NCBI RefSeq assembly: GCF_030269545.1
Contig: NZ_BSTN01000004.1
Coordinates: 248,001-312,000, forward strand
Source: Actinomadura sp. NBRC 104425
Lineage (GTDB): Bacteria; Actinomycetota; Actinomycetes; Streptosporangiales; Streptosporangiaceae
DNA length: 64,000 nucleotides
Direction: 5' to 3'
Shown here: piece after piece, positions 1 through 64,000 of the stretch
Layout of the letters: the number at the start of each line of letters is the position of its first letter
Position numbering within the stretch: the first letter of the stretch is position 1
Made by a program: the position numbers and the translations under genes
Notes under the pieces: generated by a model
Told to the model about the DNA's origin: nothing
The model's database searches: none
What the model saw: only the letters and a program-made list of their open reading frames with translations

Positions 1-1
1 G

Positions 2-1258
2 AGCCTCTGCCCGAACCTGAACATCCAGGACAACCTGTTCCTGGGCCGGGAGCGCACCCGCGGGGGCGTCCTGCTCGACGGGTCCGCCGAGCGGTCGCTG
101 GCGGCCGCCGTGCTGCGCCGCCTGGACGGCACGCTCGACCCCGGCCTGCCGGTCGGCGACCTGCGGCTGGGGCAGCAGCAGCTGGTCGAGATCGCCCGCG
201 CGCTGCTCCAGGACGCCCGCATCCTGATCATGGACGAGCCGACCTCGGCGCTCAGCGCCCCCGAGGTCGAGGTGCTCTTCCAGGTCATCCGCGAGCTGAC
301 CGCCGAAGGCGTGGCGATCATCTACATCTCCCACCATCTGGAGGAGGCGCTCGACATCGCCGACGACGTCGCGGTCCTGCGCGACGGCGCCATGGTCGCC
401 ACCGCGGCCGCCGCCGACGTGGACCTGGCGTGGGTCGTGCGCACCATGGTCGGGCGCGAACAGGACGACCTGTTCCCCGAGCGGGACCCGCACCCGGGCC
501 CGGTCGCCCTGGAGGTCGACGGCCTGTCGGTGGCCGACCCCGCCAACCCCGACCGGCTCGCCGTCGACGACGTGTCGTTCACCATCCGCGCGGGGGAGAC
601 CGTCGGCATCTACGGGCTGATGGGCAGCGGCCGCACCGAGCTGCTGGAATGCCTGGCCGGGCGGCTTGCGGCCGTCGCCGGGCAGGTGCGCCTGCACGGC
701 GAGCCGGTCACCGGGTCGATCCGGCAGCGCATCGGCGCGGGGCTGGTGCTGGTCCCCGAGGACCGCCAGCGCGACGGCCTCGTCCAGACGATGAGCGTCG
801 GCCAGAACCTGTCCCTGGCGGCGCTCACCAGGTTCCTGCGCGGGCTGCTGGTGAACCGCGGCGCCGAACGCGCCGCCGTCACCTCGATGATCGGCGATGT
901 CACCGTCAAGGCCGCCGGGCCGGACGCGCCGATCGGCTCGCTCAGCGGCGGCAACCAGCAGAAGGTCGTCATCGGCCGGGCCCTGATGACCGACCCCCGC
1001 GTGCTGCTGCTAGACGAACCGTCCCGCGGCGTGGACGTGGCCGCCAAGGCCGACGTCTTCGAGCTGATGGCCCGCCAGGCCGAACGCGGCCTGGCCGTCC
1101 TGTTCACCACATCCGAGACCGAAGAGGCGCTGAACATCCCCGACCGCCTGCTCGTCCTGGTCCGCGGCCGCCTGGTCGCCGACCTGCGCGCGGGCGAGAT
1201 CACCCGTGACCGGCTGATGAGCCTGGCCGACGGCGCCGACCTCCAGCAGGGGGCGTGA
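2..1258 (+). CDS. Sugar ABC transporter ATP-binding protein (RbsA/MglA type), 5' partial
   Basis: Tandem-domain ATPase that powers uptake of a monosaccharide or similar ligand with the next two genes. The reading frame is open from the first bases of the window, so the N-terminus lies upstream. The visible part has the end of nucleotide-binding domain 1 (signature LRLGQQQLVEIARA, Walker B ILIMDEPTSAL) and a complete domain 2 with the family's degenerate P-loop (GLMGSGRTEL), signature LSGGNQQK and Walker B VLLLDEPSRG. Two ATPase domains in one chain, the second with an altered Walker A, is diagnostic of the CUT2 carbohydrate family. The stop is followed after one base by the permease ATG, so translation is probably coupled. 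The substrate cannot be told from sequence. Confidence 0.93.
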   Translation, partial: SLCPNLNIQDNLFLGRERTRGGVLLDGSAERSLAAAVLRRLDGTLDPGLPVGDLRLGQQQLVEIARALLQDARILIMDEPTSALSAPEVEVLFQVIRELTAEGVAIIYISHHLEEALDIADDVAVLRDGAMVATAAAADVDLAWVVRTMVGREQDDLFPERDPHPGPVALEVDGLSVADPANPDRLAVDDVSFTIRAGETVGIYGLMGSGRTELLECLAGRLAAVAGQVRLHGEPVTGSIRQRIGAGLVLVPEDRQRDGLVQTMSVGQNLSLAALTRFLRGLLVNRGAERAAVTSMIGDVTVKAAGPDAPIGSLSGGNQQKVVIGRALMTDPRVLLLDEPSRGVDVAAKADVFELMARQAERGLAVLFTTSETEEALNIPDRLLVLVRGRLVADLRAGEITRDRLMSLADGADLQQGA

Positions 1259-1259
1259 C

Positions 1260-2453
1260 ATGACCGACACCCTGACCCACGACCACGCGACCGCCGCCCG
1301 GCGGCACCGCCAGGCCGCCGCCGAGGCCCGCCGGCTCAAAACGCTGAACGCGATCTTCGAACTCCGGGCGTTCATCGCGCTCGGCGTGCTGATCGTCGTG
1401 TTCAGCCTGCTGTCCGACTCCTTCCTCACCGTCGACAACCTCATCACGATGACCAAGCACGTCGCCATCAACGCCGTGCTGGCGCTGGGCATGCTGCTGG
1501 TCATCCTCAAGGGCGGCATCGACCTGTCCGTCGGCTCGATCGTCGGCCTGTCGGGCGTCGTGGCCGGCGAACTGCTGCAGGGCGTGCACCTGGGGTCGTT
1601 CGGCGTCATCGCCTACCCGCCGGTGTGGGCCGTGGTGGTGCTGTGCATCGCCGTCGGCACGCTCGTCGGCACCGTCAACGGCATCCTGGTGACCCGGTTC
1701 AACGTGGCGCCGTTCATCGCGACGCTCGGCATGCTGTACGTCGCCCGCGGCGCCGCCCTGCTCATCTCCAACGGCGCCACCTACCCCGACCTGGCCGGGG
1801 ACCCCGCCACCGGCAACACCGGCTTCGGCTGGATCGGCAGCGGACGCCCCCTCGGGCTGCCGGTGGCCATCTGGATCATGATCATCCTGGCGGCCGCCGT
1901 CGCGCTCCTGCTGCGGTCCACCCCGTTCGGCCGCTGGCTGTACGCCACCGGAGGCAACGAGCGGGCCACCGAGCTGACCGGCGTGCCCGTCCGCAGGGTC
2001 AAGACCGTCGTCTACATGGTCTCCGGCGCCTGCGCCGCCATGGCCGGCGTCATCATCGCCTCCGAGCTGACCTCCGCCGCCCCGCAGGCCGGGGACAGCT
2101 ACGAGCTCAACGCCATCGCGGCCGTCGTCATCGGCGGCGCCGCCCTGTCCGGCGGCCGCGGCAACGTCCGCGGCACCCTCGTCGGCGCGTTCGTCATCGG
2201 GTTCCTCGCCGACGGCCTGGTCATCCTCGGCGTCTCCACCTTCTGGCAGATCTTCATCAAGGGCACCGTGATCGTCGTCGCGGTCATCCTCGACCAGAGC
2301 CAGCAGCGCTTCCAGCGCCGCCGCGCCACCGTCTCGGCCGTCGCCGTCGCCACGACGGACGGCGCCGCCGGCGCCGCGGCGGAGGAGCCCGCCGAGGCGG
2401 GCGGGCCGCGCGAGGCGGACGATCCCGCCGACGCCCCGGCGAAGACCACCTGA
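1260..2453 (+). CDS. Sugar ABC transporter permease (RbsC type)
   Basis: Membrane channel subunit of the CUT2 importer, 397 aa. After a charged N-terminus of about 35 residues there are multiple hydrophobic segments. The family hallmark GGIDLSVGS is at about residues 85-93, and the conserved ELTGVPVRRVK loop and a GGAALSGGRG motif follow. About 45 residues at the C-terminus, after the last membrane segment, are Ala/Glu/Asp-rich (EEPAEAGGPREADDP) and are probably a cytoplasmic tail; RbsC proteins usually lack it. The start ATG lies one base after the ATPase stop. It probably works as a dimer with the upstream ATPase and the lipoprotein encoded downstream. Confidence 0.93.
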   Translation: MTDTLTHDHATAARRHRQAAAEARRLKTLNAIFELRAFIALGVLIVVFSLLSDSFLTVDNLITMTKHVAINAVLALGMLLVILKGGIDLSVGSIVGLSGVVAGELLQGVHLGSFGVIAYPPVWAVVVLCIAVGTLVGTVNGILVTRFNVAPFIATLGMLYVARGAALLISNGATYPDLAGDPATGNTGFGWIGSGRPLGLPVAIWIMIILAAAVALLLRSTPFGRWLYATGGNERATELTGVPVRRVKTVVYMVSGACAAMAGVIIASELTSAAPQAGDSYELNAIAAVVIGGAALSGGRGNVRGTLVGAFVIGFLADGLVILGVSTFWQIFIKGTVIVVAVILDQSQQRFQRRRATVSAVAVATTDGAAGAAAEEPAEAGGPREADDPADAPAKTT

Positions 2454-2511
2454 GCCCCGCTTCACCCGCTCCGTGCGGGAATCCCACCCCAACGGCCTAG
2501 CGGCCATGTGA

Positions 2512-3513
<1,002 letters not shown>

Positions 3514-3521
3514 CGCGGAAC

Positions 3522-3564
3522 CGGCCGGGGGCGGGCCTTCCCGCCGGGCCCTCGCCCCCGGCCG
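3522..3564 (+). terminator. Hairpin terminator after the sugar ABC operon
   Basis: A perfect 12-bp stem (CGGCCGGGGGCG at 3522-3533 pairing with CGCCCCCGGCCG at 3553-3564) starts 9 bases after the binding-protein stop. There is no T-tract, as is common for actinomycete terminators. It separates the transporter operon from the downstream regulator. Confidence 0.6.
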
Positions 3565-3625
3565 CCCCAGTGTCTACCATGCCGATTGGGCGCCCCCCGG
3601 CGCCCGCGTGAGGAGCTGCCAACCC

Positions 3626-4594
3626 GTGGTGACCGCATCGACGCCCAGCCCCGACCACCTTCGGCTGCTGGTCAAGGTGGCGCGCATGTACCACGAACGC
3701 GGGCTCCGGCAACCCGAGATCGCCGAGCGGCTCAACATGTCGCAGGCGCGGGTGTCCCGCCTGCTCAAGGAGGCCGCCGACCGGGCCGTCGTCCGCACGG
3801 TCGTGGTGTCGCCCGAGGGCGTGCACGCCGAGCTCGAGGACGCCCTCATCAAGGAGTACGGGCTGCGCGACGCGGTCGTCGCCGACGCCGGCGGCGCCGG
3901 GACCGACGTCATCCCCGCGCTCGCGGCCGCCACCGCCACCTATCTCGACGCCACCCTCAAGGGCGGCGACGTCATCGGGATCTCCTCCTGGAGCGCCACC
4001 CTCCTGGAGGCGGTCAACGTCATGCCCGCCAAGACCAACTCCGTCGCCCACGAGGTCGTCCAGATCGTCGGCGGATCGGGCAGCCCCGAGGTGCAGCTGC
4101 ACGCCACCCGGCTGACCAGCCGGCTCGCCGAGCTCACCGGGGCCCGGCCGGTCTTCGCGCCCTGCGCCGCGCTCGTGCACAGCCGCGAGCTGCGCGACCT
4201 GCTGTCGAAGGAACCGGACGTCGCCGAGGTCATGCAGTCGTGGGCGCGGCTCACCCTCGCCCTCGTCGGCATCGGCACCCTGGAGCCGTCCCCGCTGCTG
4301 CGCCGGTCGGGCAACGCGATAACTCCGCAGGACAAGCGCCAGCTCGAGGAGCTCGGCGCCGTCGGGGACGTCTGCACCCGCTACTTCGACGCCGAGGGCC
4401 GTCCCGTCAACGCCGACTTCGACGACCGCATCATCGGCATCGAGCCCGACCAGCTCCGCGCGGTGGACCGCCGGATCGGCGTCGCCGGAGGCGAGTCCAA
4501 GGTCGCCGCCATCCGGGGGGCGGCCCGCGGCGGCTGGATCAACATCCTCATCACCGACGCCGACACCGCCAAGGCGCTGCTGAAGAACCCGTGA
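3626..4594 (+). CDS. SorC/DeoR-type sugar-binding transcriptional regulator
   Basis: DNA-binding regulator of about 322 aa. An N-terminal helix-turn-helix (ARMYHERGLRQPEIAERL, then SQARVSRLLKEA) is followed by a SorC-family effector domain related to sugar isomerases (GDVIGISSWSATLLEAV near residue 115, LVGIGTLEPSPLL near 210, and the C-terminal VAGGESKVAAIRGA pattern). The frame is open from GTG 3608, but AGGAG at 3611-3615 fits a start at GTG 3626 or 3629, so 3626 is chosen. It lies just downstream of the CUT2 importer in the same orientation and probably controls that importer in response to a phosphorylated sugar; that link is inferred from position. Confidence 0.88.
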   Translation: MVTASTPSPDHLRLLVKVARMYHERGLRQPEIAERLNMSQARVSRLLKEAADRAVVRTVVVSPEGVHAELEDALIKEYGLRDAVVADAGGAGTDVIPALAAATATYLDATLKGGDVIGISSWSATLLEAVNVMPAKTNSVAHEVVQIVGGSGSPEVQLHATRLTSRLAELTGARPVFAPCAALVHSRELRDLLSKEPDVAEVMQSWARLTLALVGIGTLEPSPLLRRSGNAITPQDKRQLEELGAVGDVCTRYFDAEGRPVNADFDDRIIGIEPDQLRAVDRRIGVAGGESKVAAIRGAARGGWINILITDADTAKALLKNP

Positions 4595-4699
4595 CGCCCC
4601 GCGGCCGCCGTCCCGGCCGGGCGGAGACGACGAGGGGAGCAATCCGGCTCGCGCCCGGTCCGGCGGTCCGGCGCGGACGTGCCGCGCCTGCCGCGCCGG

Positions 4700-5155
4700 T
4701 CAGGCGTAGTGGCGGTAGACGGTGCGGGCGACGCAGGCGGGTTTGGCGGAGCCCTCGATCTCGACGGTGAAGTCGCACACCATCTGCACCCCGTTGCCGG
4801 GCACGTCCTCGACGGAGGCGACCTTGGCGGCGAGCCGGATCCGGGACCCGACCCGCACCGGGCTGGGGAAGCGGACCTTCTCCAGCCCGTAGTTGATGCT
4901 CATCGCGGTGCCCTGGATGTCGAGCAGGGCGCCGAACAGGGGGATGACCAGCGAGAGGGTCAGGTAGCCGTGGGCGATGGTGCCGCCGAAGGGGCCGTTC
5001 GCGGCCTTCTCGGCGTCCACGTGGATCCACTGGTGGTCGTCGGTGGCGTCGGCGAAGGTGTCCACCCGCTCCTGGGTGATCTCCAGCCAGTCGCCGTGTC
5101 CGAGGTCCTTGCCCGCCAGGGCCTTGATCTCGTCGAGTCCGTTGACGGTGAGCAT
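4700..5155 (-). CDS. MaoC-family acyl-CoA dehydratase / enoyl-CoA hydratase
   Basis: Single hot-dog-domain protein of 151 aa, likely an (R)-specific enoyl-CoA hydratase or 3-hydroxyacyl-CoA dehydratase. The family signature reads FADATDDHQWIHVD, giving the catalytic pair D40 and H45 (D-x4-H), followed by GTIAHGYLTLSL. AAGGAG lies just upstream of the ATG at 5155. It is the third gene of a leftward operon (SDR, amidohydrolase, MaoC), 11 bases after the amidohydrolase. With the SDR it could carry out the hydration/oxidation pair of a beta-oxidation-like sequence. The substrate is unknown. Confidence 0.9.
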   Translation of the reverse strand: MLTVNGLDEIKALAGKDLGHGDWLEITQERVDTFADATDDHQWIHVDAEKAANGPFGGTIAHGYLTLSLVIPLFGALLDIQGTAMSINYGLEKVRFPSPVRVGSRIRLAAKVASVEDVPGNGVQMVCDFTVEIEGSAKPACVARTVYRHYA

Positions 5156-5166
5156 GGGGGTCTCCT

Positions 5167-6054
5167 TCAGTCCGTGGCCAGGCCGAGCAGCCGGGCGGCG
5201 TTGTCCTTGAGGATCTTGGGGCGGACCTCGGGCTTGATGTCGAGCCCGTCGAAGTCGGCCAGCCAGCGGTCGGGGGTGATGACGGGGTAGTCCGAGCCGA
5301 ACAGCACCTTGTCCTTGAGCAGGCTGTTGGCGTACCGCACCAGCTGCGGCGGGAAGTACCTGGGCGACCAGCCCGACAGGTCGATGTGGACGGTGGGCTT
5401 GTGGACGGCGACCGCCAGCGCCTCGTCCTGCCAGGGGAACGACGGGTGCGCCAGGACGATCCGCAGCCCGGGGAAGTCCGCGGCGACGTCGTCGACGAGC
5501 ATCGGGTCGGAGTACTTGAGCCGGATGCCGCCGCCTCCCGGCACCCCGGCGCCGATGCCGGTCTGCCCGGTGTGGAACAGCGCGATCGCCCCCAGCTCCT
5601 CGATGGCCTCGTACAGCGGGTAGGCCATCGGGTCGTTGGGGGAGAAGCCCTGGATGCTGGGGTGGAACTTGAACCCCCGCACCCCGTACCGCTCGACCAG
5701 CCGGCGGGCCTCCCGCACGCCCGCCCTGCCTCTCCACGGGTCAACGCTGGCGAACGGGATCAGCACGTCGGCATGCTCGGCGCAGCTCTCGGCGACCTCC
5801 TCGTTGGAGATCCGCGGCCACCCGGTGGCGTGCTCGGCGTCCACGGTGAACACCACCGCCGCCATCTTCCGCTCGCGGTAGTAGGCGGCCGTCTCCGCGA
5901 TGGTCGGCTGCCGGTGCCCCTGCGCCTTGAAGTACTCCGCGGAGGCGCCGAACAGCTCCGGGCTCAGCGACCGGTGGCCGTCTTCGGAAATCTCGGCGTG
6001 GGTGTGCACGTCGATGGCGACCAGCTCGTCGACGTTGATCGCGGCCTGGCTCAT
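5167..6054 (-). CDS. Amidohydrolase-2 family metal-dependent hydrolase/decarboxylase
   Basis: A 295-aa TIM-barrel protein of the PF04909 type (the ACMSD and gamma-resorcylate decarboxylase relatives). Visible metal and active-site elements are VHTHAE with H17 and H19, GFKFHPSIQGF, LFHTG, VLAHPSFPW and FGSDYPV near the C-terminus. Members hydrolyse ring bonds or decarboxylate aromatic or unsaturated acids. Which of these happens here is not clear. The ATG at 6054 overlaps the SDR stop (ATGA), so translation is coupled. Being sandwiched between an SDR and a MaoC dehydratase suggests breakdown of a cyclic or aromatic acyl-CoA intermediate. Confidence 0.87.
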   Translation of the reverse strand: MSQAAINVDELVAIDVHTHAEISEDGHRSLSPELFGASAEYFKAQGHRQPTIAETAAYYRERKMAAVVFTVDAEHATGWPRISNEEVAESCAEHADVLIPFASVDPWRGRAGVREARRLVERYGVRGFKFHPSIQGFSPNDPMAYPLYEAIEELGAIALFHTGQTGIGAGVPGGGGIRLKYSDPMLVDDVAADFPGLRIVLAHPSFPWQDEALAVAVHKPTVHIDLSGWSPRYFPPQLVRYANSLLKDKVLFGSDYPVITPDRWLADFDGLDIKPEVRPKILKDNAARLLGLATD

Positions 6055-6968
6055 TTTGCGGCCTCCGGGACGTCGGGGGCGGGGATGCCGTAGGTCTCCG
6101 GCTCGGCGCCCACGCCCGTGTGCCACTGCGCGGCGATCGCCTCGGCGCTCCAGCCGCCGTCGGCGAACGCCACCGCCTTCTCCTGCGGGTGCGCCCACAG
6201 CGCCAGCCGGTCCCCGCCGATGCCGATCGCCTGCCCGGTGACGTCCTTGGCGGCGTCGGAGGCCAGGAACGTGATCAGCCCGGTGACGTCCTCGACCGTG
6301 CCCAGGCCCTCGTCCCTGCGCAGCCACCGCGGCAGCGGCGCGCCGGTGCGCTCGGACTCGGCGATGAACGGGGCGAACGCCGGAATGGTCTTGGTCATCT
6401 CGGTGGCCGCGACCGGCACCACGGCGTTGACGGTGATGCCCGACCGGGCCAGCTCCAGCGCCCACGTGCGGGCCATCGCGGCGATGCCCGCCTTGGCCGC
6501 CGCGTAGTTGGTCTGGCCGAAGTTGCCGCGCTGCCCGGCGGGGGAGCCGATGAGGATGATCCGCCCGCCCTCGCCCTGCTCGCGCATCCGCACCGCCGCC
6601 GCCCGGGCGCAGGTGAACGTGCCGCGCAGGTGCACCTTGACGACCGCGTCGAAGTCCTCGTCGGTCATCTTCCACAGCACCCGGTCGCGCAGGATGCCGG
6701 CGTTGGTGACCAGCACGTCCAGCCGTCCGAACGCGCGCACCGCCGTCGCGACCAGCTCATCGGCCGCCGCCGTCTCGCCGACCGCGGCCGTCACGCCGGT
6801 CGCCCGGCCGCCCGCCGAGGTGATCTGCTCCACCGCGGCGTCCACCGCCTGCGCGTCCACGTCGTTGACGACCACCGCCGCGCCCGCGGCGGCCAGCGCC
6901 TTCGCGTAGGCCAGGCCGAGGCCGCGCCCGCTCCCGGTGACGATCGCGACCCTGCCGTTCAGCTCCAT
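6051..6968 (-). CDS. SDR family NAD(P)-dependent oxidoreductase
   Basis: First gene of the leftward operon, 305 aa. Classical SDR features are all present: cofactor motif TGSGRGLG (11-18), TNAG (88-91), catalytic S142, Y155 and K159 (YAAAK). After the Rossmann core there is a C-terminal extension of about 50 residues (LALWAHPQEKAVAFADGGWS) of the kind found in 3-hydroxyacyl-CoA dehydrogenase-like SDRs. It probably oxidises a 3-hydroxyacyl-CoA or a ring alcohol. Its promoter region holds the two palindromes shared with the divergent MarR gene, so it is likely repressed by that regulator. Confidence 0.92.
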   Translation of the reverse strand: MELNGRVAIVTGSGRGLGLAYAKALAAAGAAVVVNDVDAQAVDAAVEQITSAGGRATGVTAAVGETAAADELVATAVRAFGRLDVLVTNAGILRDRVLWKMTDEDFDAVVKVHLRGTFTCARAAAVRMREQGEGGRIILIGSPAGQRGNFGQTNYAAAKAGIAAMARTWALELARSGITVNAVVPVAATEMTKTIPAFAPFIAESERTGAPLPRWLRRDEGLGTVEDVTGLITFLASDAAKDVTGQAIGIGGDRLALWAHPQEKAVAFADGGWSAEAIAAQWHTGVGAEPETYGIPAPDVPEAAK

Positions 6969-6991
6969 GTCTCCGTCCTTCTCCCGGTGGG

Positions 6992-7047
6992 CAATCGACA
7001 GGAATCCTGTCGATTGACAGTGTCGTGTCCGACAGGTTTCCTGTCAA
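6992..7047. promoter_or_regulatory. Divergent promoters with two MarR-type palindromic operators
   Basis: Site 1 (6992-7016) is a perfect 11-bp inverted repeat, CAATCGACAGG / CCTGTCGATTG, around AAT. Site 2 (7031-7045) is GACAGG / CCTGTC around TTT, the same core in shorter form. Centres are 34 bp apart. A perfect TTGACA lies on each strand (7014-7019 plus, 7042-7047 minus) overlapping the sites; 17 bases downstream the -10 matches are weak (TTTCCT and GACACT, 3 of 6 each). The divergent MarR gene is the natural ligand. The operator role is inferred. Confidence 0.7.
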
Positions 7048-7125
7048 TCGTCGATTCATGGCCGGTGGCAGGATCTGCTAGCGGCAGCACAGCGCACCGA
7101 CCGGCGCGACCAGGGAGCACACCGA

Positions 7126-7605
7126 ATGACCACCACCCCGGCCGACCAGCACCGCACACCCGGCGCCAAGGCGCGCCAGGCGCCCGTCAAGGAGCCGCCC
7201 TCGCTGCTCTACATGGTCAAACGGCTGGAACTGGCGGTCCGCGCGGGATTGGAGGACCTGGTGCGGCCCGCGGGCATCACCGCGCTGCAGTACACCGCCC
7301 TGACCGTGCTGGACCGGCACGACGGCCTGTCGGCGGCCCAGCTCGCCCGCGACTCGTTCGTCACCGCCCAGTCCATGGCCGACATGGTGCGCGCGCTGGA
7401 GGGCCGCGGCCTGATCCGCCGCGAGCGCAACCCCGCCAACCGCCGGGAACTGCTCATCCACCTCACCGACGCCGGACGGGACCTGCTGGCCGACCTCGCC
7501 GAGCCGGTCCGCCGCCTGGAGGAGCGGATGCTCGGCGACCTCACCCCCCGGCAGGTGGAGCAGTTCCGGCAGGCCCTGTCCGACGCCTGGCACGCCCTGT
7601 CCTGA
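7126..7605 (+). CDS. MarR-family transcriptional regulator
   Basis: A 159-aa winged-helix regulator. After a short basic N-terminus come helix LLYMVKRLELAVRAGLEDLV, the recognition region (LSAAQLARDSFVTAQSMADM), the wing (RGLIRRERNPANRRELLI) and the C-terminal dimerisation helices. AGGGAG lies upstream of the ATG. It is divergent from the SDR/amidohydrolase/MaoC operon with two palindromes in between, the standard arrangement for an autoregulated MarR repressor relieved by an aromatic or acyl-CoA ligand. The ligand is not known; the operon enzymes suggest an acyl-CoA or aromatic acid. Confidence 0.93.
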   Translation: MTTTPADQHRTPGAKARQAPVKEPPSLLYMVKRLELAVRAGLEDLVRPAGITALQYTALTVLDRHDGLSAAQLARDSFVTAQSMADMVRALEGRGLIRRERNPANRRELLIHLTDAGRDLLADLAEPVRRLEERMLGDLTPRQVEQFRQALSDAWHALS

Positions 7606-7608
7606 GCG

Positions 7609-8802
7609 TCACCCGCCGCCCGCGGTGAGCCGCAGCGGCACCGACCTCGGGCCGAACTCCAGCCAGTTGAACATCGTCACCTCGCCGTCGAGGGCGATGC
7701 GGGTCGTGCCGCCCAGCAGCGCCCGCAGCGCGGCGGCCAGCTCCAGCCTGGCCATGGCCGCGCCGGGGCAGCGGTGGGCGCCCCGGCCGAACGCCAGGTG
7801 GCGGTTGGGCCGCCGGTCCAGGTCCAGCCGGTCGGGGGCGGCGAAGACGGCCTCGTCCCGATTGGCCGAGGGGAACAGCATGGTGACCGGCTCGCCGGCG
7901 CGTATGGTCCGGCCGCCGAGCTCGACGTCGCGGGTGGCGGTGCGGGCGAACACCCGGTAGGGGGCGTACAGCCGCAGCAGCTCCTCGATGGCGCCCGGCA
8001 GCAGCTCGGGCCGCTCCCGCAGCCGCCGCTGCAGGTCCGGGTCGCGGGCCAGGTGCACGGCGGCGCTGCCGAGCACGGCGTGCGGGGCGCCGATGCCCGC
8101 GACGATGGTCTGCCGGACCGTCCCGACCACGAGGTCGTCGGGGATCGGGCGGTCCGGGTCGCGCGCGGCCTCCAGCAGGCTGGTGACCATGTCGGTGTCC
8201 GGGTCGCCGGGGGCGCGGCGGCGCTCGTCGACGATCCTGCGCGCGATGCCGTACAGCTCGTCGCTGGCCGCCCTGATACGGGGCCGGTCCATGTCCTGGA
8301 TGGCGAAGCTGTACTCCACCCCGATGCGGCGGATCTCCAGCACCCGATCGACCGGCAGGTCCAGGAACAGCGCGAAGCAGTGGGCGGCGAACGGCAGCGC
8401 GAACTGCGCGGAGTAGTCGCCGCCGCCGCGGTCCAGCATCGGGCGCAGCAGCTCGCGCGCCGCCTCAGTGAAGGCGGGCGCCAGGCGGCGCACCGCGGCG
8501 CGCCGCATCACCCGGTCCAGCGGGGCCCGGTAGACCCCGTGCTCGGGCGGGTCGAAGTGCAGCGGCGGCCGGCGGGCGCTGCGCGGCACGTGCGGGACGA
8601 CGTTCTGCACGGCGGTGCTGAACGTTCCGCTGTCGCGGGCGACCCGCACGACGTCGTCGTAGCGGGTCACCGCCCAGAAGCCGCCGAAGGCGTCGCTCCA
8701 CGGCACCGGGCAGCGCCGCCGCAGGTCGGCGTAGACCTCGTGGGAGCTGTCGAAGGTCTCCGGGAGGCGGGGGTCCCAGTCGGACGGGCGTTCGGTGCTC
8801 AT
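7609..8802 (-). CDS. Cytochrome P450 with atypical I-helix
   Basis: Soluble bacterial P450 of 397 aa. The heme-binding loop is FGRGAHRCPGAAMARLEL with C345 as axial ligand, and the K-helix ExxR is in EELLRLYAPYR. In the I helix, where most P450s have an A/G-G-x-D/E-T-T/S sequence, this one reads VAGIGAPHAVLG, so the conserved acid-alcohol pair for O2 activation is missing. That may mean substrate-assisted proton delivery, peroxide use or an unusual reaction. No ferredoxin or reductase is adjacent. It is 21 bases downstream of a truncated PhnE-like permease in the same direction. The ATG is at 8802 with an AAGGAAG-like ribosome site. Confidence 0.93.
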   Translation of the reverse strand: MSTERPSDWDPRLPETFDSSHEVYADLRRRCPVPWSDAFGGFWAVTRYDDVVRVARDSGTFSTAVQNVVPHVPRSARRPPLHFDPPEHGVYRAPLDRVMRRAAVRRLAPAFTEAARELLRPMLDRGGGDYSAQFALPFAAHCFALFLDLPVDRVLEIRRIGVEYSFAIQDMDRPRIRAASDELYGIARRIVDERRRAPGDPDTDMVTSLLEAARDPDRPIPDDLVVGTVRQTIVAGIGAPHAVLGSAAVHLARDPDLQRRLRERPELLPGAIEELLRLYAPYRVFARTATRDVELGGRTIRAGEPVTMLFPSANRDEAVFAAPDRLDLDRRPNRHLAFGRGAHRCPGAAMARLELAAALRALLGGTTRIALDGEVTMFNWLEFGPRSVPLRLTAGGG

Positions 8803-8823
8803 CGCTTCCTTCCTCGGCGGGGG

Positions 8824-9780
8824 TCACAGCAGGTGGCGGCGGGCGAGGCGGGCGAGCGCCTCGATGCCGTAGACGACGACGGCGATCGCGATGACGATGG
8901 CGCAGGTGACGTCGTAGCGCAGGGTGGCGATGGACTCCTGCATCAGGTAGCCGACGCCGCCCGCGCCGACGATGCCCAGCACGATCGACTCGCGCAGCGC
9001 CAGATCGGCGACGAACAGGCCGTTGCCGGTGAACGACGGCACGAACTGCGGCCAGCTCCCGGCGGTGAACGCCTGCGGGCGGGTGGCGCCGACCGAGGTC
9101 AGCGCCTCGTGCGGTACCGGGGCGAGCCGCTCCAGGGCGTCGGTGAAGAACTTGGCGGCCAGCGCGGTGCAGGAGATCGACAGGGCCAGGAACCCGGCGA
9201 ACGGGCCGAGCCCCAGCGCCGCCACGAACAGCAGCGCGTACACCAGGTCGGGGATGCCCCGCATGACCACCACCAGGGCGCGCACCACCGCCGCCAGCGG
9301 ACGCCAGGGGGCGACGCCGGTCGCGGTGAGCAGGGCCGCCGCCAGCCCGCCCAGCGCGCCGACGGAGGCGGCGCCCAGCGCCATGAGCAGGCTCTCCAGC
9401 ACCCCCATGAAGATCTCGCCGGAGAACGCGGGCGGCCACATCCCGGTGAGCATCGCGCGCACGTTCGGCCAGGCGCCGGCCAGCCGGTCCAGGCTGAGGT
9501 CCAGCGACCACAGCGAGACCAGGAACACCGCCGCGGCCGTGCCCGCCCCGGCGAACCGCAGCACCCGGTCGCGGTCCCAGCCGACGTCGTGGACGCGCCG
9601 CCCGGCGGGCAGCGCCGCGGACCCGGCCGGCCGCTCCTGCCCGCCGCGCCGGCGGATCGCCACCGACAGCAGCTCCAGCAGCAGGATCAGCACGATGATC
9701 ACGCAGATGACGCCCGCCGCGCGCCGGTAGTCCAGGCTGCCCAGCGCGGTCTGCAGCGCCACCCCGATGCCGCCCGCGCC
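8824..9780 (-). pseudogene. Truncated PhnE-like phosphonate/phosphite ABC permease (5' part missing)
   Basis: The frame begins inside a permease domain: GAGGIG followed by VALQTALGSLDYRRAAG is the normal end of a PhnE-type domain. A full second permease domain follows (GMWPPAFSGEIFMGVLESL; MRGIPDLVYALLF; SVGATRPQAFTAGSWPQ; LRESIVLGIVGAGGVGYLM). Two-domain PhnE fusions exist in actinomycetes and are about twice this length, so the first domain appears to be lost. Homology stops near 9781, where the opposite strand reads as another gene's tail. No ATPase or binding protein is adjacent. A GTG at 9762 could still start a 312-aa product, but transport function is doubtful. Confidence 0.75.
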
Positions 9781-9832
9781 GGAGACTGGGGCACCTACAC
9801 CGACTGAGGGGACCGACGATGAGGGGCGCCGG

Positions 9833-10837
9833 GTGACCGCGCCGACGACGACCGGCTCCCTGCCTCGGGGCAGGCAGGGAGCCGAGCCGCAGCGCCTGCT
9901 GACGACACTGCTGGGCGACTACTGGTTCTGGCGGCAGGAGCACATCCCGTCGGCGGCGCTGGTCCGGCTGCTCGCCGAGTTCGACATCACCGAGGCCGGC
10001 GCCCGCGCGGCCCTGCGCCGGGTCGCCTCGCGGGGGCTGCTGACCAGCTCCCGCGTCGGCCGCACCACCGCCTACGGGCTGCCGCCCCGCGCCCACGACG
10101 TGATCGTGGCGCACATGCTGCGGCTGCTGACGTTCGGCGCGGCCACGCCGTCGTGGGACGGCCGGTGGACCGTGGTGATGTTCTCGGTGCCCGAGGACCG
10201 GCGCGACACCCGGCGGGCCCTGCGCGACGGGCTGCGCCTGATGCACTTCGGCATGCTGTTCGACGCCGTCTGGGTCAGCCCGCACGACCGGACCGCCGAC
10301 GTCGCCGCGCTCGTGCGCAGGCTCGGGGTGCGCGGGGTCACCGTGTTCCGGGCCGACGAGGTCGCCGACGAGGGCTTCGACCGGGTGCTGGAGCGCGCCT
10401 TCGACGTCAGCGCCCTGCGGGACCGGTACCTGCGGTTCATCCGCAGATACCGCAAGGAGGCCGGCCGCGTCACCCGGCCCGGCACCTCGCCCGCGGACGC
10501 CCTGCGGCTGCGCACGGCGGTCATGACGGACTGGCGCGCGTTCCCCACCCTCGACCCCGACCTGCCCGCCGAACTGCTGCCGCCCGACTGGCCGCGCGCC
10601 GAGGCCAGGCGGCTGTGCGTGCTCATCTACGACTCGCTGGGCGAACTCGCCGAGCAGCGGTTCCGGGAGATCCTGGCCGGTCACGCCCCCGAGCTCGCGG
10701 ATCTGGCCTCGCACCACACGTTCGCCCAGGCGTCCACGCTGCGCGCCGGGCACGAGCGGCGCTGGAGCGAGTTCGACGAGACCACCGACCGGGACCGTTT
10801 GAGCGTGCTCGCCCATCCCCCCGACACGCCGACGTGA
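9833..10837 (+). CDS. PaaX-family transcriptional regulator
   Basis: A 334-aa regulator related to the phenylacetyl-CoA repressor PaaX. The N-terminal winged helix reads LLTTLLGDYWFW and then LLAEFDITEAGARAALRRV. The central domain has WDGRWTVVMFSVPEDRRDTR, and the C-terminal part has DWRAFPTLDPDLPAELLPPDW, all typical of the family. The frame is open from 9767, but AGGGG at 9822-9826 fits GTG 9833. No phenylacetate genes are nearby; neighbours are a truncated permease and a CoA-transferase, so the target is unknown. A second PaaX-like gene sits at 53275-54141. Confidence 0.88.
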   Translation: MTAPTTTGSLPRGRQGAEPQRLLTTLLGDYWFWRQEHIPSAALVRLLAEFDITEAGARAALRRVASRGLLTSSRVGRTTAYGLPPRAHDVIVAHMLRLLTFGAATPSWDGRWTVVMFSVPEDRRDTRRALRDGLRLMHFGMLFDAVWVSPHDRTADVAALVRRLGVRGVTVFRADEVADEGFDRVLERAFDVSALRDRYLRFIRRYRKEAGRVTRPGTSPADALRLRTAVMTDWRAFPTLDPDLPAELLPPDWPRAEARRLCVLIYDSLGELAEQRFREILAGHAPELADLASHHTFAQASTLRAGHERRWSEFDETTDRDRLSVLAHPPDTPT

Positions 10838-10838
10838 A

Positions 10839-10854
10839 CGGCCGCCCCCGGCCG
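10839..10854. terminator. Small hairpin between convergent genes
   Basis: CGGCCG-CCCC-CGGCCG immediately after the PaaX-like stop, in the 55-base gap between two convergent genes. It could end transcription from either side. The stem is only 6 bp and there is no T-tract. Confidence 0.35.
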
Positions 10855-10892
10855 CGGCTGCGCGCCGGGACCGCACCGGCGGGGCCCTTCCC

Positions 10893-12116
10893 TCAAATCG
10901 TTCCGGCGGCGGCCAGGGCCTCGATCTCCTCGGCGGCCAGGCCGAGGGCGCCGTAGACCTCGGCGTTGTGCTCCCCGAGGGACGGGCCGACCGAGCGCAC
11001 CGCGCCGGGTGTGTCGGAGAGCTTGGGGAAGACGCCCTGCATCGGGAAGTCGCCGAACTCCGGGTGCGCCATCCTGATGATCGCCTCGCGGGCCTTGAAG
11101 TGCGGGTCGGCGAGCATGTCCCGGGCCCGGTAGGTCAGCCCCGCCGGGATGCCGTTGTCGTGGAGCAGCTCCAGCAGCGCCGACGACTCCTGCTCCGCTG
11201 TCCAGGCGGCGATGAGGTCGTCCAGTTCGGCGGCGTTGGCGCCGCGGGCGCCGTGCGTGGCGAAGCGCTCGTCGTCGGCGAGTTCCGGACGGCCCATGAG
11301 GGCGGCGAGCCGGCGCCAGACCGTGTCGCGGTTCGCGGCGATGAGGACGGGGCCGTCCTTGGTCGGGTACACGTTGCTGGGCGCGACGTTCGGCAGCACC
11401 GAGCCGGTGCGCTCCCGCTGGTAGCCGGCGATCTCCCATTCCGGGATCAGCGACTCCATCATCGCCAGCACCGCCTCGTACAGCGCGGAGTCGACGATCT
11501 GCCCGCGTCCGGTGCGCTGCCGGGCGTGCAGGGCGACGAGGGTGCCGAGCGCGGCGAACGTCCCGGCGAGCTCGTCGCCGAGGGAGATCCCGGCGCGCGA
11601 CGGCGGCCGGTCCGGGTCGCCGGTGACGTACCGGATGCCGCCCATCGCCTCGCCGATCGAGCCGAACCCGGCCCGGGGGGCGTAGGGGCCGTCCTGCCCG
11701 TACCCGGTGACCCGCGTGATGATCAGCCGCGGATTGTCGGCGTGCAGGACCTCGGGCGCCAGGCCCCAGCGCTCCAGGGTGCCGGGGCGGAAGTTCTCCA
11801 CCAGGACGTCGGCGCCCGCGATGAGGCGCCGCGCCAGCGCCTGCCCCTCGGGGGTGCGCAGGTTGAGCGTGACCGACTTCTTGTTGCGGGCGAGGATCGG
11901 CCACCACAGCGACAGCCCGTGCGGCTTCTCCCGGCCCCACTCGCGCATCGGGTCGCCGGTGCCCGGCGGCTCCACCTTGACGACCTCGGCGCCGAAGTCG
12001 CCGAGCAGCTGCCCGCAGAACGGCCCGGCCAGCAGCTGCCCCATCTCCACGACCCGCAGGTCGCCGAGGGGACCGGAGGGCGCCCCGCCGGGGCGGGGGG
12101 ACGCGTCGTCGCTCAT
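10893..12116 (-). CDS. CaiB/BaiF family (class III) CoA-transferase
   Basis: A 407-aa family III CoA-transferase that moves CoA between organic acids. Landmarks are the N-terminal VVEMGQLLAGPFCGQLLGDF, the CoA-binding RNKKSVTLNLRTPEG, VLVENFRPGTLERWGL, and the expected catalytic aspartate D181 in GISLGDELAG. The ATG at 12116 overlaps the GntR stop (ATGA), so the regulator gene leads this two-gene operon. The divergent HMG-CoA-lyase-like gene suggests joint breakdown of a branched or hydroxy dicarboxylic acid: CoA activation followed by retro-aldol cleavage. The substrate is inferred only in outline. Confidence 0.93.
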   Translation of the reverse strand: MSDDASPRPGGAPSGPLGDLRVVEMGQLLAGPFCGQLLGDFGAEVVKVEPPGTGDPMREWGREKPHGLSLWWPILARNKKSVTLNLRTPEGQALARRLIAGADVLVENFRPGTLERWGLAPEVLHADNPRLIITRVTGYGQDGPYAPRAGFGSIGEAMGGIRYVTGDPDRPPSRAGISLGDELAGTFAALGTLVALHARQRTGRGQIVDSALYEAVLAMMESLIPEWEIAGYQRERTGSVLPNVAPSNVYPTKDGPVLIAANRDTVWRRLAALMGRPELADDERFATHGARGANAAELDDLIAAWTAEQESSALLELLHDNGIPAGLTYRARDMLADPHFKAREAIIRMAHPEFGDFPMQGVFPKLSDTPGAVRSVGPSLGEHNAEVYGALGLAAEEIEALAAAGTI

Positions 12117-12757
12117 GGCTCCTCGCTTTCGTCCGCGGTGAGCTCGGCCGCCGCCGCGCGGATGTGCGACCGCATCACCGACTCGGCCCACGCGGGGTCG
12201 CCCGCGGCGATGGCGGCGACCAGCTCCCGGTGGTGGTTCATGCTCCGGGCCAGCGCGTCCGCGCCGTACCGGCGGAACGTGCCGATGATCAGCGGCGCGT
12301 GCATGACCGAGGTCAGCATCGCCGGCAGCCGCCGGTTGCCGGACGCCTCGATCAGCGCGGCGTGGAAGCGGGAGTTGAGCCGCGCGACCTCGGCCAGGTC
12401 GCCGTCCGCCGCCGCCCGCTCCGTCGCCGCGCACAGGCGGCGCAGGTCGGCCAGGACGGTCTCGCCGGGCCGGCGGCGGGCGGCGCGCGCCGCCGCGTAC
12501 GGCTCCAGCAGGGAGCGCAGCTCGAAGATCTCCTCCAGGTCCGCGCGGGTCCACCGGACCACGCGGGCGCCGCGGTGGGGGAGGACCTCCACCAGGCCGT
12601 CCGACCCGAGCCGCTGCAGCGCCTCCCGCACGGGGGTGCGCGACAGGCCCAGCGACTCGGCCAGCTCCGCCTCGCCGAGCCTGCTGCCGGCCGCGGCCTC
12701 CCCCGAAAGGATCATCTGGCGGACCGCCTCGTAGGCGGTGTCGGCGGCGCGGGGCAT
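12113..12757 (-). CDS. GntR-family (FadR-subfamily) transcriptional regulator
   Basis: A 214-aa regulator. The N-terminal winged helix includes ETELAE-like GEAELAESLGLSRTPVREAL and the wing LVEVLPHRGARVV. The C-terminal all-helical FCD domain has LEEIFELRSLLEPYAA, LNSRFHAALIEASGN and HRELVAAIAAGD, with His and Asp residues that bind metal in relatives. AGGAGGG precedes the ATG at 12757. It is co-transcribed with the CoA-transferase and divergent from the lyase gene. Two TTGCATRCAA sites in the intergenic region are its likely operators. Confidence 0.93.
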   Translation of the reverse strand: MPRAADTAYEAVRQMILSGEAAAGSRLGEAELAESLGLSRTPVREALQRLGSDGLVEVLPHRGARVVRWTRADLEEIFELRSLLEPYAAARAARRRPGETVLADLRRLCAATERAAADGDLAEVARLNSRFHAALIEASGNRRLPAMLTSVMHAPLIIGTFRRYGADALARSMNHHRELVAAIAAGDPAWAESVMRSHIRAAAAELTADESEEP

Positions 12758-12772
12758 GAACCCTCCTAGCGG

Positions 12773-12836
12773 TATTGCATGCAATATAGTCGCGATTACG
12801 CGTACAGCTCCGGCCTGGGGGGCAGATTGCATACAA
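12773..12836. promoter_or_regulatory. Divergent promoter with paired GntR operators
   Basis: TATTGCATGCAATA at 12773-12786 is a perfect 14-bp palindrome, and TTGCATACAA at 12827-12836 repeats its core 52 bp further on. Between and overlapping them are -10-like TATAGT on the plus strand (12785-12790) and TATATT on the minus strand, so the first site overlaps both divergent promoters. This is the layout of an autoregulated FadR-type repressor. The second copy coincides with the proposed lyase start codon. Confidence 0.65.
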
Positions 12837-13717
12837 CGGTCCTGGAAGTAGGCCCGCGTGACGGCCTCCAGAACGAACGGCGCACCCTCTCCCCCGAGGA
12901 CAGGATCGCGTTCATCACCCGCTGCGTGGAGGCCGGGACCCGCCGGATCGAGGCCGTCTCCTTCGTGAACCCGCGGCGCGTCCCGCAGATGGCGGGCGCG
13001 GAGGAGGTCATGGCGGGGGTCCCGCGCCGCGACGGCGTCCGCTACAGCGGGCTCGTCCTCAACCGGCGGGGCCTCGACCGGGCCCTCGCCGCCGGGGTGG
13101 ACGAGGTCAACGTGGTCGTCGCCGCGTCGGACGCGTTCTCCGTCCGCAACCAGGGCCGCACGACCGCGCAGATGCTGGACGCCTGGGACGAGATCGCCGT
13201 GGCCGCCGCCGACGCGGGCGTCCCGGCCGGGATGACGATCGCGACCGCGTTCGGCTGCCCCTTCGAGGGCGAGACGCCGCCCGAGCGCGTCGCGGAGATC
13301 GCGCGCCGCGCGCACGCCGCCGGGGCCTTCGAGATCGCGCTCGCCGACACGATCGGGGTCGGCGTCCCCGCGCAGGTCCGCGACCTGGCCCGCCGGACGC
13401 GGGAGGCGGCCCCCGGCACGCCGCTGCGCTTCCACTTCCACAACACCCGCAACACCGGCTACGCCAACGCGCTCACCGCGCTCGACGAGGGCGCCGCGGC
13501 CCTGGACGCCAGCACCGGCGGCTTCGGCGGCTGCCCGTTCGCCCCGGCCGCCACCGGCAACATCGCGACCGAGGACCTCCTGTACGCCCTGCACCGCAGC
13601 GGCGTCGAGACGGGCATCGACATGGCGGCGGTGGCGGAGACCGGCGCCTGGCTCGGCGGGCTGCTCGGCGTGCGGCCGCCCGCCCTGCTCGGCCGCGCGG
13701 GCCCGTTCCCGCGCTAG
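12827..13717 (+). CDS. HMG-CoA lyase-like (HMGL) retro-aldol lyase
   Basis: A TIM-barrel DRE-family lyase of about 296 aa that cleaves a 3-hydroxy-3-methylglutaryl-CoA-like thioester. Features are VLEVGPRDGLQNE at the N-terminus (metal and catalytic Arg-Asp), AFGCPFEGE, LADTIGVG, metal motif FHFHNTRNTGYAN, and the C-terminal GGFGGCPFAPAATGN with the lid cysteine. The TTG at 12827 is preferred because GGGGGG lies 6 bases upstream and the VLEVGPRDG start then lies at residue 4. ATG 12779 is upstream of the probable transcription start and inside the operator. Divergent from GntR/CoA-transferase, it probably acts in the same acid-degradation route. Confidence 0.88.
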   Translation: MHTTVLEVGPRDGLQNERRTLSPEDRIAFITRCVEAGTRRIEAVSFVNPRRVPQMAGAEEVMAGVPRRDGVRYSGLVLNRRGLDRALAAGVDEVNVVVAASDAFSVRNQGRTTAQMLDAWDEIAVAAADAGVPAGMTIATAFGCPFEGETPPERVAEIARRAHAAGAFEIALADTIGVGVPAQVRDLARRTREAAPGTPLRFHFHNTRNTGYANALTALDEGAAALDASTGGFGGCPFAPAATGNIATEDLLYALHRSGVETGIDMAAVAETGAWLGGLLGVRPPALLGRAGPFPR

Positions 13718-15066
13718 CGGGTGTTCAGGTAGGCGGGATTGGCGACGAGCAGCTTGTCCCGCACGGACGCGCGGACGGCCGCGACCACCTCGTCCATGCG
13801 CCCGTCCAGGGTGCCGTCGCGGATGGCCGCGGCCAGGGCGGCGTCGTCGGCGCAGCCCAGGGCGCGGAGCCGGTCGCGGTGCGCGGCCCGGTGCCCGTCC
13901 GCCAGCAGCAGCTCGCGGCGGGCGATGCGCAGCGCACCCGCCGCCACGCGCGCGTGGAAGCGCAGCCGCTCGTCCGGCTGCTCGGCCGACAGCAGGAACC
14001 CGGCCACGGCGTCGATCAGCGTGTGCGCCGACGGCCGGTCGTGCGGCGCGGGCGCCTGCGCCGATGCGCCGGACGCGTCCAGCGGGTCGGCGACCTTCTC
14101 CGGCTCGGTCAGCCCCAGGGCCAGCAGCAGGTCGTGCTCCTGCTCGCAGACCTTCCGGCCGAGGACCGCGTACTCGACCGACGGATCGGACCCGCTCAGG
14201 AAGCGCTCGGCCTGGAGCCGGCACAGGACCGCCCAGCGGAGCGTGCCGTACACCTCCCACCAGTGCAGCTCCTGCGGCGTGGGCGGGACGCCGCCCGCCG
14301 CCGCGTAGCCGTCCAGCAGGTCCTCGCGGGTGCCGAAGCCGCCGGCCGGCAGCGGCGAGCCGAACCGCCACGCCTTCACGCACAGCCAGCCGAGGTCCTC
14401 GGCGGGGTCGCCGGCGTGGGCGAGCTCCCAGTCCAGGACGCCGCGCACCCCCGACTCGTCGATCATCAGGTTGCCGTTGCGGAAGTCGCCGTGCACCAGC
14501 GAGCGGCGCCCGGATGACGGCGGGCGGTGCTCGGCGAGCCAGCGCAGGGCCAGTTCGACGGCGGGCCGCGGCTCCTCGAACGCCCGGTGGTGCGCGGTGA
14601 GCTCGGCGAGCGGGTCGCCGGACGGCAGGCCGGGGATCCGGTCCGGCGGGATCGTGTGGATCCGGGCGAGGATGCCGCCGAGCTCCCGGGCGAGGCGCGG
14701 CCTGACCCCGGCGAACCGGTCGTCGCGCAGCAGGCGGCGCGGGATGGTCTCGCCGTCCAGCCGCTCCATGACCAGATACGGGGTGCCGAGCAGCGCGTCG
14801 CCGTGCGCGGCGAGGCGGGGGACCGGCACGCCGGCCTCCGCGGCGGCGGCGAGCAGGGCGGCCTCGCGCGCCATGCCGCCGGCGTGCAGGGCGGACGGGC
14901 CGGGAGCGGACGGGGGCTCGCGGCGCAGGATGAGGGCGCGGCCGTCCGCCTCGAACGACCACGTCTCGCGGCTCGCCCCGCCCGACAGGCGGCGCAGGCC
15001 CGTCACCTCGGCGGACAGCACCCCGGCGAGCGCCTCGGCCAGGCCGTTCGCGTCCGCGCCGCTCAT
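13714..15066 (-). CDS. APH-fold kinase fused to a DUF6285 domain (LvaA+LvaB-like)
   Basis: A 450-aa protein. Residues about 20-330 are an aminoglycoside-phosphotransferase-like kinase: glycine-loop RLSGGASRETW, Lys/Arg in LILRRE, YLVMERLDGE, Brenner motif LVHGDFRNGN and metal motif VLDWELAHAGDPAEDLGW. The last 110 residues (from AHTLIDAVAGFLLS to the end) match the DUF6285 type. In Pseudomonas putida levulinate catabolism, LvaA (such a kinase) and LvaB (a small protein, DUF6285 as I recall) are separate and phosphorylate a 4-hydroxyacyl-CoA. Here they appear fused. An ACAD11-like gene lies 2.4 kb away. The stop overlaps the convergent lyase stop by 4 bases. Confidence 0.85.
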   Translation of the reverse strand: MSGADANGLAEALAGVLSAEVTGLRRLSGGASRETWSFEADGRALILRREPPSAPGPSALHAGGMAREAALLAAAAEAGVPVPRLAAHGDALLGTPYLVMERLDGETIPRRLLRDDRFAGVRPRLARELGGILARIHTIPPDRIPGLPSGDPLAELTAHHRAFEEPRPAVELALRWLAEHRPPSSGRRSLVHGDFRNGNLMIDESGVRGVLDWELAHAGDPAEDLGWLCVKAWRFGSPLPAGGFGTREDLLDGYAAAGGVPPTPQELHWWEVYGTLRWAVLCRLQAERFLSGSDPSVEYAVLGRKVCEQEHDLLLALGLTEPEKVADPLDASGASAQAPAPHDRPSAHTLIDAVAGFLLSAEQPDERLRFHARVAAGALRIARRELLLADGHRAAHRDRLRALGCADDAALAAAIRDGTLDGRMDEVVAAVRASVRDKLLVANPAYLNTR

Positions 15067-15179
15067 GCCCGGGCCGCCTGTCGCGCGTCCGCGTGCTTGT
15101 CGGCGGGGCCGGTACCGTCCGGGAGAAAGGCGCGCACGGCGCGGTCTCCCGCGGTGATGGAACGGTCGGTGCGTGCCAA
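15063..15179 (-). CDS. Possible 38-aa leader-like small protein
   Basis: TTG at 15179 preceded by AAGGAG at a 5-base spacing opens a 38-codon frame whose stop overlaps the kinase start (ATGA). The peptide is charged and hydrophilic (it begins MARTDRSITAGDRAVRAFLP) with no domain or membrane segment that I recognise. The good ribosome site and the overlap suggest it is translated and coupled to the kinase gene. It may only serve to load ribosomes. It lies 26 bases after the TetR gene in the same operon. Confidence 0.4.
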   Translation of the reverse strand: MARTDRSITAGDRAVRAFLPDGTGPADKHADARQAARA

Positions 15180-15205
15180 GGCGGCTCCTTCGGGGCTGCG
15201 GGCCC

Positions 15206-15841
15206 TCAGGCCTGGAGGCCGAGGGCGCGGATGGTGAGGGCGTCCAGGGTGTCCAGAAGGCGCTCGGTGTCGGGGGTGTCCTCGCCCTGGACGAACCAGA
15301 GGTACAGGGAGTGGTCCACCATGGCGGCCAGGGCGCGGGCGGCCATCTCGGCGTCGAGCTTTCCGCCGACCAGCCCGGCGCGCTGCCACCGCCGGATCAC
15401 CTCCGCCAGCCGTCCGGTCGCCCCGGCGCGGTGCTTGCGCCGCATCTCCTGGAACTCGACATTGAACGTCGCGACCTGCTCGATGATCGCCATCATCCGC
15501 GCGTTGCGCCGGTACGCCTCGTAGTAGGCCCGGTTGGCGCGGCGGACGCAGGCGGCCGGCGACGGGCCCTCGGACGGGACGAGGGCGTGCTCGGTCATGT
15601 CCTGGAAGAGCCGGTCGGCGACCTCCAGGAACACCGCCTCCTTGGACGGGAAGTACGTGTAGAAGGAGCCGTAGGCGACGGCGGCGCGGCGGGTGATGTG
15701 GGCGACCCGGGTGTCGAGGAACCCGCGCTCCTCGAACACCTCGCGGGCGGCGCGCAGGATGCGCTCCCTCGTCCGGGCGCCCCGCTCGGTCAGCGGTACC
15801 TGCCCGGCCGCCTCCTCGCCCGGTCCGGCCTTGCTGTGCAT
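15206..15841 (-). CDS. TetR-family transcriptional regulator
   Basis: A 211-aa regulator with an N-terminal TetR helix-turn-helix at about residues 20-65 (RERILRAAREVFEERGF, then AVAYGSFYTYFPSKEAVFL) and a divergent C-terminal ligand domain. It heads the leftward unit TetR / small ORF / kinase-DUF6285 and diverges from the VOC/CMD/ACAD operon, with a promoter and a 14-bp near-palindrome in between. It probably controls both units in response to an acyl-CoA. The ligand is unknown. Confidence 0.92.
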   Translation of the reverse strand: MHSKAGPGEEAAGQVPLTERGARTRERILRAAREVFEERGFLDTRVAHITRRAAVAYGSFYTYFPSKEAVFLEVADRLFQDMTEHALVPSEGPSPAACVRRANRAYYEAYRRNARMMAIIEQVATFNVEFQEMRRKHRAGATGRLAEVIRRWQRAGLVGGKLDAEMAARALAAMVDHSLYLWFVQGEDTPDTERLLDTLDALTIRALGLQA

Positions 15842-15877
15842 GCCCCGTGCCCCTCCTCAGCGGCGCCCGTACGGGGG

Positions 15878-15944
15878 TTGACAACCGATGTGTCCAGGTT
15901 CAGGATCCCGAGCATCGGCCAGAGCTGACATGACTGTCAAGTCA
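15878..15944 (+). promoter_or_regulatory. Promoter and candidate TetR operator for the VOC/CMD/ACAD operon
   Basis: A perfect -35 TTGACA (15878-15883) is followed after 17 bases by CAGGAT (15901-15906), an acceptable actinomycete -10. Downstream, TGACT-GTCA-AGTCA at 15931-15944 is a near-palindrome with 5-bp arms, suitable for a TetR dimer, ahead of an AGGAGG sequence at about 15951. Confidence 0.5.
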
Positions 15945-15975
15945 ACTCCGAGGAGGAGCGCGTGCCGGAGCAGCC

Positions 15976-16206
15976 ATGCTGATCAGCGGCGTCCCGATCG
16001 GCGGCATCGGCGGGATGCGCTTCCTCCGCGCCGCCGCACGCGCCGCGGACATCGCCACCGCCGGGAAGGGCATCGCGGCCGGCCGCGAGCAGCCCGGCGG
16101 CCGCAAGGTCCCGCGACGCGCCGAGTCCACCGCGCAACCGCCGCGCCGCGTCGCGGGCGGGCCCCTCACGCGGGAGCTGCGCGCCAGGCACAGGGAGGTC
16201 TCATGA
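15976..16206 (+). CDS. Possible 76-aa small protein of unknown function
   Basis: An open frame starting ATG 15976 with GGAG five bases upstream, ending in an ATGA overlap with the VOC gene. The product is short and basic, with a Gly-rich hydrophobic start (MLISGVPIGGIGGMRFL) and an Arg-rich remainder, and I recognise no family. The overlap supports translation coupling, but the composition also fits a non-coding leader. The stronger AGGAGG at about 15951 points to a GTG at 15962 whose frame closes after six codons. Confidence 0.35.
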   Translation: MLISGVPIGGIGGMRFLRAAARAADIATAGKGIAAGREQPGGRKVPRRAESTAQPPRRVAGGPLTRELRARHREVS

Positions 16207-16823
16207 CGGGCCCGAAGAACACCGAGTTCGAGCTGGGCGGCATCAACCACCTCGCGCTCGTGTCGTCCGACATGAAGCGCACCGTCGACTTCTACAGCGG
16301 CGTGCTGGGCATGCCGCTGATCAAGACCATCGAGCTGCCGGCCGGCATGGGCCAGCACTTCTTCTTCGACTGCGGCGGCGGTGACTGCGTCGCGTTCTTC
16401 TGGTTCCCCGACGCCCCGGACGGCGTGCCCGGCCTGTCCGCGCCCGCGAACCGCCCCGAGCAGGGCAGCCTGGTCAGCGCGGTCGGGTCGATGAACCACG
16501 TCGCCTTCCACGTCCCGCCGGACAAGTTCGAGGAGTACTGGCGGCGGCTGCAGGACAAGGGCGTCACCGTCAGCCCGATCATCAACCACGACGACAGCCC
16601 GCTGGGCATCGCACGCGAGTTCGACGAGGGCGTCTTCGTCCGCTCCTTCTACTTCCAGGACCCGGACGGCATCTTGCTGGAGTTCGCGTGCTGGACGCGC
16701 ACGTTCACCGACGCCGACGTCTCCCACGAACCGAAGACCGCCGCCGACCGCACCGCCCCCAAGGCCGTCCCGGTGCCCGTGCCCGCGGTGAACCCGAAGG
16801 AGCAGCATGCCCCGACTGCGTGA
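16203..16823 (+). CDS. VOC superfamily (glyoxalase/extradiol dioxygenase-like) protein
   Basis: A 206-aa protein with two vicinal-oxygen-chelate halves: GINHLALVSSDMKRTVDFY near the N-terminus and MNHVAFHVPPDKFEEYWRRL centrally, ending in FYFQDPDGILLEFACW. Candidate metal ligands are H in INHLAL, H in MNHVAF and E in LLEFAC, the usual 2-His-1-Glu arrangement. The C-terminal 35 residues are Pro/Ala-rich. Such proteins act as dioxygenases, epimerases or lyases; the exact reaction is not clear. It is first in an operon with a CMD-family protein and an acyl-CoA dehydrogenase, and its 3' end overlaps the next gene by 17 bases. Confidence 0.85.
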   Translation: MTGPKNTEFELGGINHLALVSSDMKRTVDFYSGVLGMPLIKTIELPAGMGQHFFFDCGGGDCVAFFWFPDAPDGVPGLSAPANRPEQGSLVSAVGSMNHVAFHVPPDKFEEYWRRLQDKGVTVSPIINHDDSPLGIAREFDEGVFVRSFYFQDPDGILLEFACWTRTFTDADVSHEPKTAADRTAPKAVPVPVPAVNPKEQHAPTA

Positions 16824-17448
16824 GGTCCCCCGCGCCGAGGTCACCGACGAGCGCATCCTCTTCTTCTACGACCACCTCTTCGGCCCCGACCGCGACCCCG
16901 CCGTCGACCACGGCACCGCCACCGGCTCCCCGGGCGACTGGTGGACGGTCTTCGCCCAGTCGCCCGACGTGTTCCGGCACGCCGTCCGCGGCTTCGCGCT
17001 CTACCGCAACGCCAGCCTCGACCCGGTGCTGCGCGAGCTCGGCCAGTGCCGGGCCGGCTGGGCGCGCGGCAGCCAGTTCGTGTTCTCCCAGCACTGCAAG
17101 CAGATGCGGGCGCTCGGCGTGCCGGAGGAGAAGATCAAGGCGATCCCGCACTGGCAGACCGCCGACTGCTACACGCGGCTGGAACGCGCCGTCCTCGCCT
17201 ACACCGACGGGCTCGTGCTGGACGGCGGCCGCGTCCCCGACGAGGTGTTCGACATCCTCACCGAGCACCTCCCCGACGCGGAGATCCTCCAGCTCACCTA
17301 CATCACCTGCATGTACGACATGCACGCGACGATGGCGAAGGCACTGCGCGTCGAGTTCGACGACCGCCCCGAGCCGGTCGTGGAGGTCCCCGCGCCGGAC
17401 GGCTACGGCAGCCGCGACATCGCCGCCGACCTGACCGGGGAGGCATGA
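16807..17448 (+). CDS. Carboxymuconolactone decarboxylase (CMD/AhpD-like) family protein
   Basis: A 213-aa helical protein of the CMD fold. The core SQFVFSQHCKQMRALGVPEEKI matches the family segment around the active-site Cys/His; here the second cysteine and histidine are arranged as HC rather than the AhpD CxxC, so a peroxidase role is doubtful. Paired with VOC and ACAD genes in one operon, it is more likely a decarboxylase or an accessory in a catabolic route. It overlaps the VOC gene, and its stop overlaps the ACAD start (ATGATG). Confidence 0.82.
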   Translation: MPRLREVPRAEVTDERILFFYDHLFGPDRDPAVDHGTATGSPGDWWTVFAQSPDVFRHAVRGFALYRNASLDPVLRELGQCRAGWARGSQFVFSQHCKQMRALGVPEEKIKAIPHWQTADCYTRLERAVLAYTDGLVLDGGRVPDEVFDILTEHLPDAEILQLTYITCMYDMHATMAKALRVEFDDRPEPVVEVPAPDGYGSRDIAADLTGEA

Positions 17449-18614
17449 TGCTGTTTCCCGTGCCGGACCGCGTCCGGGACATCCGCGACGCCGTCCACGC
17501 CTTCATGACGCAGCGGGTCGAGCCCGCCGAGCCGGTGCTGAACGCGGGCGGCCAACAGTCCCGCGACCTGCTGGCCGACCTGCAGCGGCAGGCGAAGAAG
17601 GAAGGACTGTGGGCGCTCGGGCACCCCGAGGAGCTGGGCGGCGGCGGCATGCCGTTCCTCGACTACGTCTTCGTCAACGAGGTGCAGGGCCGCAGCGAGT
17701 GGGGCCAGCTCGCGCTCGGCACGTTCACGCTCCAGGACTCGCTGATGCTGCACAAGTACGCCAGCCCGCGCTGGCGTGAGCGCTACCTCGCCCCGCTGGT
17801 GGCGGGGGAGGTGTCGCCGAGCTTCGCGATGACCGAGCCGTCCGTCGCCGGGTCCGACCCGACCGGCATCCAGACCACCGCCGAACTCGACGGCGACGAA
17901 TGGGTCATCCGCGGCCGCAAGTGGTTCACGACGGGCGCCGCCGACGCCGCGTACACCACCGTCATGTGCCGCACCGAGAAGGACCCGCCGAGCCCGCACC
18001 GCGCCTTCAGCATGATCATCGTGCCGACGGACACGCCGGGGTACCGGATCGTCCGCGAGACGCCGGTGCTCGGCCTGCACGGCGGCCACTACGAGGTGGC
18101 GTACGAGGACGTCCGCGTCCCGGCCGACAACCTCCTCGGTCCGCGCGGCCACGGCTTCGTCATCGCCCAGGATCGGCTCGGCCCCGGCCGCATCTTCCAC
18201 TGCATGCGCTGGCTCGGCCAGGCGCAGCGCGCGTTCGAGCTGATGTGCGACCGCCTCGGCGTCCGCACCGCGTTCGGGGAGCCGCTGTCGGACAAGCAGC
18301 TGATGCAAAAGCACGTCTTCGACTCCTACGCCGAGATCCAGGCGGCCCGGCTGCTCACCCTCCAGGCCGCCGAGCGGATCGACGCCGGGGACCAGGCGCG
18401 CATCGAGATCGGCACCATCAAGGTCGTCGGCGCCCGGATGCTGCACAACGTCATCGACCGCGCCATCCAGGTGTACGGCGCGGCCGGCTTGACGGACGAC
18501 CTCCCCCTGTCGCGGATGTACCGGCACGCCCGCGAGGGCCGCATCTACGACGGCCCGGACGAGGTCCACATCCAGAGCACCGCCCGCCGCATCCTCAAGG
18601 CGGCGACCCGCTGA
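17445..18614 (+). CDS. Acyl-CoA dehydrogenase, ACAD10/11 or LvaC-like
   Basis: A 389-aa FAD flavoprotein. The N-terminal helical domain leads to FAMTEPSVAGSDPTGIQTTA (FAD/substrate loop), WVIRGRKWFTTGA, and a C-terminal helical domain ending RIYDGPDEVHIQSTARRIL. The YDGPDEVH ending is the pattern I associate with ACAD11/FadE-type enzymes, some of which act on phosphorylated 4-hydroxyacyl-CoAs rather than doing simple desaturation. That fits the kinase/DUF6285 gene on the other side of the TetR regulator. It is the last gene of the operon and is followed by a very strong hairpin. Confidence 0.92.
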   Translation: MMLFPVPDRVRDIRDAVHAFMTQRVEPAEPVLNAGGQQSRDLLADLQRQAKKEGLWALGHPEELGGGGMPFLDYVFVNEVQGRSEWGQLALGTFTLQDSLMLHKYASPRWRERYLAPLVAGEVSPSFAMTEPSVAGSDPTGIQTTAELDGDEWVIRGRKWFTTGAADAAYTTVMCRTEKDPPSPHRAFSMIIVPTDTPGYRIVRETPVLGLHGGHYEVAYEDVRVPADNLLGPRGHGFVIAQDRLGPGRIFHCMRWLGQAQRAFELMCDRLGVRTAFGEPLSDKQLMQKHVFDSYAEIQAARLLTLQAAERIDAGDQARIEIGTIKVVGARMLHNVIDRAIQVYGAAGLTDDLPLSRMYRHAREGRIYDGPDEVHIQSTARRILKAATR

Positions 18615-18617
18615 CCG

Positions 18618-18664
18618 GCGGCGTGCCGCCCTCCTCGCCGCGCCGGCGGAGGGCGGCACGCCGC
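18618..18664 (+). terminator. Strong hairpin terminator after the ACAD operon
   Basis: A perfect 17-bp stem, GCGGCGTGCCGCCCTCC (18618-18634) with GGAGGGCGGCACGCCGC (18648-18664), and a 13-base loop starting 3 bases after the stop codon. No T-tract follows. Confidence 0.75.
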
Positions 18665-19056
18665 GACCGAGACGTCGCAGGTGCACAGGCACGCCCGGTC
18701 CTCGCCGACGAAGAGCGCCCGGCGTTCGACGCGGTCGTGAATTCGGCCCGCTCGACGGCGGGACCGCGTCGTGGGCATGCGGACGACGGCACGCGTGTGA
18801 CCGGATGCGGTCGCCTCGGTGCGGGAGGGCGCCTCATTCGACCTGGAACGGCTGACCTGCATCCGCTCACACGTGTTCACTATGTGGCTCAGCGAGGGCA
18901 TTGGGAACGTGTCGCGTCCGCGCACGACTCCGCGCTGTGGTCGGCCAGTTCCCGGGGGCGTCACACAATGCGATGGGATGGTTGCTCGACCACGTCGTTT
19001 CGGTGGGAAAGTCGCTATGATCGCCTGGATATCGACCTATCCCGGGAGCGGTCACA
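18665..19056. other. Intergenic stretch with no gene recognised
   Basis: About 390 bases without a convincing coding frame. Near its right end TATGAT (19016-19021) is a fair -10 for the DUF4189 gene; no good -35 stands at the right distance. Confidence 0.4.
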
Positions 19057-19713
19057 GTGCAACCCCCACAACCACCGCATGGTGGCTATCCACCGGGCTA
19101 CGGGCCCCCTGCCGGCCCGCCGACGCCGCCCGGATCACCGGGATGGGGGCCGCCCGGCCCGCAGCCTCCCAACAACAACCCGGCCATCGTCGTCATCGTG
19201 GTCTTCGTGGCCTTCGTGTTCCTGATCGGGGGCGGGGCCGTGCTGTGGTTGCTGGTCGATTCCGACGATTCGTCAGGCAGGCCGACGGCCGCGAAGTCCA
19301 CCCTGCTCGACCTGCCGACTCCGCCGACCTACACTCCGCCCACGTACAGCACGCCCACCTACGATCCGCCGACCTACACCCCCAACCCAGCGCCGTCCAC
19401 CCCGGACAGCACATACTCACCGCCGAGGCTGTACTACGGGGCCATCGCCGTGGCGCCCAACGGCGCCATCGGCAAGTCCTGGGACTACAGTTCCGCGGCT
19501 GCCGCGAGACAGCGGGCGCTGAACGAGTGCCCCGCCTCCGGCTGCAAGGTCCTCACGACGTTCGTCAACGGCTGCGGCGCGGTCGCCTACAACCCCAACA
19601 CCAACAAGTACTGGGGCGGCAGCGGCAAGACGCGGTCCGCAGCCCAGAAGGACGCGATAGCCAATGCGGGCGGCGGCCGCTGGATCACCTGGGTGTGCAC
19701 CACACGGTATTGA
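19057..19713 (+). CDS. DUF4189-type secreted/membrane-anchored protein
   Basis: A 218-aa protein with a Pro/Gly/Tyr-rich cytoplasmic N-terminus (about 40 residues), one transmembrane segment (AIVVIVVFVAFVFLIGGGAV), a Pro/Thr/Tyr linker with tandem PPTY-type units (TPPTY, STPTY, DPPTY) and a C-terminal DUF4189-like domain. The domain reads YYGAIAVAPNGAIGKSWDYS through WITWVCTTRY and has four cysteines likely to form disulfides outside the cell. The start is GTG 19057 with GGGAG upstream. Function is unknown; the PPTY repeats resemble cell-wall spacer sequences. It stands alone between a terminator and a hairpin. Confidence 0.82.
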   Translation: MQPPQPPHGGYPPGYGPPAGPPTPPGSPGWGPPGPQPPNNNPAIVVIVVFVAFVFLIGGGAVLWLLVDSDDSSGRPTAAKSTLLDLPTPPTYTPPTYSTPTYDPPTYTPNPAPSTPDSTYSPPRLYYGAIAVAPNGAIGKSWDYSSAAAARQRALNECPASGCKVLTTFVNGCGAVAYNPNTNKYWGGSGKTRSAAQKDAIANAGGGRWITWVCTTRY

Positions 19714-19725
19714 GCGGCCCGCGCC

Positions 19726-19750
19726 GGCGTCCGCCGGCCTGACGGACGCC
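19726..19750 (+). terminator. Hairpin after the DUF4189 gene
   Basis: GGCGTCCG (19726-19733) pairs with CGGACGCC (19743-19750) across a 9-base loop, 12 bases after the stop. Confidence 0.5.
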
Positions 19751-19818
19751 GCCCCTGCTCCGCAGGTCGTCCGCCACCGATCGCCTGGAGCCGCCCTGCT
19801 TCACCGGTGGAACGGGCT

Positions 19819-19838
19819 CGTCTCACCCGTCTGAGACG
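19819..19838. promoter_or_regulatory. Candidate palindromic operator upstream of the aldo/keto reductase
   Basis: CGTCTCA-CCCGTC-TGAGACG, 7-bp arms around 6 bases, 170 bases before the reductase start. No regulator gene is adjacent, so the role is open. Confidence 0.3.
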
Positions 19839-20010
19839 GTGGCGGACGCCACGTGCGGTCATCGGCCGAACCGGCCCCGTCCAGCGGCTCGGCCACAGCG
19901 ACGACTTGGGGCGCTCCCGGCCGTGACGTTGATGGTCTTTGCATACAGTTGGCCGCCCCCGCATGGTGACCGGCGGGTGTGAGCGCCGCGTAGGAGAGGA
20001 CTGCCAGCCA

Positions 20011-20946
20011 GTGAAGAGGTTCACCCTGCCGGGGACGGACATCTCCGCCCCGAATGTCGTGCTCGGTCTCATGCGCATCGCGGACAAGAGCGACGAGGAG
20101 ATCCGTGCGCTCGTGCGCACCGCCCGGGAAGCCGGCATCGACTTCGTCGACCACGCCGACATCTACGGCCGGACGACCCACGAGTGCGAGCGGCGCTTCG
20201 CCGAGGCGATGCGGTTCACCCCTTCCGAACGCGACGCCGTCACCATCCAGACGAAGGTCGGCATCGTCCGGGAGGGCCCCTACTACGACCACTCCTACGA
20301 GCACATCGTCGCGGCGGTCGAGGAGTCGCTGCGCGCCCTGGACACCGACCGCATCGACATCCTGCTGCTGCACCGGCCCGACGCGCTCGTCGAACCCGAG
20401 GAGGTCGCCCGGGCCTTCGACGAGCTGGAGGCGGCCGGGAAGGTGCGGGCGTTCGGGGTGTCCAACCACACCCCGGGCCAGATCGAGCTGCTCCGCCGCC
20501 ATGTGCGCCGGCCCCTCGTCGTCAACCAGCTCCAGTTGTCGATCACGCACGCCCCGATCATCGCCCAGGGCCTGACGGCCAACATGATGGGCGAACCCGA
20601 GTCGGCGACCCTGGACGGCGGCGGGATCATCGACTACTGCCGGCTGCACGGCATCACCGTCCAGGCCTGGTCGCCGTTCCAGTCCGGGGTCGTCGACGGC
20701 GTCTTCCTCGGCGCGCCCGAGCACGCCGAGCTCAACGCGGTCATCGACCGGCTCGCCGCCGAGTACGGGGTGCCGCCCATCGCGATCGCCACCGCGTGGA
20801 TCACCCGACATCCCGCCCGCATGCAGGTCGTCCTCGGCACCACCACCCCCGACCGCGTGGCCGGGGCGGCCCAGGGGTCCGACATCCCCCTCACCCGCCC
20901 CGAGTGGTACGAGCTCTTCCGGGCCGCCGGTCACCGCATTCCGTGA
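20011..20946 (+). CDS. Aldo/keto reductase (YdhF/oxidoreductase type)
   Basis: A 311-aa NADPH-dependent carbonyl reductase with a TIM-barrel fold. The catalytic tetrad is visible: D and Y in FVDHADIYG, K in IQTKVGI and H in ILLLHRPDAL. The pattern GVSNHTPGQIELL and the C-terminal cofactor segment VVLGTTTPDRV match the YdhF-like subgroup. The start is GTG 20011, preceded by GGAGAGGA. It is transcribed alone; the physiological substrate is unknown. Confidence 0.9.
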   Translation: MKRFTLPGTDISAPNVVLGLMRIADKSDEEIRALVRTAREAGIDFVDHADIYGRTTHECERRFAEAMRFTPSERDAVTIQTKVGIVREGPYYDHSYEHIVAAVEESLRALDTDRIDILLLHRPDALVEPEEVARAFDELEAAGKVRAFGVSNHTPGQIELLRRHVRRPLVVNQLQLSITHAPIIAQGLTANMMGEPESATLDGGGIIDYCRLHGITVQAWSPFQSGVVDGVFLGAPEHAELNAVIDRLAAEYGVPPIAIATAWITRHPARMQVVLGTTTPDRVAGAAQGSDIPLTRPEWYELFRAAGHRIP

Positions 20947-21174
20947 CTCGTCCATCGGTCGGACGCCGATCTCCCATTCCCCTGGGCGTGGCGGGACGGC
21001 ACAGACAACGACCCTGGCGCACCGCGGGCTCGGCGGTGCCGGCCGGGCGTCTTCGACCTGTACCCCGCGGCATTCACGCCGACCACGACGGCGAGGCGCG
21101 GCCGATGCTCGCGCCGCGGCGTCCGGTGCTCCGCTCCCGCCGGCCGGGCGGCGACCCCCGACCGGCGGAGCAGG
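20947..21174. other. Gap between convergent genes, nothing recognised
   Basis: About 230 bases between the aldo/keto reductase and the Gfo/Idh gene, both ending here. I see no gene or clear terminator. Confidence 0.3.
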
Positions 21175-22248
21175 TCATTCCCCGGGGTAGACGACACCCA
21201 GTTGGCTGCGGATCTCGTCAAGGACGCGCATGATCCGCAACGTCTCGTCGAGCGGCAGCAGATCCGACTCCAGGCGCCCGGCCGCGACGCACCGCGCCGC
21301 CTCGGCGGCCTCGTAGCACAGCCCGCCGTCACGCTGATCCGGGACGTAGGCGTCCAGCAACTCGCCCTCGCGGCCGACCAGCCGGACCGTCGTCGGCGCG
21401 TAGAACTCGCCCTCGATCTCCAGGCGCGCCAGCGTTCCCGACACCGACGCCGTCGTCGGAGTGCGGGTGAACAGCGTGGTGTTGAGCACGCCGTGCGCCC
21501 CGGCCTCATTGGTCACCACGATCGACGCCTGCCCGTCGACCCCGGTGAACGCCTTGGTCCCGACGGCGGTGATCGACGTGAAGGGGCCCAGCACCATCGA
21601 CGCGAACGACACCGGGTAGACGCCCAGGTCCAGCAGGGCCCCGCCCGCCAGTTCCGGCGCGTACAGGCGGGACGTCGCGTCCGGCACCATGAACTGGCCG
21701 TGGTCGGCGACGACCGTCTGCACCTCCCCGAGCATCCCGGACGCGAGCACCTGCCGGACCACGTCGATGTGGGGCAGGAACCGCGTCCACATCGCCTCCA
21801 TGAGGAACACGCCCCGCCGGCGGGCGGCCTCGATGAGCTGCTCCGCCTCGCGGGCGTTGCGGGTGAACGCCTTCTCCACCAGCACATGCCGTCCGGCCTG
21901 GATCGCCTGCATGGCATGGGCGAAGTGCTCCGAATGCGGCGACGCCACGTACACGATGTCCACACGATCGTCATCGAGGAGCTCGGCGTAGCCCCCGTAC
22001 GACGCCGCTATCCCGAACCGGTCGGCGAACGCCCGGGCCCGGCCCGCGTCACGCGAACCCACCGCCACCACGCGCTGCTCGGTGTACGTGTGCAGAGCGC
22101 GCGTGAAGGCCGCCGCGATCCCTCCGGGGGCGATCACCCCCCATTCGAGGGCCGGCGCCTCACGCGGAGACGGCGTACGCGGCGCGGGCAGCACACCCGC
22201 GGGTGACGCTTCACGCTCGTGCCCGTCAGCCGGAAGGGTCTGCGACAT
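21175..22248 (-). CDS. Gfo/Idh/MocA-family NAD(P)-dependent oxidoreductase
   Basis: A 357-aa dehydrogenase of sugar or cyclitol derivatives. After about 35 poorly conserved residues the Rossmann motif WGVIAPGGIAAAF begins, then YVASPHSEHFAHAM, the catalytic VLVEKAFTRNAREAE (EK pair) and EAMWTRFLPHIDVVR. The C-terminal sheet domain carries LLDLGVYPVSFASMVLG. The ATG at 22248 has GGGAG six bases upstream; a start nearer the Rossmann fold cannot be excluded. It stands alone and faces the aldo/keto reductase. The substrate is unknown. Confidence 0.9.
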   Translation of the reverse strand: MSQTLPADGHEREASPAGVLPAPRTPSPREAPALEWGVIAPGGIAAAFTRALHTYTEQRVVAVGSRDAGRARAFADRFGIAASYGGYAELLDDDRVDIVYVASPHSEHFAHAMQAIQAGRHVLVEKAFTRNAREAEQLIEAARRRGVFLMEAMWTRFLPHIDVVRQVLASGMLGEVQTVVADHGQFMVPDATSRLYAPELAGGALLDLGVYPVSFASMVLGPFTSITAVGTKAFTGVDGQASIVVTNEAGAHGVLNTTLFTRTPTTASVSGTLARLEIEGEFYAPTTVRLVGREGELLDAYVPDQRDGGLCYEAAEAARCVAAGRLESDLLPLDETLRIMRVLDEIRSQLGVVYPGE

Positions 22249-22500
22249 GTGACTCCCATCAGCGAATCGCGTGTCGTTGCGGGACAGGCGCCGCCCGGAA
22301 CTCGTCTCATCGGAGCGGCGGCGGGGCGCTGGCATCCAATCAGGGGACGGGCAGGCGACACAACCGGCATTCCGTACTGGCGACGCCGACGGCGTGCCAC
22401 CGGCCGGCGCGGACAGATCCGGACGGCAGGGCGGCCGCCCGTACGCCGGGCGACGTCGCGGCCGACGCCGCGTCCACCGGCCTGCCCGCCCTGGCCCCGT

Positions 22501-22743
22501 TCGGCTCACAGCCCGCTGAGCCTGCGCCGGACCCGCGCGGCCACCGCCGCCGACATCGAGCGGATCACCCGGGCACACGCCGACGCCGCGCTGCCGGCCG
22601 CCGAGGCGGGCTTCGACGCGGTGGAGATCCACATGGGGCACACCGCATTGGTGGTGTACCTGGCCGGAGAGGAGTCCGGCTTCCGCACCGGCGCCGAAGT
22701 CCTCGTCGACGGAAGCGTCACCGCGGGCATCGGTAACACCTGA
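22501..22743 (+). pseudogene. Chimeric remnant: OYE-type flavin oxidoreductase fragment joined to SDR C-terminus
   Basis: The frame reads [20 protein letters not shown] then [13 protein letters not shown], which is the substrate-binding core of Old Yellow Enzyme-type NADH:flavin oxidoreductases. It then passes directly into [20 protein letters not shown] and VDGSVTAG, the typical C-terminus of a FabG-like SDR. The two families are unrelated, so the segment looks like a deletion that fused the insides of two genes. No start with a ribosome site is visible. It ends 79 bases before the thymidylate synthase gene. Confidence 0.6.
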
Positions 22744-22822
22744 CGTCCCACCCGCAACGCGCCCCCGGCCCGGCGTGGACGCCGTCCGGCTCTGTCCGGC
22801 GGGGGTGGCTAGGCTTGCGGCC

Positions 22823-23620
22823 ATGCCGGACACACAGTACGAAGACCTGCTCCGCCATGTGCTCGACACCGGCGTCCGCAAGAAGGACCGGACCGGCACG
22901 GGCACGCGGTCGATCTTCGGCCACCAGCTGCGCTACCGGCTGTCCGACGGCTTTCCGCTGATCACCACGAAGAAGGTGCACTTCCGCTCGATCGCCTACG
23001 AGCTGCTGTGGTTCCTGCGCGGCGACTCCAACGTCGCATGGCTGCGGGAGAACGGCGTCACGATCTGGGACGAGTGGGCCGCGCCGGACGGCGACCTCGG
23101 CCCGATCTACGGCGTGCAGTGGCGGTCGTGGCCGACCCCGGACGGCGGACACGTCGACCAGATCAGCGAGGTGCTGCGCACGCTCCGCGAGGACCCCGAC
23201 TCCCGGCGCATCATCGTGTCCGCATGGAACGTCGCCGACATCCCGCGCATGGCGCTGCCGCCGTGCCACGCGTTCTTCCAGTTCTACGTCGCCGACGGCG
23301 AACTGTCCTGCCAGCTCTACCAGCGCAGCGCGGACCTGTTCCTCGGCGTGCCGTTCAACATCGCCAGTTACGCGCTGCTGACGCACATGATCGCCCAGCA
23401 GGTCGGCCTCGGCGTCGGCGACTTCATCTGGACCGGCGGCGACTGCCACATCTACGACAACCACGAGCAGCAGGTCCGTACGCAGCTCGCACGGGACGCG
23501 CGGCCCTTCCCCACGCTGCGCCTGAAGCCGGCGGCCAGCCTGTTCGACTACACCTACGAGCATTTCGAGCTCGACGGCTACGACCCGCATCCCGCCATCA
23601 AGGCACCGGTGGCGGTGTGA
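22823..23620 (+). CDS. thyA: Thymidylate synthase ThyA
   Basis: A 265-aa enzyme making dTMP from dUMP with methylene-tetrahydrofolate. Hallmarks are [16 protein letters not shown], the catalytic cysteine C148 in [13 protein letters not shown], the dUMP-binding [20 protein letters not shown], and [13 protein letters not shown]. Length equals the short ThyA form. TAGGCT (22810-22815) lies only 7 bases before the ATG, so the transcript may be nearly leaderless. The GTGA overlap with the DHFR gene couples the two steps of the thymidylate/folate cycle. Confidence 0.97.
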
Positions 23621-24075
23621 TCGGGCTCGTCTGGGCGCAGTCGGCCAACGGCGTCATCGGCCGCGACGGCGCACTGCCGTGGCACCTGCCGGAGGACCTG
23701 AAGCATTTCCGCGCTCTGACCGCGGGCGCGACGGTGCTCATGGGCCGCCGCACATGGCAGTCGCTGCCGCCGCGGTACCGGCCGCTGCCGGGCAGGCGCA
23801 ACATCGTCCTCTCCCGAACGCCGCAGGAGGGGGTGGAGACGTTCCCCTGTCTGCAGCAGGCGCTCGACGCGGTGTCCGGGGACGTGTGGGTGATCGGCGG
23901 CGCGGCCGTGTACAAGGCGGCGCTGCCGCTGGCCGACCGGATCGTGGTGACCGAGATCCGGGAGCTGTTCGAAGGCGACACGTACGCGCCGACCGTGGGC
24001 CGCCCGCCGGACTCGGTGGGCCCATGGCAGGAGTCCTCGACCGGCCTGCACTACCGCTTCCTGACCTGGGGCTGA
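23617..24075 (+). CDS. folA: Dihydrofolate reductase
   Basis: A 152-aa NADPH-dependent enzyme regenerating tetrahydrofolate after thymidylate synthesis. It shows [26 protein letters not shown] with the catalytic acid D27, [23 protein letters not shown] and [14 protein letters not shown]. The start GTG 23617 overlaps the thyA stop. A palindromic hairpin follows the stop. Confidence 0.97.
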
Positions 24076-24091
24076 CCCCGGAACCGAGTGA

Positions 24092-24109
24092 CCGCCCGGC
24101 GCCGGGCGG
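24092..24109 (+). terminator. Hairpin after thyA-folA
   Basis: CCGCCCGGC / GCCGGGCGG at 24092-24109, an 18-base perfect palindrome 16 bases after the DHFR stop. Confidence 0.45.
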
Positions 24110-24178
24110 CCGCCGCACCGCATCGCCTCCCGCTCCGAACCGCCCCGACCGCGCACGCGCTGCGGGCGGCGGCCGATG

Positions 24179-24430
24179 TCAGACGGCGGGGCCGAGCGTC
24201 CTGGTACGCCTGGCCACCGCCGTGGTGATCTGCTCGGGGGGCAGGCCCGGGGGTTCGCGCTGATGGCCGTGCACCTCCGGGGCCAGGGGCGCGAGCAGGA
24301 GCTCGACGAGAGCGTCCGGGGCGGGCGTGCCGGCGGCGGTGAGCAGCGCGCGGAGATGGGCGCGCCAGAACCCGTAGGCGCCGGTCTCGAAGTGGGAGCG
24401 GCCCACTTCCGAGCCGATCACCAGGTGCCG
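24179..24430 (-). pseudogene. C-terminal fragment of a TetR-family regulator
   Basis: About 83 codons on the minus strand read like the ligand-domain end of a TetR protein (HLVIGSEVGRSHFETGAYGF, then ALVELLLAPLAPEVHGHQRE and GLPPEQITTAVARRTRTL). Upstream the frame becomes low-complexity sequence with no helix-turn-helix, so the N-terminal half is missing. It lies between folA and an MFS gene and is probably a deletion remnant. Confidence 0.6.
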
Positions 24431-24673
24431 GGAAGCGCCCGAACCAGGATCACGACCTGACGGTCGGATGCAGGGAACGCCCCCGGGCGATGGCACCGGC
24501 CTCGCAGGCCGTGGCGCCGCCGGGGACCGCTCATCCGAGGTGGTGCGAATGGAAGGCTCCGGTCTTGTGCACGCAAAGGCAGTGCAAAGAGAGTGCGGGG
24601 GGAAGTGGTATGGGCGGTAGCTTGTGCGGCGGACTTCGCACGAAACCGCCATTTCTATTCTAGGGCCCGCTTT

Positions 24674-25912
24674 ATGTCCGAAAACTCCACGCTGTGCAGC
24701 CTTCTCAGAAATCCTGCGATTGCGCGGCTGTTCGCGGCGCGGGTGACGGGGAATGCCGGTGACGGTTTCGGCATGCTGGCGTTGTCCTTCGGGGCTCTTC
24801 ACATGGGGTATGGAGCTGCCGGGCTGTCGGTGGTCGTGGCGGCGAAGGCGGCTCCGGCGCTGCTGGTCCTGGCCGGCGGCATCGTGGGGGATCGGTTTCG
24901 CCGGCACCGGGTCATGGCCGGTGCGGAGGTGCTCGCGGCGGGGGCGTGGTGCGGCCTTGCGGTGTGCTTCTTCGCCGGGGGCGCGCCGCTGGTGCTGGTG
25001 TGCGGTCTGGCGGTGCTGGCGGGACTCGCCCGCGCGCTGCTGGTCCCCGCCGAGCGCGGTATTGCCGCTGATCTGGTGGAGGGCCGGGCGCGGCAGGCGG
25101 CGAACGCGTTGCTCGGGCAGTCGGTGGCGGTGGGGTTGTTGGTCGGGCTTGCGGCGTCGGGGGTGCTCGTGGCGGCGGTCGGCGCGTGGGCGGCGGCCGC
25201 GATGAAGGCGGGGACGTCCGTGGTGGGCGCGGCGCTGCTGGTGCGGCTGCGCACCCCCGCAAGGCGTCGGGAAGGCTCGGGCATGCTCGCCGAACTGCGC
25301 GGCGGATGGCGGGAGTTCACCTCGGTGCAGTGGACGTGGGCTCTCACCGGGCAGTTCACCGCCGTGGCGGTCGCGGTCGGCGCGTTCTCCTCCGTCGTCG
25401 GGCCCTTGTACATGGCGCAGGGGCATGGCGGGCCTGGCGGTTGGGGCATGGTGGCGGCGATGGAGGCGGGTGGGGCATGGGCGGGTGCTCTGGTGGCGGC
25501 GCGGTGGCGTCCGGCACGGCCGGTCCTGGCGGCGGCGTTGCTGCCGGTGACGGCCGCGGGGCCGATGCTGCTCGCCGGTGCGGGGGCGGACTGGTGGCTG
25601 CTGGCTGCGGCCATGGTGGCGCCGGGCGCGAGCCAGACGATCTACGGGGTGCTGTGGTCGACCACGGTGCAGGCCACGTTCCCGCCGGACGTCCTGGCCC
25701 GGGTCAACAGCTGGAACCTGCTGGGAGGGTTCGCGCTGACTCCCGTGGCGGTGCTGGTGGCAGGTCCGCTCACCAGCGCGTTCGGAGTCTCCGTCGTGGC
25801 GGCGGGGCTGGCGGTGCTGATCGTCGCGGCGACCTCGACGGTGCTCCTGGCCGCGCAGGTTCGCCGGTTCGGCGCCCAGAACGAGTACGGTGAACTGGCC
25901 CAGACCGGATGA
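24674..25912 (+). CDS. Major facilitator superfamily transporter
   Basis: A 412-aa membrane protein with about 12 hydrophobic segments and an MFS loop 2-3 motif (GIVGDRFRRHRVM). The pattern LFAARVTGNAGDGFGMLALS near the N-terminus and the halves related by a central loop fit drug or metabolite exporters of the MFS_3 (enterobactin-exporter-like) type. TATTCT (24656-24661) is a good -10 shortly before the ATG. It stands next to a truncated TetR gene, which may once have been its regulator. The substrate is unknown. Confidence 0.88.
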   Translation: MSENSTLCSLLRNPAIARLFAARVTGNAGDGFGMLALSFGALHMGYGAAGLSVVVAAKAAPALLVLAGGIVGDRFRRHRVMAGAEVLAAGAWCGLAVCFFAGGAPLVLVCGLAVLAGLARALLVPAERGIAADLVEGRARQAANALLGQSVAVGLLVGLAASGVLVAAVGAWAAAAMKAGTSVVGAALLVRLRTPARRREGSGMLAELRGGWREFTSVQWTWALTGQFTAVAVAVGAFSSVVGPLYMAQGHGGPGGWGMVAAMEAGGAWAGALVAARWRPARPVLAAALLPVTAAGPMLLAGAGADWWLLAAAMVAPGASQTIYGVLWSTTVQATFPPDVLARVNSWNLLGGFALTPVAVLVAGPLTSAFGVSVVAAGLAVLIVAATSTVLLAAQVRRFGAQNEYGELAQTG

Positions 25913-26196
25913 CGGCGTGACAAACGTCGCGACTCAGCCCGGCCTTGCTCGCCCGCTGCCCGACTGTGTTCCGGTGCCGATGATGAGGCGGTCCTGCCAT
26001 CCGTGAGTTCCATGGCGCCGTCCTCGCGCACGGCGCGTACCGGAAGCCGCAGCAGGCGGGGAGGGCGGTGCATGGTCCCCGGTCGTCAAGCCGGTTGCGG
26101 TTCGGGCACGGTGGGAGGGCCTCGACGGGGCCGGATGACCGCGCGGTGCGGCTCGGTGGGCGCAGTTTGGTCGGCGAGGGGTGGTTGGATGCAGCC

Positions 26197-26697
26197 ATGA
26201 TCATTCGTGGTGTACGTCCCGGAGAGATGGACGCGGTCGGTGAGCTGCGCGTTGCGGCATACCAGGCTCAGAACCATCTGGCGGTGAAGCCGGACTATGC
26301 GGACACTCTGCGTGTCCTCGGTGCCGATGGCGGCGGCAAGGTCCTGGTCGCCGTTGAGGACGGCCGGACGGCTCCGATGCTGGGAACGGTCATGGTGGAG
26401 CGTTGGCATGCCGCCAGCGAGGTCGCCCGTGGTGAGGACGAGGGCGAGATCCGAGCGCTCGCCGTGGCCCCGCAGGCGCAGGGGCGCGGAGTCGGCCGCG
26501 CTCTGGTGCGAGCGGCCATCGACCAGGCCGTCGCCTGGGGGATGCGGCAGCTGGTGCTGTCGACTCAACCGGCGATGACGGCCGCCCAGCGGCTCTATCT
26601 CGCCGAAGGCTTCGTCCGGCTCCCTGAACGCGACTGGGCGCCTGCCCCCGGCGTCACGCTTCTGGCGTTCGGGCGCCCGCTCGCCGGTCAGAAGTGA
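26197..26697 (+). CDS. GNAT-family N-acetyltransferase
   Basis: A 166-aa acetyl-CoA-dependent acyltransferase. It starts IIRGVRPGEMDAVGELRVAA and has motif A IRALAVAPQAQGRGVGRALV (acetyl-CoA pyrophosphate loop QGRGVG), then the RLYLAEGFVRLPERDW motif B. The ATG at 26197 has no strong ribosome site; TTGGAT just upstream could be a -10 for a near-leaderless message. It is a single gene and the acceptor substrate is unknown. Confidence 0.9.
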   Translation: MIIRGVRPGEMDAVGELRVAAYQAQNHLAVKPDYADTLRVLGADGGGKVLVAVEDGRTAPMLGTVMVERWHAASEVARGEDEGEIRALAVAPQAQGRGVGRALVRAAIDQAVAWGMRQLVLSTQPAMTAAQRLYLAEGFVRLPERDWAPAPGVTLLAFGRPLAGQK

Positions 26698-26742
26698 GCT
26701 CATGTCGCGAAGCGGCGGCCCCCCTCGACCGCCGTCCGCGGG

Positions 26743-27312
26743 CTACGGCCGAAGGCCGCGCAGCAGGACGTCCAGATAGCGGTCGATTGCGGTGCCGTCC
26801 TCGTCGCCGCCGCTGCGGACCGCATGCTGCAGCCCGCACGTCAGCCGGCGCACGTCGTCCGGGACGATATCCGCGCGGATGACCCCGGCCTTGCGGGCGC
26901 GGTCGAGCACGCGCATCGTCAGCGTGCCCAGTTCGCGGCCCAGGGCCAGGGTCTCGTCGCACTGGCACTCGGGTGTCGACAGAACCGCGGCGAGCGCGGG
27001 ATCGGCAAGCTGGCGGCGCAGGGCGGCGCGCACCAGGTTGCGCAGACCATCTGCGATGTCCGGATTGTCGGCGGCTGCTGCGGCCTCTGCGATCAACGCC
27101 CGGTAGCTGTCCGCCGCCAGCGACTCCAGCAGCGCCTGCCGGCCGGCGAAATGCCGGTACACCGTGCCGACGCCGACGCCGGCGTCCTTGGCGATGGCGT
27201 TGAGCGGCAGTTCCATGTCACCGGCGGCGAGGCGCGCCCGCGCGGCGGCCAGCATCCGTGCCCGCACACGGGCGGAGTCGGCGCGCAAGGTCACACGGAA
27301 AGGATAATCCAT
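26743..27312 (-). CDS. TetR-family transcriptional regulator
   Basis: A 189-aa regulator. The helix-turn-helix reads LNAIAKDAGVGVGTVYRHF followed by AGRQALLESLA. The C-terminal domain is helical (LRNLVRAALRRQL; VRRLTCGLQHAV) and has CQC, two close cysteines. It is divergent from a broken SDR gene; GGATAAT palindromes lie between them and one overlaps its own start codon, so autorepression and control of the SDR are likely. Confidence 0.92.
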   Translation of the reverse strand: MDYPFRVTLRADSARVRARMLAAARARLAAGDMELPLNAIAKDAGVGVGTVYRHFAGRQALLESLAADSYRALIAEAAAAADNPDIADGLRNLVRAALRRQLADPALAAVLSTPECQCDETLALGRELGTLTMRVLDRARKAGVIRADIVPDDVRRLTCGLQHAVRSGGDEDGTAIDRYLDVLLRGLRP

Positions 27313-27354
27313 CCGCTGCCGTGGTACCGTGGCCCCTGAACGGATAATTTATCC
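27302..27354. promoter_or_regulatory. Paired TetR operators between TetR and SDR genes
   Basis: GGATAA-T-TTATCC at 27342-27354 is a perfect 13-bp palindrome. GGATAATCCATCC at 27302-27314 repeats it with two mismatches 40 bp away (about four helical turns) and covers the TetR start codon. These A/T-rich boxes stand out in the surrounding sequence. Confidence 0.7.
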
Positions 27355-27377
27355 CTTATCAGGCAGAGGACGCGAGC

Positions 27378-28306
27378 ATGGCACTGGCATGGTCCTTCGA
27401 CGACATCCCCGACCAGACCGGCCGGACGGCACTGATCACCGGCTCGAGCAGCGGGCTCGGCCTCGTGGTCGCCGACCGGCTCGCCCGCCGCGGCGCGAGC
27501 GTCATCATGGCCGTACGCGACACCGACAAGGGCGAACGCGTCCGGGCCGGACTGCAGGGCGACCTTGAGGTGCGCCAGGTCGACCTGTCGGACCTCGATT
27601 CGGTGCGGCGCTTCGCCGACCGCATGCACGCCGACGGGCGCCGCATCGACGTGCTGCTCAACAACGCGGGGGAACCGGCCCGCAGGCGCACTCCCTGACA
27701 CCGCAGGGGTACGAGCGGATCTTCGCCACCAACCACCTGGGCCCGTTCGCGCTCACCGGCCTGCTGCTGGGGCTGTTCCGCCCCGACCACGCCCCGAGGG
27801 TGGTCACCGTCGGCTCCAACTTCTACCGCCGCACCCGCCCCCGCACCGATTTCGAGGACCTCGTCGCCGAGCGCTCGTTCGCGCCCGGTGCCGCCTACGT
27901 GAAGTCGAAGACGGCGAACCTGCTCTTCGGTGCCGAACTGGATCGCAGGCTGCGGCGGGCGGGCAGCCCCGTGCGCAGTTTCCTGGTCCACCCGGGCATG
28001 GCCTCCACGCCGATGCACGACAGCGCCCGTGGGTTCACACAGAAGGCACTGCTTGCGGTCGGCAAGGCGCTGCTCAGCCGTCCGGTGGAGCAGGGCGCGC
28101 TGCCGCTGGCGTTCGCTGCCACGAGTCCGGCGGCGGAGACCGGGTACCTGCTCGGCTTCTCCCCTCGGCGCAAGGACATCCGCATTCATTTCGACGAACT
28201 CGTGCGCCCCGCCGACGATCTCGCCCTGGCCGAGCGCCTCTGGCAGCTGTCCCAGGACGCGACCGGTGTCCGCTACCTGGACGGTGACCGCGCCGAGCGC
28301 ACCTGA
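27378..28306 (+). pseudogene. SDR (retinol-dehydrogenase-like), interrupted by a frameshift
   Basis: A classical SDR of about 309 residues split in two frames. The first part has TGSSSGLG and VLLNNAG and stops at about 27698. The second continues in another frame from SLTPQGYERIFATNHLGPF through TVGSNFYRR, catalytic YVKSK and VHPGMASTPM to 28306. Adding one G to the GGGGG run at about 27668-27672 restores a single frame reading NNAGGTGPQAHSLTPQGYE. This could be a real mutation or a homopolymer sequencing error. If intact it would be an NAD(P)-dependent alcohol/aldehyde oxidoreductase under the divergent TetR. Confidence 0.8.
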
Positions 28307-28681
28307 CGATCGCGATCACCGCTGACGGCGCCGGTCCGTGATGAGAGCCTCGCCTGCTGAGAGGGGCTCCGCCTGCGCAACGGCGGCTGCCGAGCGATGA
28401 CATCGTGCGGGAGTTTCATTCGGCCGAGTACTCGAGGGTGTCAAACGTGACCGACGTTGCAACTTTCCAAACAGTCGCGCTTCTCATCGCAGTGCCAGAA
28501 TCCTTCGCTCAGGCCCAACCGTCCACGCGTCGAATCGTGTCCTGCGACCGCGGGCCTGCGGAGCGGGATCCGGTGCCGCTGGTCGAGACCTGGGACTGAT
28601 GCCGGCTCAGGCCGTTGGTGCCCCTGCCGCGGTGAACTCGGCGTCCACGCACCTGACATGGCGCGGTCGTCCTGCGCGGGC
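28307..28681. other. Intergenic stretch, no gene supported
   Basis: About 370 bases. A 64-codon frame at 28405-28599 on the plus strand has no ribosome site or recognisable product and is not called. Confidence 0.3.
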
Positions 28682-28685
28682 CTAG

Positions 28686-28883
28686 GTTGTGTCCGGTGGA
28701 TCATGATGGGCCCGCAGCAGTGCGGTGACCAGGGCGACCCCGACCGCGTTGCTCCGTCGGCAGGGCGGCCGCCGCACCGGACCGCTCGCCATGACGGCGG
28801 CGAAGCCGCAGACTGGGGCGCAGCGGACGACCCTGCCCCCACCCGCACTCAAGAGCCGGATGCCGAGATCCACCGGACATGGC
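28686..28883. mobile_element. MITE-like remnant of an insertion sequence (198 bp)
   Basis: Terminal inverted repeats GTTGTGTCCGGTGGATC (28686-28702) and GATCCACCGGACATGGC (28867-28883) match at 14 of 17 positions with a 13-bp perfect core. Both ends are flanked by CTAG (28682-28685 and 28884-28887), a 4-bp target duplication of the YTAR type known for part of the IS5 family. The inside is too short for a transposase. It is a non-autonomous derivative or an internally deleted copy. Confidence 0.6.
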
Positions 28884-28899
28884 CTAGAGCCATGAACGC

Positions 28900-28928
28900 C
28901 GGGGCCCCTTCTGCAGGGAGGGGCCCCG
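28900..28928. terminator. Hairpin terminator for the class IV aminotransferase
   Basis: A 10-bp perfect stem, CGGGGCCCCT (28900-28909) and AGGGGCCCCG (28919-28928), with a 9-base loop. It lies 16 bases beyond the minus-strand aminotransferase stop. Confidence 0.65.
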
Positions 28929-28944
28929 ACGTTCCATTTGGGGT

Positions 28945-29760
28945 TTACGGCAAGGTCGGAGGTTCGTTCCGGTAGGCGCGGTGGAGCAGCTCCAGGAAGG
29001 ACGGCGCCTCGGGCAGTGGCACATCGCCGATCTGGTGGACCGCCACACCCGGTGTCCACGAGTTCATGACCACGGCGCCCGCCAAGGCTGGAAGGTCGCC
29101 GAGGGTGATCTCCTGGACGCGCTGGGGGACGCCGAGGCGCTCCAGTTGGCGGCGCACGATGCTCATTGTGATGCCGGTGAGCATTTCGGCCTGGGGCCAT
29201 ACCACCGCGGTTCCGTCCCAGAAGGCCAGGTTCCAGATCGTCGCCTCGCTGAGACGGCCCCGGCGGTCGACGAACGCGGCGTCGTCGAAGCCCTGTGCCA
29301 CGGCTTGGCGCAGGAAGTAGGTCTTGGCCACTTCCCCGACGTGCTTGACGGCCGGCAGGACGCGTTCGTACTCGACCGTCGTCAGTGTCAGCGGGCCCTG
29401 GGGGCCGGACGCGGCCGGGCCGGTGCGGATCAGCACCTGCGGCGCCCCGCCGGCACCGGACGCGGTGAATTCATCGGCAGGGGAGTAGACCGTGGCCGTC
29501 AGCGACAGGTCGGCCGGGCCGTTGTCCAGCGCCGTCCGCAGGTAATCGCGGATTCGTTCGTCGGGAAGGGCCTGACCGAACAACTCCTTGGAGGCCGAAC
29601 GCAACCGCTCCAGATGCAGGTCGAGGCCCCGGATCCGGCCCCCGCGCACCTGCATGGCGGTGAAGTGGGCGAAGCCCGCGAAGGCGAGCGGCGCCAGATC
29701 CTCGGCTGTCGCATCCCGGCCGTTGCGTTGGACGACGAACGAACGGGCATCGGTGCTCAT
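28945..29760 (-). CDS. Class IV aminotransferase (BCAT / ADC lyase fold)
   Basis: A 271-aa PLP enzyme of fold type IV. The Schiff-base lysine is most likely K139 (LPAVKHVGEVAKTYFLRQA), followed by GFDDAAFVDRRGRLSEATIWN with the conserved E172, and the phosphate-binding MLTGITMSIVRR. Family members are branched-chain or D-amino acid aminotransferases and aminodeoxychorismate lyases; this one is short and of unclear specificity. GGGAGA precedes the ATG at 29760. It is monocistronic, ended by a hairpin. Confidence 0.88.
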   Translation of the reverse strand: MSTDARSFVVQRNGRDATAEDLAPLAFAGFAHFTAMQVRGGRIRGLDLHLERLRSASKELFGQALPDERIRDYLRTALDNGPADLSLTATVYSPADEFTASGAGGAPQVLIRTGPAASGPQGPLTLTTVEYERVLPAVKHVGEVAKTYFLRQAVAQGFDDAAFVDRRGRLSEATIWNLAFWDGTAVVWPQAEMLTGITMSIVRRQLERLGVPQRVQEITLGDLPALAGAVVMNSWTPGVAVHQIGDVPLPEAPSFLELLHRAYRNEPPTLP

Positions 29761-30573
29761 CGAAAACTCTCCCTCAGCAGTGGTCAGCAGACTGCCATTG
29801 GGATGCAGCTTGGCCCGCTGAAGCCCGCTTGCCCAGAGCCCTGTTCTGCGTACGACCGGTGGTCCTACTACTGGCAGGGTCAGGCTGGCGTGCGCTGGCA
29901 GGGCCGAGACGCATGGATGATCGGGCTGAAGCGAAGAATGCGGCGGATCCCGACGCCAGGCTATGACCCGAGCGCCCCACCTCGGCAGGCCCTCACCCGA
30001 GCGCTGCTGCGGCAACGCCGGCCCGGCTAGGCCCGCGCTGACGCCGACCTGCCTCGATCATGGCGGCGGTCACGGTCGTGGGTCGTCGTCGAGTACCAAC
30101 GGCTCGGCGGTGACCGCCGCAGGTCATGGTGTTCGGGCACGTCCCCGTCGGGCCGCCCCTGGATCGGGGTTCGGCACCCGCTGGTCATCGGTTCGCGGAC
30201 GTCCCATCCGCCGCCTGGGCGGCGACGGCTCCGGCATGGCTCGGCATCGGACGGTTCATGACGGCGCGCCATGCATCGCGTGATCGTCGCGCACGAACCG
30301 TTACGCGGCCACTTCGACGACACCGGCCGGCGGAACCCGCACGTGATTCGGTCGGTTCGGTGCGGGGTAGGCCGCCCCGCTGCGCGCGCTGACCAGCCAC
30401 CGGGCCGTGAGGGGGGACGGCTGATATACGGCCCGGTGACCGGTCCGGGCGGCGTCGGCAGTGCGGCGGGCATGGGGCGGGATCGTCGGTTCCCGCGGTG
30501 ACGTCATCGACCTGGTCTGCGCACGCGGCGGCAACTGCGCTGGGGAAGCCGCCCTCCGGGGCGGAGGGTCGGC
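29761..30573. other. Long intergenic region without a recognised gene
   Basis: About 810 bases between the aminotransferase and the IclR gene. Several open frames exist on both strands, but their amino acid compositions are Arg/Pro-rich shadows and none has a family motif or a convincing start. It may hold decayed sequence. Confidence 0.35.
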
Positions 30574-31380
30574 TCAGTGGGGGCGTGTTTCGGGGTGGTA
30601 CCCGAGCTTGGCGGACAGCTCGCGGGCTACGGCCAAGGTCCGGCGGCCGGCTTCGTCCAGGTGGCCGCCGAGCCGGCCCTTGGGGGCGGAGACGTTGATC
30701 GCCGCGATGATGCCGCCGCGGAAGTCGCGGATGGGGGCCGAGACGCCGACGAGGCCCGGTTCGAACTCCTCGTCGACGGCGGCGAACCCCCGCTTGCGGA
30801 TCATGGCGATCTCGCGCAGCAGGTAGTCGATGTCCGGGGGGCGCTGGCGGGGGTGGCCGGGCATCGGGCTCTCCTTCAGCCAGGAGGCCATCCAGGCCCG
30901 CAGCGTGTCGGGAGCCCAGTCGGACAGCAGGACCCTGCCGGCCGATGTCATGGGCACCGGTACGGTCACTCCCTCCCAGCCGAGGCCGCGGAAGGCATGG
31001 GTGGGGGAGACCGACAGCAGAGTCAGCACCCCCGAGCCGCGAAGGACGCACAGATGGGTCGTCTCGTTGAGCGCGGCGACCAGGCGGCGGAGGTAGGGGG
31101 CGGCGAGGTGGGTGAGGCGGGCCTCGGCGGTGCGGGCGGCCAGCGCGTACAGGCGCCAGCCCAGCCGGTACTCCAGCGACTCGGGGTCCCGGTCGGCCAT
31201 GCCTTCGGATTCCAGGGCCTTCAGCGCTCGCGAGACCTGGCTCTTCTCCCGGCCGAGCAGTTCGGCGATCCGGCTCACCCCGAGGCCGCCCGAGGCGTGT
31301 TCGGGACGGGCGAGCAGCTCCAGGATCTCCAGGTCGCGGCGGAGGCCGGCGGACACGGGGGCGCGGGGGCGGTCGGTCAC
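30574..31380 (-). CDS. IclR-family transcriptional regulator
   Basis: A 268-aa regulator with an N-terminal winged helix (LRRDLEILELLARPEH; GVSRIAELLGREKSQVSRAL) and a C-terminal IclR effector domain (VPVPMTSAGRVLLSDWAPD; GFAAVDEEFEPGLVGVSAPI; IAAINVSAPKGRL). AGGAG lies 5 bases before GTG 31380 and only 2 before GTG 31383, so 31380 is chosen. It diverges from the OpuB/Fae operon with a palindrome in the gap and is the likely regulator of that operon. Confidence 0.93.
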   Translation of the reverse strand: MTDRPRAPVSAGLRRDLEILELLARPEHASGGLGVSRIAELLGREKSQVSRALKALESEGMADRDPESLEYRLGWRLYALAARTAEARLTHLAAPYLRRLVAALNETTHLCVLRGSGVLTLLSVSPTHAFRGLGWEGVTVPVPMTSAGRVLLSDWAPDTLRAWMASWLKESPMPGHPRQRPPDIDYLLREIAMIRKRGFAAVDEEFEPGLVGVSAPIRDFRGGIIAAINVSAPKGRLGGHLDEAGRRTLAVARELSAKLGYHPETRPH

Positions 31381-31399
31381 CACGACTCCTGACGTGTGC

Positions 31400-31444
31400 G
31401 TTGCGATGTGCGCAACAAGTATTGCACTGACCGATACCCGGGTT
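31400..31444. promoter_or_regulatory. Candidate IclR operator and promoter of the OpuB/Fae operon
   Basis: GTTGCG-ATGTG-CGCAAC at 31400-31416 is a perfect palindrome with 6-bp arms. TTGCAC (31422-31427) right after it could be a -35 element; the -10 at the right spacing is poor. AGGAGGAGGT at about 31483-31492 is a very strong ribosome site for the first gene. Confidence 0.5.
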
Positions 31445-31497
31445 CTAGCGTTCCATTCTGCCTGGTCACGGGCTTCCGAGCGAGGAGGAGGTGCCCG

Positions 31498-32145
31498 GTG
31501 AACTTCAGCGACTACGTACAGTCGCGCTGGGACGAGCTGTTCCAGGCCGCCGTTCAGCACGCGCTCGTCACGGCACTGTCGATCGCCATCGCCACCGTGA
31601 TCGGGGTGGGGATCGGCATCGCGGCCCACCGCCGCCCGCTGCTGTCGGGCCTGGCGGTCGGCGTGAGCGGCGGTGTGCTGACGGTCCCTTCGTTCGCCCT
31701 GCTGGGGCTGCTGATTCCGTTCCTCGGCCTCGGCTGGGCACCGACCGTGGTGGCGCTCGTGCTGTACTCGCTGCTGCCGATCGTGCGCAACACCATCGTC
31801 GGCCTGCGTTCGGTCGACCCGGCGGTGCTCGAGGCGGGGCGCGGGATGGGGATGAGCGCCCGGCGGGTGCTGGTCCGGGTGCAGCTCCCGCTGGCCTGGC
31901 CGATCATTCTCGCCGGCATCCGGGTGTCCACCCAGATGATCATCGGTATCGCGGCGATCGCCGCCTATGTCGCCGGTCCCGGGCTCGGCAACCAGATCTT
32001 CGACGCGCTGGCCAGGCTGGGCTCGGTGAACTCGCTGAACGCGGCGCTGGCGGGGACGCTCGGCGTGGTCGTGCTGGCGCTGGCGTTCGACCTCTTCTAT
32101 CTCGTCGTCCGACTCCTCACCACCCCGAGGGGGATTCGTGCTTGA
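31498..32145 (+). CDS. Quaternary-amine ABC transporter permease (OpuBB/ProW type)
   Basis: A 215-aa inner-membrane subunit with about five membrane segments. Landmarks are VLTVPSFALLGLLIPFLGLG, LPIVRNTIVGLRSVDPAVLE and GRGMGMSARRVLVRVQLPLA (EAA loop contacting the ATPase). The family takes up glycine betaine, choline, carnitine and related osmolytes or nutrients. The start is GTG 31498 behind an AGGAGGAGGT site. It overlaps the ATPase gene by 8 bases. In this operon the importer is followed by dehydrogenases, so uptake is probably for catabolism rather than osmoprotection. Confidence 0.93.
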   Translation: MNFSDYVQSRWDELFQAAVQHALVTALSIAIATVIGVGIGIAAHRRPLLSGLAVGVSGGVLTVPSFALLGLLIPFLGLGWAPTVVALVLYSLLPIVRNTIVGLRSVDPAVLEAGRGMGMSARRVLVRVQLPLAWPIILAGIRVSTQMIIGIAAIAAYVAGPGLGNQIFDALARLGSVNSLNAALAGTLGVVVLALAFDLFYLVVRLLTTPRGIRA

Positions 32146-33184
32146 CAACCTGAGCGGCGGCGCCCGCATCGAACTGGACGGGCTGACCAAGCGCTATCCG
32201 GGACAGGACGCGCCCGCCGTCGACAACGTCTCGATGGACATCCCGGCCGGTGAGCTGGTCGTCTTCGTCGGTCCGTCCGGCTGCGGCAAGACCACCACGA
32301 TGAAGATGATCAACCGGCTGATCGAGCCGACGTCGGGCAGCATCCGCATCGGCGGCCGGGACGTGCTGGCCATGCCCGCCGACGGGCTGCGCAGGCACAT
32401 CGGGTACGTCATCCAGCAGACCGGGCTGTTCCCGCACCTGACCATCGCCGACAACGTCGCCCTGGTGCCGCGGCTGCTGCGCTGGCCGAAGGCCAAGACG
32501 GCGGCCCGCGTCGAGGAGCTGCTGGACCTGGTCGGCCTGGACCCGTCGACGTTCGCCGGCCGGTACCCCTCCCAGCTGTCCGGCGGCCAGCAGCAGCGCG
32601 TGGGCGTGGCCCGCGCCCTGGCGGCCGACCCGCCGGTGATGCTCATGGACGAGCCGTTCGGCGCCACCGACCCGATCACCCGGGAGCGGCTGCAGAACGA
32701 GTTCCTGCGCCTGCAGCGGGAGCTGCGCAAGACGATCATCTTCGTCACGCACGACTTCGAGGAGGCGCTCAAGCTGGGCGACCGCATCGCCGTGCTGCGG
32801 GAGCGGTCGCGGATCGCGCAGTACGACACGCCCGCGCGCATCCTCGCCGCGCCCGCCGACGACTACGTGGCCGGCTTCATCGGCGGGGACGCGGCCCTCA
32901 AGCGGCTGGCCCTCATCACCGTCGGCGACGTCGCCGCGGCCGACTCCACCGCGTCCGGTTCCGACAAGCTGCCCCGCGTCGACGCGACCGCCAGTCTGCG
33001 GCAGGCGCTGGACACCATGGTCGCGCACGGCGTGCAGGAGGTCGCCTGCGACCAGGGCGTGCTGACGTACGCGCACGTCTGCGCCGCGCTCCGGGCGGCC
33101 GGACCGGCGATGGACGGGAGCGGGCGGACGGGCGCGGCGGAGACCGAGGAGACCCAGAGCGGGGCGGTGCGCGGTGCTCGCTGA
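32138..33184 (+). CDS. Quaternary-amine ABC transporter ATPase (OpuBA/ProV type)
   Basis: A 348-aa ATPase: Walker A GPSGCGKTT, Q-loop VIQQTGLFPH, signature LSGGQQQRVGVARAL, Walker B VMLMDEPFGATDP (Thr where most have Leu) and H-loop FVTHDFEEALKLGD. The C-terminal 80 residues carry only a short regulatory region in place of a full CBS pair, then an acidic tail. The start GTG 32138 is inside the permease gene. It energises the two flanking permeases. Confidence 0.93.
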   Translation: MLDNLSGGARIELDGLTKRYPGQDAPAVDNVSMDIPAGELVVFVGPSGCGKTTTMKMINRLIEPTSGSIRIGGRDVLAMPADGLRRHIGYVIQQTGLFPHLTIADNVALVPRLLRWPKAKTAARVEELLDLVGLDPSTFAGRYPSQLSGGQQQRVGVARALAADPPVMLMDEPFGATDPITRERLQNEFLRLQRELRKTIIFVTHDFEEALKLGDRIAVLRERSRIAQYDTPARILAAPADDYVAGFIGGDAALKRLALITVGDVAAADSTASGSDKLPRVDATASLRQALDTMVAHGVQEVACDQGVLTYAHVCAALRAAGPAMDGSGRTGAAETEETQSGAVRGAR

Positions 33185-33956
33185 ACCGACGGCCAGGCCG
33201 GCGGCCGCGCTCCCCGCGCGCAGGGCTCACCTGGGCCGGCGCGTCCTGCGGCACCTGGCCACCCCCGCGGCGCTCGCCGTCGTGCTGGGCGCGCTGTACC
33301 TGTACGTCTCGGCGCAGAGCCTCGACTCCATCGAGCGGCGCACCCTCAACTCCGGGTACCTGGTCGCCCGGGTCGGCGAGCACCTCAAGCTCACCGCGAT
33401 GGCCGTGCTGCTCGTCCTGCTGATCGCGATCCCGCTCGGCGTCCTGCTGTCGCGCCCTTCGGCCCGCCGGCTGGGCTCGCCCGTCCTGGCGCTGGCCAAC
33501 CTGGGGCAGGCGACGCCGGCCATCGGGCTGCTGGTGCTGCTGACCATCAAGTTCGGCGTCGGCTTCCGGATCGCGCTGATCGGCCTGGTCGCCTACGCCG
33601 TGCTGCCGGTGCTGCGCAACACGATCGTCGGGATCCGGCAGGTCGACGGGGCGCTGGTGGAGGCCGCCCGGGGCATGGGCATGACCCGGACCCAGGTGCT
33701 CGTGCGGGTCGAGCTGAAGCTGGCCGTCCCGGTGATCCTCGCCGGCCTGCGCACCGCGCTGGTGATGGCGGTCGGTGTGGCGACCCTGGCCACGTTCGTC
33801 AACGCCGGCGGGCTCGGCGACATCATCGTCAACGGCATCAAGCTCGACCGCACCCCGGTGCTGCTGACCGGCAGCGTGCTGACCGCCTGCATCGCCTTCC
33901 TCGTCGACTGGGTCGGCGGCGTCGCCGAAGACCTGCTGCGCCCCAAGGGCATGTGA
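33174..33956 (+). CDS. Quaternary-amine ABC transporter permease (OpuBD type)
   Basis: Second permease, 260 aa, with a longer N-terminus and about six membrane segments. It shows ANLGQATPAIGLLVLLTIKFG, LPVLRNTIVGIRQVDGALVE and ARGMGMTRTQVLVRVELKLA, parallel to the first permease. The start GTG 33174 overlaps the ATPase by 11 bases. Two permeases per system is the normal OpuB/OpuC layout. Confidence 0.93.
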   Translation: MLAEPTARPAAALPARRAHLGRRVLRHLATPAALAVVLGALYLYVSAQSLDSIERRTLNSGYLVARVGEHLKLTAMAVLLVLLIAIPLGVLLSRPSARRLGSPVLALANLGQATPAIGLLVLLTIKFGVGFRIALIGLVAYAVLPVLRNTIVGIRQVDGALVEAARGMGMTRTQVLVRVELKLAVPVILAGLRTALVMAVGVATLATFVNAGGLGDIIVNGIKLDRTPVLLTGSVLTACIAFLVDWVGGVAEDLLRPKGM

Positions 33957-34036
33957 CGCCCGAGGGCGTGCGAACCCGGGGGGTCTGCGGCCCCCGTCAC
34001 TCCGATTCCTGTCCCACCCCACTCAGGAGTTCCACC

Positions 34037-34993
34037 ATGTCCGCAATGTCCAAGAGGATCGCGGTGCTGGCTGCGCTGCCCGGCCTGCTGCTGACCGCCT
34101 GCGGCGGCTCGCCCACGACCGCCGAGCAGGGCAGCCTCGGCTCGGAGCTGAAAGGCGCCACCTTCACGGTCGGCTCCAAGGACTTCACCGAGTCGATCAT
34201 CCTCGGTCACATCACGATGGACCTGCTGCGCGCGCACGGCGCCAACGTCAACGACAAGACCAACATCAAGGGCTCCACCAACACCAGGACCGCCCTGACC
34301 ACCGGCAACGTCGACATGTACTGGGAGTACACCGGCACCGCGTGGGTGACCTACCTCAAGCACACCGAGCCGATGGCCGACCCCGCCAAGCAGTACCAGG
34401 CGGTCGCCAAGGAGGACCTGGACGCCAACAAGATCGTCTGGAGCAAGCCGGCGCCGCTCAACAACACCTACGCCTTCGCCATCCGCAAGGAGAAGGCCGC
34501 CGAACTCGGCGTGAGCAAGCTGTCCGACCTGGCCGCGCTCGTCCAGAACAAGCCGAACGAGGCCACCTTCTGCATCGAGAGCGAGTTCTCCACCCGCGAC
34601 GACGGCTGGCCCGGCATGACGAAGGCGTACGGCATCCAGGTGCCCAAGTCCAACGTCAAGATGCTCGACACCGGCCTCATCTACAGCGAGACCAAGAAGG
34701 GGAGCACCTGCAACTTCGGGGAGGTCTTCGCCACCGACGGCCGGATCGCCTCCATGGGCCTCACCGTGCTGCAGGACGACCGCAAGTACTTCCCCGTCTA
34801 CAACGCGGCGCTGACCCTCCGGCAGGACACCGCCACCAAGTACCCGCAGATCCAGCGGTTCCTGGACCCGGTGGCGGCCAAGCTCGACGACAACACCATG
34901 CGGCAGCTCAACGCCAAGGTGGACGCCGACGGCCTGGAGGCCGACCAGGTCGCCCACGAGTGGCTGGTCGAGAACGGATTCGTCAAGAAGTGA
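34037..34993 (+). CDS. Quaternary-amine ABC substrate-binding lipoprotein (OpuBC type)
   Basis: A 318-aa lipoprotein with signal peptide and lipobox LLTAC (C22). The mature domain begins TFTVGSKDFTESIILGHITM, the standard OpuAC start, and has Trp/Tyr residues suited to cage a trimethylammonium group (YWEYTGTAWVTY). CAGGAG lies before the ATG. It completes the importer. Ligand identity cannot be read from the sequence, but aromatic-rich pockets in this family bind betaines or carnitine-like compounds. Confidence 0.92.
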   Translation: MSAMSKRIAVLAALPGLLLTACGGSPTTAEQGSLGSELKGATFTVGSKDFTESIILGHITMDLLRAHGANVNDKTNIKGSTNTRTALTTGNVDMYWEYTGTAWVTYLKHTEPMADPAKQYQAVAKEDLDANKIVWSKPAPLNNTYAFAIRKEKAAELGVSKLSDLAALVQNKPNEATFCIESEFSTRDDGWPGMTKAYGIQVPKSNVKMLDTGLIYSETKKGSTCNFGEVFATDGRIASMGLTVLQDDRKYFPVYNAALTLRQDTATKYPQIQRFLDPVAAKLDDNTMRQLNAKVDADGLEADQVAHEWLVENGFVKK

Positions 34994-35007
34994 GCGGAGT
35001 TGAGAAC

Positions 35008-35520
35008 ATGAGCGACATACAGATCGGGGAGAGCTTCATCGGCGAGGGCTCCGAGGCCGCCCACATCAACACGGTGCTCGGGTCGCGCAGCGGCCCCGCC
35101 GGGACCGCCTGGGCCACCGCGCTGGCCGCGCCGCGGTCGGGGCACGTCCCGTTCGTGGCCGTGCTCAAGCCCGGCGTGCCGGCCAAGCCCGTCACCCTGT
35201 TCGTCAACAAGGCGCCCATCGAGTCGCCGGAGCACGCCGACCTGACCTGGGGCGCGGCCCAGGCGGGCGTGGCGGCCGGGGTGATGGACGCCGTGGCCGA
35301 GGGCGTGGTGCCCGAGTCCGCCGCCGACGACCTGGTGCTCATCGCCGCCGTGTGGGTCAATCCGAAGGCCGCCGACGCCGACCTGGTGTACGCCAACAAC
35401 CGCGAGGCCACCCGGACGGCGCTGCGCGCCGGGGCCGCCGGCCTGCCGACCGTCGACGAGGCGCTCGCCGCCCGGCACGCGCCGTCCAACCCCTTCTACA
35501 CGCCCTCGGGGGACGCGTGA
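35008..35520 (+). CDS. Formaldehyde-activating enzyme (Fae) family protein
   Basis: A 170-aa protein that is clearly Fae-like along its length: IGESFIGEGSEAAHINTVLG with the family's catalytic His in AHI, GPAGTAWATAL, VPFVAVLKPGVPAKPVTLFV, then GAAQAGVAAGVMDAVAEGVV and VYANNREATRTALR. Fae condenses formaldehyde with tetrahydromethanopterin in methylotrophs and archaea. Actinomycetes are not generally known to make that cofactor, so the partner here may be different. It sits inside a transporter/dehydrogenase operon, overlapping the enolase gene (GTGA). ATG 35008 with GGAG upstream is chosen. The reaction is inferred to involve a small aldehyde. Confidence 0.85.
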   Translation: MSDIQIGESFIGEGSEAAHINTVLGSRSGPAGTAWATALAAPRSGHVPFVAVLKPGVPAKPVTLFVNKAPIESPEHADLTWGAAQAGVAAGVMDAVAEGVVPESAADDLVLIAAVWVNPKAADADLVYANNREATRTALRAGAAGLPTVDEALAARHAPSNPFYTPSGDA

Positions 35521-36632
35521 AGATCACTGCCATTCGCCTGGACCGGATGCGGCTGCCGCTGGAGCCGCCGTTCCACGCCGCCTGGGACCCCGTCCCGCGG
35601 ACCTGGTTCGACGCCACCCTCGTCACCGTGGAGACCGACGAGGGCGTGGTCGGATACGGCTCGGGCGACACCATGGACGGGTTCGAGGCCCACGAGCACC
35701 TGTTCCTCGGCCGCGATCCGATGGCGATCGTCAACCACGTCAAGACACTTGAGACGATCAACTTCCACGCCGGGCGCTACTGGCCGCTGGAGGCCGCGCT
35801 CTGGGACATCATCGGCAAGGTCAGCGGGCTGACCGTGGCGGGCCTGTTCGGCGGCACCGCCGACCGGCTGCCGGCCTACGCCTCGTTCGGCGAGCTGCGC
35901 CCGCCCGCCGAGCGCGCCGAGGCGGCGCTGGCCGCCAAGGAGGCGGGCTTCCGCGCGATGAAGATCCGGGTGGCGCGGGACCGGCTGGCCGAGGGCCTGG
36001 CCGCGGTCCGCGCGACCCGGGAGGCGGTCGGCCCGGACATCGCGCTGATGGTCGACCTCAACCAGTCCTGGCGGATGTCCGGGGACATCGAGCCCGCCCT
36101 GGACCTTGCGTCGGTGCGCGCGTTCGCCGCCGAGCTGGCCGAGCTGAACGTGCTGTGGCTGGAGGAGCCGCTGCCGCAGTACGACATCGACGGGGCGCGC
36201 ATGGTCCGCGCGCACACCGGCGTGCGGGTGGCGGGCGGCGAGATGGTCCGCACCATGCCCGAGCTGCTGCACCTGCTCGAATCCGACGCGCTCGACGTCT
36301 ACCAGCCCGACGTCGTGCTGTCGGTCGGCATGCTGCGGGCCCGGACGATCGCCGAGCTGGCGTTCGCCAAGCACCGCTGGTTCACCCCGCACACCTGGAG
36401 CAACGGCCTGGGCGTCCTGGCCAACCTGCACGTCGTCGCCGGCGTCGGCGGCGGCCCGTACGTCGAGTTCCCCTACGACCCGCCGGGCTGGACCCCGGAA
36501 CGCAGGGACTTCTTCCTCGCCGAACCGCTGCAGGTGGACGCCGACGGCTACCTGAACGTGCCCGCCGCGCCGGGCCTGGGAGCCGAGATCGATCACGACG
36601 CGGTGCGCCGCTGGGCGAGAAAGGGGGCGTGA
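35517..36632 (+). CDS. Enolase-superfamily (mandelate racemase/muconate lactonizing type) enzyme
   Basis: A 371-aa barrel enzyme that abstracts a proton alpha to a carboxylate. An N-terminal capping domain precedes the barrel. Candidate catalytic residues are K149 and R151 (MKIRVARD), metal ligands D180 (MVDLNQSW), E216 (WLEEPLP) and E242 (VAGGEM), and a D265 / H292 pair (YQPDVVL; FTPHTWSNG). The K-x-R plus Asp-His arrangement resembles the MR/acid-sugar dehydratase branch, so it may dehydrate a hydroxy acid or racemise an imported betaine. Start GTG 35517 overlaps the Fae stop. The activity is unassigned. Confidence 0.88.
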   Translation: MKITAIRLDRMRLPLEPPFHAAWDPVPRTWFDATLVTVETDEGVVGYGSGDTMDGFEAHEHLFLGRDPMAIVNHVKTLETINFHAGRYWPLEAALWDIIGKVSGLTVAGLFGGTADRLPAYASFGELRPPAERAEAALAAKEAGFRAMKIRVARDRLAEGLAAVRATREAVGPDIALMVDLNQSWRMSGDIEPALDLASVRAFAAELAELNVLWLEEPLPQYDIDGARMVRAHTGVRVAGGEMVRTMPELLHLLESDALDVYQPDVVLSVGMLRARTIAELAFAKHRWFTPHTWSNGLGVLANLHVVAGVGGGPYVEFPYDPPGWTPERRDFFLAEPLQVDADGYLNVPAAPGLGAEIDHDAVRRWARKGA

Positions 36633-36633
36633 C

Positions 36634-38136
36634 ATGCCGGAGCACGAGACCGCGGATCACTGGCGCGAGCGGGCGGCCGGGATCGCGCCGCGGACCGAAC
36701 TGTTCATCGACGGCGCCTTCACACCGGCCGGCGACGGCGCGACGTTCGCGTCCATCGGCCCGCGGGACGGGCGGGAGCTGGCACGGATCTCCGCCGCGGG
36801 CGAGCAGGACGTGGACCGGGCCGTGCGGGCGGCGCACGCCGCCTTCGAGGACGGCCGGTGGTCGCAGGCGGCGCCCCGCCACCGCAAGCGGGTCCTGCTG
36901 CGGCTGAGCGAGCTGATGCGCGAGAACCTGCGGGAACTGGCGCTGCTGGAGACGTTGGACGTCGGCAAGCCCATCGCCGAGTCGCTCCGGGTCGACGTGC
37001 CCGGCGCCGCCGACTGCCTGCGCTGGTACGCCGAGGCGATCGACAAGACCTACGACGAGATCGCGCCCACCGGGCCCGGCGCCCTGGCCACGGTCACCCG
37101 CGAGCCGCTGGGCGTGGTCGGCGCGGTCGTGCCGTGGAACTACCCGCTGATCATTACCGCGTGGAAGATCGCGCCGGCGCTGGCGATGGGGAACTCGGTG
37201 GTGCTCAAGCCGGCCGAGCAGTCGTCCCTGTCGGCGCTGCTGCTGGCCGAGCTCGCGGCCGAGGCGGGCGTCCCCGACGGCGTCCTGAACGTCGTGCCGG
37301 GCCTCGGGCCGGTCGCCGGGCGGGCGCTGGGCCGCCACCCGCTGGTCGACAAGATCGCCTTCACCGGGTCGCCGCGCACCGGCCGCGCGTTCCTGGAGTA
37401 CGCCGGGCAGTCCAACGGCAAGCAGGTCGCGCTCGAACTCGGCGGCAAGTCGCCGCAGATCGTGTTCGCCGACGCGGCGGACCTGCGGGCCGCGGCCGAG
37501 GCGGTGGCCTGGGGCATCTTCTACAACGCCGGGCAGACCTGCAACGCGGGCTCGCGGCTGCTGGCCGACGAGCGCATCGCCGACGAACTGCTCGCCGAGG
37601 TGGTCAAGACGGCCGAGTCGATCAAGGTCGGCGACCCCCTCGACCCGGCGACGCAGATGGGGCCCATCGTCAGCCGGGAGCAGCTCGACCGCGTCCTCGA
37701 CTACGTCGACATCGGCCGCGCCGAGGGCCGCCTGGTCACCGGCGGCGACCGCGTCACCGCCGGGACGGACGGCTACTTCATCGCCCCCACCGTCTTCGAC
37801 GGCGTCGACAACACCGCGCGGATCGCCCAGGAGGAGATCTTCGGCCCGGTGCTCACCGTCACCAGGTTCGCCTCCGAGGAGCAGGCCGTGCGGCTGGCCA
37901 ACGACACCCGCTACGGCCTGGCCGCGAGCGTGTGGACCTCGCGGCTGACCACGGCGCACAGGGTCGCGGCCGCGGTGCGCGCCGGGACGGTCTGGGTCAA
38001 CACCTTCGACGCCAGCGACGTCATCACCCCCTTCGGCGGTTTCAAGGAGTCCGGGAGCGGGCGGGACAAGTCCCTGCACGCGCTGGACGCCTACTCCGCC
38101 CTCAAGACCACCTGGATCGACCTGGAGAGCTCGTGA
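36634..38136 (+). CDS. Aldehyde dehydrogenase (PuuC/betaine-aldehyde-like)
   Basis: A 500-aa NAD(P)+-dependent aldehyde dehydrogenase. Features are PWNYPLIITAWKIAPALAMG, KPAEQSSL, the catalytic Glu in LELGGKSPQIV, the catalytic Cys in NAGQTCNAGSRL and the C-terminal FGGFKESGSGRDKS. The resemblance is to gamma-glutamyl-aminobutyraldehyde and betaine aldehyde dehydrogenases, consistent with an amine-derived aldehyde. ATG one base after the enolase stop; its stop overlaps the next start. Confidence 0.93.
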   Translation: MPEHETADHWRERAAGIAPRTELFIDGAFTPAGDGATFASIGPRDGRELARISAAGEQDVDRAVRAAHAAFEDGRWSQAAPRHRKRVLLRLSELMRENLRELALLETLDVGKPIAESLRVDVPGAADCLRWYAEAIDKTYDEIAPTGPGALATVTREPLGVVGAVVPWNYPLIITAWKIAPALAMGNSVVLKPAEQSSLSALLLAELAAEAGVPDGVLNVVPGLGPVAGRALGRHPLVDKIAFTGSPRTGRAFLEYAGQSNGKQVALELGGKSPQIVFADAADLRAAAEAVAWGIFYNAGQTCNAGSRLLADERIADELLAEVVKTAESIKVGDPLDPATQMGPIVSREQLDRVLDYVDIGRAEGRLVTGGDRVTAGTDGYFIAPTVFDGVDNTARIAQEEIFGPVLTVTRFASEEQAVRLANDTRYGLAASVWTSRLTTAHRVAAAVRAGTVWVNTFDASDVITPFGGFKESGSGRDKSLHALDAYSALKTTWIDLESS

Positions 38137-39032
38137 AGATCGGTTTCATCGGCCTGGGCAACATGGGCGGCCCGATGGCCCGCAACCTGCTCAAGGCCGG
38201 ATACGACCTGGCCGTCCACGACATCCGCCGCGAGGCCGCCGAGCCCCACCTGCGGCTCGGCGCGACCTGGGCCGACGCGCCCGCCGAGGCCGGCAAGGGC
38301 AGGGACGCGGTCATCACCATGCTGCCCACCCCCCGCCACGTCGAGTCGGTGCTGCTGGGGCCGGACGGCCTGCTCGCCGCGATGGAGCCCGGCTCGGTCT
38401 GGATCGACATGTCGACGTCCGTGCCGGAGGTCGCCGACCGGGTGCGGGCGCTCGCCGCGGGCCGCGACGTCCAGGTCCTGGACGCCCCGGTGTCGGGAAT
38501 GGCCGCCGGCGCCCGCTCCGGCACGCTGCAGATCTTCGTTGGCGGCGACCGGGAGACCTACGAGCGGGTCCGCCCGATCCTGCACGTGCTCGGCGACCCC
38601 GAGCGCGTCATCCCGGTCGGCGGCCACGGCGCGGGCTACACCGTCAAACTCATGATCAACCTGCTGTGGTTCGCGCACCTGGTGGCCACCACCGAGGTCC
38701 TGACGATCGGCACCGCGGCGGGCGTGGACCTCGGCGTGCTCCGCGAGGCGCTGCTGGCCAGCCCGGCGGCCAGCAACTTCATCGACCGGGACGTGCTGTC
38801 GGTGCTGCGCGACGGCGACTACGACGAGTCCTTCGCGCTCGCGCTCGCCTGCAAGGACCTCGGCCTGGCGGTCGACCTGGCCCGCGACGTCAAGGTGCCC
38901 GCCGAACTGTCCGCGCTGGTGGAGCAGGTCTACCGCCGGGCCCGGCGGGCCTACGGCGACCTGGCCGGGGAGATGGCGCCCATGAAGCTCTGGGAGGATC
39001 TGCTCGGCGCGCCGCTCCGCCTGCCCGCCTGA
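38133..39032 (+). CDS. Beta-hydroxyacid dehydrogenase (HIBADH/GarR family)
   Basis: A 299-aa NAD(P)-dependent enzyme of the 3-hydroxyisobutyrate / tartronate semialdehyde reductase family. It has the dinucleotide motif GFIGLGNMGGPMARNL, the substrate motif DAPVSGMAAGARSGTLQIFV, the catalytic K172 (TVKLMINLLW) and KDLGLAVDLA. It interconverts a beta-hydroxyacid and a semialdehyde, so it could supply the substrate for either aldehyde dehydrogenase. Start GTG 38133 overlaps the preceding stop. Confidence 0.93.
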   Translation: MKIGFIGLGNMGGPMARNLLKAGYDLAVHDIRREAAEPHLRLGATWADAPAEAGKGRDAVITMLPTPRHVESVLLGPDGLLAAMEPGSVWIDMSTSVPEVADRVRALAAGRDVQVLDAPVSGMAAGARSGTLQIFVGGDRETYERVRPILHVLGDPERVIPVGGHGAGYTVKLMINLLWFAHLVATTEVLTIGTAAGVDLGVLREALLASPAASNFIDRDVLSVLRDGDYDESFALALACKDLGLAVDLARDVKVPAELSALVEQVYRRARRAYGDLAGEMAPMKLWEDLLGAPLRLPA

Positions 39033-39068
39033 ACGCCCCTCCACCCGTCTTCGCCCAAGGAAAAGATC

Positions 39069-40208
39069 ATGTCGCTTTCGCTCACGCTCGCCCCGACACC
39101 CACCGCGCACCTCGGCGCCGGCGCGGTCGCCATGCTCGGCGAACTCGCCGGGACCCGCCGGGTGCTGGTCGTCACCGACGCCGGCATCGCCGCCACGCCC
39201 GTGCTGCCCGCCGTGCTCGACGCCCTGTCCGGCACCGAGACCGCCGTCTTCACCGGAGTCCACGCCAACCCCACCACCGACGACATCGCAGCGGGCGCCG
39301 ACGCCGCCCGGGAGGCCGACGCGCAGGTCGTCGTCGCCGTCGGCGGCGGTTCGTCCATCGACGCCGCCAAGGGCATCGCGCTGGCGGCGGTCAACCCGCA
39401 GCGGGGCCGGGACCTGGACTACAGCAACGACTTCGCCGAACCCGCCCTCCCGATCATCGCCGTGCCCACCACGGCGGGCACCGGGGCCGAGACCAACGGC
39501 TTCGGGGTCATCACCGACGTCGAGGCGCACCGCAAGTTCTACGTGGGGCACGCCACGGCGGTGCCCGCGGCGGCCGTCCTGGACCCCGAACTGACCGTCG
39601 GCCTGCCGCCCGGCCCGACCGCGGCGACCGGGATGGACGCCCTCACCCACGCGCTGGAGTCCTACTCCTCAGTCCGCGCGAACCCCTGGGCGGACGGGAT
39701 CGCGCTGCAGGTCATCCGCATGGTCTCCCAGAACCTGCCCGCCGCCTGCCGGGACGGCGGCGACCTGGAGGCGCGCACCCAGATGCTGCTCGCCTCGCAC
39801 ATGGCCGGCATCGGCATGGGCACCACCGGCCTGGGCATCTGCCACGGCATCGGACACCCGCTGGGCGGCCGCTTCGACATCGCGCACGGCGTCGCCCTGA
39901 CCATGCTGCTGCCGCACGTCCTGCGCTTCAACCTGCCGGTGCGGCTCGACCGCACCGCCCAGGTGGCCTTCGCCCTCGGCGTCGGCGACACCGGCAAGAG
40001 CACCGAGTGGAACGCCGAGGCCGCGATCGACGCGGTGCGCCGCCTGGCCGCCGAGGTGGGGCTGACCGGCAGGCTCGGCGACCACGGAGTGAGCGAGGAC
40101 GACTTCGACCAGCTCGCCGAGGACGCACTCGACGACGAGGTCATGGCGAACACCCCGCGCCGGCCCACCGCAGACGAGATCCGCACCATCCTCGCCGCCG
40201 CGAGCTGA
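39069..40208 (+). CDS. Iron-containing alcohol dehydrogenase
   Basis: A 379-aa group III dehydrogenase. The NAD motif VVAVGGGSSIDAAKG and VPTTAGTGAETN are present. The predicted iron ligands are D190 and H194 (GMDALTHALES), H259 (GICHGIGHPLGG) and H273 (DIAHG), all retained. Members oxidise short-chain alcohols, 4-hydroxybutyrate or methanol. Given the Fae neighbour, a C1 or hydroxyacid substrate is possible but unproven. It has its own ribosome site (CAAGGAAAAG) 36 bases after the previous gene. Confidence 0.93.
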   Translation: MSLSLTLAPTPTAHLGAGAVAMLGELAGTRRVLVVTDAGIAATPVLPAVLDALSGTETAVFTGVHANPTTDDIAAGADAAREADAQVVVAVGGGSSIDAAKGIALAAVNPQRGRDLDYSNDFAEPALPIIAVPTTAGTGAETNGFGVITDVEAHRKFYVGHATAVPAAAVLDPELTVGLPPGPTAATGMDALTHALESYSSVRANPWADGIALQVIRMVSQNLPAACRDGGDLEARTQMLLASHMAGIGMGTTGLGICHGIGHPLGGRFDIAHGVALTMLLPHVLRFNLPVRLDRTAQVAFALGVGDTGKSTEWNAEAAIDAVRRLAAEVGLTGRLGDHGVSEDDFDQLAEDALDDEVMANTPRRPTADEIRTILAAAS

Positions 40209-40223
40209 CCCACCGGACACCAG

Positions 40224-41660
40224 ATGGACACGCAACCGCAGACGCACGGCCTGTTCATCGGCGGGACATGGCACCGCCCGGGCCCGACCTTCGAGGTATC
40301 CGATCCGGCCACCGGCCGCACCGTGGCCGAGGTCTCCGACGCCGGACCCGGCGACGCCCTCGCCGCGCTGGACGCCGCCGCGCAGGCGCAGCCGGACTGG
40401 GCCGGCACGCCGCCGCGCGAACGCGCCGAGATCCTGCGCCGCGCCTTCGACCTGCTGGTGGCGCGGACGGAGGAGTTCGCCGAGCTCGCCACCCTGGAGA
40501 TGGGCCGTCCGCTCGCCGAATCACGGGCCGAGGTGGCCTACGCGGCCGAGTTCCTGCGCTGGTTCGCCGAAGAGGCGGTCCGCATCGCGGGGGAGCACCG
40601 CACCGCCCCGGGCGGCGACTTCCGCATCGTCACCGCCCGCCGGCCGGTCGGCCCCTGCTATCTGATCACCCCGTGGAACTTCCCGCTGGCGATGATCACC
40701 CGGAAGGTCGGCCCCGCGCTGGCGGCCGGCTGCACGGTCGTCATCAAGCCCGCCGAGGCGACCCCGCTGTGCGCGCTCGCCCTCGCCTCCCTGCTCGCCG
40801 AGGCCGGGGTGCCCGCCGGTGTGGTCAACGTGCTGCCGACCCTGGACCCGGGACCGGTCACCACCGCGCTGCTGGCCGATGAGCGGCTCCGCAAACTGTC
40901 GTTCACCGGTTCCACCGAGGTCGGCCGGATGCTCCTGGCGCAGAGCGCGCCGGGCGTCCTGCGCACCTCGATGGAGCTCGGCGGCAACGCCCCGTTCCTG
41001 GTCTTCGACGACGCCGACATCGAGGCGGCGGCCGACGGGGCGCTGGTGGCCAAGATGCGCAACGCCGGGCAGTCCTGCGTCGCCGCCAACCGCTTCATCG
41101 TGCACCGGGCCGTCGCCGCGGACTTCGCCGAGGCGCTCCGCGCCCGCATGGCGCCGCTGCGGCTCGGCCCCGGCAGCGACCCCGCCTCCCAGGTCGGGCC
41201 GCTGATCGACGAGGCGGCCCGCACCAGGATCCACGGCCTGGTCACCGACGCGGCGGACAAGGGCGCCAAGGTTCTGCTCGGCGGCGAGATCCCCGCGGGT
41301 CCCGGCGCGTTCTACCCGCCCACGCTTTTGGTGGACGTGCCCCCGGACGCCGCCCTGCTGCACCGGGAGATCTTCGGACCGGTCGCCGCGATCACCGTGC
41401 AGCCCGACGAGGAGGCCATGGTGGAGGCGGCCAACGCCACCGCCGCCGGGCTGGTCGCCTTCGCCTACACCCGGGACCTGCAGCGGGCCTTCCGCGTCGG
41501 GGACCGGCTGGAGGCCGGCATGGTCGGCCTGAACCGCGGCCTGGTCTCCAATGCCGCCGCCCCGTTCGGCGGTATCAAGCAGTCCGGCCTCGGCCGCGAG
41601 GGCGGCTTCGAGGGGATCGACGAATACCTGGAGGTCAAATACATGGCGATCCAGGCCTGA
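40224..41660 (+). CDS. Aldehyde dehydrogenase (succinate-semialdehyde-dehydrogenase-like)
   Basis: A 478-aa aldehyde dehydrogenase. Landmarks are LITPWNFPLAMITRKVGPAL, IKPAEATPLCALAL, the catalytic Glu in MELGGNAPFLVF, the catalytic Cys in NAGQSCVAANRF, and the C-terminal FGGIKQSGLGREGG. The SRxxPL-type tail motif and overall form resemble GabD, so the product may be succinate or a related dicarboxylate. It is the last gene of the OpuB/Fae operon. Confidence 0.93.
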   Translation: MDTQPQTHGLFIGGTWHRPGPTFEVSDPATGRTVAEVSDAGPGDALAALDAAAQAQPDWAGTPPRERAEILRRAFDLLVARTEEFAELATLEMGRPLAESRAEVAYAAEFLRWFAEEAVRIAGEHRTAPGGDFRIVTARRPVGPCYLITPWNFPLAMITRKVGPALAAGCTVVIKPAEATPLCALALASLLAEAGVPAGVVNVLPTLDPGPVTTALLADERLRKLSFTGSTEVGRMLLAQSAPGVLRTSMELGGNAPFLVFDDADIEAAADGALVAKMRNAGQSCVAANRFIVHRAVAADFAEALRARMAPLRLGPGSDPASQVGPLIDEAARTRIHGLVTDAADKGAKVLLGGEIPAGPGAFYPPTLLVDVPPDAALLHREIFGPVAAITVQPDEEAMVEAANATAAGLVAFAYTRDLQRAFRVGDRLEAGMVGLNRGLVSNAAAPFGGIKQSGLGREGGFEGIDEYLEVKYMAIQA

Positions 41661-41733
41661 CCGGCCGGCAAGGCCGTCGCGGGACGCTCCGGCAAGCCTG
41701 CTCCGAACGCCCTCCGCCGTCACACAACCTGAT

Positions 41734-41763
41734 GGGGCCGTCTCGTTCCACAGAACGGGCCCC
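41734..41763 (+). terminator. Possible terminator of the OpuB/Fae operon
   Basis: GGGGCC (41734-41739) pairs with GGCCCC (41758-41763), with an inner GTTC/GAAC stem around CACA. The hairpin is imperfect and 73 bases past the stop. Confidence 0.35.
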
Positions 41764-42850
41764 GAGCGGGAAGGTGATGGCCACACGGATGCTCGGGGCA
41801 GGCTGCAGGGCGTTCCGGACCAGCGGCCGGTGGCCCGAGACACCAGGTGGCGGCGACGACGAGTGGGGCCGCGCCGAATCCGCCGAGGGCTGAGGCCCGA
41901 CGCGGTCATGAGCGGGTCAGGGGCGGCGTCAGCCGATGAGACAGCGGCCGAGGTGAATGTTGCTCCGAACGGCCGTACCCCAGGGCCAGTGCGCTTGACA
42001 CCGCCGCCGCAACCGGCCCCTCGCGATCGCCACCGCGGCGACGCGATCGCGCACCGACGGGGCCGCCAACACACGACCGCCACTACGCGGCCGCTCCACA
42101 GCCCACCACGCCGCAAGCCCGCTGCACGTTCGAAACGTGGTCAACCCCGGCCCGCCTGCGCATCCCGGAACAGGGAACCGCGCACGGCGCTGAACGTCCC
42201 AGAAGCAATCCACCACGCGACCATCCGCAGACCGCCGCGGGAACGGCACCGCCGTCCGCCAAAGGATCTCGGCGCGCTCGAACCTCCCGCGGGCCCTCGA
42301 TCGCTGCCGCCACATCCAGCACCGTGTGGCATGCACGTCGCAAAGCATCTCGATCCTTCAGCGGATCCTCGGCCCGGCGGGTCGACTCGTCAGCCGCCAT
42401 CGACACGTCCACCAGGCGGCGCACCCCCCAAGAGTGCAGCAGCGCCAACCCCGGCAGAAGCGCCAGCCCGCCCTCCCGTTGGTAGGGAACCAGTCGGCCT
42501 GACGGTGGACGATCGGATCCTGCTGCCGACACAGCTGACCGGACCCCAGGAGCGCTACAAGCTGCGGGCACTGTCGGCGCGATCACATGCACTGGCGCGG
42601 CGACCCTGGCGGTGGCGGCCGAAGGACAGGCTGGGGGAGCCGCTGCCGAAGGCGTTGCGCGTCAACGTACACGTCGGTGCGCGAGTCGAAGACCTCCTTG
42701 TACACCGGCGAGGCCACCGTCGGCACGCCCGCACCTGCGTCGCACCGCGCCCGCCGCTCCGACAGTCCGGCACCAGGCCGTGTCCGGTGTCCGCGGCCAG
42801 GTGTCCGAGCAGCATGCAGGGATGGCCCGCAACCGATCGACTTGCTACGA
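41764..42850. other. 1.1-kb region without a recognised gene
   Basis: Between the Fae operon and the box promoter. Frames on both strands look like shadows. A minus-strand piece (GVPTVASPVYKEVFDSRTDV at about 42665-42725) reads protein-like but has no extended frame or family match I can name, so it may be a gene scrap. No transposase or inverted-repeat ends were found. Confidence 0.35.
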
Positions 42851-42852
42851 AC

Positions 42853-42882
42853 TCTTGACGCTCCTGTAGAAGAATGTAGAGT
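42853..42882 (+). promoter_or_regulatory. Promoter and composite regulator site of the box operon
   Basis: TTGACG (42855-42860), 16 bases, then TAGAGT (42877-42882) form a good promoter 37 bases before the boxC start. Overlapping it is TCTTGA (42853-42858), six bases, TGTAGAA (42865-42871), two bases, ATGT (42874-42877). The same composite, with a 7-base spacer, lies upstream of the PaaX-like gene at 54217-54242. A repressor there would block RNA polymerase. Confidence 0.7.
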
Positions 42883-42918
42883 ATCGGCCATCCCAGACGA
42901 CATGAGAGGGCCTCCCTG

Positions 42919-44646
42919 ATGACCAGCTTGGCCAGCGAACCCACCACTCGGGCGGATGGCGATGCGAATGGGACTCCCGCCCCGCAGGAGCGAGTCGAGT
43001 TCCGCACCGAACCGTCCCGCTACCGCCACTGGCGGCTCACGTTCGACGGCTCCGTTGCGACGCTCACCATGGACGTGGACGAACATGGAGGGCTGGTTCC
43101 GGGCTACGAACTGAAGCTGAACTCCTATGACCTCGGCGTCGACATCGAGCTCTACGACGCGGTGCAGCGGCTGCGCTTCGAGCACCCCGAGGTCCGCGCC
43201 GTGGTGATCACCGGCGGCAAGGAGAAGGTGTTCTGCGCGGGCGCCAACATCCGGATGCTGGCGGCCTCGCCGCACTGGTGGAAGGTGAACTTCTGCAAGT
43301 TCACCAACGAGACCCGCAACGGCATCGAGGACGCCTCGGCGAACTCCGGGCAGACCTACCTGGCCGCGCTCAACGGCACCGCCTCGGGCGGCGGTTACGA
43401 GCTGGCGCTGGCCTGCGAGCACATCATGCTGGTCGACGACCGCTCCTCGATGGTGTCCCTGCCCGAGCTGCCGCTGCTGGGCGTCCTGCCGGGCACCGGA
43501 GGGCTCACGCGCGTCGTCGACAAGCGGCATGTGCGGCGTGACCTGGCCGACTACTTCTCCACCAAGGCCGAGGGCGTCGGCGGCAAGAAGGCCGAGGCGT
43601 GGCGGCTGGTCGACGAGGCCGTGCCGCGCACCGCCTGGGCCGAGACCGTCGCCAAGCGGGCCGCGGAGTTCGCCGCCCGCTCCGACCGCCCGGCCGGCGC
43701 GCGCGGGATCGAGCTGACCCCGCTGGCCAAGACCCGCACCGACGACCACATCGGCTACCGCTACGTCAGCGCCGCACTGGACCGCGGCCGCGGCGTCGTG
43801 GAGATCACCCTGCTCGGCCCGGACGGCGACGCCCCGGCCGACCTCGCCGGCCTGCACGCCCAGGGCGCCGACTTCTGGACCCTCGCCCTGACCCGCGAGC
43901 TGGACGACCTGATCCTCGACCTGCGCACCAACGAGATCGAGCTGGGCACCTGGATCATCCGCACCCGCGGCGACGCCGCCCGCGTGCTCGACCACGACGC
44001 GCTGCTGCTGGACAACTCCGGCGACTGGCTGGCCCGCGAGATCGTGCTGTACCTCAAGCGGACCCTGAAGCGGCTGGACGTGACGAGCCGCAGCATCATC
44101 GCCCTCATCGAGCCCGGCAGCTGCTTCGCCGGCTCGCTGCTGGAGACGGCGCTGGCCGCCGACCGCTCCTTCCACCTGGCGGGCGTGTTCGAGGAGATCG
44201 ACCCCGACGCCGACCCGGCCGCGATCGTCCTCGGCCCGATGAACTTCGGCCCCCTGCCGATGGGCAACGACCTGACCCGCCTGGCCACCCGCTTCCACGG
44301 CGACCCCGAGGGGCTGGCCGCGGTGCAGGACGCGCAGGGCCGTCCGCTGCAGGCCGAGGAGGCCGAGCGGCTCGGCCTGGTCACCTTCGCGCCCGACGAC
44401 ATCGACTGGGACGAGGAGGTGCGCATCGCCGTCGAGGAGCGGGCCAGCTTCAGCCCGGACGCCCTGACCGGCATGGAGGCGAACTACCGCTTCGCCGGGC
44501 CCGAGACCATCGAAACCAAGATCTTCGGCCGGCTGTCCGCCTGGCAGAACTGGATCTTCAACCGTCCCAACGCCTCCGGACCCGACGGCGCGCTGCGCAA
44601 GTTCGGGACCGGGCAGCGCGCCACCTTCGACAGCAAGCGAGTGTGA
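42919..44646 (+). CDS. boxC: Benzoyl-CoA-dihydrodiol / 2,3-epoxybenzoyl-CoA lyase BoxC
   Basis: A 575-aa enzyme with two crotonase-like parts. It hydrolytically opens the epoxide ring formed by BoxB, giving 3,4-dehydroadipyl-CoA semialdehyde and formate. Signature stretches are YELKLNSYDLGVDIELYDAV, FCAGANIRMLAASPHWWKVN, FCKFTNETRNGIEDAS and TASGGGYELALACEHIMLVD, then in the second half IALIEPGSCFAGSLLETALA and GPMNFGPLPMGNDLTRLATR. The length and these blocks are specific to BoxC. It is the first gene after the promoter and 3 bases before boxB. Confidence 0.96.
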   Translation: MTSLASEPTTRADGDANGTPAPQERVEFRTEPSRYRHWRLTFDGSVATLTMDVDEHGGLVPGYELKLNSYDLGVDIELYDAVQRLRFEHPEVRAVVITGGKEKVFCAGANIRMLAASPHWWKVNFCKFTNETRNGIEDASANSGQTYLAALNGTASGGGYELALACEHIMLVDDRSSMVSLPELPLLGVLPGTGGLTRVVDKRHVRRDLADYFSTKAEGVGGKKAEAWRLVDEAVPRTAWAETVAKRAAEFAARSDRPAGARGIELTPLAKTRTDDHIGYRYVSAALDRGRGVVEITLLGPDGDAPADLAGLHAQGADFWTLALTRELDDLILDLRTNEIELGTWIIRTRGDAARVLDHDALLLDNSGDWLAREIVLYLKRTLKRLDVTSRSIIALIEPGSCFAGSLLETALAADRSFHLAGVFEEIDPDADPAAIVLGPMNFGPLPMGNDLTRLATRFHGDPEGLAAVQDAQGRPLQAEEAERLGLVTFAPDDIDWDEEVRIAVEERASFSPDALTGMEANYRFAGPETIETKIFGRLSAWQNWIFNRPNASGPDGALRKFGTGQRATFDSKRV

Positions 44647-44649
44647 CCC

Positions 44650-46068
44650 ATGGCCATCGCCGCTGACTACACCGAGAAGATCCCCAACAACGTCGACCTG
44701 CACGAGGACCGGCGCCTGCAGCGGGCCCTGGAGTCCTGGCAGCCGAACTTCCTGTCCTGGTGGGACTCGATGGGCCCCGCCCTGCCGACCCGCGACGTCT
44801 ACCTGCGCACCGCCGTCAACGTGGGACGCGAGGGCTGGGCGCACTTCGGCCACGTCGCGATGCGCGACTACCGCTGGGGCATCTTCCTCGCCGACCGCAA
44901 ACCGGACCGGCGCATCGCCTTCGGCCGGCACAAGGGCGAGCCGGTATGGCAGCAGGTGCCCGGCGAGTACCGCGCCGACCTGCAGCGCCTCATCGTCATC
45001 CAGGGCGACACCGAGCCCGCGTCCGTCGAGCAGCAGCGCCATCTCGGCGCGACCGCCCCCAGCCTGTACGACCTGCGCAACCTGTTCCAGGTGAACGTGG
45101 AGGAGGGCCGCCACCTGTGGGCGATGGTCTACCTCCTGCACGCCTACTTCGGACGCGAGGGCCGCGAAGAGGCGGAACTGCTGCTGCACCGGAACTCCGG
45201 CAGCGAGGAGTCGCCGCGCATCCTCGGCGCCTTCAACGAGGAGACGCCCGACTGGCTCTCCTTCTTCATGTTCACCTACTTCACCGACCGGGACGGCAAG
45301 TACCAGCTGGGGACGCTGAAGGAGTCGGCGTTCGACCCGCTCAGCCGCACCTGCGAGTTCATGCTGAAGGAGGAGTCGCACCACATGTTCGTCGGCACCA
45401 CCGGCATCGACCGGGTGGTGCAGCGGACCGTCGAGCTGATGCTCGAACACGACACCGACGACGTCGTCGCGCACGGCGGCATCCCGCTGGACATCATCCA
45501 GAAGTACCTGAACTTCCACTTCTCGGTGTCGCTGGACCTGTTCGGCTCGGAGACCTCGACGAACGTCGCCAACTACTTCACCGCGGGGCTCAAGGGGCGC
45601 TGGGCGGAGGAGCGCCGCAGGGACGACCACGTGCTGACCGACGACTCGATCATGGTTGATGCGATCGTCGACGGGAAGCCGGGGCAGACCGAGGTCGCGG
45701 CCCTGGTGGGGCTCAACACCGACCTGCGCCGCGAGTACATCGGCGACTGCCAGAACGGCGTCAACCGGTGGAACCGCATCCTGGAGGAGGCGGGCATCGA
45801 CCGGCGGCTCAAACTGCCGCACGTGGCGTTCAACCGCAAGGTCGGCGCGTTCGCCGACATCGAGGCGACCCCGGAGGGCGAGGTACTCTCGGCGGACGAG
45901 TGGGAGCGGCGCAAGGGCGAGTGGCTGCCCACCGAGGTGGACCGCACCCACGTCCGGTCGCTGATGCAGCCGGTCTACGAGCGCGGGAAGGTCGCCGCCT
46001 GGCTCGCCCCGCCCCGCCAGGGCATCAACGGCAAGCCCCTCGACTACGAATACGTCCACCTCGCCTGA
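44650..46068 (+). CDS. boxB: Benzoyl-CoA 2,3-epoxidase BoxB (diiron)
   Basis: A 472-aa diiron monooxygenase that epoxidises the ring of benzoyl-CoA with O2 and two electrons. A fitting set of metal ligands is E122, E152 and H155 (in VEEGRH), D213, E242 and H245 (in KEESHH). These agree in spacing with the BoxB ligands as I recall them. Regions such as LFGSETSTNVANYFTAGLKG and FNRKVGAFADIEA are also family-like. Electrons should come from the reductase and ferredoxin encoded two and three genes downstream. Confidence 0.96.
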   Translation: MAIAADYTEKIPNNVDLHEDRRLQRALESWQPNFLSWWDSMGPALPTRDVYLRTAVNVGREGWAHFGHVAMRDYRWGIFLADRKPDRRIAFGRHKGEPVWQQVPGEYRADLQRLIVIQGDTEPASVEQQRHLGATAPSLYDLRNLFQVNVEEGRHLWAMVYLLHAYFGREGREEAELLLHRNSGSEESPRILGAFNEETPDWLSFFMFTYFTDRDGKYQLGTLKESAFDPLSRTCEFMLKEESHHMFVGTTGIDRVVQRTVELMLEHDTDDVVAHGGIPLDIIQKYLNFHFSVSLDLFGSETSTNVANYFTAGLKGRWAEERRRDDHVLTDDSIMVDAIVDGKPGQTEVAALVGLNTDLRREYIGDCQNGVNRWNRILEEAGIDRRLKLPHVAFNRKVGAFADIEATPEGEVLSADEWERRKGEWLPTEVDRTHVRSLMQPVYERGKVAAWLAPPRQGINGKPLDYEYVHLA

Positions 46069-46086
46069 AACCGGACGGCACAGTAG

Positions 46087-47661
46087 ATGAGCGAATCCTT
46101 CAACGCCTGCCACTACCTGCTCGACCGCCACATCGAGCAGGGCGACGGCGGCCGCCTGGCGCTGTCCGGCGCCGGCGGTGACCTCACCTACGCGCAGCTG
46201 TACGAGAGGGTCCGCCGCACCGCGGCCGGGCTGCGCGGGATCGGCCTGCTGCCGGAGCAGCGGCTGGTGATGTACATGGCCGATTCGCCGGACTTCGTCA
46301 CGGTGTTTCTGGCCGCGCTGCGGATCGGCGCCGTCCCGGTCCCGGTCTCCACGATGCTGCGCGCCGACGGCCTCGCCGAGCTGCTGCGCGACTCGCGGGC
46401 CGCGCTGCTCGCGGTGACGCGGGAGTTCGCCGCCGCCGGCGCCGAGGCCGCCGCGGCGGCGCCGGAGCTGGCCGGGGTGCTGGTCGGCAGCGGCGTCTCC
46501 ATCACCACGCACCTGCCGGTGCACGCGCTGGACGACCTGGCCGCCGCCGAACCGGACGGCGACCCGTACCCGACCACGGCGGACTCGCCGGCGTTCTGGC
46601 TTTACACCTCCGGGACGACCGGCACGCCGAAGGCCGCGATGCACCGGCACGGCTCCGTCGAGGTGGTGTGCCGCACCTACGGCAGGCACGTGCTGGGCAT
46701 CCGTCCGGACGACCGGTGCCTGTCGGCGGCCAAGGCGTTCTTCGCCTATGGCCTGGGCAACTCGGTGCTGTTCCCGCTGTCGGTCGGCGCGGCGACGATC
46801 CTGGAACCCGCGCCGTCTCGGCCGGAGCTGCTGGCCGAGCGGGCCCGCACCTGCGGCGCGACCCTGTTCTTCGCCGGGCCGACCTTCTTCGCCAACATGC
46901 TGCACGCCGGTCTGCCGCGCGGGGCGCTCGGCAGGGTGCGGCTGGCGACCTCGGCGGGCGAGGTGCTGCCCGCGTCGCTCTACCACCGCTGGACCGAGCA
47001 CTTCGGCGTCGACATCCTCGACGGCATCGGCATGACCGAGATGCTGCACATCTTCATGTCCAACAGGCAGGGCGCGGTGCGGCCCGGCACCACCGGTGTG
47101 GCGGTGCCCGGGTACGACCTGCGGATCCTGGACGAGGAGGGCAACGAGGTCCCGCCCGGCACCCCCGGCACCCTGTACGTGCGGGGCGAGTCCACGGCGA
47201 CCGGCTACTGGTCGCGCTACCGCGCGTCACGCGAGGTGTTCCAGGGCGAATGGCTGCGCACCGGCGACACCTACGTGCAGGACGCCGACGGCTACTACAC
47301 CTGCCTCGGGCGCACCGGCGACATGCTGAAGGCGAGCGGCATCTGGGTGTCGCCGACCGAGGTGGAGGACCGGCTGTTGAAGCACGAGGCGGTCGCCCAG
47401 GCCGCGGTGGTCGCCGCCCTGGACGAGGACGGGCTGGAGAAACCCGTCGCCTACGTGGTGACCGAGGCCGGGGCGGCCGTCACCGAGGACGAGCTGATCG
47501 CGTTCTGCCGGGAGGGGTTGCCCGCGGTGAAGCGGCCCCGGCGGGTGGTGTTCATCGACAGCCTGCCGACCACCGCCACCGGCAAGGTCCGCCGGGTCGA
47601 GCTGCGCGCCCGCGCCGCCGGCGTGCTGGGCGGCCCGCACCGGGAGGCCGCGCTGTCATGA
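46087..47661 (+). CDS. Benzoate-CoA ligase
   Basis: A 524-aa ANL-family acyl-CoA synthetase that activates benzoate with ATP. P-loop YTSGTTGTPKAAMHRHGSVE, the AFFAYGLGNSVLFPLSVGA and FFAGPTFFANML benzoate-ligase blocks, LDGIGMTEMLHIFMSN, YTCLGRTGDMLKASGIWVSP and the C-terminal TATGKVRR lysine are visible. The GLGN and IGMTEMLHIF segments are typical of benzoate-CoA ligases (BclA/BadA). It provides the substrate for BoxB. The stop overlaps the reductase ATG. Confidence 0.95.
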   Translation: MSESFNACHYLLDRHIEQGDGGRLALSGAGGDLTYAQLYERVRRTAAGLRGIGLLPEQRLVMYMADSPDFVTVFLAALRIGAVPVPVSTMLRADGLAELLRDSRAALLAVTREFAAAGAEAAAAAPELAGVLVGSGVSITTHLPVHALDDLAAAEPDGDPYPTTADSPAFWLYTSGTTGTPKAAMHRHGSVEVVCRTYGRHVLGIRPDDRCLSAAKAFFAYGLGNSVLFPLSVGAATILEPAPSRPELLAERARTCGATLFFAGPTFFANMLHAGLPRGALGRVRLATSAGEVLPASLYHRWTEHFGVDILDGIGMTEMLHIFMSNRQGAVRPGTTGVAVPGYDLRILDEEGNEVPPGTPGTLYVRGESTATGYWSRYRASREVFQGEWLRTGDTYVQDADGYYTCLGRTGDMLKASGIWVSPTEVEDRLLKHEAVAQAAVVAALDEDGLEKPVAYVVTEAGAAVTEDELIAFCREGLPAVKRPRRVVFIDSLPTTATGKVRRVELRARAAGVLGGPHREAALS

Positions 47662-48752
47662 GCGGCCCTGCGATGACCGGACCCGACACGACAGGTCCCG
47701 TGACGACCGGCGCTGACACCACCGCTTCTGCGATGGCCGGTTCTCGGACGACAGGCTCTGCCGAGGCCGACATCGAACGCGACCTGCTGATCGTCGGCGC
47801 CGGCCCGGTCGGCCTGTACGCCGCCTACTACGCCGGGTTCCGGGGGCTGTCGGTCGCCGTGGTCGACTCCCTGCCGGAGATCGGCGGGCAGGTCACCGCG
47901 ATGTACCCGGAGAAACCGATCTACGACGTCGCCGGGTTCCCCGCGGTCAGGGGCCGCGACCTGGTGGCCGGCCTGCTGGAGCAGGCCAGGCGGTTCACGC
48001 CGGCGTTCGTGCTCGGCCAGCGCGCCCAGACCCTGGAAAAGGATGCCGCCGGAGTGTTCACGGTGACCACCGACACCGGCACCCGCATCCGCTGCCGGGC
48101 CGTCGTGATCAGCGGCGGGATCGGCACCTTCACCCCGCGGCCCCTCCCGGCGGGGGAGGGCTGGCTGGGGCGCGGCCTGTCCTACTTCGTGCCCTCGCTG
48201 GAGGCGCACGCAGGCCAGGATGTGGTCGTGGTCGGCGGCGGCGACAGCGCCTGCGACTGGGCGCTGAGCCTGGAGCCGATCGCCCGCTCGGTCACGCTGG
48301 TGCACCGCCGCGCCGCGTTCCGGGCGCACGAGCACAGCGTGGCCCGGCTCCGCGCCTCGACGGTCGAGGTGATCACCGAGGCGCAGGTCACCGCCGTGCG
48401 CGGCGACCGCGCCGTCGAAAGCGTGGAGATCACCGGTCCCGGCGGGCGGATGACGCGTCCGGCGCAGGCGGTGATCGCGGCGCTCGGCTTCACCGCCAAC
48501 CTGGGCCCGATCCGGCAGTGGGGGCTGGAGGTGGTCGGCAACCGCTACCTGGCGGTGGACACCACCATGGCCACCAGCGTCCCCGGCGTGTTCGCTGCCG
48601 GGGACATCACCGACTACCGCGGCAAGGTGCGGCTGATCTCGGTCGGCTTCGGCGAGGCGGCCACCGCCGTCAACAACGCCGCCGTCCTGATCAACCCGGA
48701 GGAGCAGCTGTTCCCCGGCCACTCCACCGACAGCGTCCCCGCGGTGGCCTGA
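47658..48752 (+). CDS. Thioredoxin-reductase-like ferredoxin-NADP+ reductase
   Basis: A 364-aa FAD flavoprotein. After a Thr/Gly/Ala-rich N-terminus of about 35 residues with TTG repeats come the FAD motif LLIVGAGPVGLYAAYYAGF, GGQVTAMYPEKPIYDVAGFP, the NADPH motif VVVVGGGDSACDWALSL and the second FAD motif VPGVFAAGDITDYRGKVRLI. There is no CxxC redox pair, so it is a type 2 ferredoxin reductase rather than a thioredoxin reductase. Its position suggests it does the NADPH-oxidising work normally done by the BoxA flavin domain. It overlaps the ligase stop (ATGA). Confidence 0.9.
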   Translation: MSGPAMTGPDTTGPVTTGADTTASAMAGSRTTGSAEADIERDLLIVGAGPVGLYAAYYAGFRGLSVAVVDSLPEIGGQVTAMYPEKPIYDVAGFPAVRGRDLVAGLLEQARRFTPAFVLGQRAQTLEKDAAGVFTVTTDTGTRIRCRAVVISGGIGTFTPRPLPAGEGWLGRGLSYFVPSLEAHAGQDVVVVGGGDSACDWALSLEPIARSVTLVHRRAAFRAHEHSVARLRASTVEVITEAQVTAVRGDRAVESVEITGPGGRMTRPAQAVIAALGFTANLGPIRQWGLEVVGNRYLAVDTTMATSVPGVFAAGDITDYRGKVRLISVGFGEAATAVNNAAVLINPEEQLFPGHSTDSVPAVA

Positions 48753-48804
48753 TGCACGTTCCGGCGGACCGCGGCCGCACCGACCGAACCGAGGAGGAAA
48801 CGCC

Positions 48805-49155
48805 ATGCCGTACGTCATCGCTGCGGCCTGCATCGACGTGATGGACCGCTCCTGCATGGAGGAGTGCCCGGTCGACTGCATCTACGAGGGGGAGCGCAAG
48901 CTCTACATCAACCCCGCCGAGTGCATCGACTGCGGCGCCTGCGAGCCGGTCTGCCCGGTCACGGCGATCAGCCAGGACCGGCGGGTCCCGGCCGACCAGC
49001 ACGCCTTCGTCGCCGACAACGCCCGCTTCTTCGCCGAACCGCTGCCCGGCCGCGACGAGCCGCTCGGCATGCCCGGCGGCGCCTCGGTCACCGGCCCGCT
49101 CGGCGTCGACACCGAACTGGTCGCCTCCTACCGGGTCGCGGTCGGGGAGGGCTGA
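48805..49155 (+). CDS. Seven-iron (3Fe-4S/4Fe-4S) ferredoxin
   Basis: A 116-aa ferredoxin. Cysteines C9, C17 and C50 fit a 3Fe-4S cluster, and C21, C40, C43 and C46 a 4Fe-4S cluster, with C25 as the extra free cysteine. This matches Azotobacter FdI numbering plus one. A C-terminal extension carries conserved FFAEPLPGRDEPLG. AGGAGG precedes the ATG. In context it should shuttle electrons from the flavoprotein reductase to BoxB, replacing the ferredoxin part of BoxA. Confidence 0.93.
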   Translation: MPYVIAAACIDVMDRSCMEECPVDCIYEGERKLYINPAECIDCGACEPVCPVTAISQDRRVPADQHAFVADNARFFAEPLPGRDEPLGMPGGASVTGPLGVDTELVASYRVAVGEG

Positions 49156-49448
49156 TGCCGTCGCCTCCGGCGGCGCTGGTGACCGGAGACGCGCACGTCC
49201 CGGCCGTGCCTGGGCCCCCGGGCTGGGTGAGCGGATCGCCGGGGCGGCGGGGCGTCGCCTCCGGTGGTGCTGCCGGGGCGGCGGTGCTGGTGACGGGGGA
49301 CGGGCACGTCCCTGCCGGGCACAGCGCCGTGAGCGTCCCGGCCGGGTTCAGGCCCGCCCCCGTGCCGGGGGAGCGGATCGCCGAGGCGGCGGAGCCGTAC
49401 CGCGGCATGGCCGGACGCTACCGGGCCGGCCTGTGCCGCATCGGTTGA
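49155..49448 (+). CDS. Small protein of unknown function in the box operon
   Basis: A 97-aa open frame coupled to the ferredoxin gene (TGATG overlap, with GGGGAGG upstream). The product is Gly/Pro/Ala/Val-rich and contains two similar segments, ALVTGDAHVPA near the N-terminus and VLVTGDGHVPA about 35 residues later, suggesting an internal duplication. The C-terminus (IAEAAEPYRGMAGRYRAGLC) is more protein-like and helical. I recognise no family. Its position between electron carrier and beta-oxidation genes suggests an accessory role, if it is expressed. Confidence 0.5.
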   Translation: MPSPPAALVTGDAHVPAVPGPPGWVSGSPGRRGVASGGAAGAAVLVTGDGHVPAGHSAVSVPAGFRPAPVPGERIAEAAEPYRGMAGRYRAGLCRIG

Positions 49449-49467
49449 GGAGCCGGTGAGAGGAGAC

Positions 49468-50949
49468 ATGAAAGAAACCGTCGCCGTGGTGGGCACGGGC
49501 ACGATGGGCGCGGGCATCGCGCAGGTCGCCGCGCTGGCGGGCCATCGGGTGCTGCTGCTGGACACCGCCCCCGGCGCCGCCGACCGCGCGGTGTTCGGCA
49601 TCCGCGAGCAGGTCGGCAGGCTCGCGGCGCGCGGCAGGGTCGACGCCGATCCCGACGCGTTGGCACTGACTCCTGTCGACGGCGTCGGCGCGCTGGCGGA
49701 CGCCCGGATCGTCATCGAGGCGATCGTGGAGGACCTCGACGCCAAACGCCGCCTGATCGCCGAACTGGAACCGGTGGTGGCGCCCGACTGCCTGCTGGCC
49801 AGCAACACCTCGTCGCTGTCGCCGACCGCGCTGGCGGCCGGCGCCGAGCGGCCCGAGCGGATCCTCGGCCTGCACTTCTTCAACCCGGTGCCGCGCATGC
49901 GCCTGGTCGAAGTGGTCGCGGGCGCCGACACCCGCGCCGAGGTCCTCGACCGGGCCGCCGACCTGGTCACCGCCTGGGGGAAGACCCCGGTGCGCTCCGC
50001 CCCGACGCCCGGGTTCATCGTCAACCGGATCGCCAGGCCGTACTACGCCGAGGCGTGGCGGCTGTGCGAGGAGCAGGCCGCCGCCCCGGAGGTCGTCGAC
50101 GCCGTCCTGACCGGCGCCGGAGGCTTCCCCATGGGGCCGTTCGCGCTGATGGACTTGATCGGCCACGACGTCAACGAGGCCGTCACGCGGTCGGTGTGGT
50201 CGGCGTTCGCGCACGACCGGCGCTTCGAACCCTCGCAGGCGCAGCGGGCCCTGGTGGAGGCCGGACGGCTCGGCCGCAAGAGCGGCCGGGGCGTGTACCG
50301 CTACGGCCGCGACGCGCCCGTCCCGCAGGCGTGCGGCGCGCCGCCGGAACCGGCGCCGCTGGAAGTGACCGATCACGGCGCGGTCGCCCTGGGCACCCTG
50401 CTGTCCCGGGCGTCCGTCCCCGTCCTGGGCGGCGAGCGCGGCGACGGCACCGTCGAACTGCCCGGCGGCGCACTGCTGGTGCGCGGCACCGGTGTCACGG
50501 CCACCGCACTGGCCGTTGAGCACGGCGCCCCGGTGGTCGTCGTGGACCGGACGCTGGACGACGCCACCGCCACCGCGATCGCCATCGCACCGAGCGACTC
50601 CTGCCCCGCCGACGCCGTCGCGGCCGCGACCGGCCTGTTGCAGGCCGCCGGGCTCACGGTGCACGTCATCGACGACACGCCCGGTCTCATCGTCACCCGC
50701 ACCGTCGCGATGCTGGTCAACCTGGCCGCCGACGCGCTGCAGCACGGCGTCGCCACCGCCGCCGACATCGACGCCGCCATGCGGCTGGGCGCCGGACACC
50801 CCCTCGGTCCGCTCGCCTGGGGCGACCGGTGGGGAGCGGGCACCGTCCACTCCGTCCTGACCGCCTTGCAGGACGCCTACGGCGACCCCCGCTACCGCCC
50901 GAGCCCGCTGCTGCGCCGCCGCGCCCTGAGCGGGCGATCACTGGCATGA
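49468..50949 (+). CDS. 3-hydroxyacyl-CoA dehydrogenase (PaaH-like)
   Basis: A 493-aa NAD+-dependent dehydrogenase with the Rossmann motif VAVVGTGTMGAGIAQVAALA, NTSSLSPTALA, the catalytic His in ILGLHFFNPVPRMRLVEVV, and a duplicated C-terminal 3HCDH domain ending LAWGDRWGAGTVHSVLTALQ, which gives PaaH-type length. In the box pathway it would oxidise 3-hydroxyadipyl-CoA to 3-oxoadipyl-CoA. ATG 49468, seven bases after the start of AGGAG, is preferred to an upstream GTG at 49456. Confidence 0.92.
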   Translation: MKETVAVVGTGTMGAGIAQVAALAGHRVLLLDTAPGAADRAVFGIREQVGRLAARGRVDADPDALALTPVDGVGALADARIVIEAIVEDLDAKRRLIAELEPVVAPDCLLASNTSSLSPTALAAGAERPERILGLHFFNPVPRMRLVEVVAGADTRAEVLDRAADLVTAWGKTPVRSAPTPGFIVNRIARPYYAEAWRLCEEQAAAPEVVDAVLTGAGGFPMGPFALMDLIGHDVNEAVTRSVWSAFAHDRRFEPSQAQRALVEAGRLGRKSGRGVYRYGRDAPVPQACGAPPEPAPLEVTDHGAVALGTLLSRASVPVLGGERGDGTVELPGGALLVRGTGVTATALAVEHGAPVVVVDRTLDDATATAIAIAPSDSCPADAVAAATGLLQAAGLTVHVIDDTPGLIVTRTVAMLVNLAADALQHGVATAADIDAAMRLGAGHPLGPLAWGDRWGAGTVHSVLTALQDAYGDPRYRPSPLLRRRALSGRSLA

Positions 50950-50983
50950 CCGCACACTCCGACATGCCCATGGAGGACACCCG

Positions 50984-51727
50984 ATGACCGTGGTCCGGGT
51001 CGACCGCGAGGACCACCTGCTATGGGTCGGCCTCGACCGTCCGGCCAAGCACAACGCACTCGACCAGGCGATGGTCGCCGAACTGGAGGCGGTGCTGGAC
51101 TCCGCCCGCCGCGGCGACCCGTGCGTCCTGATCGTGCACTCCACCACCCCCGGCATGTTCGCCGCGGGCGCCGACATCGCCGAACTGCGCGACCGCGACG
51201 CCGACGCGGCGCTGCTGGCCATCAACGCCGGCCTGTTCGACCGGCTGGAGGCGCACCGCTGGCCGACCATCGCGCTCGTCGACGGCCCCGCCTTCGGCGG
51301 CGGCTGCGAGCTGGCACTGGCCTGCGACTTGCGCATCGGCTCGGGCAACGCGCACTTCGCCCAGCCGGAGCCGTCGCTGGGCATCATCGCCGGCGCGGGC
51401 GCGAACTGGCGGCTGCCGCAGCTGGTCGGCCTGGCCACGGCCCGCCGCATGCTGTACGCCGGGGCGCGCCTGGACGCCGCGCAGGCCCTAAAGGCCGGCC
51501 TCCTCGACGAGGTCGTCGACGACCGCGACCGGCTGGTCGAGCGGGGCCGGGAACTGGCCGCGGCCATCGCCGAACGCTCCTGGCGCGCCCTGGAGCTCAC
51601 CAAGCTCGCGCTGCGCAGCCGGCGGCCCGCGACCACGGCCTTCGACCTGGCCGCGCAGGCCCTGCTGTTCGACAGCGAGGACAAGCACACCCGGATGACG
51701 GCCTTCCTGGAGCGGAGAAACCGATGA
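50984..51727 (+). CDS. Enoyl-CoA hydratase/isomerase
   Basis: A 247-aa crotonase. The oxyanion-hole segments MFAAGADIAELRDRDAD and GPAFGGGCELALACDLRIGS are present, with the acid residues around EPSLGIIAGAGANWRLPQLV. In this operon it would hydrate or isomerise dehydroadipyl-CoA on the way to 3-oxoadipyl-CoA. The stop overlaps the BoxD-like start (ATGA). Confidence 0.93.
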   Translation: MTVVRVDREDHLLWVGLDRPAKHNALDQAMVAELEAVLDSARRGDPCVLIVHSTTPGMFAAGADIAELRDRDADAALLAINAGLFDRLEAHRWPTIALVDGPAFGGGCELALACDLRIGSGNAHFAQPEPSLGIIAGAGANWRLPQLVGLATARRMLYAGARLDAAQALKAGLLDEVVDDRDRLVERGRELAAAIAERSWRALELTKLALRSRRPATTAFDLAAQALLFDSEDKHTRMTAFLERRNR

Positions 51728-53271
51728 CGCCCGTACTTCGCAGCTACAGCCACGACACCTGGCAGGAGGGCGGCGGCCCCGCCAGACCCCTGCGCGACGC
51801 CGCCACCGGCGAGGTCGTGGCGCGGCTGCCCGCCACCGGTCCCGATCCGGCCGCGATGCTCGACCACGCGCGCCGGGTCGGCGGCCCCGCGCTGCGCGCC
51901 CTCACCTTCCAGCAGCGCGCGGCCATCCTCAAGGCGCTGGCCCGGCACCTGAGCGACCACGCCGCCGAGTTCGCCGAGCTCAGCACCAGAACCGGCGCGA
52001 CCCGCCGGGACACCGCCGTCGACGTGCAGGGCGGCATCGGCACGCTCGCCGTCTACGCGAGCAAGGCCGCCGCGGAGCTGCCGGACGCGGTCGTGCTGGC
52101 GGACGGCCCGGTCGAGCCGCTGGGCCGCGGCGGCACGTTCGCGGGACGGCACGTGCTGGCGCCCAGGCTCGGCGCCGCGGTGCAGATCAACGCCTTCAAC
52201 TTCCCCGTCTGGGGGATGCTGGAGAAGTTCGCACCGGCCTTCCTCGCCGGGATGCCGTCGGTGGTCAAGCCGGCCGGGCCGACCGCCTACCTCACCGAAC
52301 TCGTGGTGCGCCGAATGACCGAGTCCGGGATGCTGCCCGAGGGGACGCTGTCGCTGCTGTGCGCGGGTCCCGCCGGGCTGCTGGAAGGCCTCACGGCGCA
52401 GGACACCCTCAGCTTCACCGGGTCGGCGGCGACCGCGCTGAAACTGCGCACCCACCCCGCCGTCGCGGGCCGCGCCGTGCCGTTCAACGCCGAGGCCGAC
52501 TCCCTCAACTGCTCGGTCCTCGGTCCCGACGTGACGGCGGACGACCCGGAGTTCACGCTGTTCGTCGACCAGATCGTCACCGAGATGACCGTCAAGGCGG
52601 GCCAGAAGTGCACCGCGATCCGCCGCGCCTTCGTCCCGGCCGCGCTGGCCGACGCCGTCACCGAGGCGCTCGCCGAGCGCCTGCGCCGCATCGTCGTCGG
52701 CCATCCGGCGCGGCAGGACACCGACATGGGTCCGCTGGTCGGCCTGGACCAGCGGGAGGAGGTGCGCGCCGCCGTCGCCGGGCTGGCCGCCGAAGCGAAG
52801 ATCGTCTTCGGTGATCCGCTCCGGGTCGACGCCGCCGGCGCCGATCCCGAGCGCGGCGCCTTCCTGTCTCCGATCCTGCTGCGCTGCGACGACCCGTCGG
52901 CCGCCGCGCCGCACGAGATCGAGGCGTTCGGCCCCGTCAGCACGCTGCTGCCCTACACCGGCCTGGACGAGGTCGCCGCGGCCGCCGCGCGGGGCGGGGG
53001 AAGCCTCGCGGGTTCGATCGTCACCGCCGACCCCCGGGTCGCGCGGACCCTGGTGGACGGCCTGGCCCCCTGGCACGGGCGGCTCCTGGTGCTGAACCGC
53101 GACGACGCCGCCGAGTCGACCGGGCACGGGGTGGCGATGCCGCAGCTCGTGCACGGCGGGCCGGGCCGGGCCGGCGGCGGCGAGGAACTCGGCGGGCTCC
53201 GCGCCCTGCACCACTACATGCGCCGCACCGCCGTGCAGGGGCACCCCGGGTTCCTGGCCGGCCTCGCCTGA
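51724..53271 (+). CDS. boxD: 3,4-dehydroadipyl-CoA semialdehyde dehydrogenase (BoxD-like)
   Basis: A 515-aa aldehyde dehydrogenase of the PaaZ/BoxD branch: AAVQINAFNFPVWGMLEKFA, MPSVVKPAGPTAYLTE, the catalytic Glu region FNAEADSLNCSVLG, the catalytic Cys in VKAGQKCTAIRRAF and C-terminal GGPGRAGGGEELGGLRALHH. It lacks the extra MaoC domain of PaaZ, as expected for BoxD. It oxidises the semialdehyde released by BoxC. Last gene of the operon, with three bases between its stop and that of the convergent PaaX-like gene. Confidence 0.93.
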   Translation: MTPVLRSYSHDTWQEGGGPARPLRDAATGEVVARLPATGPDPAAMLDHARRVGGPALRALTFQQRAAILKALARHLSDHAAEFAELSTRTGATRRDTAVDVQGGIGTLAVYASKAAAELPDAVVLADGPVEPLGRGGTFAGRHVLAPRLGAAVQINAFNFPVWGMLEKFAPAFLAGMPSVVKPAGPTAYLTELVVRRMTESGMLPEGTLSLLCAGPAGLLEGLTAQDTLSFTGSAATALKLRTHPAVAGRAVPFNAEADSLNCSVLGPDVTADDPEFTLFVDQIVTEMTVKAGQKCTAIRRAFVPAALADAVTEALAERLRRIVVGHPARQDTDMGPLVGLDQREEVRAAVAGLAAEAKIVFGDPLRVDAAGADPERGAFLSPILLRCDDPSAAAPHEIEAFGPVSTLLPYTGLDEVAAAAARGGGSLAGSIVTADPRVARTLVDGLAPWHGRLLVLNRDDAAESTGHGVAMPQLVHGGPGRAGGGEELGGLRALHHYMRRTAVQGHPGFLAGLA

Positions 53272-53274
53272 GCC

Positions 53275-54141
53275 TCAGCTCCCGGCGGCCAGCGCCGCCC
53301 AGCGCCGCTGGGCGGCGTCATGCCAGGTCCGGTGCAGGTCCTCGAACACGTTGGCGGCGCGCAACCCGATCCAGTGCGGCGGCAGCAGCTCCAGCGGCAG
53401 CTGCGGGTCCAGGCCGGGGAAGCGGCGCCAGGCGTTCACCAGCCGGATCTGGGCCAGCAGCACCTGGTCGCCGGGATCGGGCCGCAGCCCGGCGAACTCG
53501 CGGACGAAGTCCTCGTAGGCGGCGGCCAGATCGTCCAGATGCCAGGCCTGCTCGACCATGGCGCGTTCGGACCCGATGCCGGCGAACGCCCCGCAGAACG
53601 AGAAGATCGCGGCGTCCAGGCCCAGGTCGTCCACCACCTGCTTGGCCTCGGCCTCCCGCGCGGTGTGCGGGCTGATCCACACGCCCGGCGCCGGGGTGCC
53701 CAGGCCGACCCAGCTCAGCTTGGTGCGCAGCCGGTGGCGCAGGTCGCGTTTGGACTCCGGGACGCTGACGAGCAGCACCAGCCAGCGCCCGTCCCAGGAC
53801 CGGCGTTCGCGGCTGAAGGAGTAGATGCGTTCCGCGCCTTGGCGCAGCAGCACCCGGCCGTGGTCGGTCAGCGCCCAGCGGACCCGCCGCCCGGACCGCT
53901 GCGAGGTGATCCACCCGTCGGCCGCCAGCCGGTTCAGCGCCTGCCGGGCGGACCGCTCCTCGATCCCCAGACCGGTCGTGACCCGCAGCAGATCGGACGT
54001 CCACACCGGTTCGCCGTGCGGCAGGACGAACTCCCCGAACACGGTCAGCAGCAGGGAGCGGGCGCTGGTCGCGGCGGCCTGCTGCCGGCGGGTGTAGGAC
54101 GGCACGGCCCCGCTCGCCGCCGCGCCCCGGTCACCCGCCAT
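53275..54141 (-). CDS. PaaX-family regulator, likely controller of the box operon
   Basis: A 288-aa regulator. The N-terminal winged helix reads ARSLLLTVFGEFVLP and then LGIEERSARQALNRLAADGW. The PaaX central domain has SWDGRWLVLLVSVPESKRDL, and the C-terminal domain has LVNAWRRFPGLDPQLPLELL. It differs from the copy at 9833. ATG 54141 with AGGAGGG upstream is preferred to an earlier ATG at 54213. The gene converges on the box operon and its upstream region carries the same composite site as the box promoter, so it probably represses both until benzoyl-CoA or a relative binds. Confidence 0.9.
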   Translation of the reverse strand: MAGDRGAAASGAVPSYTRRQQAAATSARSLLLTVFGEFVLPHGEPVWTSDLLRVTTGLGIEERSARQALNRLAADGWITSQRSGRRVRWALTDHGRVLLRQGAERIYSFSRERRSWDGRWLVLLVSVPESKRDLRHRLRTKLSWVGLGTPAPGVWISPHTAREAEAKQVVDDLGLDAAIFSFCGAFAGIGSERAMVEQAWHLDDLAAAYEDFVREFAGLRPDPGDQVLLAQIRLVNAWRRFPGLDPQLPLELLPPHWIGLRAANVFEDLHRTWHDAAQRRWAALAAGS

Positions 54142-54193
54142 GGCCGACGGGTCCCTCCTCGGACGTTGATCGCCACCGAATCGCTGCCACGCG

Positions 54194-54242
54194 AATATAC
54201 TACACGACAACAACGTTCTTGAATGTCAGTGTAGAACGATGT
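54194..54242 (-). promoter_or_regulatory. Promoter of the PaaX-like gene with composite regulator site
   Basis: On the minus strand TTCAAG (54223-54218), 18 bases, TATATT (54199-54194) is a plausible promoter. It overlaps plus-strand TCTTGA (54217-54222), seven bases, TGTAGAA (54230-54236), two bases, ATGT (54239-54242), the composite also seen at boxC. GTTCT/AGAAC arms (54215-54219, 54233-54237) give partial dyad symmetry. Confidence 0.6.
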
Positions 54243-54410
54243 GGGAGGGTTCACACAACGGGCGCGTTTGCTGCATAGGCGGCATTTGAGCCGCGATTCA
54301 TGCGCGGCCCTCGCGAAATCGCCACTGAATATAAGCTCATCCGATCACCCTGACCGGACGCGGGAGCCGCCGCCTGGTGACCCCGGCCGTGCCTGCCGCC
54401 GGCGTCGCGG

Positions 54411-55853
54411 TCAGCCCTCGCGGACGGCGGCCAGGACCTCCTTGGCGAGGGTGAGCGCGGCTTGCCGCGTTCTGCTCCTCATGTCATCGCCGTCGTACCG
54501 GGGCGCGTACTCGACGCTCACCCTGAGGTTGCTGAGCCTGAAACGGACGTTGGCCGACCTCTCCGAGTCCGCGACGAACGCCTCCTCGCCGAGCCCCGGC
54601 ACGGCGGTCCCCACACGGTCGAGGTTCCTGCGCGTCACGCTCGTGGCGGACTCGGGGAATTCGGCGCCGTCCGCCTGCAAGTCGATGTCGAGACTCGCGA
54701 GCGAGTCCGCGGTGCGCCACCGGCAGAACCTGTGCCGGCCGCGGTCGCCAAGGGCGGACTCCTCGAGGACGGAGATCTCGGCCGGCAGGCTGCTCGGTCT
54801 CAGGCGGGCGCAGCGGGGCACCCGCTCGTACTCGCCGTCGTCGACGGCGTTGCGGACCAGCAGGACCCCGGCGATGACCGAGGCGGCGACGACGACCCCC
54901 GCGACCGCGCCGACCAGACGGCGGGCGTCCACCGGGCGGCGGCCGCGCGCGGGCAGCCGGGCCGTGTCCCGGGCCAACCGCACGGTCGCCGCATCGGGCC
55001 GGACCGCCCGCCACGTCGACCGGCCCCGCAGCACGGCGGCGACCTGCCCGGCGCTCTGCGGCCGGTCGCCGGGGTTCTTGGCGAGCAGTGCGGCGACCAG
55101 GCCGTCGAGGTCCTCGGGGGTCTCGGGGCGCAGCTCGCGCACGCGCGGAGGCGGGTCCAGCACGATCTTCTTGACCAGCGTCCCGACCGTGTCGGCGGCG
55201 AAGGGCGGACGGCCGGTGAGCATGACGAACAGGACGGCGCCGAGCGCGTACAGGTCGCCGCGCACGTCCGGCCGCGTCCCCTTCTCGAACCGCTCGGGCG
55301 GCATGTACGCGGGCGTGCCGACGATGCCGCTGCCGGTCAGGTCGGAGGTGCGGTCGGCGTACCGGGCGATGCCGAAGTCGAGGATCTTCACCCGGTTCCC
55401 GGGCAGCACCATGATGTTGGCGGGCTTGACGTCGCGGTGGACGACGCCCCGCCCGTGCGCCGCGTCCAGCGCCTCGGCGATCTGGGCGCCCAGCTCCCGG
55501 ACCGTGCCCGGCGGCAGCCCGCGGTGGTGCTCCCGCATCACCGCCGCGAGGTCCCGCCCGGCCAGCAGCTCCATGACCAGGTACAGCCGCCCGCCGTCCC
55601 GGCCGGCGTCGTAGTGGACCGCGATCCCGTCGTGCTGGAGGCCCGCGGCGATCTCCGCCTCGCGCCGGAACCGCGCCACCGCGCGCTCGTCGCCGTCCGC
55701 GCCGTGCGGCTCGAAGGCGAGCAGCTTGATCGCCACGGCGCGGTTCAGCCGCAGGTCGACGGCCTCCCAGACCTCGCCCATCCCGCCGCGGCCGAGCCGC
55801 TTGCGCAGCCGGTAGCGCCCGGCGATGTCGGCCCCCGCCAACGGCCCGGTCAT
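54411..55853 (-). CDS. PknB-type membrane Ser/Thr protein kinase (1)
   Basis: A 480-aa receptor-like kinase. The kinase domain (about 14-275) has glycine loop LGRGGMGEVW, K43, HRD D141 (VVHRDVKPANIM), DFG D159 and activation-segment end GTPAYMPPERF (PPE in place of APE). A basic juxtamembrane stretch, one transmembrane segment (about 313-333) and an extracellular domain of about 145 residues with two cysteines follow. The outer domain has no PASTA repeats. Start ATG 55853 overlaps the stop of the upstream kinase gene. The signal it senses is unknown. Confidence 0.93.
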   Translation of the reverse strand: MTGPLAGADIAGRYRLRKRLGRGGMGEVWEAVDLRLNRAVAIKLLAFEPHGADGDERAVARFRREAEIAAGLQHDGIAVHYDAGRDGGRLYLVMELLAGRDLAAVMREHHRGLPPGTVRELGAQIAEALDAAHGRGVVHRDVKPANIMVLPGNRVKILDFGIARYADRTSDLTGSGIVGTPAYMPPERFEKGTRPDVRGDLYALGAVLFVMLTGRPPFAADTVGTLVKKIVLDPPPRVRELRPETPEDLDGLVAALLAKNPGDRPQSAGQVAAVLRGRSTWRAVRPDAATVRLARDTARLPARGRRPVDARRLVGAVAGVVVAASVIAGVLLVRNAVDDGEYERVPRCARLRPSSLPAEISVLEESALGDRGRHRFCRWRTADSLASLDIDLQADGAEFPESATSVTRRNLDRVGTAVPGLGEEAFVADSERSANVRFRLSNLRVSVEYAPRYDGDDMRSRTRQAALTLAKEVLAAVREG

Positions 55854-57361
55854 CGCGCGGCCATCCGGTTCGCCATGCCCCGGGCCGCCTCTTCCAGGAA
55901 GGCCCCGATGTCCTCCACACCGGCTCCCACATCGCGTTTCCCGTCGACCGTCACGGACGTCTGCCCGTAGTTGATGTGGAAGACCATGTTGCTGATCCGG
56001 AAGTACAGGGTTCCGGCGTCGTTCGAGCTCTCCACGCACGCTTCGTCGCCGATGCCGTGGATCGGCCTCTTCCCGGCGCATCCCAGGTAGCGGCGCACCC
56101 GCTCCGGACCCGACTTCAGCCCGTCGTGGTCGAGGATGAACATGGTGACGGTGAGCATCTGGTGGGAGCCCATCGGGGGGTCGGTCCGCCCCTGCCAATA
56201 GCAACTCGCCTGGGCGGCGCTCGGCCTGCTCGACACCGGGCCGGTCATATGCGCGGGGAGGTTGGCCGGCTTCACCTCGTCACACTGGGGAACGCCGGCG
56301 AACCGTCCGTCCTCGATGGGGAAGCCGCCGGGACTCCACAGGACGAAGAGGTAGGCGAGCAACGCCGCCCCGGGAAGCAGGCCCAGCCACCACCACCGGT
56401 TGCGCCGGCGGGTACGGGCGGAGGCTCCGATGTCTCCGGTGAGACGGCGCGTGGCGTGGAGGGTGCCGCCCGGCGGCCGGTGGGGGACCTGGGGGGCCGC
56501 CGCCGCACCGCGCAGGACGTCGGCGACCAAGCGGGCCTGTGCGGGACGGTCGGCGGGATTCTTGGCCAGGAGCGCCGCGACCAGCCGGTCGAGGTCGGCG
56601 GGGACCTCGGGCCGCAGATCGCGGACGCGCGGCGGTTCGGTGAGCAGGATCTCCTTGATCAGGGCGGGGGCGGTGTCCGCCTCGAAGGGCCTGCGCCCGG
56701 TCAGCATGAAGAACAGCACCGCCCCGAGCGCGTACAGATCGGTGCGCGCGTCGGGCGCCGCGTCGCCCTCGAACTGCTCGGGCGCCATGTACGACGGCGT
56801 GCCGATGGCCGCGCCGCCGGTCAGGTCCGAGGTCCGGTCGGCGTACCTGGCGATCCCGAAGTCGAGGATCTTGATTTTCTGGTCGGGGAGCACCATCACG
56901 TTCGCCGGCTTGACGTCGCGGTGGACGACGCCCCGCTCGTGCGCGGCGGCCAGCGCGTCGGCGATCTGCGCGGCCAGGTCGCACGCCAGGGCCGGCGGCA
57001 TCCCGTGCGGGTGCGCCGCCATCACCGCCGCCAGATCCCGGCCGCGCAGCAGCTCCATCACCAGGAACAGCCGGCCGTCGTCGGCGTCGAAGTCGAACAG
57101 CACCGTGATCCCGGGGTGCCGCAGGCCTCCGGCGATTTCCGCCTCGCGCCGGAACCGCGCCACGGCGCGCTCGTCCGCCTCCGTCCCCCTGCTGAGGATC
57201 TTGACCGCCACGGGACGCCCCAAACGCAGGTCTGTCGCGCTCCAGACCTCGCCCATCCCGCCGGAGCCGAGCCTCGACTCCAGCCGGTACCGTCCTGCCA
57301 GCAGCCCACCGCGCAACCCGGCCCCCAGCCCTCGACCGCACCCCCGAGACTCGCCGATCAA
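55850..57361 (-). CDS. PknB-type membrane Ser/Thr protein kinase (2)
   Basis: A 503-aa paralogue of the following gene. The kinase domain has LGSGGMGEVW, K54, HRD D149, DFG D167 and GTPSYMAPEQF; a transmembrane segment lies at about 323-342. The outer domain (about 160 residues) contains three or more cysteines and shares pattern with the neighbour: an N-terminal VPQCDEVKPANLP against VPRCARLRPSSLP, and a later RISNMVFHINYG against RLSNLRVSVEYA. Tandem duplication followed by sensor-domain divergence is likely. The N-terminal 20 residues before the kinase are poorly conserved, so a later start is possible. Confidence 0.93.
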   Translation of the reverse strand: MIGESRGCGRGLGAGLRGGLLAGRYRLESRLGSGGMGEVWSATDLRLGRPVAVKILSRGTEADERAVARFRREAEIAGGLRHPGITVLFDFDADDGRLFLVMELLRGRDLAAVMAAHPHGMPPALACDLAAQIADALAAAHERGVVHRDVKPANVMVLPDQKIKILDFGIARYADRTSDLTGGAAIGTPSYMAPEQFEGDAAPDARTDLYALGAVLFFMLTGRRPFEADTAPALIKEILLTEPPRVRDLRPEVPADLDRLVAALLAKNPADRPAQARLVADVLRGAAAAPQVPHRPPGGTLHATRRLTGDIGASARTRRRNRWWWLGLLPGAALLAYLFVLWSPGGFPIEDGRFAGVPQCDEVKPANLPAHMTGPVSSRPSAAQASCYWQGRTDPPMGSHQMLTVTMFILDHDGLKSGPERVRRYLGCAGKRPIHGIGDEACVESSNDAGTLYFRISNMVFHINYGQTSVTVDGKRDVGAGVEDIGAFLEEAARGMANRMAAR

Positions 57362-57578
57362 TGATCGTCTACCTCGGCGCCGTGGTTCAACGGCCCCTGC
57401 GCAGGCGTCATCAGCGACCGGGCCGCCGTCGGGATGCGGACCCGGCGGGTCGATCCGCCGGGCGGCGAGCCTTTCCGGACCCGATCGCGAAGACCGTCGG
57501 CCCGGCGATCACGCGGTGCCGGGGCGCGGTGACCATCTACACTTCGATGTGATCAACGGTGCTCCAGGAGAAGGACAG

Positions 57579-58400
57579 ATGGTGGAAGAGGACAGGTCGC
57601 CGACGGTCATCGACACGACGAAGGCGAGCATCGCGCGCGTCTACGACGTCTTCCTCGGCGGCAAGGACAACTACGCGGTCGACCGGGAGGTCGCCGGGCA
57701 GGTCATCGACCAGATCCCGCAGACGCTGCGGTTCGCCCAGGATCACCGGGCGTGGTTGATCCGCGTGGTGCGCTTCCTGGTCAAGGCCGGGATCGACCAG
57801 TTCCTCGACTGCGGCTCCGGCCTGCCCACCGCCGAGAACACCCATCAGGTCGCGCAGCGCGGCAACCGCGACGCCCGCGTCGTGTACGTCGACATCGACC
57901 CGATCGTCGCCGCGCACGGCAGGGCGATGCTGGAGGAGAACGCCAACACCCGCCTGGTGGTCGGCGACCTGACCCGGCCCCGGGAGCTGTTCGCCAATCC
58001 GGCCATCAACGGCTTCCTGGACCTCTCCCGGCCGGTGGCGCTGATCCAGTGCGCGACCATCCACCACGTTTCGGACGAGCAGCGCCCGCACGACATCATG
58101 AGGGACTACATCGAGCTGCTCCCGTCCGGCTCCTACCTGGCGCTCACCCATTGGCACGATCCGGCGGACGGCAGCGAGGGCAGCCGGATCGCCCGCTACA
58201 TCGAGGATGTGTTCAACAACAGCTCGATGGGGTCGGGCAGCTTCCGCAGCCGCGAGGAGATCCAGGCGTTCTTCGACGGGCTGGAGATGGTCGAGCCGGG
58301 CCTGACGCTGCTGCGCGACTGGTGGCCGGACGGCCCGAACCTCACCCCCGCCGACGGGGTGGACCACATCGTCCTCGCCGGCGTCGGCCGCAAGCCCTGA
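57579..58400 (+). CDS. DUF574-type SAM-dependent methyltransferase
   Basis: A 273-aa protein of an actinomycete-expanded methyltransferase family. It starts TTKASIARVYDVFLGGKDNY AVDRE-like (the family hallmark VYD-LLGGKDN-AADR), and carries the SAM-binding FLDCGSGLPTAENTHQVAQ, VVYVDIDPIVAAHGRAML and QCATIHHVSDEQRPHDIM. AGGAGAAGG precedes ATG 57579; a GTG at 57549 would add ten residues. Targets of the family are mostly unknown. It diverges from the kinase pair. Confidence 0.9.
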   Translation: MVEEDRSPTVIDTTKASIARVYDVFLGGKDNYAVDREVAGQVIDQIPQTLRFAQDHRAWLIRVVRFLVKAGIDQFLDCGSGLPTAENTHQVAQRGNRDARVVYVDIDPIVAAHGRAMLEENANTRLVVGDLTRPRELFANPAINGFLDLSRPVALIQCATIHHVSDEQRPHDIMRDYIELLPSGSYLALTHWHDPADGSEGSRIARYIEDVFNNSSMGSGSFRSREEIQAFFDGLEMVEPGLTLLRDWWPDGPNLTPADGVDHIVLAGVGRKP

Positions 58401-58742
58401 GCCTCCCGCCCGCCGGACGCCCCCGCGGCCGTCGCCCGATGCGTTGCGGGGAGCGGTCGGGCAAGCGGTTCGAGCGGCCTCCTCGGCGGTCGGCGGCAGG
58501 AGCTTCGGCGGCCCGGCGAAGGCGGCAGACGGGGCCTCGCCGTGCTGAACCGCGCCTCGGCCGCTGGGTGTGCCGTGCCGCCTGGCTGCGGACATCCGTG
58601 TCCGGTAGCGGCTGTTGCATGCCACGGAGTCCCTGACGGCGTGCGGCTTCGCCGAGGCCGCATAAGGGCGGGTGCATGAGTGGCGGCGAAGCGTAAGAAG
58701 CCCGGCGGCATGGCACAAGTGATGCTGTGAGGTCGCCGCCAC
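58401..58742. other. Gap before the RHS remnant, no gene seen
   Basis: About 340 bases. The RHS reading frame is closed by a TGA at 58728-58730, so the missing N-terminal part of the toxin is not present here. A 16-codon plus-strand frame just before it (VAAKRKKPGGMAQVML) may be a gene scrap. Confidence 0.4.
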
Positions 58743-61688
58743 GTGGGCGCCGACAAGTACACCACCGCGGTCACCGGCTACGACGCGCTCTACCGGCCCA
58801 AGGGAACGACCATCACCATCCCCGCGTCCGAAGGCGCGCTGGCCGGCACCTACACCACCACGCAGGACTACAACTTCGACGGCTCCCCGATGGCGACGAC
58901 CTACCCGGCGGTGGGCGGCAGCACGGGGCTGCCCGCCGAGGACGTCTCCACCTACTACAACGACGACGGACTCCCCGAGTGGACCTACGGCCTGGCCACC
59001 TACGTCGCCGACACCGTCTACGACTCCCACGGCGAGGTCACCCAGCTCGCCATGGCGTCGGTCTCCGACAGGTTCATCTGGCAGACCTTCGACCGGGACG
59101 AGGCCACCGGACGCCTCACCCGCGCCACGGTCAGGCGGCAGACCTCGTCGGCCACCTATGACGTCGAGACCAGGTACTCCTACACCGACTCCGGATCGAT
59201 CAACTCGATCCTCACCAACACCGTCGGCGCCGCCCCCGACCGGCAGTGCTTCACCTACGACTACGCCCAGCGCCTCACCCAGGCGTGGTCCACCAGCACC
59301 GCCGACTGCTCCACGGCCCCCTCGGCCACCACCATCGGCGGCCCCGCCCCGTACTGGACGACCTACGAGTACGACAGCAACGGCGAGAAACAGGGCAACC
59401 GCACCAAGGAGATCCAGCACGCCTTCACCGGCGGCCCCACCGCCGACAAGGTCCGCACCTACACCTACCCCGCGGAACTCGGCTCCGGCGGCCCCCTCGG
59501 CCCGCACGCCCTCAAGAGGGTCACCGAAACCCAGGGCGCCAGCACCCGCACCGACCTCTACACCTACGACGAGGCCGGCAACACCACCGCCCGCCCCGGG
59601 CAGAAGCTGATCTGGGACGCCGAAGGCAACCTGTCCAAGGTCACCGACACCAGCGGCAACGAACTGGCCAGCTTCATCTACGACGCCGCCGGCAACCGCC
59701 TCATCCGCAAGGACACGACCGGGAAGACCCTCTACCTGCCCAGCCAGGAGGTGAAGGTCTCCTCCACCGGCGCGGTCAGCGCGATCCGCTATTACAGCCA
59801 CGGCGGTGCGACCGTCGCCTACCGGACCGGCACCAGCAGCTCGAGCGTCCAGTTCCTGGTCCCCAACTACCAGGACAGCACCGACATCACCATCAACGCC
59901 GTCGACCAGGACAGCTGGAGCCTGCGCCGCTTCGGCCCGTTCGGCAGCGAACGCACCAACCCGATCGGCATCTGGCCCACAGTCATGGACAAGGGCTACG
60001 TCGGCGGCACCAAAGACTCCACCACCGGCCTGACCCACCTGGGCGCTCGCGAATACGACCCCGGCATCGGCCGGTTCCTCAGCACCGACCCCCTGTACAA
60101 CGGAGACGACCCCGGCACCTGGAACGCCTACAACTACGCCAACAACGACCCCGTCAACCTGAGCGACCCCGACGGCCTCATGCCCTGCGACGGGGTCATG
60201 TGCGGCTGGCCGCCCAAGCGGCCGTCGTCGGGTGGCGGCGGCTCCGGCGGAGGAGGAGGCTCCGGCGGTGGCGGCGGTGGCGGTGGCGGTGGCGCGCCCA
60301 GCTACGGCGGCATCCCGAGCTACGGCGGCGCCCCGATCGGTTACGTGCCGCCCCCCCGCACCTCCCGCACCGCCGCCCTGCAAGAGCTGGACGTGCAAGT
60401 TCAAGAAGGTCGGCGGAGCCATCGGCGGTTTCGTCAGCAAGCACCGCGCCACCATCGCCTCCGTCGCGGTCGGCGTCGGCTGCGGTGCGGCCATCGGCTG
60501 GACCGGCGCGGGCGGCGTTGCCTGCGCCGCCGCCGCGGGAGCCGTCTACGGCGCCGTCAACCACGCGCAGCACACCCCCAGGGACCAGTGGTCCGTGGGC
60601 GGCTTCCTCAAAGCCGGCGCCACAGGCGCAGCCGTAGGCGTCATCACCCACGGCGCCGCCGGCCTGGCCGCCAAAGCCGCCGCACCCGTCATCCAACGCG
60701 TCGCCCCCCGCATCGCCAGCAAGATCAAGGGCTCCGGCGGCGGCAAAGGCGGCGCCACCGCCAAGGGCAACAGTGTGGCCAAATCCAGGCCCGCTGCAGC
60801 CAAGAGAACCAGCTCTCGCACAAGTACCGGCTCGGCCAAGCCCACTGAGTGCAGTTTCGTTCCCGGCACCGCTGTTCTGATGGGCGACGGCAGCCGAAAG
60901 CCCATCGACCAGATCAAGGTGGGCGACAAGGTGATGGCCACCGATCCGGTCACCGGTAAGACGGGCCCGCGGACGGTCCTGACCACGTTCGGCGACTCCG
61001 GCACCAAGAACATGGTCCGCGTCACCGTCGACACCGACGGCGAACGCGGTACCAAGACCGGCACGCTACAGGTCACCGACAACCACCCGTTCTGGATTCC
61101 CGCCCTCAAGCAGTGGGTGGACGCCGGGAAGCTCAAGCCCGGCATGTGGCTGCGCACCAGCGCAGGCACCCACGTCCAGATCAGCGCCATCAACACCTGG
61201 ACCCGGCATCAGCAGGTCCACAACCTCACCGTCGAATCCGACCACACCTACTACGCCGCCGCCGGCACCACGCCGGTCCTCGTCCACAACTGCGGGTCGT
61301 TTGACCCTCAAACTGGTCGTCTCACTGAAGACGCATTTGAAGCGTACGACAAGGCGTTCGGTCCTCAAGTGGCAGATGGCGTAGAATACCAAGCCATGAG
61401 AATGCATGATGGAACTGAGGAAGCTGCTGATCACGTGCTTCCAGGGCTAGGGCACGATACGGATGCGCTGGCTCTGTTCTTTGACAGTCTTGCTACCAGA
61501 AACTTCACCCACGTCGATCCCCGATTCGACTCGGGTTCGTCGCAATCCGAAGCCCTGCTTTTCATATAATCCATGGCAACGCTCCTTCGCGCAGCGTCGT
61601 GATGTTGCGGAACGTTCGTATGATTCACGGTTATCTGCTGAGCGAGGATGAATTCTATCGGATCTACCGGCCTCGAGGAGGATCGTAG
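58743..61688 (+). pseudogene. RHS-repeat/Hint polymorphic toxin, 5'-truncated and frameshifted
   Basis: YD/RHS repeats (YDYAQRLTQAW; YDEAGNTTARPGQKLIWDAE; YDAAGNRLIRKD) run to the RHS core end GLTHLGAREYDPGIGRFLST, then a Gly-rich linker, a hydrophobic stretch, a Hint autoprotease (60850-61293, Cys in TECSFVPGT, ending VLVHNC) and a C-terminal tip. Only the last part of an RHS protein is here; signal and N-terminal domains are absent. The frame shifts at a C7 run (60351-60357); six C would join the halves. The tip then stops at 61569; one more T at 61559-61562 would extend it to 61688, four bases before the candidate immunity gene. GTG 58743 has only a weak ribosome site. Confidence 0.8.
60829..61293 (+). 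repeat. Hint-domain direct repeat, copy 1 (complete)
   Basis: Encodes the self-cleaving Hint domain of the RHS protein. Bases 60965-61160 are identical to copy 2 at an offset of 2643, and the flanks are nearly identical. This copy keeps the catalytic Cys codon (60850-60852) and the terminal HNC. Confidence 0.9.
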
Positions 61689-61691
61689 CCA

Positions 61692-62081
61692 ATGCGCACG
61701 TATGTCAAGATCGATCGGGATGGCGAACTGCTGCGTGTCGAGTTGACGAAAAATCAGTATGATCTGGTTTCGTCGGCATTGATTGTGTTCCCCTCCTTGG
61801 TGAAGTCCCGCGAGGGCAGGTTGCTGATGCTGGGACGTGGCTTCGATGAACTGCAGTCGGCCGTGGCTGACGCCGGCACGACCGATTTGGGGTGGAGAGT
61901 CGTCATCTGCAGTATTGAGGGGGTGCACGCGCTCCACTCCTTGTTGGTGTGCCTTCCGCTCCTTTATTTGACCGAAGAAAGTTTTGTTATCAGAGTGAAA
62001 TTTTTCAAGGAGCAACTGATTGGAGTCGCGTCCGGTCTCCGAGAGGGGTTGAAAAAAATTGGCGATGAGAGCAATCTTTGA
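61692..62081 (+). CDS. Candidate immunity protein for the RHS toxin tip
   Basis: A 129-aa, probably cytoplasmic protein starting MRTYVKIDRDGELLRVELT, mixed alpha/beta in look, with no family I can name. GAGGAGGA nine bases before the ATG is an excellent ribosome site. It directly follows the toxin tip and its base composition is far poorer in G+C than the rest of the window, both usual for immunity genes of polymorphic toxins. The assignment rests on position and composition, not homology. Confidence 0.65.
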   Translation: MRTYVKIDRDGELLRVELTKNQYDLVSSALIVFPSLVKSREGRLLMLGRGFDELQSAVADAGTTDLGWRVVICSIEGVHALHSLLVCLPLLYLTEESFVIRVKFFKEQLIGVASGLREGLKKIGDESNL

Positions 62082-62169
62082 ATTGTGCGATCGGGGTACG
62101 AGTGTCGCGCATAGAGCCAGTGTGCAGAAGGCCAGTAATCGCCTGTTTCGGTCTACTTAGTTTGGTGAA

Positions 62170-62556
62170 ATGCATATGGGGCACAACTCGAGGGTCACAC
62201 ACATCATGGTCGCTTATCTGAATGGCTCCGGCGTTAGTCTGGACGGAATAGAGTTGGCTGGGCGGGCTATTTCGGTGAGTGCGCGTTTTGATATCTGGGT
62301 GCTTGATGTGGGAAAGCGGAAGTATAGCGGTGATCCGATGGGGCTTGGTGACATTATGCTGAAGTTCGCTGATCCTTAGGAGCGGATCGTCGATCTGTGG
62401 AAAGAGTGTGCGGCGGGGGAGCTGGATATATCTTCTTTCGAAGAGTTTCTGAGGCCTCTAGTGGAGGAGATGGAGTCCTTGTTCGCCGATGTCTCCGCAG
62501 ATGGCGGGACGAATTTCCAACCGCCATGTGTTGACCGTGCAGTCGAGGAAGACTGA
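62170..62556 (+). pseudogene. Second candidate immunity-type gene with an in-frame amber codon
   Basis: A frame starting ATG 62170 (or 62176) runs 69 codons (AYLNGSGVSLDGIELAGRAI; FDIWVLDVGKRKYSGDPMGL) to TAG at 62377-62379. It then continues in the same frame for 58 codons of acidic, protein-like sequence (ERIVDLWKECAAGELDISSF, EEFLRPLVEEMESLF) to TGA 62554-62556. The total would be about 128 residues, close to the neighbouring immunity candidate. A nonsense mutation is the simplest explanation. No clear ribosome site is seen. Confidence 0.5.
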
Positions 62557-62847
62557 AAGAGTCGACCAGGTGGCCGTTTGTGTGAGCGTCTGACGATCCG
62601 ATGTTCGATGCTCAATCGAACGTGGACACGGCCGCCGAGTGTGACCGCGCCCGCCGTCCGATTCGGGAGACTGGCCGCCGGGCCGACTGGTGAAGCGCAT
62701 TGCCGGTCCGCTTTCCGCGGTGAATCCGTAGGCTGATCCGAAGAAGGGGGCCGCGTTGGTCGGCCTTTCGGACCATATGATTGACGACTTCATGGACGGC
62801 ATCGTGACGGGGGCGGGGCGGATCACCGAAATGTGAGGGCGGAAGAA
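62557..62847. other. Low-G+C to mixed gap with a gene scrap
   Basis: A plus-strand frame ending at TGA 62837-62839 reads ALVGLSDHMIDDFMDGIVTG AGRITEM-like over its last 28 codons but has no start or upstream continuation that I trust. It may be the tail of another immunity gene. Confidence 0.35.
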
Positions 62848-63429
62848 ATGGTTGATCGATATGTTGAAGAGCTCAGAAGAATGTCCTTGCGTCCGTCTTC
62901 GTCGCTTATCCCGAGTGTGTTCCCGTCTCGCTCAGATAGTCACTCGATATGCACGTTGCAGATCGATGTGTTCGGTGATGTTGAAGCCTATGGGTGGAGA
63001 TTGCGCCGGGTGCTTATGGCCGCCGTACGTGTGGCCTACGAGCAGGGATTCGATCGGGAGGAGTTGGATACCTCCAGTATCCCAAACTGGTTCATCTCGA
63101 TCACTGACGGCGGTTCGCATGAGGAGGCGATACCTGTCGAGGTCCTGGCCGGCCGGAATGCCTACTATGCCGCCAGAGATCAAAACGAGTGGGATGTGCA
63201 GGAATGGCTCTTCTGTTTCGATCCCGACTTGAGGTACTGGCATTGGTGGGACTTGACCTCCCCAGGTGATCGTGTTGCGGTCCTTTGGATCGACACTCGT
63301 GGTGAATGGGATGTTCCGTGTGAAGAGCTCTGGTGGGCTGTGTATGCGGCCGGCGCGCGCAGTGCGGAGGGGCTGATTTGGATGTCGGCTGATGAATGGC
63401 GGCGGCAGCCGAGTATAGGGATCACCTGA
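62848..63429 (+). CDS. Hypothetical protein, candidate immunity gene
   Basis: A 193-aa acidic, Trp-rich protein (WLFCFDPDLRYWHWWDLTSP; GEWDVPCEELWWAVYAAGA), no signal peptide or membrane segment, no family recognised. Start ATG 62848 with GGCGGAAG upstream; GTG 62833 would add five residues. It shares the reduced G+C of the toxin tip region and sits between two Hint-toxin copies, so it probably protects against a toxin tip. That role is inferred from context only. Confidence 0.6.
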   Translation: MVDRYVEELRRMSLRPSSSLIPSVFPSRSDSHSICTLQIDVFGDVEAYGWRLRRVLMAAVRVAYEQGFDREELDTSSIPNWFISITDGGSHEEAIPVEVLAGRNAYYAARDQNEWDVQEWLFCFDPDLRYWHWWDLTSPGDRVAVLWIDTRGEWDVPCEELWWAVYAAGARSAEGLIWMSADEWRRQPSIGIT

Positions 63430-63449
63430 GATCATCCCGAGAGGACGAG

Positions 63450-64000
63450 CCGACGGCGCTCACCGTCACCGAGATCAGAAAGCGCTATTTCTGCCAGTGG
63501 ACCCTCGGCTCGGCCAAAGTGATGGCGGACGGCAGTCGGAAGCCCATTGACACAGCCAAGGTGTGGCGTGAAGGTGTTGGCCAGCGATCCGGTCACCGGT
63601 AGGACGAGCCCGCGGACGGTCCTGACCACGTTCGGCGACTCCGGCACCAAGAACATGGTCCGCGTCACCGTCGACACCGACGGCGAACGCGGTACCAAGA
63701 CCGGCACGCTACAGGTCACCGACAACCACCCGTTCTGGATTCCCGCCCTCAAGCAGTGGGTGGACGCCGGGAAGCTCAAGCCCGGCATGTGGCTGCGCAC
63801 CAGTGCAGGCACCTACGTCCAGATCACCGCGATCAACACCTGGACCCGGCATCAGCAGGTCCACAACCTCACCGTCGAGTCCGACCACACCTACTACGCC
63901 GCCGCCGGCACCACCCCCGTCCTCGTTCATAATTGTCAAAACGTTTCCTCGAGGCTGGAGGCGACGGCTGATGCTGGGGAGCGCCAACAGGCGGACTTCG
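63450..64000 (+). pseudogene. Orphan Hint-toxin tip cassette, cut by the window end
   Basis: The degenerate Hint copy reads DPVTGRTSPRTVLTTFGDSG through VLVHNC, then enters a new C-terminal tip (QNVSSRLEATADAGERQQAD) different from the tip after copy 1, still open at base 64000. With no RHS repeats, no start codon in this frame, a lost Hint cysteine and a frameshift, it cannot be expressed as it stands. It could donate its tip by recombination through the shared Hint sequence. Confidence 0.7.
63507..63936 (+). repeat. Hint-domain direct repeat, copy 2 (degenerate)
   Basis: Second copy of the Hint segment. Compared with copy 1 it lacks 36 bases (12 codons, PTECSFVPGTAV) that include the catalytic cysteine, so GSAK runs straight into VMADGSRKP. 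It also has one extra T near 63562 that breaks the frame. From 63608 to 63803 it is identical to copy 1. Confidence 0.88.

Follow-up and report, generated by a model that had tools for sequence, protein, structure and literature searches.

A gene at 35008-35520 of the window, a 64,000-nucleotide stretch of DNA from Actinomadura sp. NBRC 104425, raises the question of what a formaldehyde-activating enzyme (Fae) could be doing in a genome that carries no sign of its cofactor, tetrahydromethanopterin (H4MPT). A sequence-only reading of this DNA had proposed that the gene encodes a Fae-family protein with its AHI motif and fold kept, that the cofactor partner is absent, and that the protein may use another acceptor or another aldehyde.

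The Fae protein, its clade and the missing cofactor

The 170-residue product matches PF08714 over the full length of the family (181.8 bits, cut-off 27; model positions 1-158 of 159) and also passes the equivalog-domain model TIGR03126 (163.4 bits, cut-off 118). The AHI motif is found at residues 18-20, and its histidine, His19, is kept in 56/56 sequences of the subfamily and 7/7 canonical Fae sequences in the alignment. The earlier reading had called for a structure prediction. An AlphaFold model was built from 38 relatives (pLDDT 94.7) and superposes on the Methylobacterium Fae, 1y5y/1y60, with Z 27 and 1.3 A over 159 residues, at about 36% identity. Family, motif and fold are thus as the earlier reading described them. 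Apart from Fae, the fold search found nothing but EF-G-type matches of middling quality (Z about 8), which, judged on the predicted model, are the common S5-domain-2-like arrangement and give no functional hint. By homology with canonical Fae, His19 would be catalytic and the protein active.

The window is part of a 7.54-Mb draft genome, 99.7% complete, in which this is the only Fae. A complete H4MPT pathway elsewhere in the genome, which, together with a conserved pocket, the earlier reading had named as the finding that would count against it, was looked for through three marker families: methenyl-H4MPT cyclohydrolase (Mch), the formyltransferase Ftr and beta-RFAP synthase, which is required for H4MPT synthesis. 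None of the three was found in this near-complete genome, so the suspicion about the cofactor was right. Mch was found in 0/342 sampled genomes of the order. Fae itself occurs in 17/345 genomes of the order and 17/396 of the phylum, and its distribution is therefore patchy. Mch is missing in 35 of the 40 named carriers of a close relative of this Fae. This covers 30/30 actinobacteria and one half of the proteobacteria; the carriers that do have Mch, five in number, are loci of Caballeronia or Burkholderia. Searches of the genome for the RuMP hexulose-phosphate synthase and for NDMA methanol dehydrogenase gave matches below cut-off only. A dedicated S-(hydroxymethyl)mycothiol dehydrogenase is encoded on another contig (688 bits), and formaldehyde is probably handled by that enzyme.

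For comparison, 56 relatives were aligned with canonical Fae, represented by 1y5y and six sequences from plasmids (seven in all, four of them encoded directly next to mch). Both sets share Glu8, His19, Lys68 and Gln85. Four residues that are invariant in canonical Fae are replaced in 56/56 clade members (D21N, Q76H, F116W and H161N), and seven more changes are found in at least 90% of them (L10F, L49F, F66V, V69A, F81W, G114A and I117V). In the tree, a branch 3.64 changes per site long (support 99/100) divides canonical Fae from the rest; a second Caballeronia Fae, whose row is very long, was left unplaced. On these alignments, the window Fae belongs to a distinct clade far from canonical Fae, and that clade has lost its connection with H4MPT. 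Canonical Fae (5,6,7,8-tetrahydromethanopterin hydro-lyase, EC 4.2.1.147) has the same fold, length, catalytic histidine, E8, K68 and Q85, but its gene lies beside mch, ATP-grasp and RFAP genes, whereas the genes of the window clade lie in a betaine-type operon with no H4MPT genes.

Divergent Fae proteins have been described before. The family has been divided into five groups, with a known role for two only (PMC11748545), and Fae2 and Fae3 are dispensable in a methylotroph, Methyloversatilis (PMC5023235). Groups 2-4 of that division and Fae2/Fae3 are likewise divergent paralogues that methylotrophy does not need, but they were studied in methylotrophs with H4MPT, whereas the window clade is found mostly in genomes without Mch. 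Two other observations concern the wider family. In Caballeronia grimmiae, one plasmid encodes two distinct Fae homologues, separated by 11 kb (L019:63-596 and L019:11998-12510), one of the window clade and the other very divergent, at about 30% identity. Three actinobacterial loci (L143, L144 and L145) have Fae-family matches of about 100 bits only and perhaps represent yet another Fae-like group.

The automatic name "formaldehyde-activating enzyme", and any methylotrophy call made from it, is probably wrong for carriers of this clade, because the protein passes the name-giving model (163 against 118 bits) in genomes without the genes that make or use the cofactor.

The operon around fae

The earlier reading did not describe the operon, which turned out to be the main clue. 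Ten co-directional genes are tightly packed at 31498-41660, and an IclR regulator faces away from them:

30574..31383, - strand: IclR-family regulator (PF01614/PF09339), divergent from the operon; adjoins the operon in 42/91 loci
31498..32145, + strand: ABC permease of the OpuC type (PF00528); position conserved
32138..33184, + strand: ABC ATPase of the betaine/proline/choline type; its best NCBIfam family is proV at 306.6 bits, just missing the cut-off of 326.6
33174..33956, + strand: second ABC permease, clustering with the first; order conserved
34046..34993, + strand: solute-binding lipoprotein of the OpuAC/OsmF type (PF04069, 212 bits)
35008..35520, + strand: fae, Fae-family protein of 170 residues, of a clade without H4MPT
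35517..36632, + strand: enolase-superfamily enzyme of the mandelate racemase/acid-sugar dehydratase type (PF13378, 178 bits)
36634..38136, + strand: aldehyde dehydrogenase (ALDH) of the PuuC/betaine-aldehyde type (PF00171, 568 bits; PuuC 627 and BADH 520 bits, all under the equivalog cut-offs)
38133..39032, + strand: dehydrogenase of the 3-hydroxyisobutyrate/tartronate-semialdehyde reductase type (HIBDH); overlaps the preceding gene
39069..40208, + strand: iron-dependent alcohol dehydrogenase (PF00465/PF25137); closest solved relative an NAD methanol dehydrogenase, 271 bits
40224..41660, + strand: aldehyde dehydrogenase of the succinate-semialdehyde type (SSADH subfamily, 529 bits, cut-off 646)

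The fae gene starts 14 bases after the binding-protein gene and shares four bases, GTGA, with the gene that follows; GTGA or 4-bp overlaps occur between operon genes. The same gene order is repeated in Thermomonosporaceae, Streptosporangiaceae, Microbacteriaceae and Micrococcaceae, with Fae identities of about 60-85%. Upstream, a class IV aminotransferase (28945-29760, PRK09266 type, above cut-off) adjoins the IclR regulator; it is not kept there in relatives.

An OpuAC binding domain, two permeases and a ProV-like ATPase stand together in one operon, the combination by which an OpuC/OsmF importer is recognised. The closest solved structures to the binding protein are glycine betaine binders of the OsmF type, and its Y98, Y145, W191 and Y216 are conserved in 37 relatives. 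At family level, as far as the predicted proteins tell, the importer is of the OpuC/OsmF betaine type. The enolase-superfamily enzyme has the mandelate-racemase pattern of a KxR/K base, three acidic metal ligands and an Asp-His dyad, with K149xR151, D180, E216/E217, E242, D265 and H292 conserved at 95% or more.

Variant fae loci in other bacteria

One scan of species genomes gave 80 fae loci, and gene clusters were counted over 86 or 91 loci. An OpuC importer lies near fae in 37/91 loci. A ProX-type importer is found in locus L105, with another at the same position in L116, a BCCT carrier is found in the SAR324 locus L108, and the remaining loci have Opp-type or MFS carriers. HIBDH or an aldo/keto reductase (AKR) lies no more than eight genes from fae in 60/86 loci, and a zinc alcohol dehydrogenase stands in for them in L077. 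An SSADH-type aldehyde dehydrogenase commonly accompanies fae, in most loci with an alcohol-oxidising enzyme, and the orders fae-HIBDH-SSADH and fae-AKR-SSADH recur. In some loci fae is paired with a class III/NDMA-type alcohol dehydrogenase.

Beside these shared genes, the loci often carry one of several exchangeable modules. The first is the enolase-superfamily enzyme, found without the other modules in 34 loci; L105 and L116 carry it with a GMC oxidase and an aldehyde dehydrogenase, a set which is the window module with another alcohol oxidase. The second module, in nine loci, is an FGGY kinase, a KduD-type SDR and an FAD enzyme resembling alkyl-DHAP synthase (AGPS); L045 and L046 also have it, just outside the counting range. 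It occurs together with the enolase module only in L100. The third module is a 2OG-Fe(II) oxygenase with its HxD...H motif intact, closely adjoining fae in 14 loci.

The FAD enzyme of the variant operons scores 183 bits against AGPS and 111 bits against glycolate oxidase. AGPS is its nearest solved relative and has the HHHGVGK motif in common with it; the motif, as HHHG(V/I)GK, was seen in 12/13 of the FAD enzymes, and the search left L064 unsettled. AGPS makes an ether, whereas the variant-operon enzyme, which is not in the window, stands with a kinase and an SDR in a catabolic setting and is proposed to cleave one. If the modules are alternative cutters of a glyceryl ether, the FAD enzyme should be AGPS-like; this expectation was set beforehand, and the AGPS homology was then found.

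The third module's oxygenase is HalD-like and is probably a hydroxylase, since its HxD...H motif is intact; a search by sequence for a solved relative found none. Its loci (L044, L051, L052, L070, L073, L080, L082, L084, L088, L090, L091, L094, L098 and L113) span Acidimicrobiia, other actinobacterial MAGs, a Myxococcota and a proteobacterial MAG. HIBDH or AKR is present in 0/14 of these loci against 60/72 of the others (Fisher 2e-9, for loci that are not independent, so that shared ancestry confounds the anticorrelation and short contigs weaken it). This is as expected if the oxygenase gives the aldehyde directly. Twelve loci have neither HIBDH/AKR nor the oxygenase nearby. Separately, an Acidimicrobiales fae locus encodes a Rieske ring-hydroxylating-type oxygenase (L076:4091-5257); that family includes betaine and carnitine oxygenases.

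Possible links to histidine and ergothioneine were considered and rejected. Urocanase, HutF and an allantoate-amidohydrolase-type gene lie beside fae in L026, L028 and L072, and they were treated as chance neighbours because they are genuine hut genes (hutU 891 bits) of one MAG genus. A HAL-like lyase in L037 is a single case at 316 bits, below its cut-off of 524. As for ergothioneine breakdown, neither thiourocanate nor ergothionase genes accompany the operon.

What this Fae may do

A diverged, reassigned Fae clade with a known fold, working in a catabolic operon, is the sensible reading of these results. The related operons, found in bacteria that are not close kin, point to another small molecule as the substrate of this Fae branch, perhaps a betaine derivative. 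The reading we favour, tentatively though it may well be right, is that the clade left the H4MPT pathway and became a fixed step of a catabolic route for a betaine-type (onium) solute that the cell takes up. That importers from different betaine families (OpuC, ProX and BCCT) adjoin fae speaks for a betaine; against it, OpuC-type binders also take solutes unlike betaines, such as ergothioneine (EgtU), and other loci have Opp or MFS importers.

In this proposal, the ABC importer would take up a betaine-type solute, and in the window's version of the operon the iron-dependent alcohol dehydrogenase, the PuuC-type aldehyde dehydrogenase and the enolase-superfamily enzyme would strip off a side group. 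The side group may be a glyceryl ether, a guess drawn from the chemistry of the enzyme families: its glycerol end would be oxidised to a glycerate ether, from which the alcohol would then be eliminated. The released hydroxy-betaine would be converted to an aldehyde by the hydroxyacid dehydrogenase. This aldehyde-level onium intermediate would be the substrate of Fae. The reaction would most likely be C-N cleavage with His19 as acid/base and loss of trimethylamine, or a related hydro-lyase step, and the leftover C4 semialdehyde would be oxidised by the SSADH-type enzyme. Fae is placed at the aldehyde stage because it is the constant member, even in loci whose one linked partner, an oxygenase, would form an aldehyde. 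The carbon on which canonical Fae acts is likewise at the aldehyde level and bound to nitrogen. On the chemistry of the enzyme families, every step would suit homoserine betaine derived from DGTS, a betaine lipid.

Put in its most specific form, this would be a new pathway for glyceryl-ether betaine-lipid headgroups (for example glyceryl-homoserine betaine, from DGTS), with Fae as a trimethylamine-releasing lyase on an aldehyde betaine and with the enolase-superfamily, alkyl-DHAP-synthase-like and 2OG-oxygenase modules as three exchangeable ether cleavers. In that full form it is unlikely to be right, and there is better support for a non-H4MPT Fae that serves the breakdown of an imported onium-type solute than for C-N cleavage or homoserine betaine specifically. 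Among the classified neighbours of fae, no genes for trimethylamine use or lipid deacylation were identified. We know of no precedent for C-N elimination by the Fae fold. Operons for the breakdown of homocholine, choline and carnitine likewise combine a quaternary-ammonium importer with alcohol and aldehyde dehydrogenases, but none known to us has a Fae or an enolase-superfamily enzyme.

The other explanations keep some form of the family's formaldehyde or hydro-lyase chemistry, or none at all. Fae might join formaldehyde from the pathway to a non-pterin acceptor specific to the operon, with HIBDH or AKR and the SSADH-type enzyme oxidising the hydroxymethyl product. The retained His19, Lys68 and Gln85, the recurring fae-HIBDH-SSADH and fae-AKR-SSADH orders, the closeness of the iron-dependent enzyme to methanol dehydrogenases and the class III/NDMA-type partners are all consistent with this, yet neither the window operon nor most variants contain a demethylase or other clear source of formaldehyde, and a mycothiol route for formaldehyde detoxification is encoded elsewhere. 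We regard it as unlikely, though with real weight. Somewhat harder to credit is a hydratase or dehydratase role, in which the Fae fold would hydrate an unsaturated acid or aldehyde and HIBDH would oxidise the hydroxy product without any C1 chemistry; Fae is formally a hydro-lyase, and HIBDH and SSADH come after fae, but the pairing of fae with the 2OG oxygenase where HIBDH and AKR are missing is left unexplained.

The idea that Fae detoxifies or scavenges with mycothiol or tetrahydrofolate, guarding against formaldehyde from the breakdown of methylated solutes, is very unlikely. The organism does have a mycothiol-dependent formaldehyde dehydrogenase, but the clade also occurs in proteobacteria, which to our knowledge do not make mycothiol, and none of the genes seen linked to fae concerns thiols or folate. 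In other groups, Fae-like proteins have been proposed to work with folate (PMC11748545). The residue changes fixed in the clade, and its separateness, agree with the earlier suggestion of another acceptor or aldehyde; mycothiol as that acceptor is disfavoured because the dedicated mycothiol dehydrogenase lies on another contig and the operon concerns an imported solute.

We give still less credence to a non-catalytic sensor, binding protein or moonlighting remnant. Fae-like groups have been proposed to act in regulation or sensing (PMC11748545), but the neighbours here are mostly enzyme genes, the catalytic histidine is invariant, and the oxygenase is a partner in 14 loci. That this is a canonical H4MPT-dependent Fae with an overlooked pathway is, for all the good family-model match, close to refuted by the absence of Mch, Ftr and RFAP synthase from the genome and of Mch from the order's sampled genomes, and by the changed invariant residues.

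The operon variants matter as a concrete route to the real function, and they may expose an undescribed pathway by which soil and freshwater bacteria use betaine-type solutes or the headgroups of lipids.

Two other parts of the window were noted in passing. Candidate genes of the aerobic benzoyl-CoA (box) pathway lie at 43069-54213 (a long enoyl-CoA hydratase-type protein, a PaaA/PaaC-like protein, a pyridine-nucleotide-disulphide-type reductase, a 3-hydroxyacyl-CoA dehydrogenase and a PaaX-type regulator) and are not conserved near fae in relatives. At 60000-64000 the ORFs tested had no family matches and the GC content drops from about 72% to 59%, so this is possibly a foreign stretch.
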